IMG/VR virus record: IMGVR_UViG_3300032117_000050
Location: 1-45,185 of that record
DNA from: a virus
Length of the DNA: 45,185 bases
Direction: 5' to 3' (one strand)
The first letter of the stretch is position 1, and every line of letters starts with the position of its first letter. Positions 1 through 45,185 of this stretch are shown in pieces. The notes under the pieces are model-generated. The model was not told the origin of the DNA. It ran no database searches and was given only the letters and a program-made list of their open reading frames with translations. The translations under genes were made by a program, and so were the position numbers.

Positions 1-2
1 GT

Positions 3-257
3 CTAGGCGGCCTTGAGCTGCACCATTCGCACGTGGAATTCGCCCTTTTGAACAACGTTTCATTAGAGTGGCTAGAAAAAGATTACCCAGGCGTTTCTAA
101 TCCAGATGAGGTAGGCGCTTGGATTGAATCCGCAGATAACTTGACTTGGTATTGCGAAGCACATCACCGCGGGCCAGGGGGCGTTCACCACGCAGCAGCC
201 GCGGACTTTGAGGCTGAGAAGTATGTAAAGGGTTTAATAACAAAGGATGATAAGTGA
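3..257 (+). CDS. HNH-like small protein, 5' end cut by window
   Basis: The frame is open from the first bases of the window, so the true start lies upstream; the GTG at 33 is probably internal because the residues before it (LELHHSHVEF) look like part of the conserved fold. Two His/Cys clusters are visible, ELHHSHVEF near the start and CEAHHRGPGGVHH near the end, as in small HNH-type zinc-fold proteins of actinobacterial phages. Family knowledge suggests a nucleic-acid-binding or nicking role, but no catalytic assay-level inference is possible. It overlaps the next gene by a GTGA stop/start, so the two are translationally coupled. Confidence 0.6.
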   Translation, partial: LGGLELHHSHVEFALLNNVSLEWLEKDYPGVSNPDEVGAWIESADNLTWYCEAHHRGPGGVHHAAAADFEAEKYVKGLITKDDK

Positions 258-742
258 GCTACACACCTGCTATAGGAGATTATGCTGTAGTACGCACTAA
301 TGGCGTGTTCGGTAAGCTTATTCGAGTTGGCACACTTTCTCGCTGGAACCACGTAATTGTTTATGTTGGAGACGGTTGGATTGTAGAAGCTAATCCTAAA
401 GGTGTTCAGCTACGTCCGTTGAGCGAGTACGACGGAATGAGTCTGGCGTGGAACCAGCACGAAAACTTAACCCCAGAACATCGTGCTGCTATCGCGGCAA
501 ACGCCCGTGCGCTTGTTGGTAAAGAATATAGCTTTGCCACCATCTTTATTTTAGCTTTACGTATTCTAGGATTAAAGATACTTTCTAATTTTGCTGTTTT
601 AAGGTACTTAGCAAAGAAAGAAGGATATATCTGCTCAGAACTAGTGGTCACTTGCTATGACAAAGCGGGCATTTCCATATCCGATAAACCAGATTACTTA
701 ACTACTCCAGGGGACTTAGCAGAGAGGTTGATGTACCAGTGA
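254..742 (+). CDS. NlpC/P60-superfamily (YiiX-like) permuted papain-fold hydrolase
   Basis: The 162-aa product has the permuted papain-fold layout: GDYAVV at the N-terminus, a His in WNHVIVYVGDG (H33) and the Cys in YICSELVV (C127), with an acidic residue following. In YiiX/YaeF-like and related NlpC/P60 proteins these form a Cys-His hydrolase that cleaves amide bonds in peptidoglycan or lipids. Residues about 95-118 are hydrophobic (FATIFILALRILGLKI) and may associate with the membrane. It starts at GTG 254 within the upstream stop and overlaps the endolysin gene by 4 nt, which places it in the lysis cassette. The exact substrate is unknown. Confidence 0.7.
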   Translation: MSYTPAIGDYAVVRTNGVFGKLIRVGTLSRWNHVIVYVGDGWIVEANPKGVQLRPLSEYDGMSLAWNQHENLTPEHRAAIAANARALVGKEYSFATIFILALRILGLKILSNFAVLRYLAKKEGYICSELVVTCYDKAGISISDKPDYLTTPGDLAERLMYQ

Positions 743-1608
743 CTTCAGGCGTTGATATTGTAAACATTGCTCGTACTCAAATTGGTTTTGTTGAAGGCCC
801 AAACAACGAGAACCCATACGGAACGTGGTACGGGATTCCAAACGAGAGCTACTGCGCGATGGGTGTTAGCTGGGTCTTTGCCCAAGCGAACGCATCTCAT
901 CTTGTTGCTGCTCAAACACCTAAAGGTTTTGCTTACTGTCCCGCAGGATTGACTTGGTTTCAAAAGAATAAACAAATTGTTGATAAGTACTCAGCGCTTC
1001 CAGGTGATATTGTCTTTTATTGCTGGTCTGGGAACGGGGTGGCAGACCATGTGGAAATCGTGGAAGCGGCCTCAAAAGACGGCATAACAGCTATTGGGTT
1101 TAACACTGGCCCTGAGTCTTATACAGGTAACCAAGCAAATGGTGATGGCTGTTACCGCCGTCACCGCCCCTACCTTTACGTAATGGCTATCGCTCGCCCA
1201 GCTTATACAGGTAGCTCTACGCCTACTAAATCTATTTCACAGAATAAAGGAGTAGCCGTAGGTGTTGCAGGCGCTACCGCTCTAACTGGAGGCGGTGTTG
1301 CGGCAATTCACACGGCCAACACCCCAGCTCCTATTCCTACGGCTAAGCCTACTGTAATAGTGGCTCCGCCTTTCCCAGGCTCATCCGTGTTCAAAGTAGG
1401 AGCTAAGGGCAAAGTAGAGTTGGTTGTGGCTAAGGCTTTGGCTAACGCTGGACTCATGCCTGCTAACTTAGTCTCTAATGTTCTAACCGCAGAAGAGATT
1501 GCGCTTATCCCTGTGTACCAAGGTCTATACCCAGGGCTTAAAGCTTCAAAGGGCAAAGGTATTGATGCGGCTACTTACACGTCTATGGTGGCTAAGGCTA
1601 ATGAATGA
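739..1608 (+). CDS. Endolysin with N-terminal CHAP domain
   Basis: The first ~150 residues form a CHAP-type amidase/endopeptidase domain: an N-terminal ARTQIGFVEGPNNENPYG segment, the nucleophile in SYCAMGVSW (C39), and the base in VADHVEIVE (H104). Such domains cut peptidoglycan peptides at the end of infection. A Thr/Pro/Ala-rich linker with a hydrophobic stretch (about 172-192, Gly/Ala/Val-rich) joins a C-terminal segment of about 75 residues that probably binds cell wall. The stretch around 172-192 might act as a weak membrane anchor. The gene overlaps its neighbours on both sides by 4 nt. Confidence 0.85.
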   Translation: MTSGVDIVNIARTQIGFVEGPNNENPYGTWYGIPNESYCAMGVSWVFAQANASHLVAAQTPKGFAYCPAGLTWFQKNKQIVDKYSALPGDIVFYCWSGNGVADHVEIVEAASKDGITAIGFNTGPESYTGNQANGDGCYRRHRPYLYVMAIARPAYTGSSTPTKSISQNKGVAVGVAGATALTGGGVAAIHTANTPAPIPTAKPTVIVAPPFPGSSVFKVGAKGKVELVVAKALANAGLMPANLVSNVLTAEEIALIPVYQGLYPGLKASKGKGIDAATYTSMVAKANE

Positions 1609-1931
1609 GACACTTTCAGAAAATATCTGACTGGTGCTCCTCCGCTTTTGGCTCACCTTGGTTCTTAATTATCCATCTAGTCTTTTGGTCTTTTTGGATG
1701 ACCTTCGCGGCTTTTGACCCGTACCCATTTAATCTGCTCACATTAACCGTATCTTTAGAATCTATCCTCTTGTCAGGACTTCTCTTGAACGCGACTAACC
1801 GCTCAGGGGATGAAGACAGGCGTATAATTACTAAAGACCTAAAACTTGACCAAGAGACCCACAATCACATTGAGGAGCTCCGACATCACGTAAAAGAGAT
1901 ATTGGAGCACATCCGTGGGGATAAAGCTTAA
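1605..1931 (+). CDS. DUF1003-family membrane protein
   Basis: The 108-aa product has the family layout: a first membrane segment (WFLIIHLVFWSFWMTFAAF, about 19-37), the diagnostic FDPYPFNLLTLTVSLES stretch (about 37-53) leading into a second membrane segment, then NRSGDEDRRIITKDLKLD and a charged helix. DUF1003 proteins are common in bacteria but rarely described in lysis cassettes. Position between endolysin and two small membrane proteins suggests a lysis accessory or holin-like role, which is inference. The start is an ATGA overlap with the endolysin stop. Confidence 0.8.
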   Translation: MRHFQKISDWCSSAFGSPWFLIIHLVFWSFWMTFAAFDPYPFNLLTLTVSLESILLSGLLLNATNRSGDEDRRIITKDLKLDQETHNHIEELRHHVKEILEHIRGDKA

Positions 1932-2142
1932 CTTCAGTAGCCCAGCCCACTTAGCTATAGCTGGTTCGGCGGGGCTTGCAACATGGGCCGCGACAGGGTA
2001 TTCTACTGACCCGAAACACCTTGTAGCTGTTGCCACAGCATCGCTAGCTGGTGTATCATCGCACACAGCGAGTTCGTCTTCACCTAACGTGCAGTCCGAC
2101 TCGCACATCGTAACACCATACGTAAACAACATAGAGGAGTAA
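1915..2142 (+). CDS. Small membrane-associated protein of the lysis cassette
   Basis: This 75-aa product begins at GTG 1915, preceded by GGAG at a good distance, and overlaps the DUF1003 gene by 17 nt. Residues about 10-27 (HLAIAGSAGLATWAATGY) and 34-48 are hydrophobic and Ala-rich, so one or two short membrane segments are possible; the tail is polar and Ser-rich. No family is recognised. By context it could be a holin partner or antiholin. Confidence 0.55.
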   Translation: MGIKLNFSSPAHLAIAGSAGLATWAATGYSTDPKHLVAVATASLAGVSSHTASSSSPNVQSDSHIVTPYVNNIEE

Positions 2143-2145
2143 GAC

Positions 2146-2460
2146 ATGGCAAAGTTCACACGTTCAGAGGAAGTGCTCGTTGAGCACTATGTTTACACAA
2201 CAGCGTCAGCTGCGGTTGTTTTGTGGCATGAAGGCCACCATAACATCCACACCACACTATGGGCGGCACTAATTGGCGTAATTGCGCCAGTCGTTGCAAA
2301 GCTTAACCCACGCGGTGCTGTAGCAAAGCTTGCTAAGGAAGAGCACCTAAACGCGGCAACCACAGACGCTCTCCAGACTGTAGCCGCTTCTGCTGTTGCA
2401 GATGCCCAAAAGGTAGTCGCTAAGGCCGCTGTAGATGCTGCTGCTTCAGTAGCTAAGTAA
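2146..2460 (+). CDS. Putative holin (small membrane protein)
   Basis: The 104-aa product has a hydrophobic segment (TLWAALIGVIAPVVAKLNPR, about 37-56) followed by a long Ala-rich amphipathic helix to the C-terminus. A single membrane segment ending in a LNP motif is a pattern of small holin candidates in actinobacterial phages. It is the last gene before a strong terminator and lies close behind the endolysin, which supports a role in lysis timing. The family assignment rests on layout, not on a recognised domain. Confidence 0.5.
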   Translation: MAKFTRSEEVLVEHYVYTTASAAVVLWHEGHHNIHTTLWAALIGVIAPVVAKLNPRGAVAKLAKEEHLNAATTDALQTVAASAVADAQKVVAKAAVDAAASVAK

Positions 2461-2473
2461 GTAGTCATACCAG

Positions 2474-2499
2474 AAGAGCGCCCTTCGGGGCGCTCTTTT
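2474..2499 (+). terminator. Rho-independent terminator of the lysis cassette
   Basis: A perfect 10-bp stem (AAGAGCGCCC / GGGCGCTCTT) closes on a TTCG tetraloop and runs into a T tract. It sits 14 nt after the putative holin stop. Confidence 0.93.
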
Positions 2500-2507
2500 G
2501 CTATACT
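2499..2507 (+). promoter_or_regulatory. Candidate extended -10 promoter
   Basis: TGCTATACT matches TGn-TATACT immediately after the terminator and about 22 nt before the next start codon. The gene is preceded by AGGAGG. No -35 hexamer is visible at the usual spacing, as is common for extended -10 promoters. It probably drives the small-gene operon 2530-4022. Confidence 0.5.
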
Positions 2508-2529
2508 GATGCCTTAACTAGGAGGACTA

Positions 2530-2799
2530 ATGAAGTGCGATAACTGTTCTAACGATGCTCAATACACTCACGCGGACCAAGGCGTAAGCCCTGCTCACTT
2601 CTGCCGCAACTGTCTGCCCCCAAATCTATACGAGCGCGCTCAGGCTGGGCATTTTCCTGTTCAGGACTCTGACACGGAAACAGATTCAGTTGAAGTGCCC
2701 GTTGCTAAAAGCAAGTCACAGGTGCGCCGAATCGCTAAAACTTTGGATATCCCAGAAGAAGATGTCGTATTAGAGACACCTGTAGATGAGGATAATTAG
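2530..2799 (+). CDS. Small zinc-ribbon protein, function unknown
   Basis: The 89-aa product opens with CDNC (Cys 3 and 6) and has CRNC about 20 residues later, forming a four-Cys zinc site in the first third. The C-terminal half is acidic with a Lys/Arg segment (SKSQVRRIAKTL). It has a strong AGGAGG ribosome site and is the first gene of its operon. A regulatory or adaptor role is possible but nothing shows it. Confidence 0.7.
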   Translation: MKCDNCSNDAQYTHADQGVSPAHFCRNCLPPNLYERAQAGHFPVQDSDTETDSVEVPVAKSKSQVRRIAKTLDIPEEDVVLETPVDEDN

Positions 2800-3082
2800 A
2801 CAAAAGGCTCTACAGGTACACCCAGTACCAGCACATGCCATGTCTCCAAAAGGACCATTTCCAAAAGAAATGATGGCTGAGCCCGTAATTGTGTACGAGT
2901 ATGACTCTGCGTATGAAGTAGACGGCTCAGACTTTGAGCTAGGGGCTACAGTTCAAAATAACTTTAAACCACCAAAGTACCTTAGATGTAGCGTATGTCT
3001 TGCCCGCGTCATAGAGACTGAAACCCAATACCATGTCTGTGAGGATGTAGATGGAGAACTACAACCGCCGTCGAACGAGTAG
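2786..3082 (+). CDS. Hypothetical phage protein with CxxC motif
   Basis: The 98-aa product starts inside the previous gene (14-nt overlap). A CSVC pair near residue 68 and a later Cys (HVCED) could bind a metal with the nearby His. The middle is acidic and Tyr-rich (VIVYEYDSAYEVDGSDFE). No family is recognised. Confidence 0.6.
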   Translation: MRIIRQKALQVHPVPAHAMSPKGPFPKEMMAEPVIVYEYDSAYEVDGSDFELGATVQNNFKPPKYLRCSVCLARVIETETQYHVCEDVDGELQPPSNE

Positions 3083-3503
3083 AAGCTTTAAAGACCTCCA
3101 ACGCCAAGACGAGGCTAACAAACGCCTTAACATTGCGCTGGCGATGGGTGAAAAGGTCCGCGGTGAAGGTGAGACTCGTAAGCAGTGGAGCGACTTTGAG
3201 GTGCAAGACGCTAGAGAAGTTACTCCTGTTTATAATCAAATGACCGCCCCTACTATTAATCCATCTAGGCCCAGAGCTCTAAAAATAGCCTACAGCAGAG
3301 AGGCAGAGAAGCTTGTAGTTAGATTTAGAGATGGAACTTGGTGGGAGTACAACGAGGTTCCAGTAGACATCTGGAATGACCTTAAAGTCAGTGATTCCAC
3401 TGGGCGTTATTTAAAACACTCAGGGCTAGACCAGCACGACAACATGGGACCATTTAATCCAGATGAAATGCCAGAAGAAGTAAGGGTGATGTTTAACAAC
3501 TAG
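3051..3503 (+). CDS. KTSC-domain protein
   Basis: Residues about 76-122 match the KTSC domain pattern: a strand IAYSREAEKLVVRFRDG, then WWEYNEVP, a helix with DIWNDL, and DSTGRYLKH. KTSC domains occur alone or fused to lysyl-tRNA synthetase and phage proteins, and their function is unclear, possibly RNA binding. The N-terminal 70 residues are charged and probably disordered. The start at 3051 is set by GAGGA at about 8 nt and lies 32 nt inside the upstream gene. Confidence 0.75.
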   Translation: MENYNRRRTSRSFKDLQRQDEANKRLNIALAMGEKVRGEGETRKQWSDFEVQDAREVTPVYNQMTAPTINPSRPRALKIAYSREAEKLVVRFRDGTWWEYNEVPVDIWNDLKVSDSTGRYLKHSGLDQHDNMGPFNPDEMPEEVRVMFNN

Positions 3504-3793
3504 TGAAAACTTACGGACCACTATACGGCGGAACACTTAGATACTGGCATAAAAAGGCATTACCTATTGTAGAGGTAGGAAGTACACAAGAGACCGAGCA
3601 TCCCTTTAGAAAAGGAAAGTGCCTAGTCCTCAGAGCCCCTTTCACAGAAACAGGCCTTTACTTTGGCCTCTGGTACTATAATCCTAAAGTTAATCCAGAT
3701 GACGATTTAACAATAGATAAGATACTAGCTGAGGCTATGAAAGGCAGAGACGCCTGGAAGCCAGAGGACGGACTATTTGATGATATTTTCTAA
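3503..3793 (+). CDS. Hypothetical protein
   Basis: The 96-aa product starts with GTG sharing one base with the previous stop. It is rich in aromatic residues (YFGLWYYNPKVNPDDD) and ends in an acidic tail GLFDDIF. No domain is recognised. The tight packing suggests a real member of the 2530-4022 operon. Confidence 0.55.
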   Translation: MKTYGPLYGGTLRYWHKKALPIVEVGSTQETEHPFRKGKCLVLRAPFTETGLYFGLWYYNPKVNPDDDLTIDKILAEAMKGRDAWKPEDGLFDDIF

Positions 3794-4022
3794 GCCTAAA
3801 GAACCTTGGACTAAACCTTTTTCAGAAAAAGTAGCTAAGCGCATCTCTAGGATACCAACAGGAGAACTTGAGCTTTGGGTAGACCAAGCCTTGTATGAAG
3901 TAGGGCGTTGCATGTCCAGCTACCAAAAGAATAGACAAGCCGTTTATCTAGATGAAGCCCTCAAAGGCGCGGAAGCATTGCATGCAGTGGTTGACGAACT
4001 GCACAATCGAATGACGCGTTAA
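3780..4022 (+). CDS. Hypothetical helical protein
   Basis: The product is about 80 aa, mostly helical and charged (VAKRISRIPTGELELWVDQALYEVG, written here in part). A TTG codon directly before the ATG at 3780 could also serve as start; ATG is chosen because AGAGGA lies at a suitable distance. It overlaps the preceding gene and is the last gene of the operon. Confidence 0.55.
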   Translation: MIFSKPKEPWTKPFSEKVAKRISRIPTGELELWVDQALYEVGRCMSSYQKNRQAVYLDEALKGAEALHAVVDELHNRMTR

Positions 4023-4040
4023 TAACTAATCTTATTGGTG

Positions 4041-4049
4041 TGATACACT
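4041..4049 (+). promoter_or_regulatory. Candidate extended -10 promoter before a short non-coding interval
   Basis: TGATACACT fits TGn-TACACT and lies 18 nt after the last small gene. A terminator follows only about 40 nt later and no gene lies between, so its product would be a short RNA of roughly 60 nt. It may instead be chance. Confidence 0.35.
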
Positions 4050-4054
4050 AAGCC

Positions 4055-4117
4055 TAGCCTCTTGTCCTCTCCCCGTAGGGGCAGCAGAACGCCTGAGTTT
4101 AACAACTCAGGCTTTTT
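4055..4117 (+). ncRNA. Candidate short phage RNA between promoter and terminator
   Basis: The interval carries a CCCC-GTA-GGGG mini-hairpin at 4071-4081 and then the terminator stem, with no ribosome site or reading frame. It is flanked by a TGn-TACACT box and a T tract. The simplest alternative is the 3' untranslated end of the upstream operon. No known RNA family is recognised. Confidence 0.25.
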
Positions 4118-4118
4118 G
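4091..4118 (+). terminator. Rho-independent terminator before the packaging module
   Basis: A perfect 9-bp stem (GCCTGAGTT / AACTCAGGC) with loop TAAC is followed by TTTTTG. It separates the small-gene operon from the terminase gene. Confidence 0.93.
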
Positions 4119-4126
4119 TTCTAAAT

Positions 4127-4132
4127 TAGACT
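4127..4132 (+). promoter_or_regulatory. Candidate -10 box for leaderless terminase mRNA
   Basis: TAGACT ends 8 nt before the ATG at 4141, the distance at which transcription would begin on the start codon. The same hexamer occurs 7 nt before the ATG at 20068. An AGAGG in the gap could still act as a weak ribosome site. Leaderless mRNAs are frequent in Actinobacteria. Confidence 0.4.
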
Positions 4133-4140
4133 AGAGGCAT

Positions 4141-6486
4141 ATGGAACACTTAATAGACGAAGAAGACGAAGAGTTTGACCCCGAGATTGAGGGCGAACCC
4201 GCTCCTGAAGAACAGGAGGATGAGCTTGACGAGCTTTCTAAAGAGTTTGTAAAGAAGCTCATTGACCGTTGCATCCAATTTATGGATGCCCTTGTAGGCG
4301 TAGACGACGGTGAAGAACACGCTCTTCGCCCCTACCAACTACCTCTTGCCCGACGCATCATTGAGTCTGTAATCATCAATGACGGTGAGGAAATCACAGC
4401 TCTGGCCGCTCGTCAGTCAGGCAAATCAGAAACTATTGCTAATACAGTAGCTACTCTAATGGTACTTCTACCTCGCTTAGCAAAGATGTACCCAGACCTG
4501 CTAGGCAAGTATAAACATGGCCTTTGGGTAGGTATGTTTGCTCCAGTTGAGACTCAGGCTGAAACTCTATTTGGGCGCACGGTTAACCGCCTAACTTCTG
4601 AGCGCGCCTTGGAGATTCTGGGTGACCCAGAGATTGACGATAGCTTGGGTAAGGTTCCTGGGGTAAAGCGTCAAATCAAATTGAAGAACTCTGGCTCTCG
4701 TATTGTAATGATGACTGCGAACCCACGAGCTAAAATTGAATCAGAATCGTTCCATCTGGTAGTTATTGATGAGTGCCAAGAAGCTGATGATTTTATCGTT
4801 TCTAAATCTATTTCCCCTATGTTGGCTGCATATAACGGAACTATGATTAAAACAGGTACTCCAACCACCCATAAGAACAACTTCTACAAGTCCATACAGT
4901 TTAATAAGCGTAGGCAGACCGCGCGTAACCGCCAGAACCACTTTCAATGGGATTACAAAGATGTAGCCAAGGTTAGCCCTAACTATGGCAAGTACATCAA
5001 GAAAGAGATGCTTCGCATTGGCGAGGACTCTGATGAATTCCAGATGAGTTACAACTGCCTTACTCCAGACACCAAGGTACTTACTGGAGACTTGCGCTAT
5101 GTAGAAATAGGCTCAGTACAGGTAGGGGATATTTTAGTAGGCTTTGACGAGGAAACTCAAACAAAGGGCGCACATCGTAAGATACGTGAAACTACTGTAA
5201 TTAAAGCGGAACGCATCTTTCGTCCTACCTATGAGATTGCGTTATCTGATGGCACTGTGGTTAAGGCTTCTGACGGTCATTTATGGCTAGTATCAACCGC
5301 AGGTCGTCGCACCGTATGGAAGCGCACGGACGAGCTAACTTCCACCGACCGTATATTTAAAATCTTTGATACGTGGAAGCACATTGAGGACTATCGCACA
5401 GGTTACCTATCCGCAGCCTTTGACGGAGAAGGTCACTTCTCTCGGCAAGCAATGCTTGGGTTCTCTCAACGTGAAAACGTGATGCTTGGTAAAGTGCGAA
5501 AGTTCCTAGACGAATTAGGCTTTAAGTACTGGGAACGCCATGAGACTGGGACCAACAATGATGTGACGGTCCTTCATATTGCTGGTGGTCGAGCAGGGAT
5601 GTCTCGTTTCTTAGGGCAAATTCGTCCTGAGCGTTTACTTCAAAAAGTGGACCTTAATTCATTTGGCTCTATTGGTCGCCATGATTTTGTGGGGCAGGAC
5701 TTTGAGCACCCGCTAGTGCTATCGGTGACTTCTGTTGGAGAACAAGAAGTCGTTGCGCTTGAGACTACAACTCAAACTTTTATTGCAGAAGGCCTCGCGT
5801 CGCATAACTGTAAATGGCTTCTTGAACGAGGCATGTTCGTCACCTCATCCGTCATGGATAAGCTTGGTGACACCTCTATGGAGATTCAGCGCGCTTGGCA
5901 TAGAACCCCAGTAGTTGTGGGGATTGACCCAGCTCGTAAGATTGACTCTACTGTTGTTACCGTAGTGTGGGTCAACTGGGATACTCCAGATGAATTTGGG
6001 TACTACGACCACCGCGTACTTAACTGGCTTGAGCTACAGGGTGACGACTGGGAAGACCAGTACTTCCAGATTGTTAAATTCTTAGAGGCCTACGACGTTA
6101 TGTACGTGGGTGTAGACGCCAACGGTGTGGGTGATGCTGTTGCCCAACGCTTAAAGCTTTTGTTACCCCGAGCTGAGGTATTTGCTGTGGGCAGTAGCCA
6201 ACCAGAGCAGTCAAAGCGTTGGAAGCACCTAAAAGCTCTCATTGACAGAGAGTTGATTGGGTGGCCTGCACACGCTAAAACTCGCAGATTGCGCACATGG
6301 AAGCGCTTTTACCAGCAGATGACTGACCTAGAAACTAAGTTTACTGGGCCTAACTTCTTGGCAAAAGCCCCTGATGAGGCGCATGCCCATGACGACTACG
6401 CGGATAGCCTAGCTATCGCCTGCGCTTTAACTTTAGATATGACACTGCCTCAAGTAGAGGTCTCTAGTTCACCATTCTTTAGATAG
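4141..6486 (+). CDS. terL: Terminase large subunit, interrupted by an intein
   Basis: The 781-aa precursor gives a ~530-aa terminase after splicing. The N-terminal ATPase has a Walker A-like RQSGKS (91-96) and Walker B LVVIDE (206-211). The C-terminal RNase H-like nuclease has GIDPAR (D596), YVGVDANG (D659) and HDDYADS (D752/D755). Together these translocate and cut concatemeric DNA into proheads. A Cys-to-Asn intein (C306-N556) splits the protein in the segment SYN/CKWLLERGMF, so activity requires splicing. The first 35 residues are strongly acidic. A leaderless promoter may lie just upstream. No small terminase subunit is recognisable nearby; one of the small upstream genes might fill that role. 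Confidence 0.95.
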   Translation: MEHLIDEEDEEFDPEIEGEPAPEEQEDELDELSKEFVKKLIDRCIQFMDALVGVDDGEEHALRPYQLPLARRIIESVIINDGEEITALAARQSGKSETIANTVATLMVLLPRLAKMYPDLLGKYKHGLWVGMFAPVETQAETLFGRTVNRLTSERALEILGDPEIDDSLGKVPGVKRQIKLKNSGSRIVMMTANPRAKIESESFHLVVIDECQEADDFIVSKSISPMLAAYNGTMIKTGTPTTHKNNFYKSIQFNKRRQTARNRQNHFQWDYKDVAKVSPNYGKYIKKEMLRIGEDSDEFQMSYNCLTPDTKVLTGDLRYVEIGSVQVGDILVGFDEETQTKGAHRKIRETTVIKAERIFRPTYEIALSDGTVVKASDGHLWLVSTAGRRTVWKRTDELTSTDRIFKIFDTWKHIEDYRTGYLSAAFDGEGHFSRQAMLGFSQRENVMLGKVRKFLDELGFKYWERHETGTNNDVTVLHIAGGRAGMSRFLGQIRPERLLQKVDLNSFGSIGRHDFVGQDFEHPLVLSVTSVGEQEVVALETTTQTFIAEGLASHNCKWLLERGMFVTSSVMDKLGDTSMEIQRAWHRTPVVVGIDPARKIDSTVVTVVWVNWDTPDEFGYYDHRVLNWLELQGDDWEDQYFQIVKFLEAYDVMYVGVDANGVGDAVAQRLKLLLPRAEVFAVGSSQPEQSKRWKHLKALIDRELIGWPAHAKTRRLRTWKRFYQQMTDLETKFTGPNFLAKAPDEAHAHDDYADSLAIACALTLDMTLPQVEVSSSPFFR
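5056..5808 (+). mobile_element. Intein with LAGLIDADG-type endonuclease remnant, in terminase
   Basis: The in-frame insert starts with Cys306 (CLTPDTKVLTGDLRYVEIG, splicing block A) and ends with ASHN followed by the extein Cys557, the canonical His-Asn/Cys C-terminal junction. Block B is VKASDGHLWLV. A single LAGLIDADG-like motif, YLSAAFDGEG (422-431), is visible, so the homing endonuclease is a single-motif type or a reduced one. Its 251 aa are short for a two-motif homing intein. Flanking extein residues join smoothly as SYN-CKWLLERG. Homing activity is uncertain; splicing competence looks intact. Confidence 0.92.
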
Positions 6487-6534
6487 TTATATCTTTAGGC
6501 TGACTTACACGTAAATATGTAGCACACTTTTCTA

Positions 6535-6546
6535 TGAGGTACCTCA
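6535..6546 (+). promoter_or_regulatory. 12-bp perfect palindrome, possible operator
   Basis: TGAGGTACCTCA is a perfect palindrome between a weak promoter-like pair (CTGACT at 6500, CACACT at 6523, 17-nt gap) and the AAGGAG of the next gene. Its position around the expected transcription start fits an operator, but no repressor is known in this window. Confidence 0.25.
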
Positions 6547-6565
6547 ACCTATAAGGAGTTTAATA

Positions 6566-6964
6566 ATGGCAATAGCACCAGAACCAAAGTTCCCAGAGCG
6601 TCCAGGAACAGTTTACGACCGCAAGTTCTCACCAGCTACACCTGGTCAACGCGGACCACTTCGTTTTGAAGAGGGAATTGCAACAGACACTGACGTCCCA
6701 CAGGACTTCACAAAGGGCGCAATGTCGGGTTATATCCCAGCACCAGGCCGTCCAAACCACAATGCAAACGTTTTCGAGAAGCTTCCAGAAGAGACAATGC
6801 GTGAGCGCGCTCACGTTGGTTCTGCTGCATGGGTAGAAGCTCCAGACTACCTAGCTGAGTTCGCTGCTGGCGGTTTCGCTGACCACGGCGATAACCGTAT
6901 CGAGGAAGTTGCTCGTAACGGCGGTTACCAAAAGGCTGGCAATCCAGCAGTCGTTAACGACTAA
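6566..6964 (+). CDS. Probable virion protein between terminase and portal
   Basis: The 132-aa product is Pro/Gly-rich with little predicted structure (FPERPGTVYDRKFSPATPGQ) and no membrane segment. It has a strong AAGGAG site and its own terminator 15 nt after the stop, so it may be expressed as a single-gene message. Its base composition and codon choice resemble the capsid gene. A decoration or internal head protein is a reasonable guess; the sequence shows no recognised domain. Confidence 0.6.
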   Translation: MAIAPEPKFPERPGTVYDRKFSPATPGQRGPLRFEEGIATDTDVPQDFTKGAMSGYIPAPGRPNHNANVFEKLPEETMRERAHVGSAAWVEAPDYLAEFAAGGFADHGDNRIEEVARNGGYQKAGNPAVVND

Positions 6965-6979
6965 GTTAGAAAAATAGCT

Positions 6980-7012
6980 CCCCGCCGTCCTCAGGGATTG
7001 GCGGGGGTTTTC
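6980..7012 (+). terminator. Rho-independent terminator
   Basis: CCCCGCC pairs with GGCGGGG around a 13-nt loop (with extra TCC/GGA pairing inside), followed by GTTTTCT. It isolates the 132-aa gene from the portal side. Confidence 0.8.
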
Positions 7013-7024
7013 TAAGGATTATTG

Positions 7025-7333
7025 ATGGCACTTATTTCAGGTAAGTCAGTTAAGCAGGGGCCTAAGGGCGAACCCGCTAACCCAAAGCTATGGAACATGA
7101 TTACAGCTCAAGCTCGTTCTAAGTTCAGCACTTACCCGTCTCCAGCCGCAGCTCACTGGGTTCACGCCAGATATGAGCAGCTTGGTGGAAAGTTCGTACC
7201 ATCTAAGAAAGACATTGACCCACGTTTTAGAGATTACGCGCACGAAGAGCAAGAGAAAAAAGAAGAAACTGCTAAGAAAAAGGTTACTAAGCCAATCGGC
7301 AAAAACCTTATTCGCGGTGAGCATTTCAGATAA
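7025..7333 (+). CDS. Small basic phage protein with YPSP..W motif
   Basis: The product is 102 aa from the ATG at 7025 (a TTG one codon upstream is less likely), with AAGGA at a good distance. A segment KLWNMITAQARSKFSTYPSP followed by AAHWVHARYEQLGGKF resembles a short conserved motif found in many viral proteins that pair a KxxYPSxxAxxW pattern with a GGK. The C-terminal third is Lys/Glu-rich. It lies directly upstream of the portal gene. Function is unknown. Confidence 0.6.
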   Translation: MALISGKSVKQGPKGEPANPKLWNMITAQARSKFSTYPSPAAAHWVHARYEQLGGKFVPSKKDIDPRFRDYAHEEQEKKEETAKKKVTKPIGKNLIRGEHFR

Positions 7334-7363
7334 ACCTTCTTTAAATCTATTTAGGTATTTTAA

Positions 7364-7372
7364 TGGTAAGAT
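7364..7372 (+). promoter_or_regulatory. Candidate extended -10 promoter for portal
   Basis: TGGTAAGAT (TGn-TAAGAT), continuing as TAG, lies 29 nt before the portal start. A nearly identical box, TGATAAGATTAG, lies before the tail chaperone gene at 28086, and TGGTGAGATTA follows the capsid gene. The recurrence suggests a shared late-promoter class. Confidence 0.5.
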
Positions 7373-7400
7373 TAGCTTTCTATTTGAAAGAGGTGATTAG

Positions 7401-10118
7401 GTGAGCGGTATGGATTTCTCCCCACCGAGTTACCGCGCAGCATCCTCTGATTTAACCATCTCCATTTCTCCACTAGGACTAGTGGAATTGGCAGATGAAG
7501 AGTTTGAAGTACACGGTCCCCGCCTTAACCGTTATTCCCTTAACTGGGCTATGTACCTAGGCCACCACTACTCTTATCGCCGTCAAACAGGCGAAACCCA
7601 AATGATGCTCAACTATTACAGAGCATTCTCAGACTTTCTAATTAACTTTACATTCGGTAAGGGCGTTAACTTCCGTAGCCCTAAAGAGACCGAAGCTATT
7701 GTCCCAGACCTGCTTGAGCGCGTATGGGAAGTAGATAACAATAAGGCTACTGTTCTATGGGAAATCGGACAACAAGGAACTGTCTCAGGTGACTGCTTTA
7801 TTAAAGTCGCTTACGAAGAGGCCTACGTAGACCCAGCTGGGCGTCAACACCCTGGACGAGTCCGCATCCTCCCTCTTAACTCTTCTTTCTGTTTCCCAGA
7901 GTTCCACCCCCATGACCGCGAACGTCTTGTGCGTTTTAAGCTCAAGTACCGCTTTTGGGGTTGTGTAGACACTGAAACAGAAGCTCTAACACGCTCTGGG
8001 TGGAAGAGATATGATGAATTAGTTGATGGGGATGAAATTCTTACTCTTGACCCTAATACTGATGAAATCCAGTGGAAATCTGCTCTAATAAATATCTATG
8101 ATTATTCAGGGCATATGGTTCAATGGTCTAATCACATCAATGCTGTCTCTACCCCTAATCATAGGTGGTTAGTCGAAAAACAAGTAGGTAGGAATGACAC
8201 CCTAGCTTATGAGAGACAAATCGCCCGTACAGAGATAGGAATAGATGGAGACCCAAGTATCTCGGACCTCCGAAATGGAAGTCGCATTATAGTAGGTGGT
8301 GGAACTCCACGGGCTTTTTCTACTACTAAAACGATAGAAGATGAAGTTGTAGAGACGTTAGCTTGGTACATATGTGAAGGAAATGACCATACAAACCAAA
8401 ATGGATATCGTTCTGGGAGAATATCTCAAAGTTCTATAGTTTATCCAGAAAAGACAGAGCGTATCCGTACTCTTGCTAAATGGTGGAGGGATACTAAAGG
8501 AGCCAGTTTCTCTGAGGGAGTTATTAAACCTCGCGGGGTTGTTGAATTTTATCTGGGTAAGGGTACTTTTGGAGTATTAGATACTTTGGCACCTAATAAA
8601 GAAATAACTCCAGAACTTATAACCAGTTTGACCGCAGAACAAGCATCTCTCTTTTATGAAACGCTATTAGATGCAGACGGTTGCAGAACCCATGGAGATA
8701 AGAAAACTACCCGATGGACTCAATTAGATGCTGGTCGTAAGGATTCTTTCCAAATGCTGGCAGCTATGCTAGGTATTCGTTCTAATATCACATCAGATAA
8801 TGAAAAAGTACAGGTTTATAGTAAGAGACACATCCTCTCTGACTATACGTCAGCTAGTGCCCAAAGGGTATATTTAGAGGATGGAAAGATTTGGTGTCCT
8901 ACAGTAGATGGTGGTATTTGGTTTGCCCGTAGAGAGGGGTCTACATATTGGACGGGTAATACATCACTAGAAGGCACACGTCAGGTGTTTACCTATACAG
9001 AAATCCTGACAGACGACGTAATTGAGGAATACATCAATGATGAGCTTATTGACTCCCGCCCTAATCCGCTCGGCACTATTCCTGTTATTCATATTCCGAA
9101 TGTTCGTATTAGTGGTAGCCCTTGGGGTCTCAGCGACTGCAACGACATTATTAACATTAATCGCGCTTATAATGAAACTGCCACTGATATTGCTGACATT
9201 GTTAACTACCACGCAGCACCAGTTACGGTCATCATTGGCGCAAAGGCCTCACAATTAGAAAAGGGCGCCAACAAAGTATGGGGCGGACTTCCAAAAGACG
9301 CTCGCGTTGAGAACCTTGAAGGCGGAGCACAAGGACTAAAGGGAGCCATGGAGTTCATGGCTATGATGAAGAAGTCCATGCACGAGATGATTGGTGTTCC
9401 AGAGACTGCTCTTGGACAAGCACAACCTATCTCTAACACCTCAGGCGTTGCACTTTCTATTCAATTCCAGCCTTTGATGAACCGTTACCACCAGAAGATT
9501 ATTCAGTACTCGCACGGACTAGAGCGTGTTAATGAGCTTATCCTCCTAAATCTTGCTCTAAAAGAACCTGAGACCTTTATTTGGGACCCTAACTCAAGCA
9601 CTACTCCGTTAAAGCAAGGTCAACTTGCACAGTTAGACGTTAACGACCCCCTTACTTTCCGTTCATATGTTCACTTCCCACAGCCACTCCCACTAGACAA
9701 GCTGATTGCTCTTAACGAAATTCAATCTAAGTTGTCCCTTGGTCTTGAGTCTAAAGAGGGAGCGCTTCGCTCTCTTGGTGAAGAGTTCCCAGCAGAGAAG
9801 CTCACTGAAATTCGTCAAGAACTTCAAGATGACGCCCTTGCTGATGGCGCACTTAAACTTATTCAAACACAGATTGAGCAGGACATCCTGGCTCTTACAG
9901 GCGCACAGCCTGGTGCCGCTGGTGCTCCATCTACCCCAATGGGTGGTCCTGGAGCTCCTGGTGGAGATGTACCAATGACTCCTACTGAACCTGTCGTACT
10001 AGACGAGGCCACTATCGCCGCACAAATGGGTGACCAAGGCGTACGCGCCCGCCTCGTAACTGATGCTTACGGAACCAAACTCCCACAGAGAAGGGTCCCG
10101 CAAGACTACGAAAAATAA
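7401..10118 (+). CDS. Portal protein, interrupted by an intein
   Basis: The 905-aa precursor yields a ~572-aa portal after removal of a 333-aa intein. The portal forms the dodecameric DNA channel at one head vertex and docks the terminase and tail. Typical portal features follow the intein: GSPWGLSDCNDIININRAYNE, then the segment containing GVPETALGQ and SNTSGVALSIQFQPLM, and a Pro/Gly-rich tail. Start is GTG 7401 behind AGAGGTGA; ATG 7410 is an alternative. The neighbours (terminase upstream, scaffold and capsid downstream) agree with the call. Confidence 0.92.
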   Translation: MSGMDFSPPSYRAASSDLTISISPLGLVELADEEFEVHGPRLNRYSLNWAMYLGHHYSYRRQTGETQMMLNYYRAFSDFLINFTFGKGVNFRSPKETEAIVPDLLERVWEVDNNKATVLWEIGQQGTVSGDCFIKVAYEEAYVDPAGRQHPGRVRILPLNSSFCFPEFHPHDRERLVRFKLKYRFWGCVDTETEALTRSGWKRYDELVDGDEILTLDPNTDEIQWKSALINIYDYSGHMVQWSNHINAVSTPNHRWLVEKQVGRNDTLAYERQIARTEIGIDGDPSISDLRNGSRIIVGGGTPRAFSTTKTIEDEVVETLAWYICEGNDHTNQNGYRSGRISQSSIVYPEKTERIRTLAKWWRDTKGASFSEGVIKPRGVVEFYLGKGTFGVLDTLAPNKEITPELITSLTAEQASLFYETLLDADGCRTHGDKKTTRWTQLDAGRKDSFQMLAAMLGIRSNITSDNEKVQVYSKRHILSDYTSASAQRVYLEDGKIWCPTVDGGIWFARREGSTYWTGNTSLEGTRQVFTYTEILTDDVIEEYINDELIDSRPNPLGTIPVIHIPNVRISGSPWGLSDCNDIININRAYNETATDIADIVNYHAAPVTVIIGAKASQLEKGANKVWGGLPKDARVENLEGGAQGLKGAMEFMAMMKKSMHEMIGVPETALGQAQPISNTSGVALSIQFQPLMNRYHQKIIQYSHGLERVNELILLNLALKEPETFIWDPNSSTTPLKQGQLAQLDVNDPLTFRSYVHFPQPLPLDKLIALNEIQSKLSLGLESKEGALRSLGEEFPAEKLTEIRQELQDDALADGALKLIQTQIEQDILALTGAQPGAAGAPSTPMGGPGAPGGDVPMTPTEPVVLDEATIAAQMGDQGVRARLVTDAYGTKLPQRRVPQDYEK
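7962..8960 (+). mobile_element. Full-size intein with two LAGLIDADG motifs, in portal
   Basis: The insert runs from Cys188 (CVDTETEALTRSGWKRYDEL) to Asn520, with Thr521 as the downstream nucleophile. The C-terminal junction is WTGN/T: the penultimate residue is Gly rather than the usual His, as seen in a subgroup of phage inteins ending ...ARRxG..YxTGN. Block B is STPNHRWLV. Two LAGLIDADG-type motifs, LAWYICEGN (320-328) and LFYETLLDADG (417-427), imply a complete monomeric homing endonuclease. The DNA is visibly more AT-rich and uses more AGA/AGG codons than the surrounding extein, consistent with later acquisition. Confidence 0.9.
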
Positions 10119-10243
10119 TGCTATTTAAGCAGACAATTTCGCAGTATAAAGAGAAAATAAAGATACTAATAAACGTTAGGTCATATGTGCTACGAGCTTA
10201 GGCTCATTCGGAAAACGACCCCTAGGATGCAAAGGATATAAGT
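10119..10243 (+). other. Non-coding leader upstream of scaffold gene
   Basis: This 125-nt gap holds an AT-rich first half (AAGAGAAAATAAAGATAC region) and a second half with short paired segments, including GAGC-TTAG-GCTC at 10194-10205, and AAAGGATATAAGT before the start codon. No terminator-like T tract is present. It may be a structured 5' leader that sets scaffold or capsid expression. Confidence 0.3.
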
Positions 10244-11041
10244 ATGTCAGATACTGCAAATGCAATGGCTAATGCTTTTGAAGCAGAAGCTGGTACAGCT
10301 CCAGTTGTAAATGTGTCGGGCGTTGACGCGCCTACTGTTAACACTACTGCTACGAATGCAGCTACTCCAAAGTTTTATACTGAGGAAGACTTAGCTCGTG
10401 TTCGTTCGCAAGAGAAGGACAAGCTTTACCCAGAAATCGAAAGATTGAAGGAACAAGTTAGCTCTCTTGCTAAGGAGAAGGAAGAAAAAGCCGCTCGTAA
10501 GGCAGCTCAAGCAGCAGAAGAAGCTGCAGAAGCTGAGGCTCAACAAAAGGCTAAATTGGAAAGTGACTTGGACGCCAAGGAACTTCTAAAGCTTAAAGAG
10601 CAAGAGTGGCAAGAGCAGTTGGCACGTGAGCGTTCGGAACGCGAAACGGCCTTCGCTCTTCTGGAGCGTGAACGAGAGTTCGCAAACTTGCAGAATTATA
10701 AGCAACAACTGCTTGACGCTGAAGGCGACAATGTTATGCCACAGCTTCTCAAGTATCTTCAGGGTAATACCCGTGAAGAGCTTGAAGCTAGCTTGGCAGA
10801 TTTGAAGGCTCAGTCTGAAAGCATTTTGACAGATGCGCAAGCTGCTATCCAGCAGCAGCGTAAAGAGCAAGTTGGAACAAGGGCGACCTTGCCTCCTAAC
10901 GGACCTCTCGAAACCAATATGGAGCAACGTCAGTTAACGCCGCAAGAAATTGCAGCAATGCCGCTAAACGAATACGCAAAGTACCGCGACAAGCTTCTAA
11001 GCCCTGCCGCTCGGAATCAATCCCGTGGTTTGTTCGGCTAA
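10244..11041 (+). CDS. Capsid scaffolding protein
   Basis: The 265-aa product is dominated by a long charged coiled coil (about 60-165, repeated K/E/A/Q), preceded by a disordered Ala/Thr/Val-rich start and a short motif KFYTEEDLARVRSQEKDK typical of phage scaffolds. The C-terminus (LTPQEIAAMPLNEYAKYRDKL) is a likely capsid-binding helix. Scaffolds template prohead assembly and are then removed. Its place between portal and major capsid is the standard one. Confidence 0.88.
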   Translation: MSDTANAMANAFEAEAGTAPVVNVSGVDAPTVNTTATNAATPKFYTEEDLARVRSQEKDKLYPEIERLKEQVSSLAKEKEEKAARKAAQAAEEAAEAEAQQKAKLESDLDAKELLKLKEQEWQEQLARERSERETAFALLEREREFANLQNYKQQLLDAEGDNVMPQLLKYLQGNTREELEASLADLKAQSESILTDAQAAIQQQRKEQVGTRATLPPNGPLETNMEQRQLTPQEIAAMPLNEYAKYRDKLLSPAARNQSRGLFG

Positions 11042-11079
11042 CCCACAACCTCAAAACTATTAACAAGGAGTCATAGCTA

Positions 11080-12150
11080 ATGGCATCAGGAATTACAGGT
11101 ACAGGTAACCTTGCCGCGTCACCTACAGCCTATTCAGGCACAAACACCCAGCTCACCCAAGCGATTCAGACAATCTGGTCCAAGGAAATCTTGTTCCAAG
11201 CAATGCCTATTCTTCGCTTTGAGCAATTCGCAGTTAAGAAGACAGAACTCGGCGTAGCCCCTGGTCTTCAGATTAACTTCATGCGTTACAACAACCTCGG
11301 CTTTGCTTCACCGCTCGTCGAAGGTGTTCGTATGCAGACAAACGCACTTACAGCTCAACAGTTCTCAATCACAGTAACAGAGCATGGTTATGCTCTTGCT
11401 GTTTCTGAGCTTCTCTTGAACGCATCATTCGATGACGTTATGGCTTCAGCCTCACGTCTTCTTGGCCGTAACATGGCTATCTATCTTGACCAACTCTCAC
11501 GCGACACTCTCTACCAAGCATCTTCAACCATTTATGGTGAAGACCGTTCAGCGCTCACCGCTGTTAACAACTGGTACGCAGATGGAACAAAGGGTACATC
11601 TCGTGCGTCACTGACAGGTACTTACTACATGACTCCTCACACCGTCAAGGACGCTGTTGAGAGCCTAGCAACCAAGAACATCCCTCGCCTCGGTGAGACC
11701 TATGTATGTTTCGTTCACCCACACCAAAGCCGCAAGCTTCGTGACATGCCTGAATTCATTGAAGTCACAAAGTACGCTGCTCCAGGAAACTTCATGCTCG
11801 GTGAAATCGGCCGTTTGTATGACTGCGTATTCATTGAGACCACTCAGGTTCTCAAGGTCGCTGGTGGAGCTGGTACTTCTTACACTGCTGATACAGCTGT
11901 AGCTAACCCAACCATCACCCCTGGTGGAGGTTACACAACTCCAGCTACCCTCACAGGTAACGGAGCTAACGACCGCTACTCAGCTATCTTCATTGGAGAT
12001 AACGCTTTCGGTCACGCTATCTCACTCCCAGTCGAGCTCCGCGATGGCGGTATCTTGGACTTCGGTCGTGAGCACGCACTTGCTTGGTACTCAATCTTCG
12101 GTCTTGGTCTTATCACTGACCAAAGCGTCATCATAGCCGAAACCAATTAG
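11080..12150 (+). CDS. Major capsid protein, N4-gp56 family
   Basis: The 356-aa product shows the N4-gp56-type capsid layout: N-terminal QAIQTIWSKEILFQAMP, the strand LGVAPGLQINFMRYNN, then LTEG-like PLVEGV, ITVTEHGYALAVSELLL, and a C-terminal region with IFIGDNAFGHAI and GREHALAWYSIFGLGLI. It assembles the icosahedral head with an HK97-like fold. A Thr/Gly-rich loop at about 262-300 could be a surface insertion. An AAGGAG site precedes the ATG. The head type is more often seen in podoviruses and some siphoviruses and is here combined with a contractile tail. Confidence 0.9.
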   Translation: MASGITGTGNLAASPTAYSGTNTQLTQAIQTIWSKEILFQAMPILRFEQFAVKKTELGVAPGLQINFMRYNNLGFASPLVEGVRMQTNALTAQQFSITVTEHGYALAVSELLLNASFDDVMASASRLLGRNMAIYLDQLSRDTLYQASSTIYGEDRSALTAVNNWYADGTKGTSRASLTGTYYMTPHTVKDAVESLATKNIPRLGETYVCFVHPHQSRKLRDMPEFIEVTKYAAPGNFMLGEIGRLYDCVFIETTQVLKVAGGAGTSYTADTAVANPTITPGGGYTTPATLTGNGANDRYSAIFIGDNAFGHAISLPVELRDGGILDFGREHALAWYSIFGLGLITDQSVIIAETN

Positions 12151-12159
12151 CCTAAACAG

Positions 12160-12168
12160 TGGTGAGAT
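12160..12168 (+). promoter_or_regulatory. Candidate extended -10 promoter after capsid gene
   Basis: TGGTGAGAT followed by TA resembles the TGn-TAAGAT boxes at 7364 and 28086. Transcription would start at about 12175, at the foot of the hairpin 12172-12196. Confidence 0.4.
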
Positions 12169-12171
12169 TAT

Positions 12172-12196
12172 CCTAGTAGGCAAATGACCTACTAGG
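12172..12196 (+). other. Perfect 9-bp hairpin overlapping a ribosome-binding-like site
   Basis: CCTAGTAGG and CCTACTAGG pair perfectly around the loop CAAATGA. The 3' arm runs into AGGAGG (12194-12199), so the hairpin partly covers a strong ribosome-binding sequence. Only a 14-codon frame (12210-12254) follows. No T tract follows, so this is not a standard terminator. It may be a 5' stabilising or attenuating structure. Confidence 0.5.
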
Positions 12197-12312
12197 AGGT
12201 CTTATTATTATGGCAGTACAGCATGTTAAAAGTGAGTGCCCGAAAGGACCTTAAAGGCCGCGGTAAAGTACTTACAGTCAGAAACCAACTAATACAACTA
12301 AATAGCTAAAAG

Positions 12313-12338
12313 GGCGGGGGCGTTGAACCCCCCGCCTT
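12313..12338 (+). terminator. GC-rich hairpin, possible terminator
   Basis: GGCGGGGG pairs with CCCCCGCC around an 8-nt loop and is followed by only TT. The stem is very strong but the T tract is short, so it may be a weak terminator or an mRNA end-protecting structure. Confidence 0.5.
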
Positions 12339-12370
12339 ATCCAACCGAGATACTAATTAGGAGAATACAA

Positions 12371-12736
12371 ATGGCTAAAGCAAAGCCCACCGATGTAACG
12401 GGTCGTATGCGCGAAGAGCTAGCTGCTAAGAACATTGAAGCTACTCAAGAGGCAGCGAACAAGATGTCTATGGCAACAGCTCAAGCAAAGATTGACCTTG
12501 AGACCAATGTTATTGACGCAACAGTTCCAGAGCGTCAAACCGTGATTGTAGATGAAGTAATCACAGTCGCTAATCCAGATGAGGATTACGTTGAAATCCG
12601 CGTTGTTGAGGATGTTGAAAACATGACCTTAGGCGCAGGAAACACATACAGCTTTAAGGCAGGACAGCGTTACAAGGTAACCCGTCATGTTGCACAGCAC
12701 CTGAAGGAAAAAGGTCGTCTAGCTGGAGTTATTTAA
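12371..12736 (+). CDS. Probable head protein downstream of capsid
   Basis: The product is 121 aa. The start at 12371 is chosen because AGGAGAA lies just upstream; a longer frame upstream would run through the hairpin and has no ribosome site. The first half is a charged helix (REELAAKNIEATQEAANKM) and the second half has beta character with EIRVVEDVENMTLGAGNTYS and a final helix HVAQHLKEKGRL. Proteins of this size and place, with a C-terminal YKV.xxxVAxxLxxKG pattern, occur behind capsid genes of many phages and are usually annotated as head or tail-connector components. Confidence 0.6.
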   Translation: MAKAKPTDVTGRMREELAAKNIEATQEAANKMSMATAQAKIDLETNVIDATVPERQTVIVDEVITVANPDEDYVEIRVVEDVENMTLGAGNTYSFKAGQRYKVTRHVAQHLKEKGRLAGVI

Positions 12737-12745
12737 TAGATAACT

Positions 12746-12783
12746 AAAGAAGTGGGCGCCTCTTCGGGGGCGCTTCTTCGTTT
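12746..12783 (+). terminator. Rho-independent terminator (bulged stem)
   Basis: AAGAAG and GCGCC on the 5' side pair with GGCGC and TTCTT on the 3' side, with a small bulge and a loop containing TCTTCGG, followed by CGTTTG. It closes the head module. Confidence 0.7.
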
Positions 12784-12844
12784 GTACAGACTTTTATTAA
12801 AAAATCCGACACCATTGGATATGTTGATGTGAGGAGTTTTCTTA

Positions 12845-13909
12845 GTGGCCACAGTAGTTGACCTAATCTCAAGAGTAAGACTTGAGCTTGGAGACCAAGC
12901 TTCACAGTTTTCTTACTCAGCGACGGGTGATGACTCTACAACCACCTTCAGCTTAGGCTATAAGCCTGTTGACCCCACTACTCTATTAGTAACTGTAGCC
13001 AACACAAACATACCTACCCCTGCTGGGTACACCCTTGAGCAGGATACTGGAGTAATCCATTTTGTTACACCCCCAGCCGCATCCGATTCTATAGTGGTCA
13101 GTGGCATTCATTATCGTTATTTTACGGATGATGACATCACTATCTTTCTTAATACAGCCATTGTTGAGCATACTTTTAACCGCACAGACGTCTACGGCTC
13201 TCAGATAACCGTAGCCACCATCCCTTCTGTAGAGGAGTACCCAATCGCGGTACTTGCTATCGTGGATGCCCTTTGGGCTTTGGCAACCGACGCGGCGTTT
13301 GATATTAACATTACCGCCCCAGACGGCGTAGTTATCCCACGCTCACAACGGTTCTCTCAGCTCAGCATGCACATTGAAAAGCGCATGGAGAACTACAAGA
13401 TGCTCTGCGCCCAGCTTAACGTGGGTCTTTATCGTATTGAAATGGGTACGCTTATCCGCACCTCGCGTACAACTAACAAGTACATCCCTATCTACATGGG
13501 TCAAGAAGTTGATGACTCTCGCCAGCCAGAGCGCGTTTACATCAATAACAACCTCATGGGCCGCAATGCTCCCATTGCGTACTGCAACGTACAAGACATT
13601 GTTCTATATCAAGGTGACTCATTCTATACAGAAATAGATTTCCCATTTGATATTACTGGACTCAACTTTAAAGCTCAGATTCGCACCTACCCTAACTCGC
13701 CATCTCTGTATGGAACCTTCACGATTACTGTACTCTCCACCAGCTCATCTGTCAGTACGATTAGCCTTACCCTTACCAATTCAGACACTGCGTACATGCC
13801 TGTCCGTGCTTTCTGGGACCTGCAAGCGACATCAGCCACAGACTCAACTTACGAGCAAACTTACGTGCGTGGACAAGTATTTACTATCCAGCAGGTGACC
13901 CTTGACTAG
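12845..13909 (+). CDS. Connector/fibre-base protein with C-terminal beta-domain
   Basis: The 354-aa product begins at GTG with GAGGAG upstream. The N-terminal ~190 residues (VVDLISRVRLELGDQ, a beta segment, then YPIAVLAIVDALWALATDAAF) resemble head-tail connector or neck proteins. The last ~105 residues form a separate beta-domain (VLYQGDSFYTEIDFPFDITG, FKAQIRTYPN, FWDLQATSA, YVRGQVFTI) like the N-terminal baseplate-attachment domains of phage fibre proteins (BppU-like). This suggests a two-part protein joining the tail region to a fibre. The assignment is by pattern only. Confidence 0.6.
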   Translation: MATVVDLISRVRLELGDQASQFSYSATGDDSTTTFSLGYKPVDPTTLLVTVANTNIPTPAGYTLEQDTGVIHFVTPPAASDSIVVSGIHYRYFTDDDITIFLNTAIVEHTFNRTDVYGSQITVATIPSVEEYPIAVLAIVDALWALATDAAFDINITAPDGVVIPRSQRFSQLSMHIEKRMENYKMLCAQLNVGLYRIEMGTLIRTSRTTNKYIPIYMGQEVDDSRQPERVYINNNLMGRNAPIAYCNVQDIVLYQGDSFYTEIDFPFDITGLNFKAQIRTYPNSPSLYGTFTITVLSTSSSVSTISLTLTNSDTAYMPVRAFWDLQATSATDSTYEQTYVRGQVFTIQQVTLD

Positions 13910-15050
13910 TTGTGGCTGTGGTTATAACGGAGGACCTGGCTGCACCTGCGTAGCCCAAACAATTACTATTATTCCTCCTGCGTCTATTCCTATTGTTATT
14001 GGAACTGGGCAAGGCGGAACTCGTGGCGTTCAAGGTATCCAAGGTGCACAGGGCGTACAAGGCACGCAAGGTGTGCAAGGCCCTAACGCGGCAATCTATT
14101 TTGGTTTAACCCCACCAGCTAACCCGCTTATCGGTGACCGTTGGATTGACTCTTCTTCTGGCTCTGAGTACACATGGGTATACGACGGAAATTCTTATGC
14201 GTGGGTAGAAGTATCCGCAAGCGGGTACGTAGGTACTCAAGGAACTCAAGGTACCCAAGGTACTCAAGGTACTCAAGGATTTGTTGGGGCACAAGGAATT
14301 CAGGGTACACAAGGTGCGCAGGGCCTACTTGGGTTGCAAGGATTTGTTGGTAATCAAGGAACAACTGGTGCACAGGGTACAACTGGTACTCAAGGTATTA
14401 ACGGATTACAAGGCGCCATTGGTACCAACGGAACTCAAGGTACACAGGGTTCAACAGGTTTACAGGGCGCTCAAGGTGTTCAAGGCCTTCAAGGTACTCA
14501 AGGGCTTGTTGGTACGCAGGGGACCCTTGGTATGCAAGGTGCGCAAGGTACTAATGGTGCACAGGGACTACAAGGAATTTCTATACAGGGTATTCAGGGT
14601 ATTCAAGGAACAACAGGTAGTCAGGGCACAGCTGGTTCGCAGGGATTACAGGGAACGATTGGTAGCCAAGGAGCTCAAGGCACTAGTGGTCTTCAAGGTA
14701 CAGCTGGTAGCCAAGGAACTACAGGTTTACAGGGCAGTCAAGGCGTTCAGGGCGTACAGGGAACTACTGGAACCCAAGGTTTAACTGGGCTACAAGGATT
14801 CATCGGAACCCAAGGAGCAACGGGAACTCAAGGTTTCACAGGCTCTCAAGGAACTATCGGAACAACTGGCTCGAATGGTTCGCAAGGAACACAAGGTATT
14901 CAAGGTATTCAAGGTATTCAAGGTATTCAATCAACCCAAGGAACAACTGGACTTCAAGGTCTGCAAGGACCTCAGGGCGTACAAGGACTACTTAACACGG
15001 TAATCTATGATTCTGACCAAGGCGTTATTTCACAACAGATGTTCAGTTAA
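13902..15050 (+). CDS. Collagen-like (Gly-X-Gln) fibre protein
   Basis: Starting at TTG 13902, overlapping the previous gene by 8 nt, the 382-aa product has a Cys-rich start (CGCGYNGGPGCTC), a short collagen-like run, a globular insert of about 55 residues (IYFGLTPPANPLIGDRWIDS and the following EYTWVYDGNSYAWVEVS) and then about 85 Gly-X-Gln/Thr triplets. The insert matches the small fibre-attachment module with GDxWxdSxxGxxyxyYDG. It ends with only about 20 non-repeat residues, so it has no obvious receptor-binding head. The triple-helical shaft may pair with another tip protein. Confidence 0.8.
   Translation: MTSCGCGYNGGPGCTCVAQTITIIPPASIPIVIGTGQGGTRGVQGIQGAQGVQGTQGVQGPNAAIYFGLTPPANPLIGDRWIDSSSGSEYTWVYDGNSYAWVEVSASGYVGTQGTQGTQGTQGTQGFVGAQGIQGTQGAQGLLGLQGFVGNQGTTGAQGTTGTQGINGLQGAIGTNGTQGTQGSTGLQGAQGVQGLQGTQGLVGTQGTLGMQGAQGTNGAQGLQGISIQGIQGIQGTTGSQGTAGSQGLQGTIGSQGAQGTSGLQGTAGSQGTTGLQGSQGVQGVQGTTGTQGLTGLQGFIGTQGATGTQGFTGSQGTIGTTGSNGSQGTQGIQGIQGIQGIQSTQGTTGLQGLQGPQGVQGLLNTVIYDSDQGVISQQMFS
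14895..14930 (+). repeat. Four perfect tandem copies of a 9-nt repeat
   Basis: GGTATTCAA occurs four times in a row (Gly-Ile-Gln triplets) and is followed by a register irregularity (Gln-Ser-Thr-Gln). Slippage here would change shaft length in frame. Confidence 0.9.
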
Positions 15051-15059
15051 GGAGAACAC

Positions 15060-15410
15060 ATGGCAACTTATAGCAAAGTAGCGTTATCAGCCGCAACCAC
15101 AGGCGTTCCAATCGCCGTTGTCGCTACCGCCTCAACTGGTACGACTATCCACGCAACAGGCACATCAGCCATTGACGAAGTGTGGCTCTATGCCACCAAT
15201 ACCGATTCAGCGGCTCGCACACTTACTATTCAATTTGGTGGAACTGCAACACTCAACCAGATTCAACAGGTAATCCCTGCTAACTCAGGTCTAACTCTTG
15301 TAATTCCTGGGCTAATCCTTGCCCCATCAGGCTCGGCATTAACTGTTTATGCTTACGCCTCAGTAGCAAGCGTTGTAAACATCTCAGGCTATGTAAACCG
15401 AGTCGCATAA
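15060..15410 (+). CDS. Small beta-rich virion protein
   Basis: The 116-aa product alternates short hydrophobic strands and Thr/Ser/Gly loops (TIHATGTSAIDEVWLYATNT, LTIQFGGTATLNQI), as in small virion or fibre beta-sandwich proteins. An AAGGAGAA site precedes the ATG. Its stop overlaps the start of the next gene (TAATG). It resembles the 94-aa product at 23849 in style. Function is unknown; placement suggests a fibre-associated subunit. Confidence 0.6.
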   Translation: MATYSKVALSAATTGVPIAVVATASTGTTIHATGTSAIDEVWLYATNTDSAARTLTIQFGGTATLNQIQQVIPANSGLTLVIPGLILAPSGSALTVYAYASVASVVNISGYVNRVA

Positions 15411-16369
15411 TGGCAGAGAGATTTAAGCGCGGAGAAGTTGGCTCACAGGTCAATTCGTGGATGCCATCTACTAACACAGTTACACCAAGCGGATTCACTT
15501 CCTCAATTGCGCCTTATGGACTTCAGCTTCAACAAACAGTATTGACAAGCGGAACTTTAGGTGGAACTGCAACAGGTTCATCACTTCTAAACCCATCTGC
15601 AACTGTTCCAATCCCTGCTGGTATCACATTTGTCTATGTAATCGCAGTTGGTGGCGGTGGTGGCGGAGGCGGTTCGGGTTTTGGTGGCGGAGGTGGCGGA
15701 GGTGGTATTTCTTGGGGTTGGACTTTAGCAACTTCATCTTGTGTAGTCGGTGCTGGAGGAAATAACTCGTCAGGTGGTTACACCCGTTATGGAAACATTA
15801 TTGCTGGCGGTGGCAGCGGTGGTTACAACGTTTACGGCGCACTTGGCGGTGGAGGTTTTGGCGGTGGCAGCGGTGGTAACGGGGCTACTAATTATTGGGG
15901 AATACCAAGTGGCAATGGCGGGGCTTCTGGAAGCACACCCGTAAATGGAAACACAGGTTCTGGCGCAGGTGGTGGCGGCGGTAGCACTACCAATGGCAGC
16001 GTTGCAGGAAATGGTGGTAATGGCATCTCAGGTGGTGGCGGTGGATACAGCAATATTGCTGGGTCAAGCACAAATACTGGGGGCAATGGCGGTAATGGTT
16101 TAACGGGCGGCGGCGGAGGTTTTGCAGGAAGCACATCTGGCACTCGTAATGGCGGTGCTGGCGGCAACGGAATAAACATCCTTACAGGTGCTATTACCAC
16201 TGGTGGCGCACAAAACACTGGCAACGGTGGTGGCGGCGGTGGCGTTGCAGGTAACGGTGGAAGTGCATCTTCAACGATTGGTGGGGCTGGTGGGCTTGGC
16301 GGCGGAGGCGGCGGTGCTGGCACTATTGGTACCGCTGGTGGCAACGGAATCCTCTACCTTTACTACTAG
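15410..16369 (+). CDS. Glycine-rich adhesin-like protein 1
   Basis: Of 319 residues the last ~230 are dominated by Gly runs (GGGGGGGGSGFGGGGGGGGIS and similar), spaced by Ser/Asn/Thr, with a hydrophobic start IPAGITFVYVIAVGGGG. Poly-glycine-rich tips of this sort occur in phage fibre adhesins such as those of T2/T6-like phages, where Gly-rich helices form a packed sandwich. The N-terminal APYGLQLQQTVLTSG is shared with the next gene, so the two are paralogues. It probably forms a receptor-contacting tip. Confidence 0.7.
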   Translation: MAERFKRGEVGSQVNSWMPSTNTVTPSGFTSSIAPYGLQLQQTVLTSGTLGGTATGSSLLNPSATVPIPAGITFVYVIAVGGGGGGGGSGFGGGGGGGGISWGWTLATSSCVVGAGGNNSSGGYTRYGNIIAGGGSGGYNVYGALGGGGFGGGSGGNGATNYWGIPSGNGGASGSTPVNGNTGSGAGGGGGSTTNGSVAGNGGNGISGGGGGYSNIAGSSTNTGGNGGNGLTGGGGGFAGSTSGTRNGGAGGNGINILTGAITTGGAQNTGNGGGGGGVAGNGGSASSTIGGAGGLGGGGGGAGTIGTAGGNGILYLYY

Positions 16370-16377
16370 GAGATAAA

Positions 16378-17208
16378 ATGACAACAACTATCTATAACAA
16401 CTCATCATTTAGCGATTCTCCTTATGGGCTAAAACTTCAACAAACCTTTACTACAAGCGGTTCCGTAACAATCCCGTCAAACATCTTGCGTGTTTACGCA
16501 GTTGTTATTGGTGGAGGCGGAGCTGGTTCTACTCAAACTACTGGTGGTGGCGGTGGCGGTGGAGCAGGTGGGTATTCTGCTGGTTGGACTTTTATTTCTA
16601 ACACAGTCACAGTCGGTGCAGGCGGTACTGGAACATCAACTGCTGCTGCGGGTGCTAACGGCAATTCTTCACTTTATGGAATGGTTTTTGCAGGTGGTGG
16701 TTCAGGTGGATTGAGCTCAACAGTTGGTGGCGCTGGCGCAGGAGCAACAACTTCTACAGGTTCAACTTCAACAGTTTCTTACACAGGCGCTCCAACGGCT
16801 GCTGCTAACACAGTTGGTTATGGTGCAGGTGGCGGCGTAGGTGCTATTGGTGGTGCTGGTATTTCATCAGGTGGCGGTGCGGGTGTTGCAACGGCAACTG
16901 GCACACAAACTGCCTATGCTGGTGGTCGCGGACTTATCGCTGGTGGTGGCGGTGCTGCTGGAACTTCAGGTGTTGGAACAGGTGGAGCAGGCGGCACTGG
17001 CGATTTTTTTGCAGGTGGAACTGGTTCATCAGGAACAGGTACATCTTTTGGTGGCGGTGGTGGCGGTGCTGGGTATACTGGTGCAGGTTCTAACGCTTCA
17101 GGCAACAGCGGTGGTAACGGAGGTTCTGGTGGGGGTGGCGGCGGAGCTGGTTCTACACTTGGAACTGCTGGCAGTGGCGGCAATGGCGTTGTTTATCTTT
17201 ACTACTAA
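16378..17208 (+). CDS. Glycine-rich adhesin-like protein 2 (paralogue)
   Basis: The 276-aa product repeats the layout of the preceding gene: SPYGLKLQQTFTTSGSVTIP, then a strand LRVYAVVIGGGGAG and a long Gly/Ser/Thr/Ala-rich region ending GNGVVYLYY (the neighbour ends GNGILYLYY). Shared N- and C-terminal signatures with a diverged middle indicate duplication and then variation, as expected for receptor-binding parts. It has an AGGAGATAAA ribosome site. Confidence 0.72.
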   Translation: MTTTIYNNSSFSDSPYGLKLQQTFTTSGSVTIPSNILRVYAVVIGGGGAGSTQTTGGGGGGGAGGYSAGWTFISNTVTVGAGGTGTSTAAAGANGNSSLYGMVFAGGGSGGLSSTVGGAGAGATTSTGSTSTVSYTGAPTAAANTVGYGAGGGVGAIGGAGISSGGGAGVATATGTQTAYAGGRGLIAGGGGAAGTSGVGTGGAGGTGDFFAGGTGSSGTGTSFGGGGGGAGYTGAGSNASGNSGGNGGSGGGGGGAGSTLGTAGSGGNGVVYLYY

Positions 17209-17217
17209 GGAGCAATA

Positions 17218-17370
17218 ATGAATTACAGATACGAATATCTTTCAACCTGTTGTAATACTGGCTACATCGAAACACGCAATGTGAATGACCCACAGGTTAA
17301 TACTGTATGCGTTCAATGTGGGCAGGGTGGGTACGAGCTAGTCAATCAAACTCTTATTTCAGGAGAATAA
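17218..17370 (+). CDS. Tiny zinc-ribbon protein (50 aa)
   Basis: The start follows AAGGAGCAATA. The product has STCCNTGYIETR and, later, CVQCGQGGYE, giving a CC...CxxC metal site. It lies between two fibre genes and is directly followed by another tiny gene whose ATG follows its stop. It is short but has a strong ribosome site and a coherent motif. Function is unknown; a fibre chaperone or capsid accessory role is conceivable. Confidence 0.6.
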   Translation: MNYRYEYLSTCCNTGYIETRNVNDPQVNTVCVQCGQGGYELVNQTLISGE

Positions 17371-17490
17371 ATGTCACAGTTAATGTATTACGACACAGTT
17401 TCAGGGCAGTGGTTGCCTGTCGTAGTTGGGGCGCAAGGATTAACACAAGAAGAGATTAATGCTCTTATAGGAGATACAAGTGGCTATTGA
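17371..17490 (+). CDS. Tiny protein (39 aa) upstream of long fibre gene
   Basis: The frame begins right after the previous stop, with AGGAGAA as ribosome site, and encodes MSQLMYYDTVSGQWLPVVVG and a helix LTQEEINALIG. The YDxxxxxWxPxxxG pattern resembles the small fibre-attachment modules at the start of collagen-like fibre proteins. It overlaps the next gene by 11 nt. It may be a detached attachment module. Confidence 0.5.
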   Translation: MSQLMYYDTVSGQWLPVVVGAQGLTQEEINALIGDTSGY

Positions 17491-19666
17491 TTTCCCCGCA
17501 TATCCTTCCCTTAATCAAATATATACTTTTGGTTCCCGCACGTGGAAGTGGACAGGTCAAGGTTGGCAGGCTGTCTCTACAACATATGGACCTCAAGGCG
17601 TTCAAGGTTTACAGGGTCTTCAAGGTGGCGGTTTCAATCAAGCTCAAGGTTTACAAGGATTTTCTGGAGCGCAGGGCGCTCAAGGTGTTCAAGGCCTTCA
17701 AGGGACGCAAGGTTTACAAGGAGCACAAGCCGCTCAAGGAACTCAGGGTTTACAAGGCCTTCAAGGTATTCAGGGTTTAACAGGCTCACAGGGAGCGACA
17801 GCTGCTCAGGGATTAAGTGGTACTCAAGGTACTGCTGGTACTGCGGGCTCTACTGGCGCGCAAGGAACCCAGGGCGTACAAGGAACTTTAGGTTCTCAAG
17901 GATATTTAGGTAACACAGGCGCTCAGGGAGCGCAGGGCACTCAAGGCCTTCAAGGTACGCAGGGTGTAGGCGGAGCCCAAGGCTATCTTGGTAATGCTGG
18001 AGCTCAAGGTGCTCAAGGCGCTCAAGGTACACAAGGATTACAAGGAGCGCAAGGTACTGCTGGTGCGCAAGGTTATCTTGGTAACGCGGGTGCTCAAGGA
18101 GCGCAAGGCGCACAAGGAACTCAAGGTATTCAAGGCTCATTAGGTGTACAAGGAACTATTGGAACTTTAGGCTCTCAAGGAGTTCAGGGGTCTCAAGGGC
18201 TTGCAGGTTCACAAGGTACCCAAGGAACTCAGGGATTACAAGGAGCTCAAGGTTTCTTAGGTAATACTGGCTCCCAAGGTGCTCAAGGAACGCAGGGTGC
18301 TCAAGGTATTCAAGGCACTTTGGGACTTCAAGGATTTACAGGAACTCAAGGAACTACTGGTTCAACAGGTTCTAATGGTGCTCAAGGCACTGCTGGAACT
18401 AACGGAACTAATGGTTCTCAGGGAACTACTGGAGCTACTGGCTCACAAGGTACTAATGGCTCTAACGGCTCTCAAGGCACACAAGGCTTGCAGGGAACGC
18501 AAGGTCTTCAAGGTCTTCAAGGCGCACAAGGAATTCAAGGCGCACAAGGAATTCAAGGCAGTTTTGGAACTAGCCCAGTAGTTTATCCCGCCGCCACCAC
18601 TTCAGTTGGATTTACACTTCAAGGATTGGCTTCTCAAACCGCTGATTTGCAAGAGTGGAAAAACTCTGTCGGAACTGTTATCGCCTCTGTTGATGCTAAC
18701 GGAAACCATAACTTCCCTAATATGGGGTTTGCGGGCAAAAACGCCATCATCAACGGCGGTATGGACATTTGGCAGCGTGGTACTTCAACCACCTCTGGCG
18801 GATACCAAACGGCAGACCGATGGAATAACTCGGTATCTGGAACCACAACAATTTCTCAAGAAACAACAGATTTGCCTAATGGATTTCAATACGGAATCAA
18901 GTTTGTTACTGCGGCATCTTCTTCTTTTGCTCAGTTCAAAACTTACCTAGAGCGCACTTCTGTAATTCCGCTAAGAAATCAAGTTGTAACCATATCTGGT
19001 TATCTAAAGATTACTGGCGGTTTTTCTGGTAATTGGGTTGGTCAGATTTATTACAGCAATACGACTGATACGGCTACATCTGTAACAACTCAAGTTGGCT
19101 CCAATGTAACTATTGGAACATCAGCAACATCAGCTTGGACAAGATTTAGTTTTCAATCCACTATCCCATCTGATGCCGTAGGACTTGGCGTTTTGTTTGT
19201 CCCCGACACGTTGCAAGCATCTGGTGTTACAGTTCGTACGACTGGTATTCAACTAGAACTTGGCTCTACTGCTACCACCTTCTCTCGCGCTGGTGGAAGT
19301 ATCGGGGGAGAGTTGGGGCTGTGTCAGAGGTATTACTACAGAAGTAGCTCTACAGGAGCCAACCCTGGCGAACAAACTAGACTAGGTGAAGCTATTGCCT
19401 ACTCAACTACCCAGGGTTTAGGCTTTATTAAATTCCCCGTAACAATGAGAATTATTCCTACCGCTTTAGATTTTGCTTCTCTTGTTGTTTATCAAGGAAC
19501 TACAGGGCAACCATCTTTAACCAGTGTATCAATTAACACCGATTGGCAAAATCAAAATATGGGAGCAATTAACTTTGTCTCTAGCGGGCTAACAACTACA
19601 ACCTCTTATTTCTTAGGTGTTACTCCTTCGGTTAGCGCATATGCTGGATTTAGTGCGGAACTATAA
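17480..19666 (+). CDS. Long collagen-like tail fibre with C-terminal receptor domain
   Basis: Starting at GTG 17480 behind AGGAG, the 728-aa product has an N-terminal attachment module (FPAYPSLNQIYTFGSRTWKW), about 350 residues of Gly-X-Gln/Thr triplets, then a ~340-residue C-terminal region. The latter opens with GKNAIINGGMDIWQRGTST and has ADRW, the signature of a widespread phage fibre domain with a carbohydrate-binding jelly-roll. It ends in LCQRYYYRSSS and a beta-rich tail. This is the most likely host-receptor-binding fibre of the window. Confidence 0.85.
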   Translation: MAIDFPAYPSLNQIYTFGSRTWKWTGQGWQAVSTTYGPQGVQGLQGLQGGGFNQAQGLQGFSGAQGAQGVQGLQGTQGLQGAQAAQGTQGLQGLQGIQGLTGSQGATAAQGLSGTQGTAGTAGSTGAQGTQGVQGTLGSQGYLGNTGAQGAQGTQGLQGTQGVGGAQGYLGNAGAQGAQGAQGTQGLQGAQGTAGAQGYLGNAGAQGAQGAQGTQGIQGSLGVQGTIGTLGSQGVQGSQGLAGSQGTQGTQGLQGAQGFLGNTGSQGAQGTQGAQGIQGTLGLQGFTGTQGTTGSTGSNGAQGTAGTNGTNGSQGTTGATGSQGTNGSNGSQGTQGLQGTQGLQGLQGAQGIQGAQGIQGSFGTSPVVYPAATTSVGFTLQGLASQTADLQEWKNSVGTVIASVDANGNHNFPNMGFAGKNAIINGGMDIWQRGTSTTSGGYQTADRWNNSVSGTTTISQETTDLPNGFQYGIKFVTAASSSFAQFKTYLERTSVIPLRNQVVTISGYLKITGGFSGNWVGQIYYSNTTDTATSVTTQVGSNVTIGTSATSAWTRFSFQSTIPSDAVGLGVLFVPDTLQASGVTVRTTGIQLELGSTATTFSRAGGSIGGELGLCQRYYYRSSSTGANPGEQTRLGEAIAYSTTQGLGFIKFPVTMRIIPTALDFASLVVYQGTTGQPSLTSVSINTDWQNQNMGAINFVSSGLTTTTSYFLGVTPSVSAYAGFSAEL
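17900..18340 (+). repeat. Imperfect 81-90-nt tandem repeats in fibre shaft
   Basis: A unit opening with Gly-Tyr/Phe-Leu-Gly-Asn recurs at 17900, 17981, 18071 and 18251 (spacing 81, 90 and 180 nt), each followed by Ala-Gln-Gly-type triplets. These units indicate growth of the shaft by duplication. Confidence 0.75.
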
Positions 19667-19667
19667 A

Positions 19668-19838
19668 ATGATTATCACCTACCCGATTATTGTCGATACC
19701 AACGGAAACCTAATCAAAATGGTTTTATTAGACCATGAAAACGGTTCTTTTACTTCAATGACTAAAACAGATTACGATGCACAACAGGCATCTAGCACAC
19801 TCCCATCCGAGTCTTCTATCCCACAGGCAGGTAACTAA
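19668..19838 (+). CDS. Small fibre-downstream protein
   Basis: The 56-aa product begins at ATG 19668 one base after the fibre stop (TAAAATG); a longer frame upstream overlaps the fibre gene and has no ribosome site. It has an N-terminal beta segment (IITYPIIVDTNGNLIKMVLL) and a polar tail. Such short genes behind fibres are often fibre-assembly partners, but there is no direct evidence. Confidence 0.45.
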   Translation: MIITYPIIVDTNGNLIKMVLLDHENGSFTSMTKTDYDAQQASSTLPSESSIPQAGN

Positions 19839-19975
19839 TGAGCAGAGCGCAGAGTCGGTCGCAAGGGTTGAGCAGAATACAGGCAGAGGCTACGGCTCAG
19901 GCTAATTTCACGGCGCAGTTGGCGGCTACTAATGCGAAGTTAGAGGCATTGGGGCTGACGGCCCAGACACATTGA
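19838..19975 (+). CDS. Short helical protein, possibly truncated
   Basis: The ATG overlaps the previous stop (TAATG). The 45-aa product is mostly one amphipathic helix (AEATAQANFTAQLAATNAKL) ending EALGLTAQTH. Tail-type proteins with TNAKLxALGLT usually continue with DE..., so this one may be cut short by a frameshift or deletion at about 19960. Confidence 0.4.
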   Translation: MSRAQSRSQGLSRIQAEATAQANFTAQLAATNAKLEALGLTAQTH

Positions 19976-20052
19976 CACTCGTAGTAACCAACGTAGGTTC
20001 TACGGCTCAATCAGTTCTTGGTCGTATCTCTTGGACAGAAGCTCAAGCCTAA
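19933..20052 (+). pseudogene. Orphan C-terminal beta-fragment in a different frame
   Basis: Frame +1 relative to 19933 reads through GADGPDTLTLVVTNVGS and ends SVLGRISWTEAQA, a convincing protein C-terminus, but the only start is TTG 19972, which lies inside the preceding stop. Upstream of 19933 that frame is closed. It is best read as the remnant of a virion protein left after a deletion or a frameshift, though reinitiation at TTG is possible. Confidence 0.4.
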
Positions 20053-20054
20053 GC

Positions 20055-20060
20055 TAGACT
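20055..20060 (+). promoter_or_regulatory. Candidate -10 box for leaderless FkbM mRNA
   Basis: TAGACT ends 7 nt before the ATG at 20068, and no ribosome site precedes that ATG. The same hexamer at the same kind of distance precedes the terminase gene. This supports a leaderless start. Confidence 0.45.
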
Positions 20061-20067
20061 ATCTCCT

Positions 20068-20844
20068 ATGGAAAATTCCGTAGGAAATACATTTGAGATG
20101 TATGAGCGCGTTCTATCAATAAAGAATGCGCTCAAACTCAAAACCCCACTTGATGTAAAGTTTACCCGCCTCGGTAGTGCACATGATGGCGGGTATATCC
20201 TTGTTGATGACGTAAATGGCGCAGACCACGTAATATCTTTAGGCGTTGAGGGCAACGTTGATTTTGAAAAAGATATTATGGAAAAAGCCTGCCATATCTA
20301 TATGTACGATAATTCTATTGATGGGCTTCCAGAGCCAGTAAAGCGCTCCACATTCTTTAAGAGAACGATGGGAAGCATACAAAACGGCCACGCCTCCTTA
20401 GGCAGTTGTATTCAAGACGGCTGGGTTGGTGATGACGAAGACGACGACTTTGCTGGGTTTGCTGGCGGTGACGACTACATTCTAAAGATGGATGTAGAGG
20501 GCGCCGAATACGATTTACTTGGGGAAGCCTCTCGGGACACCCTTACATATTTTAGACAGATTACGGTGGAGTTCCACGACACTGACCGCATTGAAGATGA
20601 AGACTTCTATAAGAAAATGCTTCATGCGTTAACCCATCTACGCGAAACGCATACCCCCGTATTTGTTCACGCCAATAACAATATACCGTTAACTATAAAA
20701 GGAAACTCGCCCTTTCCTCAAGTGTTTGAGGCAACTTTTCTACGCAATGATAGCTATAAGTTTGCGGAAGAGACTGATTTGTTTGAAGGTTTAGTTACAA
20801 GAAACGATTTGCCTAAGCCAGAGATTGGGCTTACTTTTCCTTAA
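20068..20844 (+). CDS. FkbM-family-like SAM methyltransferase
   Basis: The 258-aa product fits small methyltransferases of the FkbM/Methyltransf_21 type: FTRLGSAHDGGYILVDD, the SAM-binding strand VISLGVEGNVDFEKDI with an acidic turn MYDNS, and the diagnostic DYILKMDVEGAEYDLL. Such enzymes O-methylate sugars. It may modify host or virion surface glycans, inferred from the glycosidase-like gene opposite. It converges with the minus-strand operon, the stops overlapping by 4 bp. The start at 20068 lacks a ribosome site and is chosen as leaderless; ATG 20098 is an alternative. Confidence 0.78.
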   Translation: MENSVGNTFEMYERVLSIKNALKLKTPLDVKFTRLGSAHDGGYILVDDVNGADHVISLGVEGNVDFEKDIMEKACHIYMYDNSIDGLPEPVKRSTFFKRTMGSIQNGHASLGSCIQDGWVGDDEDDDFAGFAGGDDYILKMDVEGAEYDLLGEASRDTLTYFRQITVEFHDTDRIEDEDFYKKMLHALTHLRETHTPVFVHANNNIPLTIKGNSPFPQVFEATFLRNDSYKFAEETDLFEGLVTRNDLPKPEIGLTFP

Positions 20845-21425
20845 TCTGTAAATTCCCAAACCATACCTAGTGAACGCATGTTGGCCTCTACTGCTTGTTT
20901 ATAGATAGGGGCCAATTCTTGTTTGCGCAGTTCAGTGAATAGTCGTGCGCTTTCATCTTTTTGCCCAAACCACCAAGAGCTTACCGCCATCTCAAATTCA
21001 AGACAGTAAGACCCAAAGTACCCAACATCTGCTGGCAGGGGCTGTAGCCCATAATGATTTGCGGCGGCTAGTCCTATCTTTGCCCAGGTATAACACTCCT
21101 GCCAAGACTTCTTATATTCAAGAGATTGGGACAGCAGGAAGTACCCTTCTGGTCTATTTGGCATATAAGCAACCGCTTGAAACAGACAAGTACCCACCGT
21201 GTGGTCTCTATTACCCAGCTCCCCAAAGCATCGGGCTAACTTCAAAAGCGATGTGTACACTGTGAGGGACCCGTCAACATCTGCCCCGTACTCAGCGGCG
21301 CGCATATAAAAAGATACAGCGGAGGCGTATTGCTCTAGCTCTTCATACTCACGGGCTACTGCAAAGTTTATATCTGGATTAAATGGGTCTTCAGATAACT
21401 TTACTATCAGCTCTTCAATTTGCAT
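20841..21425 (-). CDS. TPR-like protein
   Basis: The 194-aa product is all-helical with TPR-like repeats: INFAVAREYEELEQYASAVS, LKLARCFGELGNRD, and PEGYFLLSQSLEYKKSWQEC. The Trp/Tyr-rich pattern is like the repeat domain found C-terminal to phage and bacterial family-2 glycosyltransferases. No catalytic domain is present. It lies downstream of the beta-propeller gene and overlaps it by 11 nt, so the two probably act together in glycan handling. Confidence 0.65.
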   Translation of the reverse strand: MQIEELIVKLSEDPFNPDINFAVAREYEELEQYASAVSFYMRAAEYGADVDGSLTVYTSLLKLARCFGELGNRDHTVGTCLFQAVAYMPNRPEGYFLLSQSLEYKKSWQECYTWAKIGLAAANHYGLQPLPADVGYFGSYCLEFEMAVSSWWFGQKDESARLFTELRKQELAPIYKQAVEANMRSLGMVWEFTD

Positions 21426-22413
21426 TTAAAGCCTCCTGGACAAGCTCATCTACTACAGAGTGAGGGACTTTAAGAATAAAAGCCGCGTTATCTTGGAATC
21501 CAAAGCTAACTAGTAGGTCTTCCCCATAGACGGCCGCCCCAACGCAGAACTCTACATAGGCATCTAGAAAAGTAAATTGATTGGTCAGCCCTAAGAAGTT
21601 AAAGTCTTTATCCCAAACACAAAGCCTATGCCTATACACGGCTCCCTTTTGCTCTAAGTAATTTTTAAATAGGTCTACGTCATGCGTGATAGATACTAAG
21701 TAATCTCCCCAAGCAAATACATGTGAAGACCCTCTTTGGTCTAAAGGAGCAGGCGGTGTTTGCTTTAACGCAACCTGCACAGTAGGGGCTTCAACATCTG
21801 GGAGTACGTGCACCAATTCTGTAGGCATAGTCCACTTTACAAAGGTAAATGGCTGGTCTATAACGGGAACCCAATTCTTTTCACAATAAGAGGAGTCATC
21901 ATTGGGCGCCGCAATACGCTTACGCGCCACCTCTCTAGCTTCCCATTTTCCCTTATTCAAAGAGATGGTGCTGTATTCCATGCGCCCTTGACCGTTTGTT
22001 GTAGTATCGCGGCGAACGCCAATCAAATAGTAAACGCCTTTCCATTGGACTAGGCGGGCGTCCTCTAGGCCAAGAAACTCCCAGATGGGCTCGTGCAAGT
22101 TGAGCACGTCCACCAAGCAATAATCAGTCATTTCTAACTCTGAATTGAGGCGGCAAAGATAGTTCTCGGTTTCTAAGCGCAGGTTATTCTCAGGATGCAA
22201 GTAAGCCAAAGGCCCCCACATAGAAGGGAAACGTTGCTTGTGTTCTGCGTGGTAGAGGGCATAGTTTACGTGCCTAAGATTAACAAGTATCTCCCCGTCT
22301 TCGTCTACAAAAACAGAGGGGTTCATCAGACCCGTACCCGCGGTAAAACGTTTAGGTATCACTATCGGAGCAAGTTTTCCGCCAGCTTGGACGGCGCGCT
22401 GAACTAGATTCAC
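21415..22413 (-). CDS. GH130-like five-bladed beta-propeller protein
   Basis: The 332-aa product shows the GH130/GH43-like propeller features: MNPSVFVDEDGEILVNLRHV, LGLEDARLVQWKGVYYLIGV (the EDARL motif typical of GH130 mannoside phosphorylases and related proteins), EKNWVPV, and repeated W/G/D blade motifs such as GSSHVFAWGDYLVS. GH130 enzymes act on mannosides; related propellers may be non-catalytic. It starts at GTG with a GTGA overlap to the gene upstream. It is likely involved in a surface glycan modification or recognition system. Catalysis is not proven. Confidence 0.7.
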   Translation of the reverse strand: MNLVQRAVQAGGKLAPIVIPKRFTAGTGLMNPSVFVDEDGEILVNLRHVNYALYHAEHKQRFPSMWGPLAYLHPENNLRLETENYLCRLNSELEMTDYCLVDVLNLHEPIWEFLGLEDARLVQWKGVYYLIGVRRDTTTNGQGRMEYSTISLNKGKWEAREVARKRIAAPNDDSSYCEKNWVPVIDQPFTFVKWTMPTELVHVLPDVEAPTVQVALKQTPPAPLDQRGSSHVFAWGDYLVSITHDVDLFKNYLEQKGAVYRHRLCVWDKDFNFLGLTNQFTFLDAYVEFCVGAAVYGEDLLVSFGFQDNAAFILKVPHSVVDELVQEALNAN

Positions 22414-22577
22414 TCTAAATCATCTGCGGCTAGGCCGTGAAAATCACAATGTGATTCGTACAAGGTATCGGCAAGCCATTCGTCCTCAGTAGGCTCAGAG
22501 ACATAGGATGAGCATAGTTCACAATATACAGCCCAGCGGATAGGGTCTAAATCCACAGCAACTACATCAACCGACAT
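22410..22577 (-). CDS. Small Cys/His protein, first gene of minus-strand operon
   Basis: The product is 55 aa from the ATG at 22577, chosen because AGAGG lies 6 nt upstream; an in-frame ATG at 22613 lacks a ribosome site. CELC and HCDFH provide a possible zinc site. It overlaps the beta-propeller gene by 4 nt. A short spacer (22578-22627) separates it from the divergent gene at 22628, so a divergent promoter region must be there. Confidence 0.55.
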   Translation of the reverse strand: MSVDVVAVDLDPIRWAVYCELCSSYVSEPTEDEWLADTLYESHCDFHGLAADDLE

Positions 22578-22627
22578 TGGGACCTCTTTATCCTGATTTA
22601 TGTGCGTAAGCACGAGAGAATATTACC

Positions 22628-23170
22628 ATGAGCGAAGATATGTCTTGGGTCAAGAACGCCCCGTCAGCCCCGTCTAAAGAAGACACTAGGCTTTTAGCCA
22701 GTCGTCCACAGGAGGCGCAAGACTTTATTGATAGCACCAAGAACTATGGCGGCGCGTCTATGAACCTTCAGTCTATGAAGATGGCACAACCTGGGGACAA
22801 AATGTATATCGTTGGTAAAGAGCCCTCTAAACATACAGGTCGCCCAGTAGACACTGCCTATGAAAATCCAGGTCAATCCACGTTAACTCCTCGCCAGTTT
22901 GCATCTCATTTTAATCGTTTAAAGGGAGAGACGAGTAACCCTAGCGCCATGATGGGCAGCTGGTACGATAAGAAAAATAAGGCATCTAAAGCCAAAGGAA
23001 CTCAAATTGATTTATCAGTAGGCTATAAATATAAGAAGCCAGCTGAAAAGAAAATGATTGAACGCAATGAAGACGCAGCGTTCAGCATGGGCAACATGCG
23101 CGAAATCCGTAACGAAGCCGCTCGTAAACGCCACGGCATTACAGAGCCCCGTCCCCCAAAAAATAATTAA
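22628..23170 (+). CDS. Hypothetical basic virion-region protein
   Basis: The 180-aa product is hydrophilic, rich in Lys, Met and Asn, with a segment NPGQSTLTPRQFASHFNRLK and ends basic (RKRHGITEPRPPKNN). No domain is recognised. It lies divergently from the minus-strand operon and just before a cluster of neck-type genes. Its stop overlaps the next start (TAATG). A role in head completion is a guess by position only. Confidence 0.5.
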   Translation: MSEDMSWVKNAPSAPSKEDTRLLASRPQEAQDFIDSTKNYGGASMNLQSMKMAQPGDKMYIVGKEPSKHTGRPVDTAYENPGQSTLTPRQFASHFNRLKGETSNPSAMMGSWYDKKNKASKAKGTQIDLSVGYKYKKPAEKKMIERNEDAAFSMGNMREIRNEAARKRHGITEPRPPKNN

Positions 23171-23694
23171 TGAGCAAGCCGTATACACCTGGCGGAAGAT
23201 TCAACTCCGATTTTGAACGCGGTTCTATCTTCCAAGGCATAGATGCTGACCTGAAGAACCCTGTAGGAACAGCGGCTCAGTGGTATATCTTTGACGCGGT
23301 TAACTCTGTTAAAGACCCAATTTACGATGTAGGAGACGACCCAAGCTACGGAGTTGGTGGAAAAGTATGGACTGGGCCGTTCACTATCCCAGTTATCAGA
23401 GCTGTGATTGAACAAGGTAGCTCCAAGACATCCACAGCTGGTTTCTACAACGCCGATACTCTGCATCTAACTCTCAACTCTAATGATATTGAATTTATCG
23501 CCCCAGGCACCATGTTGAGCCCAGACTTCCAAGACCGCAGCCGAGTTATCTGGAAAAACGAAGTGTTTCGTCCAGTAAGTGCCCAGCAACGGGGTATTAT
23601 TTCTGAGACGTTTGTTCTACTAACCCTAGACCTTGTTCAGGTTATGCCTGAAGAAATGGTCAACGACCCTCAGTTCAGCGCCTACGCCAACTAG
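23170..23694 (+). CDS. Probable neck or head-tail connector protein
   Basis: The 174-aa product has beta character with KVWTGPFTIPVIRAVIEQGS, LHLTLNSNDIEFIAPGTMLS, and a long DRSRVIWKNEVFRPVS ending in QVMPEEMVNDPQ. Proteins of this length between capsid and sheath genes in myophages are often head-closure or connector components. No family motif is certain. Confidence 0.5.
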   Translation: MSKPYTPGGRFNSDFERGSIFQGIDADLKNPVGTAAQWYIFDAVNSVKDPIYDVGDDPSYGVGGKVWTGPFTIPVIRAVIEQGSSKTSTAGFYNADTLHLTLNSNDIEFIAPGTMLSPDFQDRSRVIWKNEVFRPVSAQQRGIISETFVLLTLDLVQVMPEEMVNDPQFSAYAN

Positions 23695-23702
23695 GAGAAG
23701 CA

Positions 23703-23849
23703 ATGCCATTCAAATCTAAAGCCCAGGAAAAGTGGATGTGGGCTACCCATCCCCGCATGGCTGGTCAGTGGGAAGAACATACCCCAAAGGATAAGCCCCT
23801 TCCTGATAAACTAAAGTCAACAGCCCGCTCTAAATCAAAGGATAAGTAA
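23703..23849 (+). CDS. Small basic protein of a common phage type (48 aa)
   Basis: The product begins MPFKSKAQEKWMWATHPRMA and continues GQWEEHTPKDKP, a pattern MPFxSKAQxxxMxAxHPxMAxxW found as a stand-alone short protein in many phages and as a segment of larger ones. An AGGAG site lies 3 nt after the previous stop. It is conserved in phages but its role is unknown. Its stop overlaps the next start. Confidence 0.7.
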   Translation: MPFKSKAQEKWMWATHPRMAGQWEEHTPKDKPLPDKLKSTARSKSKDK

Positions 23850-24133
23850 TGACACTATCAGCTGCATCATCCCCTTATACAGTGGGCACAACCGCTGTTC
23901 AGGTATCTCCATCTACTGGAGCTACCAATGGATATACCCTTGTTGTTCAAAATAACCATGCCAGCAACATCCTCTATGTAGGAACGTCTAACACTGTCAC
24001 TTCATCTGCTTACGGTATTCAACTAGGTACAGGCGCCAGCCTTTCTCTAGATGACTTGACGCCAACTGACCAAGTGTGGGTTATTGCCAGCGCGGCTTCC
24101 ACCCCAGTTGGAGTTATGGCAATCCTACGATGA
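23849..24133 (+). CDS. Small beta-rich virion protein
   Basis: The 94-aa product has SPYTVGTTAVQVSPSTGATN, YTLVVQNNHASNILYVGTSN and AYGIQLGTGASLSLDD, a pattern of small jelly-roll-like virion decorations. The stop TGA overlaps the ATG of the next tiny frame. Probably a decoration or fibre-associated subunit. Confidence 0.55.
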   Translation: MTLSAASSPYTVGTTAVQVSPSTGATNGYTLVVQNNHASNILYVGTSNTVTSSAYGIQLGTGASLSLDDLTPTDQVWVIASAASTPVGVMAILR

Positions 24134-24207
24134 GCATTCGCGTAGCCCGTAAAGGCGAGCCTATCGGAACAAGTAAGAAATCTACCCCCAAAGTGAAAGG
24201 TAAGTAA
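24130..24207 (+). CDS. Tiny basic peptide (25 aa)
   Basis: An ATGA overlap starts a 25-codon frame, MSIRVARKGEPIGTSKKSTP, then KVKGK. It has no ribosome site of its own but would be translated by coupling. Its Lys/Arg-rich nature resembles its neighbour. It may be real; evidence is limited. Confidence 0.35.
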   Translation: MSIRVARKGEPIGTSKKSTPKVKGK

Positions 24208-24209
24208 CC

Positions 24210-24401
24210 ATGTGCGCTACATGCGGATGCCGCGACAAGGCAAAAGATAAGAAGCAAGATGCCAAGCTTATGAAAGGCATGACCCCAAAGCAGAAGTCAG
24301 CTTTTGAAAAGGCTGACAAGAAGATGGATAAGAAGAAGCCATCTGCTAAGGAAGATGCCAAGATGGACAAGGCGTTGGCAAAGAAGGTCAAAAAGAAGTA
24401 A
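24210..24401 (+). CDS. Small Lys-rich protein with CxxCxC motif
   Basis: The 63-aa product opens MCATCGCRDK, a CxxCxC metal or redox site, followed by a Lys/Asp/Glu-rich helical tail. It is the last gene before a terminator. Such Lys-rich proteins with an N-terminal Cys cluster occur in many phages as unknowns. Confidence 0.6.
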   Translation: MCATCGCRDKAKDKKQDAKLMKGMTPKQKSAFEKADKKMDKKKPSAKEDAKMDKALAKKVKKK

Positions 24402-24407
24402 GCACTT

Positions 24408-24429
24408 AGCGCCCGCAAGGGCGCTTTTT
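24408..24429 (+). terminator. Rho-independent terminator
   Basis: AGCGCCC pairs with GGGCGCT around the loop GCAA, followed by TTTTT. It closes the small-gene group 22628-24401. Confidence 0.92.
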
Positions 24430-24511
24430 GCTTTATTCTTATAGTAGTTCCCGTGCGGGGACTAAGCACTACCTTGCGATTTACTCTTGCTGCTCTCTTA
24501 GGAGATTACCC

Positions 24512-24664
24512 ATGTCTGACCGTATTGACCGAGCCTCTGATGCTGAATTCATTAAGGCTATCGTCGAGAACGTCCCTCAACAGGCAACCAAGAATGAAAC
24601 TAACGCATGGGGTGCAGCATTTGTAGCAGCAACGGCAGTGAAGCATGCACTCAAGAAGCGCTGA
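24512..24664 (+). CDS. Small hypothetical protein (50 aa)
   Basis: The start at ATG 24512 is set by AGGAG 7 nt upstream. The product is helical (DAEFIKAIVENVPQQATKNE and AAFVAATAVKHALKKR). It overlaps the next gene by 20 nt. The 82-nt gap upstream holds the terminator and TATAGT, a possible -10 at about 24442. Confidence 0.5.
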   Translation: MSDRIDRASDAEFIKAIVENVPQQATKNETNAWGAAFVAATAVKHALKKR

Positions 24665-24983
24665 ATTTAATGCGCTAGCCAAGCGCACATCCTTTGAGCT
24701 AGTAAGACCCCTTGATGCTCTCCTTCAGTCTTTAGCTATTAAATCTGGCTGGCCTGAAGATATCGTATTTAAATTGAATGTAATTGTAGACTCTGATGAA
24801 ACTATTAGAGTCCATTACCCAGACGATATCAAGCAAGAGGTTGAAGACCTTGAATACGGACGCCCAGGTGAAACCCCTAACGCGGCAATACGCCCATTCC
24901 TTTTACGTGCCCCTGAGCTCATCCAAAATATTTTAGAAGAAAAAGCTCTAGCCCCACTAATAGATTTGATGGGAGTACTCTAA
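24645..24983 (+). CDS. Hypothetical structural protein
   Basis: The 112-aa product has LVRPLDALLQSLAIKSGWPE, VIVDSDETIRVHYPDD and a helical C-terminus. Its ATG lies within the previous gene and its last base forms the start of the next (TAATG). The place before the sheath gene and the tight coupling suggest a tail-completion or neck role; no family is certain. Confidence 0.5.
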   Translation: MHSRSAEFNALAKRTSFELVRPLDALLQSLAIKSGWPEDIVFKLNVIVDSDETIRVHYPDDIKQEVEDLEYGRPGETPNAAIRPFLLRAPELIQNILEEKALAPLIDLMGVL

Positions 24984-25618
24984 TGGGAAATCCATTTATT
25001 GTTGCTGAAGACTTGGCTCTAAAGACCTGGTTGTCTGGCATTACGGTATCTGATGATAAAAACGCCAGTCGCCCTGTTAAAACTTGGTTTGGTTACCCAG
25101 ACGTGGAAGTCCAAGACCAGGTGTTTCCTTTTATCACCCTTGACCTAATTGATATCAACGCGGGCAATGACAGGCAGAGCTCAGGTCTATTGACGGATAC
25201 TGATTACCAAGGAACCATCGCTGCCCAATCTAATATTGAATATCAATACCAGATTCCTGTGGCGTACGACCTTGTGTATCAAATTACGTCCTATTCTCGT
25301 CACCCGCGCCATGACCGCGCCATTATGTTTCAGCTGCTAAATAAGTTTCCATCAAAGTACGGACACCTTGAGGTACCTAATCAACTAGGAACTTTTACGG
25401 TAAGTCGTTCTATGTTCCTTGATGGATTTGTAAAGCGAGACGCCGTTGAAGGTGAAACTGGAAACCGCCGCTTGCTTAGAAACGTTTTGACAGTCCGAGT
25501 AACTAGTCAGATGTCGCCTTTGGCGGCAGATGCGGTTGCCTCAGAGATTGTTCAATCTGTAACAATCAATGACACTACTACGTACATTCCGTCTGGCTAC
25601 TATCCCGTTAAAAACTGA
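24983..25618 (+). CDS. Probable tail-terminator or tail-completion protein
   Basis: The 211-aa product resembles proteins that precede sheath genes: TWFGYPDVEVQDQVFPFITL, YQYQIPVAYDLVYQITSYSR with a following RHDRAIMFQLLNKFP, and a final beta segment LRNVLTVRVTSQM. The pattern (PFITLD, YDLxYQI, RAIxxxLLxxFP) fits a tail-end cap that joins tube/sheath to the neck. This is inference from pattern and position. Confidence 0.6.
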   Translation: MGNPFIVAEDLALKTWLSGITVSDDKNASRPVKTWFGYPDVEVQDQVFPFITLDLIDINAGNDRQSSGLLTDTDYQGTIAAQSNIEYQYQIPVAYDLVYQITSYSRHPRHDRAIMFQLLNKFPSKYGHLEVPNQLGTFTVSRSMFLDGFVKRDAVEGETGNRRLLRNVLTVRVTSQMSPLAADAVASEIVQSVTINDTTTYIPSGYYPVKN

Positions 25619-25649
25619 CAACAACGATAATCAATAAGGAGATACATTA

Positions 25650-27428
25650 ATGGCCGTTTATACACGCCCTGGGGTGTACGTTCAAGAAACGCTAAACCCT
25701 AATGCGCCAACACCTGGCGTAGCTTCACTCTCAATCGCAGCCTTTATCGGCACCAGCGACCGCGGACCAACTTCCGCAGCAACCTTGGTAACCTCTTGGA
25801 GCCAATACGTAAGCAAGTTTGGCGGATGGAATACCATCTCGAACAACAACTTGCCTATCGCTGTATACCTCTTCTTCGCTAACGGCGGAACTCAGGCGTA
25901 CATCACACGCGTACTTGGTAACACAACCTCTGCAGTTGTTACAGCCGCATCTTGGACATCTGCTTCAAGCGGTACTGTAACTTACACAGCTAACAACACC
26001 TTTACCTCTGGTCAAACAGTTACGGTTACAGGTTTGGCTAACTCTGCGTGGAACGTATCTGGCGCTACTATCGCAACAGCGACATCCACATACTTCACAG
26101 TTACAGGTATTGCTACAGCAACTAACCTTACTGGAGTTACAGCAACGGCTACTGCTATTACTGGATACCCAACAGTAGCAACTCGTACACTCAGCGACCG
26201 CGCAGGTAGCCCTCTTCAAACCCTTACGATTGCCTCTAATAACTCAGGTACTTGGGGAAATAACCTCTATATTGCTATCCAAGACAGCCTCTCAACAGGT
26301 TACTTTAACGTAATCGTATACCTAGGCGGAACTACCTCGGGATACATTGTTGAGCAATGGACTGACGTAACCATGAAGTCTACGGATGCACGTTATGCTG
26401 TAACCGTCATCAACCAGAACTCTGCGTACATTACAGCTACAGACTTGCTCTCTATCTCTGGAAGCCCAACCAGCAACCCAGCGGTTACAGGAACAAATAC
26501 CAATCTAGTCCCAGTAGTTCTCAGCGGAGGTAGCGACAACAACAACGTATCTTCTGCTAACATCTCAAGCGCGCTTAGCTTGTTTGACACTATTGCCTCT
26601 ACTCTAATCCTAAATATCCCAGGATTTACAGACGCAACAACAGTCAACCTAGCTCTGGCCTACGCTACAGGTTCTACTCGTTCTAACGACGTCTTTGTAA
26701 TCATTGATGGAATCAACGACACCGCCACCAACCAGCTGGCTCTTGCGGCAACTTACAGCGCAACATCCTCTGGAGCGGTTTACTACCCACAAATTACAAT
26801 CTCTGACCCAACAGCCGCAGTTGGTTCACCTACAGGTGCAACTAAGACTGTCGGAGCGGGTGGAGCTGTCGCAGGTCTTTTTGCCCGCACAGACGCTTCT
26901 CGTGGAGTATTCAAGGCTCCAGCTGGTCTTCAAGCTCGTCTGTCTAACGTAGTTTCTGTACCATCACTCAGTACCACTGACCTTGGTAACCTTAACAACG
27001 GAACTGTGCCTGTCAATGCAATTCGCTACATCACAGGTTCAGGCTTTGTAGTTATGGGTGCTCGTACCCTAAAGCAGGGATATGTAGACAAGTACGTACC
27101 CGTTCGTCGAACCCTAACTTACTTGGAAAAATCTTTATCTGACTTGACGCAGTTCGCTATCTTTGAGCCTAATACCCAAGTTCTTTGGAACCGAATTAAC
27201 TCTGTAGTCGGAAACTTCCTAAATCAGTTCTGGGGTCAAGGCGGTCTATATGGAAATACCCCATCAGCCGCTTTCTTCGTAAAGTGTGACTCAGACACTA
27301 ACCCACAGTCATCTATTGATAACGGGTTTGTTAATATTCAAGTTGGAGTCTCTTTGCAGCGTCCAGCTGAATTCATCATCATCAATATCGGTCAGTTCAA
27401 CGGTGGAACCACCGTTACTACGGCGTAA
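25650..27428 (+). CDS. Tail sheath protein
   Basis: The 592-aa product starts YTRPGVYVQETLNPNAP and has SIAAFIGTSDRGP and YVSKFGGW, the sheath signature, and ends with TNPQSSIDNGFVNIQVGVSL and PAEFIIINIGQF, the conserved C-terminal sheath domain. Sheath contraction drives the tube through the host envelope. Residues about 97-175 form an extra Thr/Ala-rich beta-module (core TVTYTANNTFTSGQTVTVTG at 109) between conserved parts. A near-identical core occurs in the gpI-like protein at 36654. AAGGAG precedes the ATG. Confidence 0.95.
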   Translation: MAVYTRPGVYVQETLNPNAPTPGVASLSIAAFIGTSDRGPTSAATLVTSWSQYVSKFGGWNTISNNNLPIAVYLFFANGGTQAYITRVLGNTTSAVVTAASWTSASSGTVTYTANNTFTSGQTVTVTGLANSAWNVSGATIATATSTYFTVTGIATATNLTGVTATATAITGYPTVATRTLSDRAGSPLQTLTIASNNSGTWGNNLYIAIQDSLSTGYFNVIVYLGGTTSGYIVEQWTDVTMKSTDARYAVTVINQNSAYITATDLLSISGSPTSNPAVTGTNTNLVPVVLSGGSDNNNVSSANISSALSLFDTIASTLILNIPGFTDATTVNLALAYATGSTRSNDVFVIIDGINDTATNQLALAATYSATSSGAVYYPQITISDPTAAVGSPTGATKTVGAGGAVAGLFARTDASRGVFKAPAGLQARLSNVVSVPSLSTTDLGNLNNGTVPVNAIRYITGSGFVVMGARTLKQGYVDKYVPVRRTLTYLEKSLSDLTQFAIFEPNTQVLWNRINSVVGNFLNQFWGQGGLYGNTPSAAFFVKCDSDTNPQSSIDNGFVNIQVGVSLQRPAEFIIINIGQFNGGTTVTTA

Positions 27429-27442
27429 GGGAGATATAACTA

Positions 27443-28084
27443 ATGCCAACAAATACTAACTTCAACTCAACCCTAGCGACTGACCCTTTACGCGGTTTTA
27501 GGTTCACCGCTACGTTTACTGCGGCAGGGGCTGACGCAACATTCAACACTAAAATCACTACAGGTTTTACTGGAGGATTCAGCTCAATCTCTGGTTTGTC
27601 TATTAATACCCAAGCTATCCAGTACCGCGAAGGTGGAATGAACACCACAGTTCACCAGATTCCTGGTATGACTACATTCAACCCAATTAGCTTTAGCCGT
27701 GGAGTAATCCTAGGCAATGACCAAGCTATGGTGTGGATGCGCGGGCTGTTCTCAGCTGGAACTGGCGCAGGCCTTCCTGCGGGATATAACCCAGTTACTA
27801 ACCCAAACCCAGGCGCTACTGCGGCGGGCGCAACAGGAAACTTCCGTACGGACATAATCATTAATGTCAATCAGCACCCAAATACAAGCACTACTGTGGA
27901 TTACCCACAAATGGCTTTTAAAGTGCATAACGCATGGATTACTGGCCTTAACTACACAGACCTGGATGCGACCAATGGTGCGATTCTGTTTGAAACAATG
28001 CAGCTTGTCCATGAGGGCATCTCTGTATTCTTTACAAATACTACGGGAAGTCCTTCAGACGGTAAAAACACAAGCGACTACTAA
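27443..28084 (+). CDS. Tail tube protein
   Basis: The 213-aa product begins DPLRGFRFTATF and has FSSISGLSINTQAIQYREGG, then PISFSRGVI and MVWMRGLFS, followed by KVHNAWITGLNYTDLDATNG and MQLVHEGI, the T4 gp19-type tube pattern. It polymerises to the inner DNA-conducting tube and lies directly after the sheath gene, as in other myophages. Confidence 0.92.
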   Translation: MPTNTNFNSTLATDPLRGFRFTATFTAAGADATFNTKITTGFTGGFSSISGLSINTQAIQYREGGMNTTVHQIPGMTTFNPISFSRGVILGNDQAMVWMRGLFSAGTGAGLPAGYNPVTNPNPGATAAGATGNFRTDIIINVNQHPNTSTTVDYPQMAFKVHNAWITGLNYTDLDATNGAILFETMQLVHEGISVFFTNTTGSPSDGKNTSDY

Positions 28085-28085
28085 C

Positions 28086-28094
28086 TGATAAGAT
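28086..28094 (+). promoter_or_regulatory. Candidate extended -10 promoter before tail chaperone
   Basis: TGATAAGAT followed by TAG is nearly identical to TGGTAAGATTAG at 7364. It lies 29 nt before the GTG at 28123, which has AAGGAG. It may raise expression of the chaperone and tape measure genes. Confidence 0.5.
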
Positions 28095-28122
28095 TAGCCC
28101 ATTAACCTAAGGAGAATAATTC

Positions 28123-28926
28123 GTGAGCACAACTGATACACCAGTAGTAGTAACAGACGCTGATTTAATTAATAAGTATGCAGCTATGGCGACAGAGGAG
28201 CCAGAACAGGTCGTAGAGACCCAGGCTCCTCTCGGACCAGAAGTAACTCTTCCTGGAGGATTTATCCTCGACGGGGCTGTGGTAAACACCGCTGAAGTTC
28301 GTGAGTTAAACGGAGTTGATGAAGAGGCTATCGCTAACGCACCAACTACAGGAAAAGCTCTTAATATTCTTCTTCAAAGAGGTCTGGTAAAGATTGGCGG
28401 AAAAGACGTAACTAGAGACGACTTGGATGCGCTTCTTGCGGGAGACCGAGACGCCATTCTTATCGCCATTCGTCGTGTTACTTTTGGTGGCACTGCAGAA
28501 TACAGGGTCACATGCGCAGCTTGCGATACAGACCAGAACACCGTAGTAGACCTAGATAAAGATGTTCCTGTTAAAAAGCTGGAAAATTCTGAGGAACGAA
28601 CTTGGAATGTAGAAACGAAAAAAGGGTTTGTTACTGTGGGGCTACCTACAGGAATTACTCAAAAGAAGTTGCTTGAGAACTCAGAAAAAACATCTGCCGA
28701 ACTCAACACTATTCTACTTTCTGGGTGTGTGCTATCAGTAAACGGTATTCCATCTATGGGAGCCAGCACAGTGCTAAAGCTTGGTATGGCTGACCGCGCA
28801 AACCTTGTAAAAGAAATTATTGAACGTAACCCAGGCCCACGCCTTGGGGAGGTGAAGAAGGCATGCGAGGCATGTGGTGAGGAGATGAATCTCCCTATCA
28901 GCCTCGTTGATTTGTTTCGTATATAG
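28123..28926 (+). CDS. Tail assembly chaperone (gpG-like, zinc-binding)
   Basis: The 267-aa product lies between tube and tape measure, the standard place for a gpG-like chaperone, and resembles the T4 gp26-type proteins of myophages. It has LPGGFILDG, a region with DLDALLAGDRDAILIAIRRV, and two CxxC pairs (C131/C134 and C248/C251) that could bind zinc. Start is GTG behind AAGGAGAA. The frame ends at TAG 28924, but the +1 frame continues from 28889 to 29068 with a typical chaperone extension. Confidence 0.75.
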   Translation: MSTTDTPVVVTDADLINKYAAMATEEPEQVVETQAPLGPEVTLPGGFILDGAVVNTAEVRELNGVDEEAIANAPTTGKALNILLQRGLVKIGGKDVTRDDLDALLAGDRDAILIAIRRVTFGGTAEYRVTCAACDTDQNTVVDLDKDVPVKKLENSEERTWNVETKKGFVTVGLPTGITQKKLLENSEKTSAELNTILLSGCVLSVNGIPSMGASTVLKLGMADRANLVKEIIERNPGPRLGEVKKACEACGEEMNLPISLVDLFRI

Positions 28927-29068
28927 AAAAGAAGATTACGAACTTTTATTAGATGAGTACGAGTTTCTAACAAGAAACTTTACAGGTTGGACTCTCTCGG
29001 ACATACGGGGATTATCCGTGCGAGAGAGGCGCAACTGGATAGAACGAGCGAAACGAAATAGGAGGTAG
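28889..29068 (+). CDS. Frameshift extension of tail chaperone (gpGT-like)
   Basis: This open stretch is in the +1 frame relative to the gene above. From the overlap it reads VYRKEDYELLLDEYEFLTRN, then FTGWTLSDIRGLSVRERRNW and IERAKRNRR, with the LSVRERRxW pattern of gpT-like extensions. A +1 slip at TTT-C (28915-28918), just before CGT ATA TAG, would give ...VDLF-VYRKED. The alternative is independent start at TTG 28907 (53 aa). It ends 2 nt before the tape measure ATG. Confidence 0.72.
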   Translation: MSLSASLICFVYRKEDYELLLDEYEFLTRNFTGWTLSDIRGLSVRERRNWIERAKRNRR

Positions 29069-29070
29069 TC

Positions 29071-31392
29071 ATGGAAGATGACGTCAAGCTGGCCTTTGGC
29101 CTTGGCGGCAAGATGGGTACAGCCGTCACTAACATTAAGAACGACCTCCTAAGCTTAGCTAGCATTATCGAAACAACGCTTCTACCTAAGATTGATAAGA
29201 TGGCTAGCCGCCTTGAGTCGGTTAGCAAAGATTTTAGTGGCCTTCTTATTGCTGATAAGTACGGGCGAGTTACGGGCACCTCAGGGGGTTCAAATAGAGT
29301 AGCCCCACCACCTCCTACGGATACTGGTAATAACGGAGCCCCTCCAACTAATAATCAAAGCCCTAAGACACCACAGGATAACTCCGCTGGTAAGCCTACT
29401 AACAATAAGATTGCGGCTGGGGCGCAGGCTGTGCTTGGCGGAATGTACGGGTCTAATCTACTTAGCATGGCCATGCCAAACGTGCAGACCTCCATCATGC
29501 AGGACTACCTCACTAACCGTGTAGCTTTTAATGGGGCTGGGGGGATAACGGGTAGTTTACAAGGTCAAACAAGCCAAATAAATGCTTTGCAACGCTCTAT
29601 GGCAAACCAAGGAACAGCCACCAGCAGCATGGACGCAATTAATGCAATTATTGCTCTGCAAAATGCGGGGCTTGGCGGAGCAAAAAACTTTAAGCAATTA
29701 GCGTCGGGTGCCGCAGCCATTTCTAATTTAGAACCTGGCATGGGTCTTGCAGGTGCCGCTCAAGCTCAAGGAGCTGCTCAAGCCCCTACTACTGTAAATA
29801 TGCTTCGTTCTATTGGTATCAATATGCGTGACGCTAACGGTAATATGCTCACTACGGGTCAAATGATTGACCAAATATGGAACTTTTTAAATAAGAACAA
29901 CGGTGGCAAGAATATGGATAAGGAATCCATAACCATGTCCTTAGCCCCAGGTTATGGCCTATACAACATGCTTAGTAGCATGTTTAACGGCGACCCTATG
30001 ATGATTAAACTTGTAGGAGACGGATTAAAGCTTAAAGCTCAAACAGGTGGGGCTGCTATTGATTCCCTTACCCGTAATCAAATGAAAACTTTGGGCGGAA
30101 CCACTGGAACAGTTAATGCGATTGCTAACAAAACAGCTGCTCAAACAGAACTCTTAACCAATACGGCTGCAACTACTTCAGCTGGGTATGCGGCGTCTGC
30201 TGACTTAGCCGCGGCACTCAATAGATTTGCAGATATGGTCCCACAATTAACTTCGGCTTTGGGCGGATTAAACGGATTAATGTCTGGAGTAAAGGGTATA
30301 GGGGGCGGAGCACTCACAAGCGTTGCGGGCGCGTACGCCGCTAATAAAGTCGCAAAGAAAGTTGAAAGTACAGGCTTACTAAAGGGTATTGGAAATCTAT
30401 TTAGTAAAGGTTTTAACTTTCTTAAAGGTAATATGGTAAGAGCGGGGGAGGACATCGCAAAAGGTGATGTGCCTGATTTTGCCGCGGCGGTCATGGAAGA
30501 CGTAGCTGCGGGTGGCATCGCTGGGTTTGCTGGCGGTACATCTCGTGTACCTGGAACAGGGGATGGGGACATCGTTCCAGCCATGTTGACCCCAGGCGAA
30601 GCTGTTATTAATAAGGACGCTGCTGAGAAGTACCGTCCAATATTATCCGCTATGAACGCAGGAACCCTGCAAATGCACGCTGCTGGTACTTCTAATGTAG
30701 CTAAAGCTGAGTCATATTTATCTAAGATGAACTCTAATAAAGTAAGCGCGGGGGATTTTGCTCAAGCTATGCTCGTAGGATTAGGGGCGCCAACAGACGC
30801 GCAAAACGTCGCCAATCTAAAGCTATGGATGAGCGCTGAAGGTGGTAACTGGCTAAACACTGCGCATTTTAATCCGTTAAACACAAGCTATGGTTTAAAT
30901 GGGTCTACTAACTTTAATACTGGAATGGCTGGGGGAGGCGTACAGGCGTACAAGAGTTGGAAAGACGGATTAGACGCAACTCTGGGCACTCTTACAGGTC
31001 AAAACGCTGGCGCCCGCGGGTATGCGAACCTTGTAAAAATGTTGCAGGGTGGAAAAGCATCTCAATCTGAATGGATTACTGCTTTACAGCAGTCTTCTTG
31101 GGATAATGGTCACTACTCTAACCTTTCGCATGGGGGCAACTCTAAATATAATCCAAATTCTCCGTACTCAGGCCACGGTAGCGGTGGAGCAACGAGCACC
31201 AACCCTGCAGTACCTACGCAGGCGCAAATAGCCGCACACGCAGCATCTCTTAATAAAGATGCGACTAATAACCATAACTACGGTGGGGTTAGCATCACGA
31301 TTAATGCGCAAAATCAGTCATCAGATGCACTACTAAGTCAACTACAACAACTATTTGCGGGCTCAGGTATCGTAGCCCAGATTTCAGGGTGA
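29071..31392 (+). CDS. Tape measure protein with possible peptidoglycan-hydrolase domain
   Basis: The 773-aa product has a coiled N-terminal segment, a Gly/Pro/Asn-rich linker (about 70-110), a long helical region and the tape measure motif PGTGDGDIVPAMLTPGEAVI (about 493-512). The segment after it, about residues 560-720, has WMSAEGGNWLNTAHFNPLNT, YKSWKDGLDATLGTL and ITALQQSSWDNGHYS, like lysozyme-related domains found in phage tape measures that help penetrate the cell wall. Length sets the tail tube length. AGGAGG precedes the ATG. Confidence 0.85.
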   Translation: MEDDVKLAFGLGGKMGTAVTNIKNDLLSLASIIETTLLPKIDKMASRLESVSKDFSGLLIADKYGRVTGTSGGSNRVAPPPPTDTGNNGAPPTNNQSPKTPQDNSAGKPTNNKIAAGAQAVLGGMYGSNLLSMAMPNVQTSIMQDYLTNRVAFNGAGGITGSLQGQTSQINALQRSMANQGTATSSMDAINAIIALQNAGLGGAKNFKQLASGAAAISNLEPGMGLAGAAQAQGAAQAPTTVNMLRSIGINMRDANGNMLTTGQMIDQIWNFLNKNNGGKNMDKESITMSLAPGYGLYNMLSSMFNGDPMMIKLVGDGLKLKAQTGGAAIDSLTRNQMKTLGGTTGTVNAIANKTAAQTELLTNTAATTSAGYAASADLAAALNRFADMVPQLTSALGGLNGLMSGVKGIGGGALTSVAGAYAANKVAKKVESTGLLKGIGNLFSKGFNFLKGNMVRAGEDIAKGDVPDFAAAVMEDVAAGGIAGFAGGTSRVPGTGDGDIVPAMLTPGEAVINKDAAEKYRPILSAMNAGTLQMHAAGTSNVAKAESYLSKMNSNKVSAGDFAQAMLVGLGAPTDAQNVANLKLWMSAEGGNWLNTAHFNPLNTSYGLNGSTNFNTGMAGGGVQAYKSWKDGLDATLGTLTGQNAGARGYANLVKMLQGGKASQSEWITALQQSSWDNGHYSNLSHGGNSKYNPNSPYSGHGSGGATSTNPAVPTQAQIAAHAASLNKDATNNHNYGGVSITINAQNQSSDALLSQLQQLFAGSGIVAQISG

Positions 31393-31396
31393 GTAA

Positions 31397-32533
31397 ATGC
31401 CTCAAAGTTCAGCGTATGCGGCAGCTTCTTATAAAGCATTAGCAGCTACCGCCGCAGCCACCGCGGCGGCTAACGCCCCTTTATTTCCAGTAGCTGCTGT
31501 TCAAACCAACCAAGTAGCTGCGCCACCTCCAGGTTATTATATAGACCAATTTGGGCAAGCCGCACCTGTCTCATCTATTTCAAACATAACGGATAGTAAG
31601 GCGAGAGCGGTCGCTGCCGCATTGGCAACCAACGCAGTAAAAGCTAGCGCAGTAGCGGCTGCGAAAGCAAGTGCCGCTGCAACCTCTTCTCAAACGTCTA
31701 CGGCGGCCAAAGCAAATACTCCGTATAATATTCAATTCAATCTTCCACCCCATAAATGGAGTTTGCCAGTAGACCCCACTAATTTAGGGTATAACAAGAC
31801 TAAGCAAACCAGCGCGTCCTTTAATCACGGACTTCGTAGAGCAGCTATGTGGTTCTACGATGCACCGCCTGCGGGAGACACAGCCCCTAGCAGCGCGCAA
31901 GGTTTAGTTTCCACATCCAATGCTGCAGCGGCTACGGACAAAAATTTATTTGGTTTTCAATTTTTATGGAACCCAACCACACTAAGCAATTCTATTTCAT
32001 ATAATCCTGCGATGGCTCCATCATCAGCCGATGCATTTGCGCAACTAAACTCTTTGTTTACAGGCATGGAAAGCATGCAAGTTACCGCGCAAATCAATAG
32101 AGTGATGGACTTTGCGGCGTTTAAGGCTAACCCTAACATGTCATTAAGTGAAATGGCCAGCTCGTATGCAGCGTACAAAAACCCTCAATCTAAATCTAAG
32201 GCTGAAACCACTGAACAACAAATATCTGACCTGTTAAAACGCGGAACTATGGCGGACGTAGAGTACATCTATAGGATGGTCAACGGCATCGGAAACGCAT
32301 CTATACCTACTTTTACTAACGTCTTAGGTCGTCAAACAGCTGATTTAGCTTTTTTAGCCCCAACGGCTATAGCAATAAAATTTGGCCCAAACCCTGATAG
32401 TTTGTCGTACGTAGGTTGGTTAACACAGGTAGATGTTCAACACCTTCAATTTACTGAAGATATGATTCCGTTAGACACAACAGTAACCCTTAGCATTAGT
32501 GCGTTCTCTCGCACAACGTTAGCGAGCAACTAA
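31397..32533 (+). CDS. Tail/baseplate protein, unknown family
   Basis: The 378-aa product has an Ala-rich N-terminus (about 1-110, Ala/Thr/Val), probably disordered or helical, and a folded part with YNIQFNLPPHKWSLPVDPTN, FGFQFLWNPTTLSNSISYNP and a C-terminal VGWLTQVDVQHLQFTEDMIP. Proteins of this kind sit between tape measure and LysM protein in actinobacterial and other myophages and are baseplate or hub-assembly components. The start lies 4 nt after the tape measure stop and the stop overlaps the next gene. Confidence 0.6.
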   Translation: MPQSSAYAAASYKALAATAAATAAANAPLFPVAAVQTNQVAAPPPGYYIDQFGQAAPVSSISNITDSKARAVAAALATNAVKASAVAAAKASAAATSSQTSTAAKANTPYNIQFNLPPHKWSLPVDPTNLGYNKTKQTSASFNHGLRRAAMWFYDAPPAGDTAPSSAQGLVSTSNAAAATDKNLFGFQFLWNPTTLSNSISYNPAMAPSSADAFAQLNSLFTGMESMQVTAQINRVMDFAAFKANPNMSLSEMASSYAAYKNPQSKSKAETTEQQISDLLKRGTMADVEYIYRMVNGIGNASIPTFTNVLGRQTADLAFLAPTAIAIKFGPNPDSLSYVGWLTQVDVQHLQFTEDMIPLDTTVTLSISAFSRTTLASN

Positions 32534-32814
32534 TGGCTATCTATAAAGGCTCTAGATATGAGTACTCTAAAGTAGACTTTGTGCAAACAAAAGCTGCGGG
32601 AAATGCAAACCCTATTATCTTCTACAACATTCCTGTATTTACCAACCTTTCTTACTATGAGCATGTGTATGAAGCTGGGGAACGGATTGACCAGATATCT
32701 ACTCAGTACTACAGAACACCTAAGCTTTGGTGGTTAATTGCTGCGGCTAACCCCGCAATAAATGATTTATACAATATACCTGCGGGAACTTCTTTAAAGG
32801 TGCCCCGTGTTTAA
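32533..32814 (+). CDS. LysM-domain baseplate protein (gp53-like)
   Basis: The 93-aa product ends in a LysM-type segment: YEAGERIDQISTQYYRTPKL, WWLIAAANPAINDLYNIPAG and TSLKVPRV. Single-LysM proteins at this place join the tube to the hub. The start overlaps the preceding stop (TAATG), and 8 nt overlap the next gene. Confidence 0.85.
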   Translation: MAIYKGSRYEYSKVDFVQTKAAGNANPIIFYNIPVFTNLSYYEHVYEAGERIDQISTQYYRTPKLWWLIAAANPAINDLYNIPAGTSLKVPRV

Positions 32815-34147
32815 TTATTTAAAAGTAACTTTTCCTAACACTACGCTATCACCAAGCAGTGTGCTCTCTTTTAATTACTACCAAAACCGTTACAAGCATG
32901 AGGTTGCGGTCATAAAATTTAGAGATTGGAACGTTGAGTACTCTGTAATTTCTTCGGGTTCTCCTGTGCAATTTCAGATGTTTCATGGAGTTACCGCTGG
33001 GGCAGTAAAAACATTTTATGGATATGTCCACCACGTTTCACCTACCAGAACACCTGGCCAAAACATAACCGAAGTAACAGTAATCGGAGCCTCGTGGGTT
33101 ATGAAAAATGAAAGCCAACATATTTATAAAGGACTATCAGCTGACGCTATAGTTACCCAAATGGCAAAAAAGTATAAGTTTGCCTCTTTTACTGTGAGTC
33201 ACCCTCGCGTGTTCCCTCAGGTGTCTCAAGCGGGACACACAGACTGGGGTCTGTTAGTTCGTCTAGCTAAACAATGCGGCTACAGCCTACGTACAGAAAA
33301 CACTGAGATTTACTTTCAGCCTATGTTGTATGAGTATACAAATTATCGTTCTCAAGCGCCTCGCTTTATTATGCGTGAGTCTAATAACCCTGGCGGTTCT
33401 ACTATCTACAACTTTAAACCAATGATTGGCGAATCTATACCGTACGAACAGGAAACTAAAGCGGCTACCGCTGTGTCTGGTATAGATAGACCCTCTATAA
33501 ATGGTTTATCTCTTACGCAACCTACAAGAAATAAGAAAACTAGAAGCTCTTCTAGTTTAGAATTTTTTGATAAGTATGAGACTTCAATCGTCGCTAACAA
33601 TGCCGATACTGCTAAGCACGAAGCTAAAGCGGCCGAAGACCGAGCCTCTTTCCCGTACCGCGCTACAGTTGAAGTTAAAGGAGACCCTTTACTTCGACCA
33701 GATATGCCTGTATACCTACAGGGAGTTGGAGCTCAATACGAGGGCTATTGGACAATCTTAGGCACAGAGCACAAGATTTACGAAAAAGAGCGCAATAACC
33801 AGATATACACAACAATTTTAACTGTGGGTAGCGACTCTTTAGGTGCGGCGGTTACTTGGACAGATAATCAGACTATTACTCAACCCGCGGCTACTCCTAC
33901 TAGAACTATTATTCCAGGAGTAACGCAAACGGTTATTACCCCCAAGAGCACTTTAATAAACACAACCCCATACAACCTTCCTCAGAAAAAGGGAACATTT
34001 GGGACACTTAATAATAGAACTGGCGACTCTATATCTAGTCCTACTTGGATTTCACAGACCGTTACGCTTAACCCTATCTTGACAGTGCCTGGAAGCTCCT
34101 CTCCTACGCGCAGCACCGCCCAAGCCTCTATTGGAACGATAAAGTGA
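32807..34147 (+). CDS. Baseplate hub protein, gpD/gp27-like
   Basis: The 446-aa product starts at GTG 32807 and has the late-control-D-like pattern: LSFNYYQNRYKHEVAVIKFR, FYGYVHHVSPTRT, ITEVTVIGASWVMKNESQ, and DWGLLVRLAKQCGYSLRTEN. Such proteins form the trimeric hub that holds the spike. The C-terminal ~90 residues are Thr/Pro-rich and probably flexible. It overlaps both neighbours. Confidence 0.85.
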   Translation: MFNYLKVTFPNTTLSPSSVLSFNYYQNRYKHEVAVIKFRDWNVEYSVISSGSPVQFQMFHGVTAGAVKTFYGYVHHVSPTRTPGQNITEVTVIGASWVMKNESQHIYKGLSADAIVTQMAKKYKFASFTVSHPRVFPQVSQAGHTDWGLLVRLAKQCGYSLRTENTEIYFQPMLYEYTNYRSQAPRFIMRESNNPGGSTIYNFKPMIGESIPYEQETKAATAVSGIDRPSINGLSLTQPTRNKKTRSSSSLEFFDKYETSIVANNADTAKHEAKAAEDRASFPYRATVEVKGDPLLRPDMPVYLQGVGAQYEGYWTILGTEHKIYEKERNNQIYTTILTVGSDSLGAAVTWTDNQTITQPAATPTRTIIPGVTQTVITPKSTLINTTPYNLPQKKGTFGTLNNRTGDSISSPTWISQTVTLNPILTVPGSSSPTRSTAQASIGTIK

Positions 34148-34503
34148 TGAACGACGAATACGATAAAAGATTTTATGGAATTTACGAAGGCGTCTGCACT
34201 AATAATGCTGACCCAGACGGTAAATATAAAATTAAACTTATTGTTCCGCAGGTGCTGGGCAATAATGAAACAGACTGGGCTGTTCCTTGCCTTCCTGTGG
34301 TAGTAGACGCTGACCATGGAACCTCTGGCGGCCTGACCACCACTACAAGTTCCGTTAATGATGGGGGCACTGGTTCTTCATCACACAGCCATACAGTGAC
34401 GTTGACCACACATCAAAAAGTACCAAACCTTAATCAAAAGGTTTGGGTTATGTTCATTGCTGGAGACCCTAATTTTCCAGTCTGGATGGGAGTTGAACTA
34501 TGA
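34147..34503 (+). CDS. OB-fold spike protein, gp5/gpV-like
   Basis: The product is about 118 aa; the ATG at 34147 (or GTG at 34144) is used with a stop/start overlap. The segment RFYGIYEGVCTNNADPDGKY and KIKLIVPQVLGNNETDWAVP followed by VWVMFIAGDPNFPVWMGVEL is the OB-fold of the cell-puncturing spike (gp5 N-domain/gpV). No C-terminal needle is present, so the needle tip would need another protein. A Ser/His/Thr-rich loop lies at about 62-85. Confidence 0.85.
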   Translation: MNDEYDKRFYGIYEGVCTNNADPDGKYKIKLIVPQVLGNNETDWAVPCLPVVVDADHGTSGGLTTTTSSVNDGGTGSSSHSHTVTLTTHQKVPNLNQKVWVMFIAGDPNFPVWMGVEL

Positions 34504-34913
34504 GTTCTGACAGCGCTATAACTCTTCCTTTTTCTTTTAATAGCTCTGGGGGTATTAGCTATACGACCGATATTCGTAAAATCTGGCAAGACCGAGTGAC
34601 CTTAGTAGTTATGTCGCTAGTAGGGGAGCGGGTTATGCGACCAAATTTTGGGACAAATACGCGAGGTGCTGACTTTGAAAACACATCTAATGCTTTGTCT
34701 TTAATACAGTCCGAAATTGCCGCTGGGTTTTCAACCTGGCTACCTAATCTAACTCTTTTAGAGGTTACTGGGGCCGTAGACCCTGTAGATAACTCATTAA
34801 ATATAAACGTAAGCTACCAATATGGGTTAGGTACTACCGACTCCGTGGTCTTGCGTAATGCTATCCTTGACTCTACAGGCTCAATACTTTCGGAGGCTCC
34901 AATAAATGGCTAG
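34500..34913 (+). CDS. Baseplate wedge protein, gp25-like
   Basis: The 137-aa product has IRKIWQDRVTLVVMSLVGER followed by VMRPNFGTNTRGADFENTSN and a C-terminal VSYQYGLGTTDSVVLRNAIL. The pattern GERxMRPxFG is the gp25/W-type hallmark. It links the hub and the J-type wedge. ATGA start overlap with the spike gene. Confidence 0.92.
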   Translation: MSSDSAITLPFSFNSSGGISYTTDIRKIWQDRVTLVVMSLVGERVMRPNFGTNTRGADFENTSNALSLIQSEIAAGFSTWLPNLTLLEVTGAVDPVDNSLNINVSYQYGLGTTDSVVLRNAILDSTGSILSEAPING

Positions 34914-36654
34914 TTATGTTCCATCGGTAGACTATACCTCTAGAGACTACTCTGCCATTTTGTCAGATATGACTAGTCTTATCCCTAACTTTACGTCCAA
35001 CTGGACTAACCGCGACCCCGCTGATTTTGGCGTGGTGTTGTTGGAGCTTTTTGCTTACATGGGAGACCTATTAAGCTATTACATTGACCGCGCTGCCAAC
35101 GAAGCAATGATTACTACTGCTACTCAAAGACAAAGCCTTTTGGATATCTCCACAATGCTTGGTTACGTCCCAACGCTGGCTACACCAGCGACGGCATTAG
35201 TGACGTTTACTAACACTAGCGCTAGCGCTATAACTGTTCCAGCATTAACTCAAGTGGCGACATCCTTAATTGCAAATTCTACGACGTCTCAAGTAGTTTA
35301 TGAAGTTACCTCTGCGGTAACAGTCCCTGCTCAAGTGGGGTCAACTGCTGGAACCGTAAGAACCTCAGTAACTCAAGGCGTAACTGTTTCTAACGAAAGC
35401 GTTGGAATTTCCAATGGATATCCTTCACAAGTTTATCAATTAGCTAACACTTCTGTTATCAATAATAGCACTGTCGTAGTTATTAACGGCGTAACTTACG
35501 CTCAAGTTCCCTATTTGGTTGATTATGGTAGCTATGACCCTGTTTATTCAACATACGTAGATGAAAACAATATTACCTACGTTAAATTTGGCGATGGAGT
35601 TAGCGGCTGCGTCCCACCTAATGGAGCAACCATATATGTTACCTACAGAGTAGGTGGTGGGGTACTTGGAAACGTAGCAACAGGCCTGATTAAATATATT
35701 TTAACAATGCCTGGGTTTAACGCTATTCCAACAGGATTAAGCGCTGTCAACTCGGACGTAACTGCGGGAGATGGAGCAGCAACTGGGGGGGCGGATGCTG
35801 AATCCAATGACTCTATTCGCTATAACGCTCCTTTAAGTATTCGTTCTATCAACCGCGCAGTTGCGGTTAATGATTACGCGTATTTAGCTACTCAAGTGCT
35901 TAACGTAGCAAAGGCTATAGCGTACGCTAGCGTTTATTCTTCTATCACTATTTACATGTTACCTTCTGGAGACCCTGGAGTATCTTCAGATAACGTTACG
36001 CCGAGCGCTACTTTTAATACGGTATCCGCAAATGTTCTTTCTTATTTAGTCAACAAAGCCCCAGGAAACACTACTATAACCGTACAACCCCCTAAATGGG
36101 TAGGCGCGTACATTAACTTAAACATTACGGTAAATCCAACTTACAGTCAATCTGCAGTTAAAACAGCGGTTACAACCGCTATTAACAACTTATTTTTTGT
36201 GGATAACACTTACTTTAATCAAACTATCTCTGTATCAAGTCTTTATAACGCGGTAGCGGCAGTCCCTGGTGTGGCGTATCAAAGCCTTACAAAGATGGTA
36301 CGCGCAGATGCAGACCAGACCTATGTGGTTAATAACAAGCAGCTTGTATCTTCTGTGGCAACCCTAACCACGTCTACTACCCATACTTTGACCGTAGGAC
36401 AAACAGTGTCGGTAACTAACGTAGATGCCACATTCAACGGAACTTATGTAGTCACTGCGGTAACAAGTAACACGTTCTCATATGCCCTTATCGCCAGCCC
36501 TGTGAGCTCTACTCCAGTATCTGGTGGTGCAGTAACTGCGTTAACAGTTAAAGATATAGTATGCGCTGTTAGTGAAATTCCTATGATTTCCTACTCCAGT
36601 ACTTTCACACTAGGAAGCTTAAATATCACTGCTACAGGTGGTGTTACTAGCTAA
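34906..36654 (+). CDS. Baseplate wedge protein, gpJ/gp6-like
   Basis: The 582-aa product opens VDYTSRDYSAILSDMTSLIP and has DFGVVLLELFAYMGDLLSYY, FGDGVSGCVPPNGATIYVTY and YNAPLSIRSINRAVAVNDYA, the Baseplate_J signature. It forms the wedge ring. After about residue 475 it carries a Thr/Val-rich module (core TLTTSTTHTLTVGQTVSVTN at 486) like those of the sheath and the next gene, then returns to a short wedge segment. It overlaps both neighbours. Confidence 0.92.
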   Translation: MASYVPSVDYTSRDYSAILSDMTSLIPNFTSNWTNRDPADFGVVLLELFAYMGDLLSYYIDRAANEAMITTATQRQSLLDISTMLGYVPTLATPATALVTFTNTSASAITVPALTQVATSLIANSTTSQVVYEVTSAVTVPAQVGSTAGTVRTSVTQGVTVSNESVGISNGYPSQVYQLANTSVINNSTVVVINGVTYAQVPYLVDYGSYDPVYSTYVDENNITYVKFGDGVSGCVPPNGATIYVTYRVGGGVLGNVATGLIKYILTMPGFNAIPTGLSAVNSDVTAGDGAATGGADAESNDSIRYNAPLSIRSINRAVAVNDYAYLATQVLNVAKAIAYASVYSSITIYMLPSGDPGVSSDNVTPSATFNTVSANVLSYLVNKAPGNTTITVQPPKWVGAYINLNITVNPTYSQSAVKTAVTTAINNLFFVDNTYFNQTISVSSLYNAVAAVPGVAYQSLTKMVRADADQTYVVNNKQLVSSVATLTTSTTHTLTVGQTVSVTNVDATFNGTYVVTAVTSNTFSYALIASPVSSTPVSGGAVTALTVKDIVCAVSEIPMISYSSTFTLGSLNITATGGVTS

Positions 36655-39497
36655 TGGCACGTTACGGAATTGATTACTACGGCCTTGGAACGTACTCAGG
36701 AAGCGCGGCTGCTACAGCATCGTACTCTGCGGGTACCTTTTTAGCGAAGCCTTATAACTATGGAGCTATACAATTAACGTGGTCTACCCCGACGGCCGCC
36801 GCAGGAACTTCTATAGCTAGCTTAGTAATCGTAAGAAATCAATACGGCTTTCCAGTTAATCCGTATGATGGTACCCAAGTCCTAGTAAGTAGTGATAACA
36901 CTAACCCAACATCTTTTATAGATAGCACAGGGCTATCTGGTGGTGGGTACTTTTACTATTCTTTATTTATCTACGTGTATACAGCGTCTACCAATTCATA
37001 CGCATGGGTAAACGCGGGAACCGCTTATGGATTTGCGGTCACCAAGGCTGGATACACAGACCGTTTGTATGGGTCTATTCCAGATATTTATAAGATTTTA
37101 GACCCGTCCTCTGCAACGGCGGACTGGAGTAACCAAGACTTATATAACTTTTTAGCTAACTTTGGCTTTCAGCTTGATTACATGCAAAACAGCATTGACC
37201 TTTTACGCCGTAGGTACAATATCGAAAAAGTAAACGGTAACCTAGTACCAACATTAATGAATCAATTTGGATTTACTTATGAAGGCTCCTTAGGTCTTCA
37301 GCAAAACCGTATTCTTCTTAGAGACGCTATTACATTAAATAAGCAAAAAGGAAGTAAACAAGGGCTTACCGCTTTTCTTAAAGACTTCACGGGCTATGCA
37401 ATTCCTACGGCTTCTACAGCGCCTAACCCAAATGTTACTGGGGTAACACTGGGTCACAATTTAATGCTGGACTACAATGACTCTTCTGCTGAAGAAGGCA
37501 CAGGACACTGGGTTTCTTCAGATGGAACTTCAGACATGGACTGGCTTGGTACATTAAACGTCACCTCCGTTTCTCTAACCTCAAATGTGGCCACACTTGT
37601 CGTTGGTCCTCATCAATATGATGTAGGAAATTACATAACAGTAACAGGACTGCCTGCCACTTTATTTAATCAGTCGGTGCCTCAAGTAATTACGTCTATT
37701 GACCAAACTAACTCTATTAGTTTTGCATTGTCTTACGCCTCAAATGTGACCTCTACAAGCGGTTATAACTTAGCTACTAACACATACGGCCAAATACATC
37801 CTAACCCTATTCCTTGGTCAGAGCCTACTGCCCCTAGTCTGTTTCCAAACAAGACAGGTGGAATTCTTGCGCTATACAACATGTCCGCTACCGCTCAAGC
37901 AATTTCTGCTTACTGCGGAGATTCCGACGCTATCGGCCAAGGCATACCTGTAACTGCGGGAACTGTTTACTCTTTTAATTTTTATGTAGCAAACGGCGGG
38001 ACCGCAAGAGCGGTAACCCCTGTTATTAAGTGGTATGACCGTTTTGGTAAATACATTTCTTCTACAAGCGGAACTGCAATAACAGACACTGGGACACTGT
38101 TTTCTAGCTCGTACCGCCCTATAGTTAATGGCGTTGCTCCTACGTATGCTACAGCGCAAGCCATATCCACGTCATTAACTCAAGCGTATTACGCAGTACC
38201 TGGCTTATCTATTGCTAGCGTTGGTGGGTCAGCAACTAATGAGCACCACTACATTGATGCGGCACAATTTGAGGTGGCACCCGCGGCCACAGTAGCTGGA
38301 TTAACCGTACCTATCACGGCGGCTTCTGGAAACGGAACCACGGTAACGTATACAGCGGTTAATACGTTTGTAGCTGGGGATACAGTAAACATCACGGGAA
38401 TGCTCACATCATCTTTTAATTTTACAGCTGCAGTAATAACTAGTGCTACAAGCACACAGTTCACTATAGCAAGCACGTTAGCAACAGGTGTGGGCACCGT
38501 TACAGGTTCACCTGTTGCTGTTTTTGCTGGGAGTACTTTTGATGAGGCACGTCAACTTCATATCGTGCTAAAGGCTAATCGTATTAACGAGCTTATTAAT
38601 CCACATTTTGCTTCTCCTTTAACTCCTTGGACGGTAACTAACGCGTCTAGCGTTGTTATTAATAGCATTGAAGAGCCTACCTCACCAGAATTTGCTGTTA
38701 GTACCACAGGAATTGCAGGGGGAGTAGCTACTGTAACGCTTTCTTCATACCATACATTTACAGTAGGTCAGTCTGTATTTTTAACTGGAATATCTGGTTC
38801 TGGGGTAACTCCTTCAAGTTTTAATGGGACTCAGACTGTGGCTTCTGTTACAAATAATACTTTTACATTTAATACGGGAGCTCCTTCTCAAGCAACAACA
38901 ACAACTACGGGATTTGTGTACACCGCAGGAAACACTTTAGAGATTACAGCAACAGCGCCTAGCGTTACGGTGTCCTCTTGGGACGGGGCAACTGCTTCTC
39001 AATTAATGCCTATTTATTATCCAGGAACGTCCTACTCGTTCAGCGTATGCGCGCAATCGCTATCCACCGCAGAAAACGTTCAGTTAGCTATACAGTGGTA
39101 CAACTCTTCTAAAACATTGATAGGCACCTCTCTTGGAGTATCAACCGCTCTAAGTATTGGTAACTGGGTTCGCCCTTACGTCACGGACACGGCCCCAACA
39201 ACAGCCGCTTACGCTGTAGTTCAACTTTTATGGAGCACAACCACAGGACACTTCATCGCTATTGATGAGGCTCTGTTCGAGAATAATGGATTGGTCTTAC
39301 CATACTTTGATGGCTCTAATGGACAAGGGCTACTCCCTTATGACTTTATGTGGGAAGGCAACGTGGTCAATGGAGCACGAAGCCATTTCTACAAGAATCG
39401 TTACAGCGTACAAACGCGTCTACTAGGTACCAATATCACTAACCAGATTAATGCGGGGTCTACGGTAGCGTTTTACCTAGCACAGCCACAAACGTAG
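36654..39497 (+). CDS. gpI-like tail protein with lectin-like and beta-modules
   Basis: The 947-aa product has an N-terminal FN3-like part (about 30-130), then a gpI-like wedge part (RLYGSIPDIYKILDPSSATA, YNFLANFGFQLDYMQNSIDL and KGSKQGLTAFLKDFTGYAIP, about 136-255). The C-terminal ~690 residues alternate jelly-roll-like segments (IKWYDRFGKYI, IQWYNSSKTLIG, INPHFASPLTPWTV) with three beta-modules (cores at 314, 563 and 693). The jelly-rolls resemble carbohydrate-binding modules. It joins baseplate wedge and receptor-contact roles in one protein. Confidence 0.8.
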   Translation: MARYGIDYYGLGTYSGSAAATASYSAGTFLAKPYNYGAIQLTWSTPTAAAGTSIASLVIVRNQYGFPVNPYDGTQVLVSSDNTNPTSFIDSTGLSGGGYFYYSLFIYVYTASTNSYAWVNAGTAYGFAVTKAGYTDRLYGSIPDIYKILDPSSATADWSNQDLYNFLANFGFQLDYMQNSIDLLRRRYNIEKVNGNLVPTLMNQFGFTYEGSLGLQQNRILLRDAITLNKQKGSKQGLTAFLKDFTGYAIPTASTAPNPNVTGVTLGHNLMLDYNDSSAEEGTGHWVSSDGTSDMDWLGTLNVTSVSLTSNVATLVVGPHQYDVGNYITVTGLPATLFNQSVPQVITSIDQTNSISFALSYASNVTSTSGYNLATNTYGQIHPNPIPWSEPTAPSLFPNKTGGILALYNMSATAQAISAYCGDSDAIGQGIPVTAGTVYSFNFYVANGGTARAVTPVIKWYDRFGKYISSTSGTAITDTGTLFSSSYRPIVNGVAPTYATAQAISTSLTQAYYAVPGLSIASVGGSATNEHHYIDAAQFEVAPAATVAGLTVPITAASGNGTTVTYTAVNTFVAGDTVNITGMLTSSFNFTAAVITSATSTQFTIASTLATGVGTVTGSPVAVFAGSTFDEARQLHIVLKANRINELINPHFASPLTPWTVTNASSVVINSIEEPTSPEFAVSTTGIAGGVATVTLSSYHTFTVGQSVFLTGISGSGVTPSSFNGTQTVASVTNNTFTFNTGAPSQATTTTTGFVYTAGNTLEITATAPSVTVSSWDGATASQLMPIYYPGTSYSFSVCAQSLSTAENVQLAIQWYNSSKTLIGTSLGVSTALSIGNWVRPYVTDTAPTTAAYAVVQLLWSTTTGHFIAIDEALFENNGLVLPYFDGSNGQGLLPYDFMWEGNVVNGARSHFYKNRYSVQTRLLGTNITNQINAGSTVAFYLAQPQT

Positions 39498-39503
39498 TAA
39501 GAT
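39498..39503 (+). promoter_or_regulatory. Candidate -10 box for leaderless membrane-protein mRNA
   Basis: TAAGAT ends 6 nt before the ATG at 39510, and there is no ribosome site. The preceding gene ends in the same place (stop TAG overlaps). TAAGAT also forms the core of the boxes at 7364 and 28086. Confidence 0.4.
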
Positions 39504-39509
39504 ACAAGC

Positions 39510-39788
39510 ATGCTTAATTTAATGTTGATTAGCCTGTCCACTGCATTCTTGTTAGCTCTATTCTCAGGAGTTTCTCAGCTTCTGTCTATGTTCGTTAATC
39601 CTGTGCTTGTTAACACTAGCTTTGTATTAGTGTTTAGCATTGCAACAAGTTTTCTTGTCACGGTCCCAGGGTGGAGAGCGCACATTGTTTACATAATGGC
39701 TGGGGCGTTTCTAGGAAGAACTTTCCTCACTATTGCGGAAAAAACGGCGAATTTTCACGCGACTATAGTCAGAAATACACAAGTCTAA
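39510..39788 (+). CDS. Small membrane protein
   Basis: The 92-aa product is strongly hydrophobic with about three membrane segments (LMLISLSTAFLLALFSGV, VLVNTSFVLVFSIATSFLVT, and HIVYIMAGAFLGRTFL). The tail is polar. It stands apart from both the tail and replication operons and has a leaderless-type start. A second holin or a superinfection-exclusion role is possible; no evidence selects one. Confidence 0.6.
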   Translation: MLNLMLISLSTAFLLALFSGVSQLLSMFVNPVLVNTSFVLVFSIATSFLVTVPGWRAHIVYIMAGAFLGRTFLTIAEKTANFHATIVRNTQV

Positions 39789-39795
39789 AATCCTG

Positions 39796-39804
39796 TGTTA
39801 GTCT
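39796..39804 (+). promoter_or_regulatory. Candidate extended -10 promoter of replication operon
   Basis: TGTTAGTCT fits TGn-TAGTCT, 24 nt before the ATG at 39829. Between it and the start, TCTCCT and AGGAGG can pair around CCCCTAAC, so the ribosome site may be partly masked in the mRNA. It is likely to drive 39829-45185. Confidence 0.45.
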
Positions 39805-39828
39805 TCTCCTCCCCTAACAGGAGGTCCA

Positions 39829-40488
39829 ATGGACAAGCACTATGTATTAATAACAGGTAGAGGTACCACAAGTCGGGCAAATGTCGAAGCCCTTCTAGAA
39901 GACTATATCTACGCAGCAAAAGATGAACTTGTATTCGTACTTGAGTACGAAAAGTCACCGAGCCAAGGGCAAGTGTTCATTGCTCAACTAGCAAGGGGTA
40001 AAGGCAAGGACATAATTGTCTTTGCTCACCCTGACGCTAAGTTTGACGGTTTGACAACAGGGTTCACTTTCAACCCCGTCATTGATACTTTTACTGAGGC
40101 AGTAGCCTTTGTAAAGGGCGAGAAAGCCACAGCCATATTTATCTGGGACGACGAAGATGAATCCCAGCCCCCGCGAGTCCGTTTACTAAAAGACGCGGGG
40201 ATTAAAAGTCAAGATATCACTCAAGGCCTAATGTTGATTAAGGTAGCCGATGGTAGCCTTAGCGCGCCCGAACCAGTTGAAATCCCTGAAGCCGAGCAGG
40301 TCGAAGAAGAGCCCCTTGAGGATGATGATTTTGAAGAGGCCGAAGAGGTTGAGGACGACGAAGAGGAACCTGACCTAGAGGATGATATCTACTATGGGAT
40401 TCAGGCTTTCATTAAGGCTATCGCCAAGGCGGTCGTAGCCGAGCTCCAGAGTGCCCCAGAAACGCCTTCTAAGGGCGACGAGGCGTGA
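39829..40488 (+). CDS. Acidic hypothetical protein, first gene of replication operon
   Basis: The 219-aa product has an alpha/beta N-terminal domain (HYVLITGRGTTSRANVEALL, a segment with DIIVFAHPDAKF, then KATAIFIWDDED) and a very acidic linker (about 145-185, Glu/Asp runs) before a C-terminal helix AFIKAIAKAVVAELQS. The helix may bind a partner. Similar proteins precede replication genes in actinobacterial phages; function is unknown. Its stop overlaps the next gene (GTGA). Confidence 0.6.
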   Translation: MDKHYVLITGRGTTSRANVEALLEDYIYAAKDELVFVLEYEKSPSQGQVFIAQLARGKGKDIIVFAHPDAKFDGLTTGFTFNPVIDTFTEAVAFVKGEKATAIFIWDDEDESQPPRVRLLKDAGIKSQDITQGLMLIKVADGSLSAPEPVEIPEAEQVEEEPLEDDDFEEAEEVEDDEEEPDLEDDIYYGIQAFIKAIAKAVVAELQSAPETPSKGDEA

Positions 40489-41300
40489 TTACATCTCGCG
40501 CCCTAGGCGTCTACTACTACCTAAAGGGTTCAGGGGCTAATATAAGCGCTGAGAGCCTTTCCCGCGTTTTCCCCGAAGGGCGGAAGGTATTCCTCTCCGT
40601 CCTGAAGGAGCTCCGTGAGGTGGGTCTGATTTCGACCACCCGCGAGACGGTCAACGGCAAGTTCGTGACCGTATCCCGCTTAACCGATGGGAGTCCCAAA
40701 ACGGAACTCCTGTTACAGCAGTATGAGCAGAATAGCAATTTAATACTAAATGCTTATTCACTTAAATCATTAGAAAGAGTTCACGGCGGAGCCGTGAAAG
40801 GAGCAAACGTGGAAGATTATTCTCTTGGAAGATACGAAGTTGACGAGGATGACCGTCAAGAGCAAATCCGCAAAGCCCGTAAGAAGACTCAAGACGATTA
40901 CGCAGAACTCAAGACTGCTGAAGCCACCCGTAAGAGCGAGGCTAAGTCCGCTCAGGCTCCCATAGATTGGAGCACGGATGCCTCGGTTTATGAATTCGCT
41001 GACCGCATGGGTCATATGTGGAACGTTCAACCTTGGACTACGGCTCGTACTCGGTTCAAGGGCGCTTTTGCTAAGTGCCGCAAAATCCACAGCACCAACG
41101 GCGAGATTGAACTCAAGATGATGGACCGCTTCTTTGCAGGCCTTGAGCACCAGAAACACATCAACGACCCAGAAGTTATTTGGAAGATGTTTATTAAAAA
41201 CTACGCTAGCATCCTGCTTGATGTTGAGCGCAGTACTGTGACCCAAGAAGATATAGCCGTTGCTGAGGACATCTCCGCGCGACAGATGGAGAGGTTCTAA
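40485..41300 (+). CDS. Winged-helix replication initiator-like protein
   Basis: The 271-aa product begins at GTG 40485. Residues about 1-68 form a winged helix (LGVYYYLKGSGANISAESLS, VLKELREVGLISTTRETVNG). After a linker comes a charged segment and a helical domain about 165-260 (WSTDASVYEFADRMGHMWN, TNGEIELKMMDRFFAG, DPEVIWKMFIKNYASIL) like helicase-loader or DnaD-type initiators. The loader ATPase gene follows directly. A strong ribosome site and GTG at 40797-40811 could start a shorter product. Its linker DNA also carries AT-rich and inverted-repeat sequence. Confidence 0.65.
   Translation: MITSRALGVYYYLKGSGANISAESLSRVFPEGRKVFLSVLKELREVGLISTTRETVNGKFVTVSRLTDGSPKTELLLQQYEQNSNLILNAYSLKSLERVHGGAVKGANVEDYSLGRYEVDEDDRQEQIRKARKKTQDDYAELKTAEATRKSEAKSAQAPIDWSTDASVYEFADRMGHMWNVQPWTTARTRFKGAFAKCRKIHSTNGEIELKMMDRFFAGLEHQKHINDPEVIWKMFIKNYASILLDVERSTVTQEDIAVAEDISARQMERF
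40780..40811 (+). promoter_or_regulatory. Perfect inverted repeat with internal ribosome site
   Basis: TTCACGGC-GGA-GCCGTGAA is a perfect 8-bp inverted repeat inside the initiator gene, preceded by about 47 nt of roughly 79% AT (40731-40777) and followed by AAAGGAG and an in-frame GTG (codon 109) at 5-nt spacing. It could be an origin element, a translation-control hairpin, or both. Confidence 0.4.
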
Positions 41301-41986
41301 TGTTTAAACTTACCGACTTGAAGTTACGTCGTCGTACTTGGATTAAGCTTGCCAATATCCCAGAGAAGCGCATTGGTTGGACCTTGGCTGACTGCACTGA
41401 GGTAGCCACGGATAAGATGCAGATGATTAACCGCTGGTACAAAGCGGTTAAGGACCACGAAGTAATCCGCGCTACTGGTAACACTCGTTGCGGTAAAGGT
41501 TTACTACTATGGGGAGAGCCAGGGCACGGTAAGACCACTCTTGCTTTGTCTATAGTTCAGGAAATGCTTACTACGTTTTCTCTTGAAGACTTTGACGCTA
41601 AAGACGGGGCTGCCCTAATCCGCCCATGTTATTTTGCTACCTTCAACGACATTCTTGCACTCAAGGGAATGACCATGGAGAACTCTGCTACTGAAGACCA
41701 AGAGGTCTTATTTCAGGGGATTTTGGGGGAGTGCTCAAATGATGCGTATAACATCCGAGTCCTGATTATAGACGACTTGGGTAAGGAACACACCTCATTG
41801 TCAGGTTGGCAAAGTAGCATGTTTCACCACATTTTACGCACACGGTTTAACAAAGGATTGCCTACCATTGTTACTACCAATATCAAGTTGGAGAACTGGG
41901 CTAGTGAGTACGGAGATGCCACAGAGAGCTTTGCTAATGAGGCCTTCGTGTACTTGCCTATTAATTCAACTGACCTACGAAAGTGA
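41300..41986 (+). CDS. DnaC-like AAA+ helicase loader
   Basis: The 228-aa product has Walker A GEPGHGKTT (72-80), Walker B VLIIDDLGKE (154-163), a sensor-like TIVTTNIKLENW, and ends without a large N-terminal domain. This is the IstB/DnaC layout. DnaC-like ATPases open the DnaB ring and load it on single-stranded DNA, fitting the DnaB-like gene 700 nt downstream. It overlaps both neighbours. Confidence 0.88.
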   Translation: MFKLTDLKLRRRTWIKLANIPEKRIGWTLADCTEVATDKMQMINRWYKAVKDHEVIRATGNTRCGKGLLLWGEPGHGKTTLALSIVQEMLTTFSLEDFDAKDGAALIRPCYFATFNDILALKGMTMENSATEDQEVLFQGILGECSNDAYNIRVLIIDDLGKEHTSLSGWQSSMFHHILRTRFNKGLPTIVTTNIKLENWASEYGDATESFANEAFVYLPINSTDLRK

Positions 41987-42294
41987 GAGCAAACCTCGTG
42001 TCAGACATGCGTTTAGTCCAACTTTTTTTGAGCCCGTCTCAGACTGCTGGGCCAGGGATTTATGAGGTTACTAGTGACCCTAAAGGAAACCTGTATTGCA
42101 CTTGCCCAGGGTTTATTGGACGCAATTCGTGTAAGCACTCTAAATTTGTCGGTTCTCGCATTGACGATAACGACGGCCATTACCCGTTAGAGATATCTTC
42201 TCGCGCAACAGACGAAGACACAGCGAAAGCCAAAGCTTCAAATGAAGCATTCCGTGAGTTTGTTATTAAGTTTGGGAAAATAGAGGTGTACTAG
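41983..42294 (+). CDS. SWIM-type zinc-finger protein
   Basis: The 103-aa product starts at GTG 41983 in a GTGA overlap and has GNLYCTCPGFIGRNSCKHSK, giving the CxC(x8)CxH spacing of SWIM zinc fingers (C39, C41, C50, H52). SWIM domains bind DNA or proteins; here it lies within a replication operon. GTG 41998 is an alternative start. Confidence 0.75.
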   Translation: MRANLVSDMRLVQLFLSPSQTAGPGIYEVTSDPKGNLYCTCPGFIGRNSCKHSKFVGSRIDDNDGHYPLEISSRATDEDTAKAKASNEAFREFVIKFGKIEVY

Positions 42295-42296
42295 CA

Positions 42297-42704
42297 ATGA
42301 GACACGGGGACATCAGTAACGAGCTCCCCAAAAGAATAATCGTGATATCAGACGTATTATTGAATGTGGAGCTCTCGGTTAAAAAACGGTACAAAGTAAT
42401 ACCAATAGTTTCAAAAGAAGTAACTATCAAAAGAGAACTGCTTAGCTTTTTGTATTTGTATACAACAAAGAAAGGCGTGACTCTTGAGTTAGCCTCCTAC
42501 ACCTTAGACGATGAACAGTTGTCTGAGACTATGGAGTACTTAGATGAAAAGGGAACGAACCCCTTTAGATATTTCACTACATATCCATCTATACAAAGCC
42601 TTATAGACGAGCTACCATACCGCCCTGAAGTTGTTGGGGTGCTGGATGCTCCGCAAAACATATTACGATACGGACACTGGGGATTGGACTACAGCAACTT
42701 ATGA
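42297..42704 (+). CDS. Conserved-looking phage protein of unknown function
   Basis: The 135-aa product has ISDVLLNVELSVKKRYKVIP, LELASYTLDDEQLSETMEYL, PFRYFTTYPSIQSLIDELPY and ends RPEVVGVLDAPQNILRYGHW. The alternation of strand and helix with LPYRPEVxGVxDxPxxxLRYGHWG resembles HAD-like proteins of phages without the catalytic residues. Role is unknown; it is packed between the SWIM and DnaB genes with overlaps. Confidence 0.6.
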   Translation: MRHGDISNELPKRIIVISDVLLNVELSVKKRYKVIPIVSKEVTIKRELLSFLYLYTTKKGVTLELASYTLDDEQLSETMEYLDEKGTNPFRYFTTYPSIQSLIDELPYRPEVVGVLDAPQNILRYGHWGLDYSNL

Positions 42705-43927
42705 ACAACGAAGCAAAACTATTAAGTAAAGTTATTGAGAGCCGTAACCTTGGATTAATCTTAGAGCGCGGAGTTGATGCAGAGTGGTTTGCTGATGCAA
42801 ACGATAAAAAGATATTCACCTTCCTGCAAAAACACTTTACCTATTATCAAGAATGTCCAAGCCTTGATTTGGTAATTGAAAACTTTCCTACATATAGTCT
42901 TTTAAAAGTAGAAGACAACATTGAATACTTTTTAGACAGGCTTGTAGCAAGCCGCCGTAAGCTTTCAATCATTCATACGATTGGAGAAGCCCTCACCTCT
43001 ATTGAAAAAGAAGCAGACCATGAGAGCGCACTGCTTGCTATGGAGCGCGGAATTATACGATTGGAAGAGGCAGGCCTCACCAAGTCTAATGATTTGGAAA
43101 TTACTAAAGCAGCCAAACACGCTAAGACAGAGTACGAGTTCCGCAAAAACAATCCAGGACTACTAGGTATCCCAACAGGTTTTCCCACTATGGATGAATC
43201 TACCTCGGGCTTACAACCTGGTCAGCTCATTGTTATCGTTGCTCCACCTAAGACTGGTAAATCTACATTAGCTTTGCAGATTGCTATTAACTGCCAGCTT
43301 GAGGGCAAGGTTCCTATGTTCATGTCCTTTGAGATGAGCAACAACGAGCAGAAGAACCGTTACTACGCTATGCGAGCTCGCATTGCATACAGGCGTTTAA
43401 TGACGGGTACGCTTACTACTGAAGAAGAAAGTCGTTTCTATACCAAAGTAGACGCCATCCAAGATATGGAAGACAAGTTCCACTTTGTTGACTCTTCCAA
43501 CGGGCAGACCGTTAGTTCTGTAGCCAGCAAGGTGCAGAGTAAAAACCCAGATATCATCTTTATTGACGGTACCTACTTGATGATTGATGAGGTGACTGGG
43601 GAATCCAACACCCCGCAATCAATTACTAACATTACTCGTAGCCTCAAGCGTTTGGCGCAAAAGATTAATAAGCCTATTGTTATCTCAACGCAAGCGCTTT
43701 CATGGAAGATGCGTGGCGGTCAAGTTACCGCTGACTCAATCGGTTACTCCTCTTCTTTCCACCAAGACGCCGACGTTATCTTTGGTCTACAGCGTGAGGA
43801 CGAGGCCGTAGATGACACTCGCCTACTGCGCGTTATCGCCAGCCGTAACTCTGGTCTTACCGAGGTTTCATTGACATGGGATTGGGATACCGCTACATTC
43901 CGTGAAATGAACGAGGATGACCTGTGA
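42701..43927 (+). CDS. DnaB-like replicative helicase
   Basis: The 408-aa product has an N-terminal helical domain (about 1-115) and a RecA-like core: GIPTGFPTMDESTSGLQPGQ, Walker A APPKTGKST (181-189), Walker B DIIFIDGTYLM (284-294), and the C-terminal ISTQALSW and SYSSSFHQDADVIFGL pattern. It unwinds DNA at the fork with the loader and primase encoded on each side. Overlaps of 4 nt on both sides. Confidence 0.92.
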   Translation: MNNEAKLLSKVIESRNLGLILERGVDAEWFADANDKKIFTFLQKHFTYYQECPSLDLVIENFPTYSLLKVEDNIEYFLDRLVASRRKLSIIHTIGEALTSIEKEADHESALLAMERGIIRLEEAGLTKSNDLEITKAAKHAKTEYEFRKNNPGLLGIPTGFPTMDESTSGLQPGQLIVIVAPPKTGKSTLALQIAINCQLEGKVPMFMSFEMSNNEQKNRYYAMRARIAYRRLMTGTLTTEEESRFYTKVDAIQDMEDKFHFVDSSNGQTVSSVASKVQSKNPDIIFIDGTYLMIDEVTGESNTPQSITNITRSLKRLAQKINKPIVISTQALSWKMRGGQVTADSIGYSSSFHQDADVIFGLQREDEAVDDTRLLRVIASRNSGLTEVSLTWDWDTATFREMNEDDL

Positions 43928-44850
43928 CAGTTGATGAAATGACTTCTACTCTTGAGCGCTTAGGGCTTGATGTCCTAGGTTCTCATGGGTACGAGATTCA
44001 AGGTCAATGCCCTGCTCATATTGAGCGCACGGGTCACGCTGACCGTAATCCGTCTTGGTATATCAACGCTGATACGGGCGCACACATATGTTTTTCTTGT
44101 GGCTGGAAAGGCAACCTTTACAGTTTAATTGCGTACGTAACCAAAGTTGATTACGAAAAAGCTAGTGAATGGCTTGGCTCTGTAGATAGTCTTGTCTCTA
44201 GGTTTAATGGATTACAGAAAGTAACTAAGCCTAAGATAGAAGAGCCCACGCACATCACGGGTTCCATGTTACGCGCTTTCTCTACCCCACCAGATTACGC
44301 GCTTAACGCTAGGGGCTTGAGTAATACTGCTGTTACTACCTACGGGATTCTGTGGGATGAGCGTAATCGAAATTGGATTATTCCTATTAGAGACCCCCAC
44401 AAAGACACTCTATTAGGATGGCAAGAAAAGGGCTTTGACCACCGCTACTTTAATAATAAGCCTGCTGGTGTGAAGAAGAGCGAGACGCTATTTGGGTATA
44501 ACGAGAACGTATTTAATTGGGCAGTCATTGTTGAATCACCCCTAGACGTAGTACGCCTAGCGTCTATTGGAATTCCAGGGTTAGCTACCTACGGGGCTAT
44601 GGTATCTAAAGCGCAGTTCAATCTTATTCGTGGTTTGGATAAGGTTATCTTCGCTATGGACAACGACGAAGCAGGAAGAAACTCTGCCAAAGACCTACTG
44701 GCAATGTGTCAAGAGATGGGTGTAGAATCCTGGTTCTTCAACTACGGTGACTTAGACGTCAAAGACGTAGGTGGTATGAGCAAGTCCGAAGTACTTAACG
44801 GGATTGAAAAGGCACGGCATATGGTTAGGAAAGACCGAGCCATACATTAA
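43924..44850 (+). CDS. DnaG-like primase
   Basis: The 308-aa product has an N-terminal zinc site (C29, H32, C56, C59 in CPAH and CFSC) and a Toprim domain with VIVESPLDVVR (E204) and VIFAMDNDEAGRNSA (D246, D248). It is shorter than bacterial DnaG and lacks a separate helicase-binding domain. It starts with GTG overlapping the helicase stop. It makes primers for replication. Confidence 0.92.
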   Translation: MTVDEMTSTLERLGLDVLGSHGYEIQGQCPAHIERTGHADRNPSWYINADTGAHICFSCGWKGNLYSLIAYVTKVDYEKASEWLGSVDSLVSRFNGLQKVTKPKIEEPTHITGSMLRAFSTPPDYALNARGLSNTAVTTYGILWDERNRNWIIPIRDPHKDTLLGWQEKGFDHRYFNNKPAGVKKSETLFGYNENVFNWAVIVESPLDVVRLASIGIPGLATYGAMVSKAQFNLIRGLDKVIFAMDNDEAGRNSAKDLLAMCQEMGVESWFFNYGDLDVKDVGGMSKSEVLNGIEKARHMVRKDRAIH

Positions 44851-44859
44851 GGGGTACAC

Positions 44860-45185
44860 ATGATTATTGGATTAACTGGCTACGCACAAAGCGGTAAAGA
44901 CACAGTTGCTAAAACTCTTATTGATAACTATGGTTTCAAACGCATCGCTTTTGCTGACCCTATACGCGAACTTCTATACGAAATGAACCCCATAATTGGA
45001 TTTGAGGTTGATGGCGGAGGGTGGGACTTAAAGACTGTTGTAGACCGAGACGGTTGGGATTTTGCTAAACAAGACCCCGAAGTTCGTCGTCTGCTTCAGG
45101 ACTTAGGTGTTGGTGCCCGCAATGTATTCTATGAAGACTTTTGGGTTGACGTAGCCTTAGCAGATGTAACTAACTACAAAGACGG
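44860..45185 (+). CDS. Deoxynucleoside monophosphate kinase-like protein, 3' end cut
   Basis: From ATG 44860 the frame runs to the window end (108 complete codons). The P-loop is GYAQSGKDT (7-15), followed by IAFADPIRELLYEM and LLQDLGVGARNVFYEDFWVD, the pattern of phage dNMP kinases (T4 gp1-like). These phosphorylate dNMPs for DNA synthesis. It follows the primase by 9 nt. Confidence 0.82.
   Translation, partial: MIIGLTGYAQSGKDTVAKTLIDNYGFKRIAFADPIRELLYEMNPIIGFEVDGGGWDLKTVVDRDGWDFAKQDPEVRRLLQDLGVGARNVFYEDFWVDVALADVTNYKD

What the first reader, a model, noticed from the sequence alone, without database searches (positions are those of the whole stretch)
20068..22577. Glycan-related island on mixed strands inside the structural region
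An FkbM-type methyltransferase converges on a minus-strand operon with a GH130-like propeller, a TPR-like protein and a small Cys protein. This is the only minus-strand block in the window and splits the structural genes. The combination (sugar methylation, mannoside-type propeller, repeat protein) is unlike a standard phage module and could form a surface-modification or receptor-masking system.
Basis: partly seen in the sequence, partly recalled or inferred. Interest (0 to 1): 0.75.

Follow-up and report, generated by a model that had tools for sequence, protein, structure and literature searches.

The report
Phage sugar cassette beside collagen-like fibres
Many aquatic bacterial viruses carry the same small gene set (a sugar-handling enzyme, a helper protein and often a methyltransferase), it turns up mainly in viruses whose collagen-like tail fibres lack proline, and it probably decorates those fibres with sugars; this has not been shown by experiment.

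Summary
A GH130-like propeller gene (21415-22413 -) overlaps a TPR gene (20841-21425 -) by 11 nt, with an FkbM methyltransferase gene (20068-20844 +) converging on them, between a collagen-like fibre gene and the tail genes. It is not peculiar to this window: the propeller has at least 595 relatives in IMG/VR and one in GTDB genomes, on a 3.7-kb MAG contig that looks viral. All 126 relatives with enough flank carry the TPR gene, 124 directly adjacent; most then carry a 223-aa FkbM gene. The model's best folds are GH130 enzymes (Z 23.8), and the GH130 mannose-site residues (N31, R47, D118, D308) are invariant. New here: the cassette tracks a proline-free, Gln-rich collagen-like fibre (G-X-Q-G-X-Y). 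In an independent pattern sample 10 of 25 proline-poor records carry the propeller against 1 of 53 others (p = 2e-5); both cultured cyanophages with the cassette have such a fibre, ten reference cyanophages have neither. Best reading: a fibre-glycosylation cassette, perhaps standing in for proline in stabilising the fibre. Receptor masking is less likely. Activity, sugar and modified residue are inferred.

The parts
21415..22413 (-). GH130-like five-bladed propeller (332 aa), predicted sugar-transfer enzyme; N31, R47, E117, D118, D308 conserved
   Evidence: fold; active site; relatives:
20841..21425 (-). TPR protein (194 aa), partner of the propeller; gene overlaps it by 11 nt
   Evidence: pairing; fold:
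20068..20844 (+). FkbM-type methyltransferase (258 aa), convergent; another subfamily than the 223-aa FkbM that follows the TPR gene in most relatives
22410..22577 (-). small protein with CxxC and HCxxH, possible zinc binding; starts at ATG 22577 (alternative GTG 22613); lies upstream of the propeller gene
   Evidence: conserved only in near-identical contigs and L013
17480..19666 (+). collagen-like fibre (728 aa) with 85 uninterrupted Gly-X-Y triplets (aa 111-365), none with proline; proposed acceptor
13902..15050 (+). second collagen-like protein (382 aa), 78 Gly-X-Y triplets, none with proline; proposed acceptor

Best explanation
The island is a phage-encoded fibre-modification cassette. 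The GH130-like propeller transfers a hexose, most likely mannose, from a sugar phosphate or nucleotide sugar; the TPR protein, made from an overlapping gene, holds the acceptor; an FkbM enzyme O-methylates the sugar. The acceptor is the phage's own collagen-like fibre, whose Gly-X-Y repeats have almost no proline and are rich in Gly-Thr-Gln, so Thr is the first candidate site. Sugar on Thr could replace the stabilising role of proline/hydroxyproline. Shown here: gene set, fold, conserved active site, near-obligate pairing, statistical link with proline-free Gln-rich fibres. Inferred: catalytic direction, sugar, protein acceptor, Thr site, stabilisation.
For: Propeller-TPR pair in 126 of 126 loci and 9 of 11 in an independent sample; FkbM next or fused in most. 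GH130 fold and invariant sugar-site residues (PMC4599007, PMC4264767). Virus-specific family. Proline-poor fibres: 10/25 records with propeller against 1/53; portal lineage 4/4 against 0/24 with a Gly-X-Y fibre; complete cyanophages 2/2 against 0/10 (Fisher p 0.015). GTQ triplets enriched with the cassette. Lineage-mates hold other protein-modification genes in the same place: 2OG-Fe(II) oxygenases, PF11397, GT2. Giant-virus relatives of the fold are fused to glycan-building enzymes. Precedent for sugar on Thr stabilising a collagen: vent-worm cuticle collagen (cited in PMC10141479, PMC11766948).
Against: No biochemical evidence; acceptor and sugar unknown. In the window's own lineage the fibre link is not visible (2/6 against 2/14 loci). 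15 of 25 proline-poor records lack the propeller (10 of 18 in records of 20 kb or more), so such fibres do not need it. Thr here sits mostly in X, not Y. Physical linkage alone could give the association, and the counts are not corrected for relatedness. A match in GH130 fold does not prove transfer.
Confidence: 0.5

Rival explanations
1. Host-surface modification: the enzymes build, cap or methylate a host glycan to block superinfection or mask receptors.
For: Sugar enzyme + FkbM + glycosyltransferase neighbours also suit polysaccharide work; opposite orientation and variable position are moron-like.
Against: Virus-specific, so not taken recently from host polysaccharide loci; no membrane or transport gene in the conserved unit; found in T4-like cyanophages, where lasting host conversion has little use; tracks a fibre type.
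Confidence: 0.2
2. Co-transfer only: cassette and proline-free fibre travel together as neighbours, or serve the same niche, without an enzyme-substrate relation.
For: They are often adjacent; the fibre also exists without the cassette.
Against: In S-SCSM2R the fibre repeat lies about 8 kb from the cassette genes and the link still holds; the link is to composition (proline, GTQ), not just to any Gly-X-Y fibre.
Confidence: 0.2
3. Degradation: the propeller is a mannosidase or phosphorylase that removes host or storage glycans during infection.
For: Nearest folds are GH130 phosphorylases and hydrolases; Glu beside the catalytic Asp (E117) resembles the GH130_NC group that holds hydrolases (PMC4599007).
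Against: Constant TPR partner and FkbM point to synthesis; the family has many invariant basic residues (R134, R135, K179, K193, H244) that could bind phosphate or a nucleotide sugar, though their mapping is unsettled.
Confidence: 0.1

Closest known systems
GH130 mannoside phosphorylases/mannosidases and GT108 mannosyltransferase-phosphorylases (Leishmania)
   Same: Five-bladed propeller fold (Z 17-24); mannose-site Asn, Arg, Asp, Asp conserved
   Different: About 10-15% identity; below Pfam's PF04041 cut-off; virus-only; obligate TPR partner and fibre context; activity untested
TPR-containing protein glycosyltransferases (OGT, Listeria GmaR)
   Same: TPR part pairs with a sugar-transfer enzyme; the TPR model matches GmaR (TM 0.79) and OGT (0.74) among many TPR proteins
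   Different: Their catalytic domains are glycosyltransferase folds (GT-A/GT-B, from memory), here it is a GH130-like propeller on a separate chain; TPR likeness is generic
Collagen-modifying enzymes of giant viruses (Mimivirus L230, from memory) and glycosylated collagen-like BclA of Bacillus exosporium
   Same: Sugars on collagen-like repeats of a particle surface; methylated sugars in BclA (from memory)
   Different: Unrelated enzymes; those collagens contain proline or hydroxylysine sites (from memory), these fibres have almost no proline or lysine
Phage-encoded virion glycosylation, as in mycobacteriophages (from memory)
   Same: Phage enzymes proposed to glycosylate the phage's own particle
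   Different: Ordinary glycosyltransferases there; no GH130-like/TPR pair or collagen-type acceptor known to me

Membership tests
GH130 (PF04041) | five-bladed propeller fold of the family | tested here: met
   model pLDDT 83; GH130 chains rank first, Z 20-24, 264-281 aligned residues
GH130 (PF04041) | mannose-site residues and catalytic Asp (BT3780 N74, R89, D142, D363) | tested here: met
   N31, R47, D118, D308 invariant; mapping by motif and weak profile alignment (E 0.0012), not by superposed coordinates
GH130 (PF04041) | score over Pfam's curated cut-off | tested here: not met
   18 of 43 members match weakly, best E 0.0079; the window protein does not match. Not filed as a GH130 member
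GH130 / GT108 | phosphorolysis, hydrolysis or transfer of beta-mannosides | not testable with these tools
   needs enzyme assays
FkbM methyltransferases (PF05050) | score over the curated cut-off | tested here: met
   24.6 bits against 22.7; 223-aa form in relatives 66.4 bits
TPR proteins | array of helix-turn-helix TPR repeats | tested here: met
   Pfam scores of the window protein alone are below cut-off
collagen-like protein glycosylation system | sugar present on the Gly-X-Y region | not testable with these tools
   only the genomic association was tested

The most novel reading that the evidence does not exclude
A virus-specific GH130-like/TPR/FkbM enzyme set glycosylates Thr in proline-free Gly-X-Gln collagen-like fibres and thereby stabilises a triple helix without proline: a second route to collagen stability beside proline content and hydroxylation, spread across many aquatic phages.
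Probability: 0.28. Interest if true: 0.87.

Novelty: new variant of a known kind. Interest (0 to 1): 0.72.

Why it matters
It gives hundreds of uncultured phages with unnamed genes a testable function, links a virus-specific carbohydrate-enzyme family to a defined fibre type, and makes directly testable how collagen-like phage fibres hold together without proline. If confirmed it would also supply a compact enzyme set for glycosylating collagen-like repeats.

Tried and rejected
A profile search of the propeller against PDB sequences gave only weak Photorhabdus lectin propeller repeats, not taken as homology. NCBIfam and PHROGs gave nothing useful for the propeller. A global profile alignment failed; only the local and low-threshold ones are used. 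A bacterial gene: one GTDB hit, on a 3.7-kb contig whose other genes include phage-type glycosyltransferases, and no further hit in 395 genomes of that phylum. Promoters and terminators: no excess over shuffles. Base composition of the island does not stand out. The plain link 'cassette with any Gly-X-Y ORF' was rejected as too broad: one portal lineage has Gly-X-Y ORFs in 23 of 24 loci without the cassette, and the long Gly-X-Y ORFs of loci without the cassette are of a proline-rich type. Glycan islands as a general companion of collagen fibres: not seen in that lineage. The first large proline comparison is confounded by lineage, hence the new samples. GT hits were tried as a cyanophage control but are mostly one species. 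Literature searches for this gene set found nothing; subscription papers are not held. The TPR tally at the end was wrong through a scripting slip and was redone.

Full report
Observation. The window is a 45-kb IMG/VR virus record of a contractile-tailed phage with endolysin, terminase, portal, capsid, sheath and DnaB helicase genes. Its sheath is nearest to Streptomyces phages, a hint of an actinobacterial host. The block at 20068-22577 is as described and is the only credible minus-strand block. The propeller and TPR genes overlap by 11 nt.

The conserved unit. In cultured phages it is in Synechococcus phages S-SCSM2R and DSL-LC02. GTDB genomes gave one hit, on a 3.7-kb MAG contig of phage type. 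Of 131 loci, 126 have room after the propeller. In 119 the TPR gene was called next, most often with the same 11-nt overlap; tblastn found it in the other seven, five directly adjacent and two after one further gene. In 73 of the 119 the next gene is a 223-aa FkbM enzyme. In others FkbM is fused to the TPR protein, in DSL-LC02 together with a radical SAM domain. The window's own FkbM is another subfamily in the opposite orientation, known only from near-identical contigs.

The propeller. AlphaFold2 gave pLDDT 83. GH130 chains fill the top of the structural ranking at Z 20-24, above GH43 at 18.5. A profile comparison with 26 bacterial GH130 proteins collected here aligned the phage motif GLEDARL on the GH130 EDPR motif (E 0.0012). 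Residues that hold mannose in characterised GH130 enzymes (PMC4599007, PMC4264767) have counterparts N31, R47, D118 and D308, without exception in about 120 non-identical sequences. It is therefore very likely an active carbohydrate enzyme. Pfam's GH130 cut-off is not met, so it is filed as a separate, related family. Whether it makes or breaks bonds is open. Structural relatives in giant viruses are fused to glycan-building enzymes.

The TPR protein. The model has pLDDT 95 and a TPR fold. Among many TPR matches are the TPR parts of the protein glycosyltransferases GmaR and OGT; since TPR likeness is generic this is only suggestive.

Context. Neighbours are mostly fibre, portal and head genes, with some glycosyltransferases (GT25, GT1, PF11397) and WhiB regulators. 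In lineage-mates without the cassette the same place holds 2OG-Fe(II) oxygenases, GT2, PF11397, FkbM and kelch genes, so it is a variable modification locus. The cassette occurs in both orientations relative to the tail genes.

The fibre. In cassette loci the Gly-X-Y stretches had median proline 0.3% of X and Y positions against 22.5% in loci without the cassette, but the latter came mostly from one portal lineage. The idea was therefore tested on new samples. (a) A DNA pattern for repeated G-X-Q-G-X-Y, blind to the cassette, gave 78 usable virus records. Searching each whole record, 10 of 25 with proline below 3.5% had the propeller against 1 of 53 others (p 2.3e-5; records of 20 kb or more 8/18 against 1/35, p 3.6e-4; other cut-offs agree). 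Nine of the eleven propellers found this way again have the TPR gene. (b) In one portal lineage 4 of 4 cassette loci had a Gly-X-Y fibre against 0 of 24 others; the four are partly related to each other. (c) Among complete cyanophage genomes both with the cassette carry long G-X-Q runs, while none of ten reference cyanophages has either. Against: no link is seen in the window's own lineage, and proline-poor fibres without the cassette exist. GTQ is the commonest triplet in cassette fibres and is more frequent there than in proline-poor fibres without the cassette. The window's two collagen-like proteins have no proline in 85 and 78 triplets.

Mechanism. Proline and hydroxyproline usually stabilise collagen helices; the prophage collagens of E. 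coli use proline in X (PMC3368898). A vent-worm cuticle collagen instead uses glycosylated Thr (cited in PMC10141479 and PMC11766948). The simplest account is that the cassette glycosylates, and FkbM methylates, Thr-rich proline-free fibres. Genes, fold, active site, pairing and association are shown; acceptor, sugar, site and purpose are inferred. Host-surface modification and mere co-transfer remain open.

Limits. ORFs were called by a simple longest-ORF rule; contigs are fragments; the statistics are not corrected for relatedness; the proline cut-off was chosen after the first comparison, though the second sample was independent. Novelty was judged from the held papers and from memory.

Noticed in passing
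7401-10118 + (portal gene): The 905-aa portal protein carries an in-frame intein-like insert: it starts CVDTETEALTRSGWKRYDEL after RFWG and ends STYWTGN before TSLEG.
   Followed up: partly
4141-6486 + (terminase gene): The 781-aa terminase also carries an intein-like insert, from CLTPDTKVLTGDLRYVEI to AEGLASHN followed by Cys; a solved DnaB-intein structure matches weakly at 322-391. Two inteins in neighbouring packaging genes of one phage.
   Followed up: partly
L222, L223, L235, upstream of the g23170 homologue: Lineage-mates without the cassette have long runs of 160-260-aa ORFs in the same place; in a joint scan of such ORFs 12 of 74 matched 2OG-Fe(II) oxygenases.
   Followed up: partly
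L003 (DSL-LC02) 6959-9112: The TPR protein is fused to FkbM and a radical SAM/SPASM domain, which suggests a further modification step.
   Followed up: no
BFVD entries A0A3G5AFP7, A0A3G5AG18, A0A1V0SDN7: Giant-virus proteins with the same propeller fold are fused to a fucosyltransferase, a pyruvyl-transferase and a LicD domain; possible relatives of this family.
   Followed up: no
15410-16369 + and 16378-17208 +: Two families of repeated paralogues beside the fibre gene, in several copies in relatives such as L016 and L029; no known function for the first.
   Followed up: no
L461 record, propeller at L550/L551: One propeller gene is split over two overlapping ORFs, perhaps a decaying copy or a sequencing frameshift.
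   Followed up: no

Follow-up and report, generated by a model that had tools for sequence, protein, structure and literature searches.

The locus raises the question of why three different tail proteins, a sheath protein, a gpJ-like protein and a gpI-like protein, carry between them five copies of a similar short beta-rich segment, and what such a segment does in a phage tail. The window, that is, the whole stretch of 45,185 nucleotides that was analysed, is taken from an IMG/VR virus record and holds a contractile tail gene cluster. The three carriers are all encoded on the plus strand. The tail sheath protein (25650..27428, 592 aa, one module) has the C-terminal domain PF17482 (E = 1.8e-9) and belongs to the tail sheath family phrog_23 (3e-47). 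The gpJ-like baseplate wedge protein (34906..36654, 582 aa, one module) matches phrog_219 (7e-41) and exceeds the PF04865 cutoff (53.1 bits versus 21.1, E = 3.7e-14). The gpI-like baseplate/tail protein (36654..39497, 947 aa, three modules) follows gpJ, as in the relatives, and its match to Tail_P2_I (PF09684) lies below the cutoff (16.9 bits versus 20.6, E = 0.0058); the name gpI-like is a putative one, taken only from this weak match and the gene order.

Other genes of the window deserve a brief mention. A large terminase (4141-6486, Terminase_6C) carries an intein/LAGLIDADG-like insertion at residues ~353–556. Long collagen repeats (PF01391, E = 5e-46) at 17480-19666 possibly belong to a virion fibre or decoration protein, and an FkbM-type methyltransferase (20068-20844, PF05050) adjoins the structural genes and is followed by two minus-strand ORFs without a Pfam match.

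All five repeated segments described in the sequence-only reading were found at their places, and their boundaries on the plus strand were set with hidden Markov models (HMMs). Copy 1 comprises sheath residues 97–167, with its core at 109 (25938..26150), and copy 2 comprises gpJ residues 481–545, with its core at 485 (36346..36540). The gpI-like protein holds copy 3 at residues 303–371 (37560..37766, gpI-314), copy 4 at residues 554–620 (38313..38513, gpI-563) and copy 5 at residues 685–755 (38706..38918, gpI-693).

Judged from their sequences, the five repeats are copies of one domain family of ~70 residues. In BLASTP comparisons within the window, with composition correction, sheath residues 109–158 matched gpI residues 563–617 at E = 1e-8 with 51% identity, and gpJ residues 473–526 matched gpI residues 680–739 at E = 2e-7 with 40% identity, while the remaining pairs were weaker. 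Shuffle tests gave z = 10.9 for the former pair, 10.5 for the latter, and 2–5 for the rest. Profiles were trained on modules of other viruses only, to avoid circularity; they recovered the sheath copy and copy 4 at E ~1e-17, the gpJ copy at 1e-16 to 1e-22 and copy 5 at 1e-7 to 1e-9, and the recovery of copy 3, the weakest, was marginal (0.001 to 0.09). No other ORF of the window was matched by these profiles, and none of 1,503 decoys, consisting of 20-aa-block shuffles and reversed proteins in which the local composition was kept, matched them even at E = 100. Because profiles from other viruses recover all five copies and no decoy scores, Thr/Val composition alone, the danger to which the sequence-only reading had itself pointed, is ruled out as the explanation.

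At least two subtypes are present among the five copies, TYTAxNTF (sheath and copy 4) and HxF/L (gpJ and copy 5). The sheath copy and copy 4 had been called especially alike, but the two are not mutual closest relatives in the module tree, where the support is moderate. A recent duplication linking these two copies was considered and dropped, since their nearest relatives in that tree differ. In most of the sheath copies, no residue of ~68 is charged, compared with about 10% in the sheath core, and 19 of 41 modules lack any charged residue, compared with about 8–10% in host proteins.

AlphaFold2 applied to 41 modules returned a six-stranded barrel at moderate confidence (pLDDT 73.7, pTM 0.67). 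The best VIA-align match of the module model was the FCCH domain of UBA1 (Z = 9.5, 72 of 76 residues, 1.9 Å); phage tail proteins (FCWL1 tail, Z = 8.0; T1 tail tube, Z = 7.3) and endosialidase barrels (phi92, Z = 7.7; K1F, Z = 7.2; 74–75 residues) were matched as well, where values below Z = 8 may reflect a common arrangement, and the sequence profiles agree independently. Foldseek gave weak E-values (best 0.05), with E1 enzymes, endosialidases and a phage tail tube among its top matches. In the profile comparisons, PF16190 (E1_FCCH) matches 16 of 41 modules, the L045 carrier exceeds the curated cutoff of this family (36.6 bits versus 29.5), and the orthologue of copy 5 in L131 matches it at 2.7e-4. 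None of the window's own five copies reaches the PF16190 threshold, which counts against the explanation favoured below. PF12195 matches 3 of 41 modules (best 1.5e-5), with no match for the window sheath copy, and phrog_584 (major tail protein) matches 10 of 41 at E = 0.01 or better. A sequence search of the PDB returned the phi92 endosialidase first (E = 0.018). No Ig fold is among the structural matches listed, which is no proof against one, and the Pfam families listed for the modules include none of the Ig type. With moderate confidence, the module is predicted to be a six-stranded barrel of the E1-FCCH/endosialidase-barrel type.

The sheath query yielded 72 loci from viral contigs (numbered L here), mostly sheaths, the remainder being other module-bearing proteins. 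On the evidence of their alignment, the sheath module is an insertion. It lies at site A, about residues 91–177 of the window sheath, and the sheaths of L015–L023 (506 aa, ~66% identical to the window's) are without the ~86 residues that hold it. Site A is also filled in a distant clade (L033, L036, L042, L051 and L052; core 37–41% identical), and a second position, site B, at about residue 214 of the window sheath, is filled in L011, L013, L024 and L028 (core 57–63%), with module-empty sheaths interspersed between the carriers of the two sites. On a sheath core tree from which the module columns were left out, no fewer than four changes are needed to account for the sheaths with site A, with site B and with no module, and site A is found in two places. 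Despite the two sites and the divergent cores, all sheath modules form one supported group (98/95) in the module tree, which also encloses a few non-sheath copies. Between L011 (site B) and L035 (site A), the module is 87% identical versus 42% for the core, and their module DNA match is limited to ~190–215 bp.

The gpJ-like proteins also have two slots. The module follows residue ~472, as in copy 2, in the window, L018, L012–L014, L024, L026 and L034, the last having a different subtype, and it follows residue ~372 in L036, L042 and L052. The gpJ of L032, L045, L046 and L055 has no module, and the slot of copy 2 is empty there.

In the gpI-like proteins, L131 is the orthologue of the L018 virus; it is 53% identical to the window protein and keeps copies 3 and 5, of which copy 3 has an orthologue in L133 as well. 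Copy 4 is a clean, lineage-specific insertion that is missing from L131, L132, L133 and L138, the L138 protein having no module at all, and in L134 and L137 modules lie between the residues corresponding to window gpI 90 and 118. Because of the module presence and absence there, two TYTAxNTF-type insertions (the sheath copy and copy 4) separate the window from the L018 virus in the three proteins, and copies 2, 3 and 5 look vertically inherited in the window group.

Copies 3 and 5 are each placed in an early loop of one of two gpI repeats, at residues 376–548 (37779..38297) and 757–880 (38922..39293), both on the plus strand. The repeats are homologous (E = 2e-7, 27%); from their sequence we read them as jelly-roll-like. 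The pairs of repeat and barrel look as if they were duplicated together, the same early loop being used in both. For CBM_4_9 (PF02018) there was no match in the window gpI repeats or their close orthologues, and the hhalign comparison of the window repeats with CBM_4_9-bearing relatives was weak. CBM_4_9 carbohydrate-binding domains do exceed the Pfam cutoff in two module-less gpI-like relatives, L135 (371-4114, minus strand) and L136 (561-3791, minus strand).

A search for the module in other phage proteomes, which the sequence-only reading had proposed, found it in sheaths, gpJ, gpI and further virion proteins. The latter include a phrog_5838 virion protein with four copies (L045), a phrog_10646 baseplate wedge protein (L073) and minor tail proteins of phrog_10359 and phrog_1885. 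In the profile search, 1 to 8 copies were present in 12 of 12 records, which is not a general rate because the records were chosen as carriers or relatives. A tblastn search of named phages with two module sequences gave nothing at E = 0.01, for which the low-complexity filter is perhaps responsible; another module type gave weak matches to tail, fibre and 'endosialidase' genes of named phages. The module is a real, widespread accessory domain of known fold, and its proposed movement is supported in that it is a discrete domain which has moved from site to site and from one virion protein to another.

When the sheath is aligned to the solved sheath 8bky, sites A and B both fall in loops that bear indels. 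In T4, domain I of gp18 is a barrel of six strands set into domain II near its start; it faces outwards, has no contacts between subunits, and binds both the baseplate and the long tail fibres in their retracted state (PMC3004832). Extra sheath domains as a rule face away from the tube, and a part in adhesion or stability is proposed for them (PMC9230969). Because both sites are in indel loops, T4 gp18 domain I points outward and extra sheath domains lie off the tube, the module is likely to be exposed on the sheath. The sequence-only reading had suggested that the module is exposed, which holds in that the sheath site is a loop that tolerates indels and lies in the region of the sheath facing away from the tube; exposure itself is an extrapolation from the insertion loops and T4 gp18.

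One small barrel domain has been inserted repeatedly, in differing slots, into tail sheath and baseplate proteins of this freshwater phage and its relatives, where it probably serves as an interchangeable part for gripping or docking that is exposed on the surface. The reading that we prefer, with a probability of roughly 55%, is that the module is an autonomous accessory barrel in the outer loops of the tail, perhaps making weak multivalent contact with host polysaccharide. Its demonstrated basis is that the copies belong to one domain family, that the domain is inserted in some proteins and absent from their relatives, that it uses more than one slot in a given protein, and that the trees conflict. 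An autonomous, almost charge-free barrel would be inserted in-frame into loops of the sheath, gpJ, gpI, minor tail and other structural proteins, and the inserts would lie on the tail exterior because only peripheral loops tolerate inserts. Each sheath subunit would display one barrel, so that many barrels would line the tail, with more at the baseplate. The barrels may, less certainly, provide weak multivalent contact with host surface polysaccharide, which would keep the tail near the cell ahead of specific receptor binding. Glycan binding by the module is plausible by analogy with the K1F endosialidase barrel, which is a polysialic-acid site and a hotspot of host discrimination (PMC12632334). 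The same fold also serves in non-glycan roles, in ubiquitin E1 and T1-type tail tubes, which counts against adhesion.

A wider proposal, possible but rather doubtful, is that FCCH-like barrels form a shared pool of swappable surface cassettes among contractile-tail phages. A limited number of permissive slots, of which the sheath and gpJ would each have two and the gpI-like proteins at least four, would be filled, emptied or refilled with other subtypes, which would alter the number of weak glycan-binding barrels along the tail and with it the grip on different hosts.

Of the rival explanations, the one that survives best, although we consider it unlikely, is that the barrels dock or stabilise parts of the virion, such as the baseplate, the retracted fibres or neighbouring subunits, with no host contact. 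The T4 gp18 domain I described above is an inserted six-stranded barrel that binds the baseplate and the retracted fibres (PMC3004832), and T1-type tail tubes use a structurally related barrel. Site A also lies about ten residues after the sheath RV motif (87–88), and the T4 domains II and I begin at 88 and 98, respectively, a parallel that comes from numbering and topology, with no alignment. Sequence similarity to T4 domain I was not detected, however, as hhalign aligned 17 columns only, at a probability of 2.9%. Adhesion is favoured over docking on three grounds. Relatives 66% identical in the sheath go without the module and others carry it at the second site, which would be surprising for a surface dedicated to docking. 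Among phage barrels of known ligand, the nearest is a polysialic-acid binder with an influence on host discrimination (PMC12632334). Finally, CBM_4_9 domains are present in gpI-like relatives.

It is improbable that the module is a passenger, a self-folding domain that is tolerated in permissive loops and spread by illegitimate recombination with no benefit, as its patchy presence, its clean absence in relatives and its many unrelated carriers could suggest. In every informative pair, the module has a pN well below its pS, much as the core does, and purifying selection comparable to that on the core is seen within the site-B clade, where pN << pS. Amino-acid conservation also holds across the two sheath sites, A and B, even though the synonymous sites are saturated. 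Because pN is well below pS, the module is regarded as a constrained, working domain. The sequence-only reading had suggested that the module is adaptable; the comparison of pN with pS gave no sign of diversifying selection, and the lack of detected positive selection among these sequences counts against adhesion as well.

Vertical inheritance with loss in some lineages, where slow evolution mimics exchange, has a still smaller chance of being the whole account. The saturation of synonymous sites across clades, the apparent vertical inheritance of copies 2, 3 and 5, and the pair L051/L052, in which the module is 94% identical and the core 68% at equal synonymous divergence, all fit it, and the saturation indicates that the high identity of the modules is partly due to slow change of their amino acids. 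However, the module is no slower than the core in other clades (84 vs. 85% in L013/L024; 66 vs. 79% in L033/L042), it occupies two different positions in both the sheath and gpJ, which the data indicate is no alignment artefact, and the core tree has site A in two places. The movement of the module is old rather than recent, given the saturation of synonymous sites in comparisons of site A with site B copies. Spread by recombination, as had been suggested, fits the data, but a claim of recent exchange was given up.

Chance similarity of Thr/Val-rich strands can be dismissed, because, although T, S, N, A and G make up 69–76% of the sheath copies, decoys of the same local composition never score, the insertions are clean relative to relatives, and the fold match is independent.

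The preferred reading, that of an exchangeable accessory barrel on the tail exterior, bears on how phages remodel that exterior. Shuffling of accessory domains among virion proteins is already known, and so are extra sheath and baseplate domains, usually ascribed to Ig-like folds; domain mosaicism is described for receptor-binding and baseplate proteins in a study in which the sheath goes unmentioned (PMC10684548). In the open-access literature searched, FCCH domains were nowhere connected with phage proteins, and an interchangeable FCCH-type insert in sheath, gpJ and gpI slots appears to be undescribed there. Here, a single barrel of the FCCH type can be traced through presence, absence and relocation in three tail proteins among relatives, a natural experiment that shows which of a contractile machine's loops accept an insert. 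Related phages with differing sets of barrels would also permit a direct test of the role of the barrel in adsorption.

Compared with known systems, the module is closest in structure to the E1 FCCH domain (PF16190), its best structural match and a family whose Pfam model matches 16 of 41 modules; however, it is only 17% identical to UBA1, and nothing suggests a ubiquitin-like system here. The endosialidase barrel of K1F and phi92 (PF12195) has a similar fold and is a phage surface domain that binds polysaccharide (PMC12632334), but it is found in a tailspike, whereas the module is found in sheath and baseplate proteins. The barrel of T1-type siphophage tails (9l0f, 9jlf) is the same by structure (Z = 7.3–8.0), but it is part of a tail-tube protein or of one at the head-to-tail interface, and optional insertion is not shown there. 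The Ig-like accessory domains of phages are likewise acquired beta domains of structural proteins and are proposed to aid adhesion or stability (PMC9230969), but the best-matching fold of the module is an FCCH-like barrel and not an Ig sandwich. Domain I of T4 gp18 differs from the module in that no sequence similarity is detected between them, and it is like the module in being a six-stranded, inserted and outward-pointing barrel.
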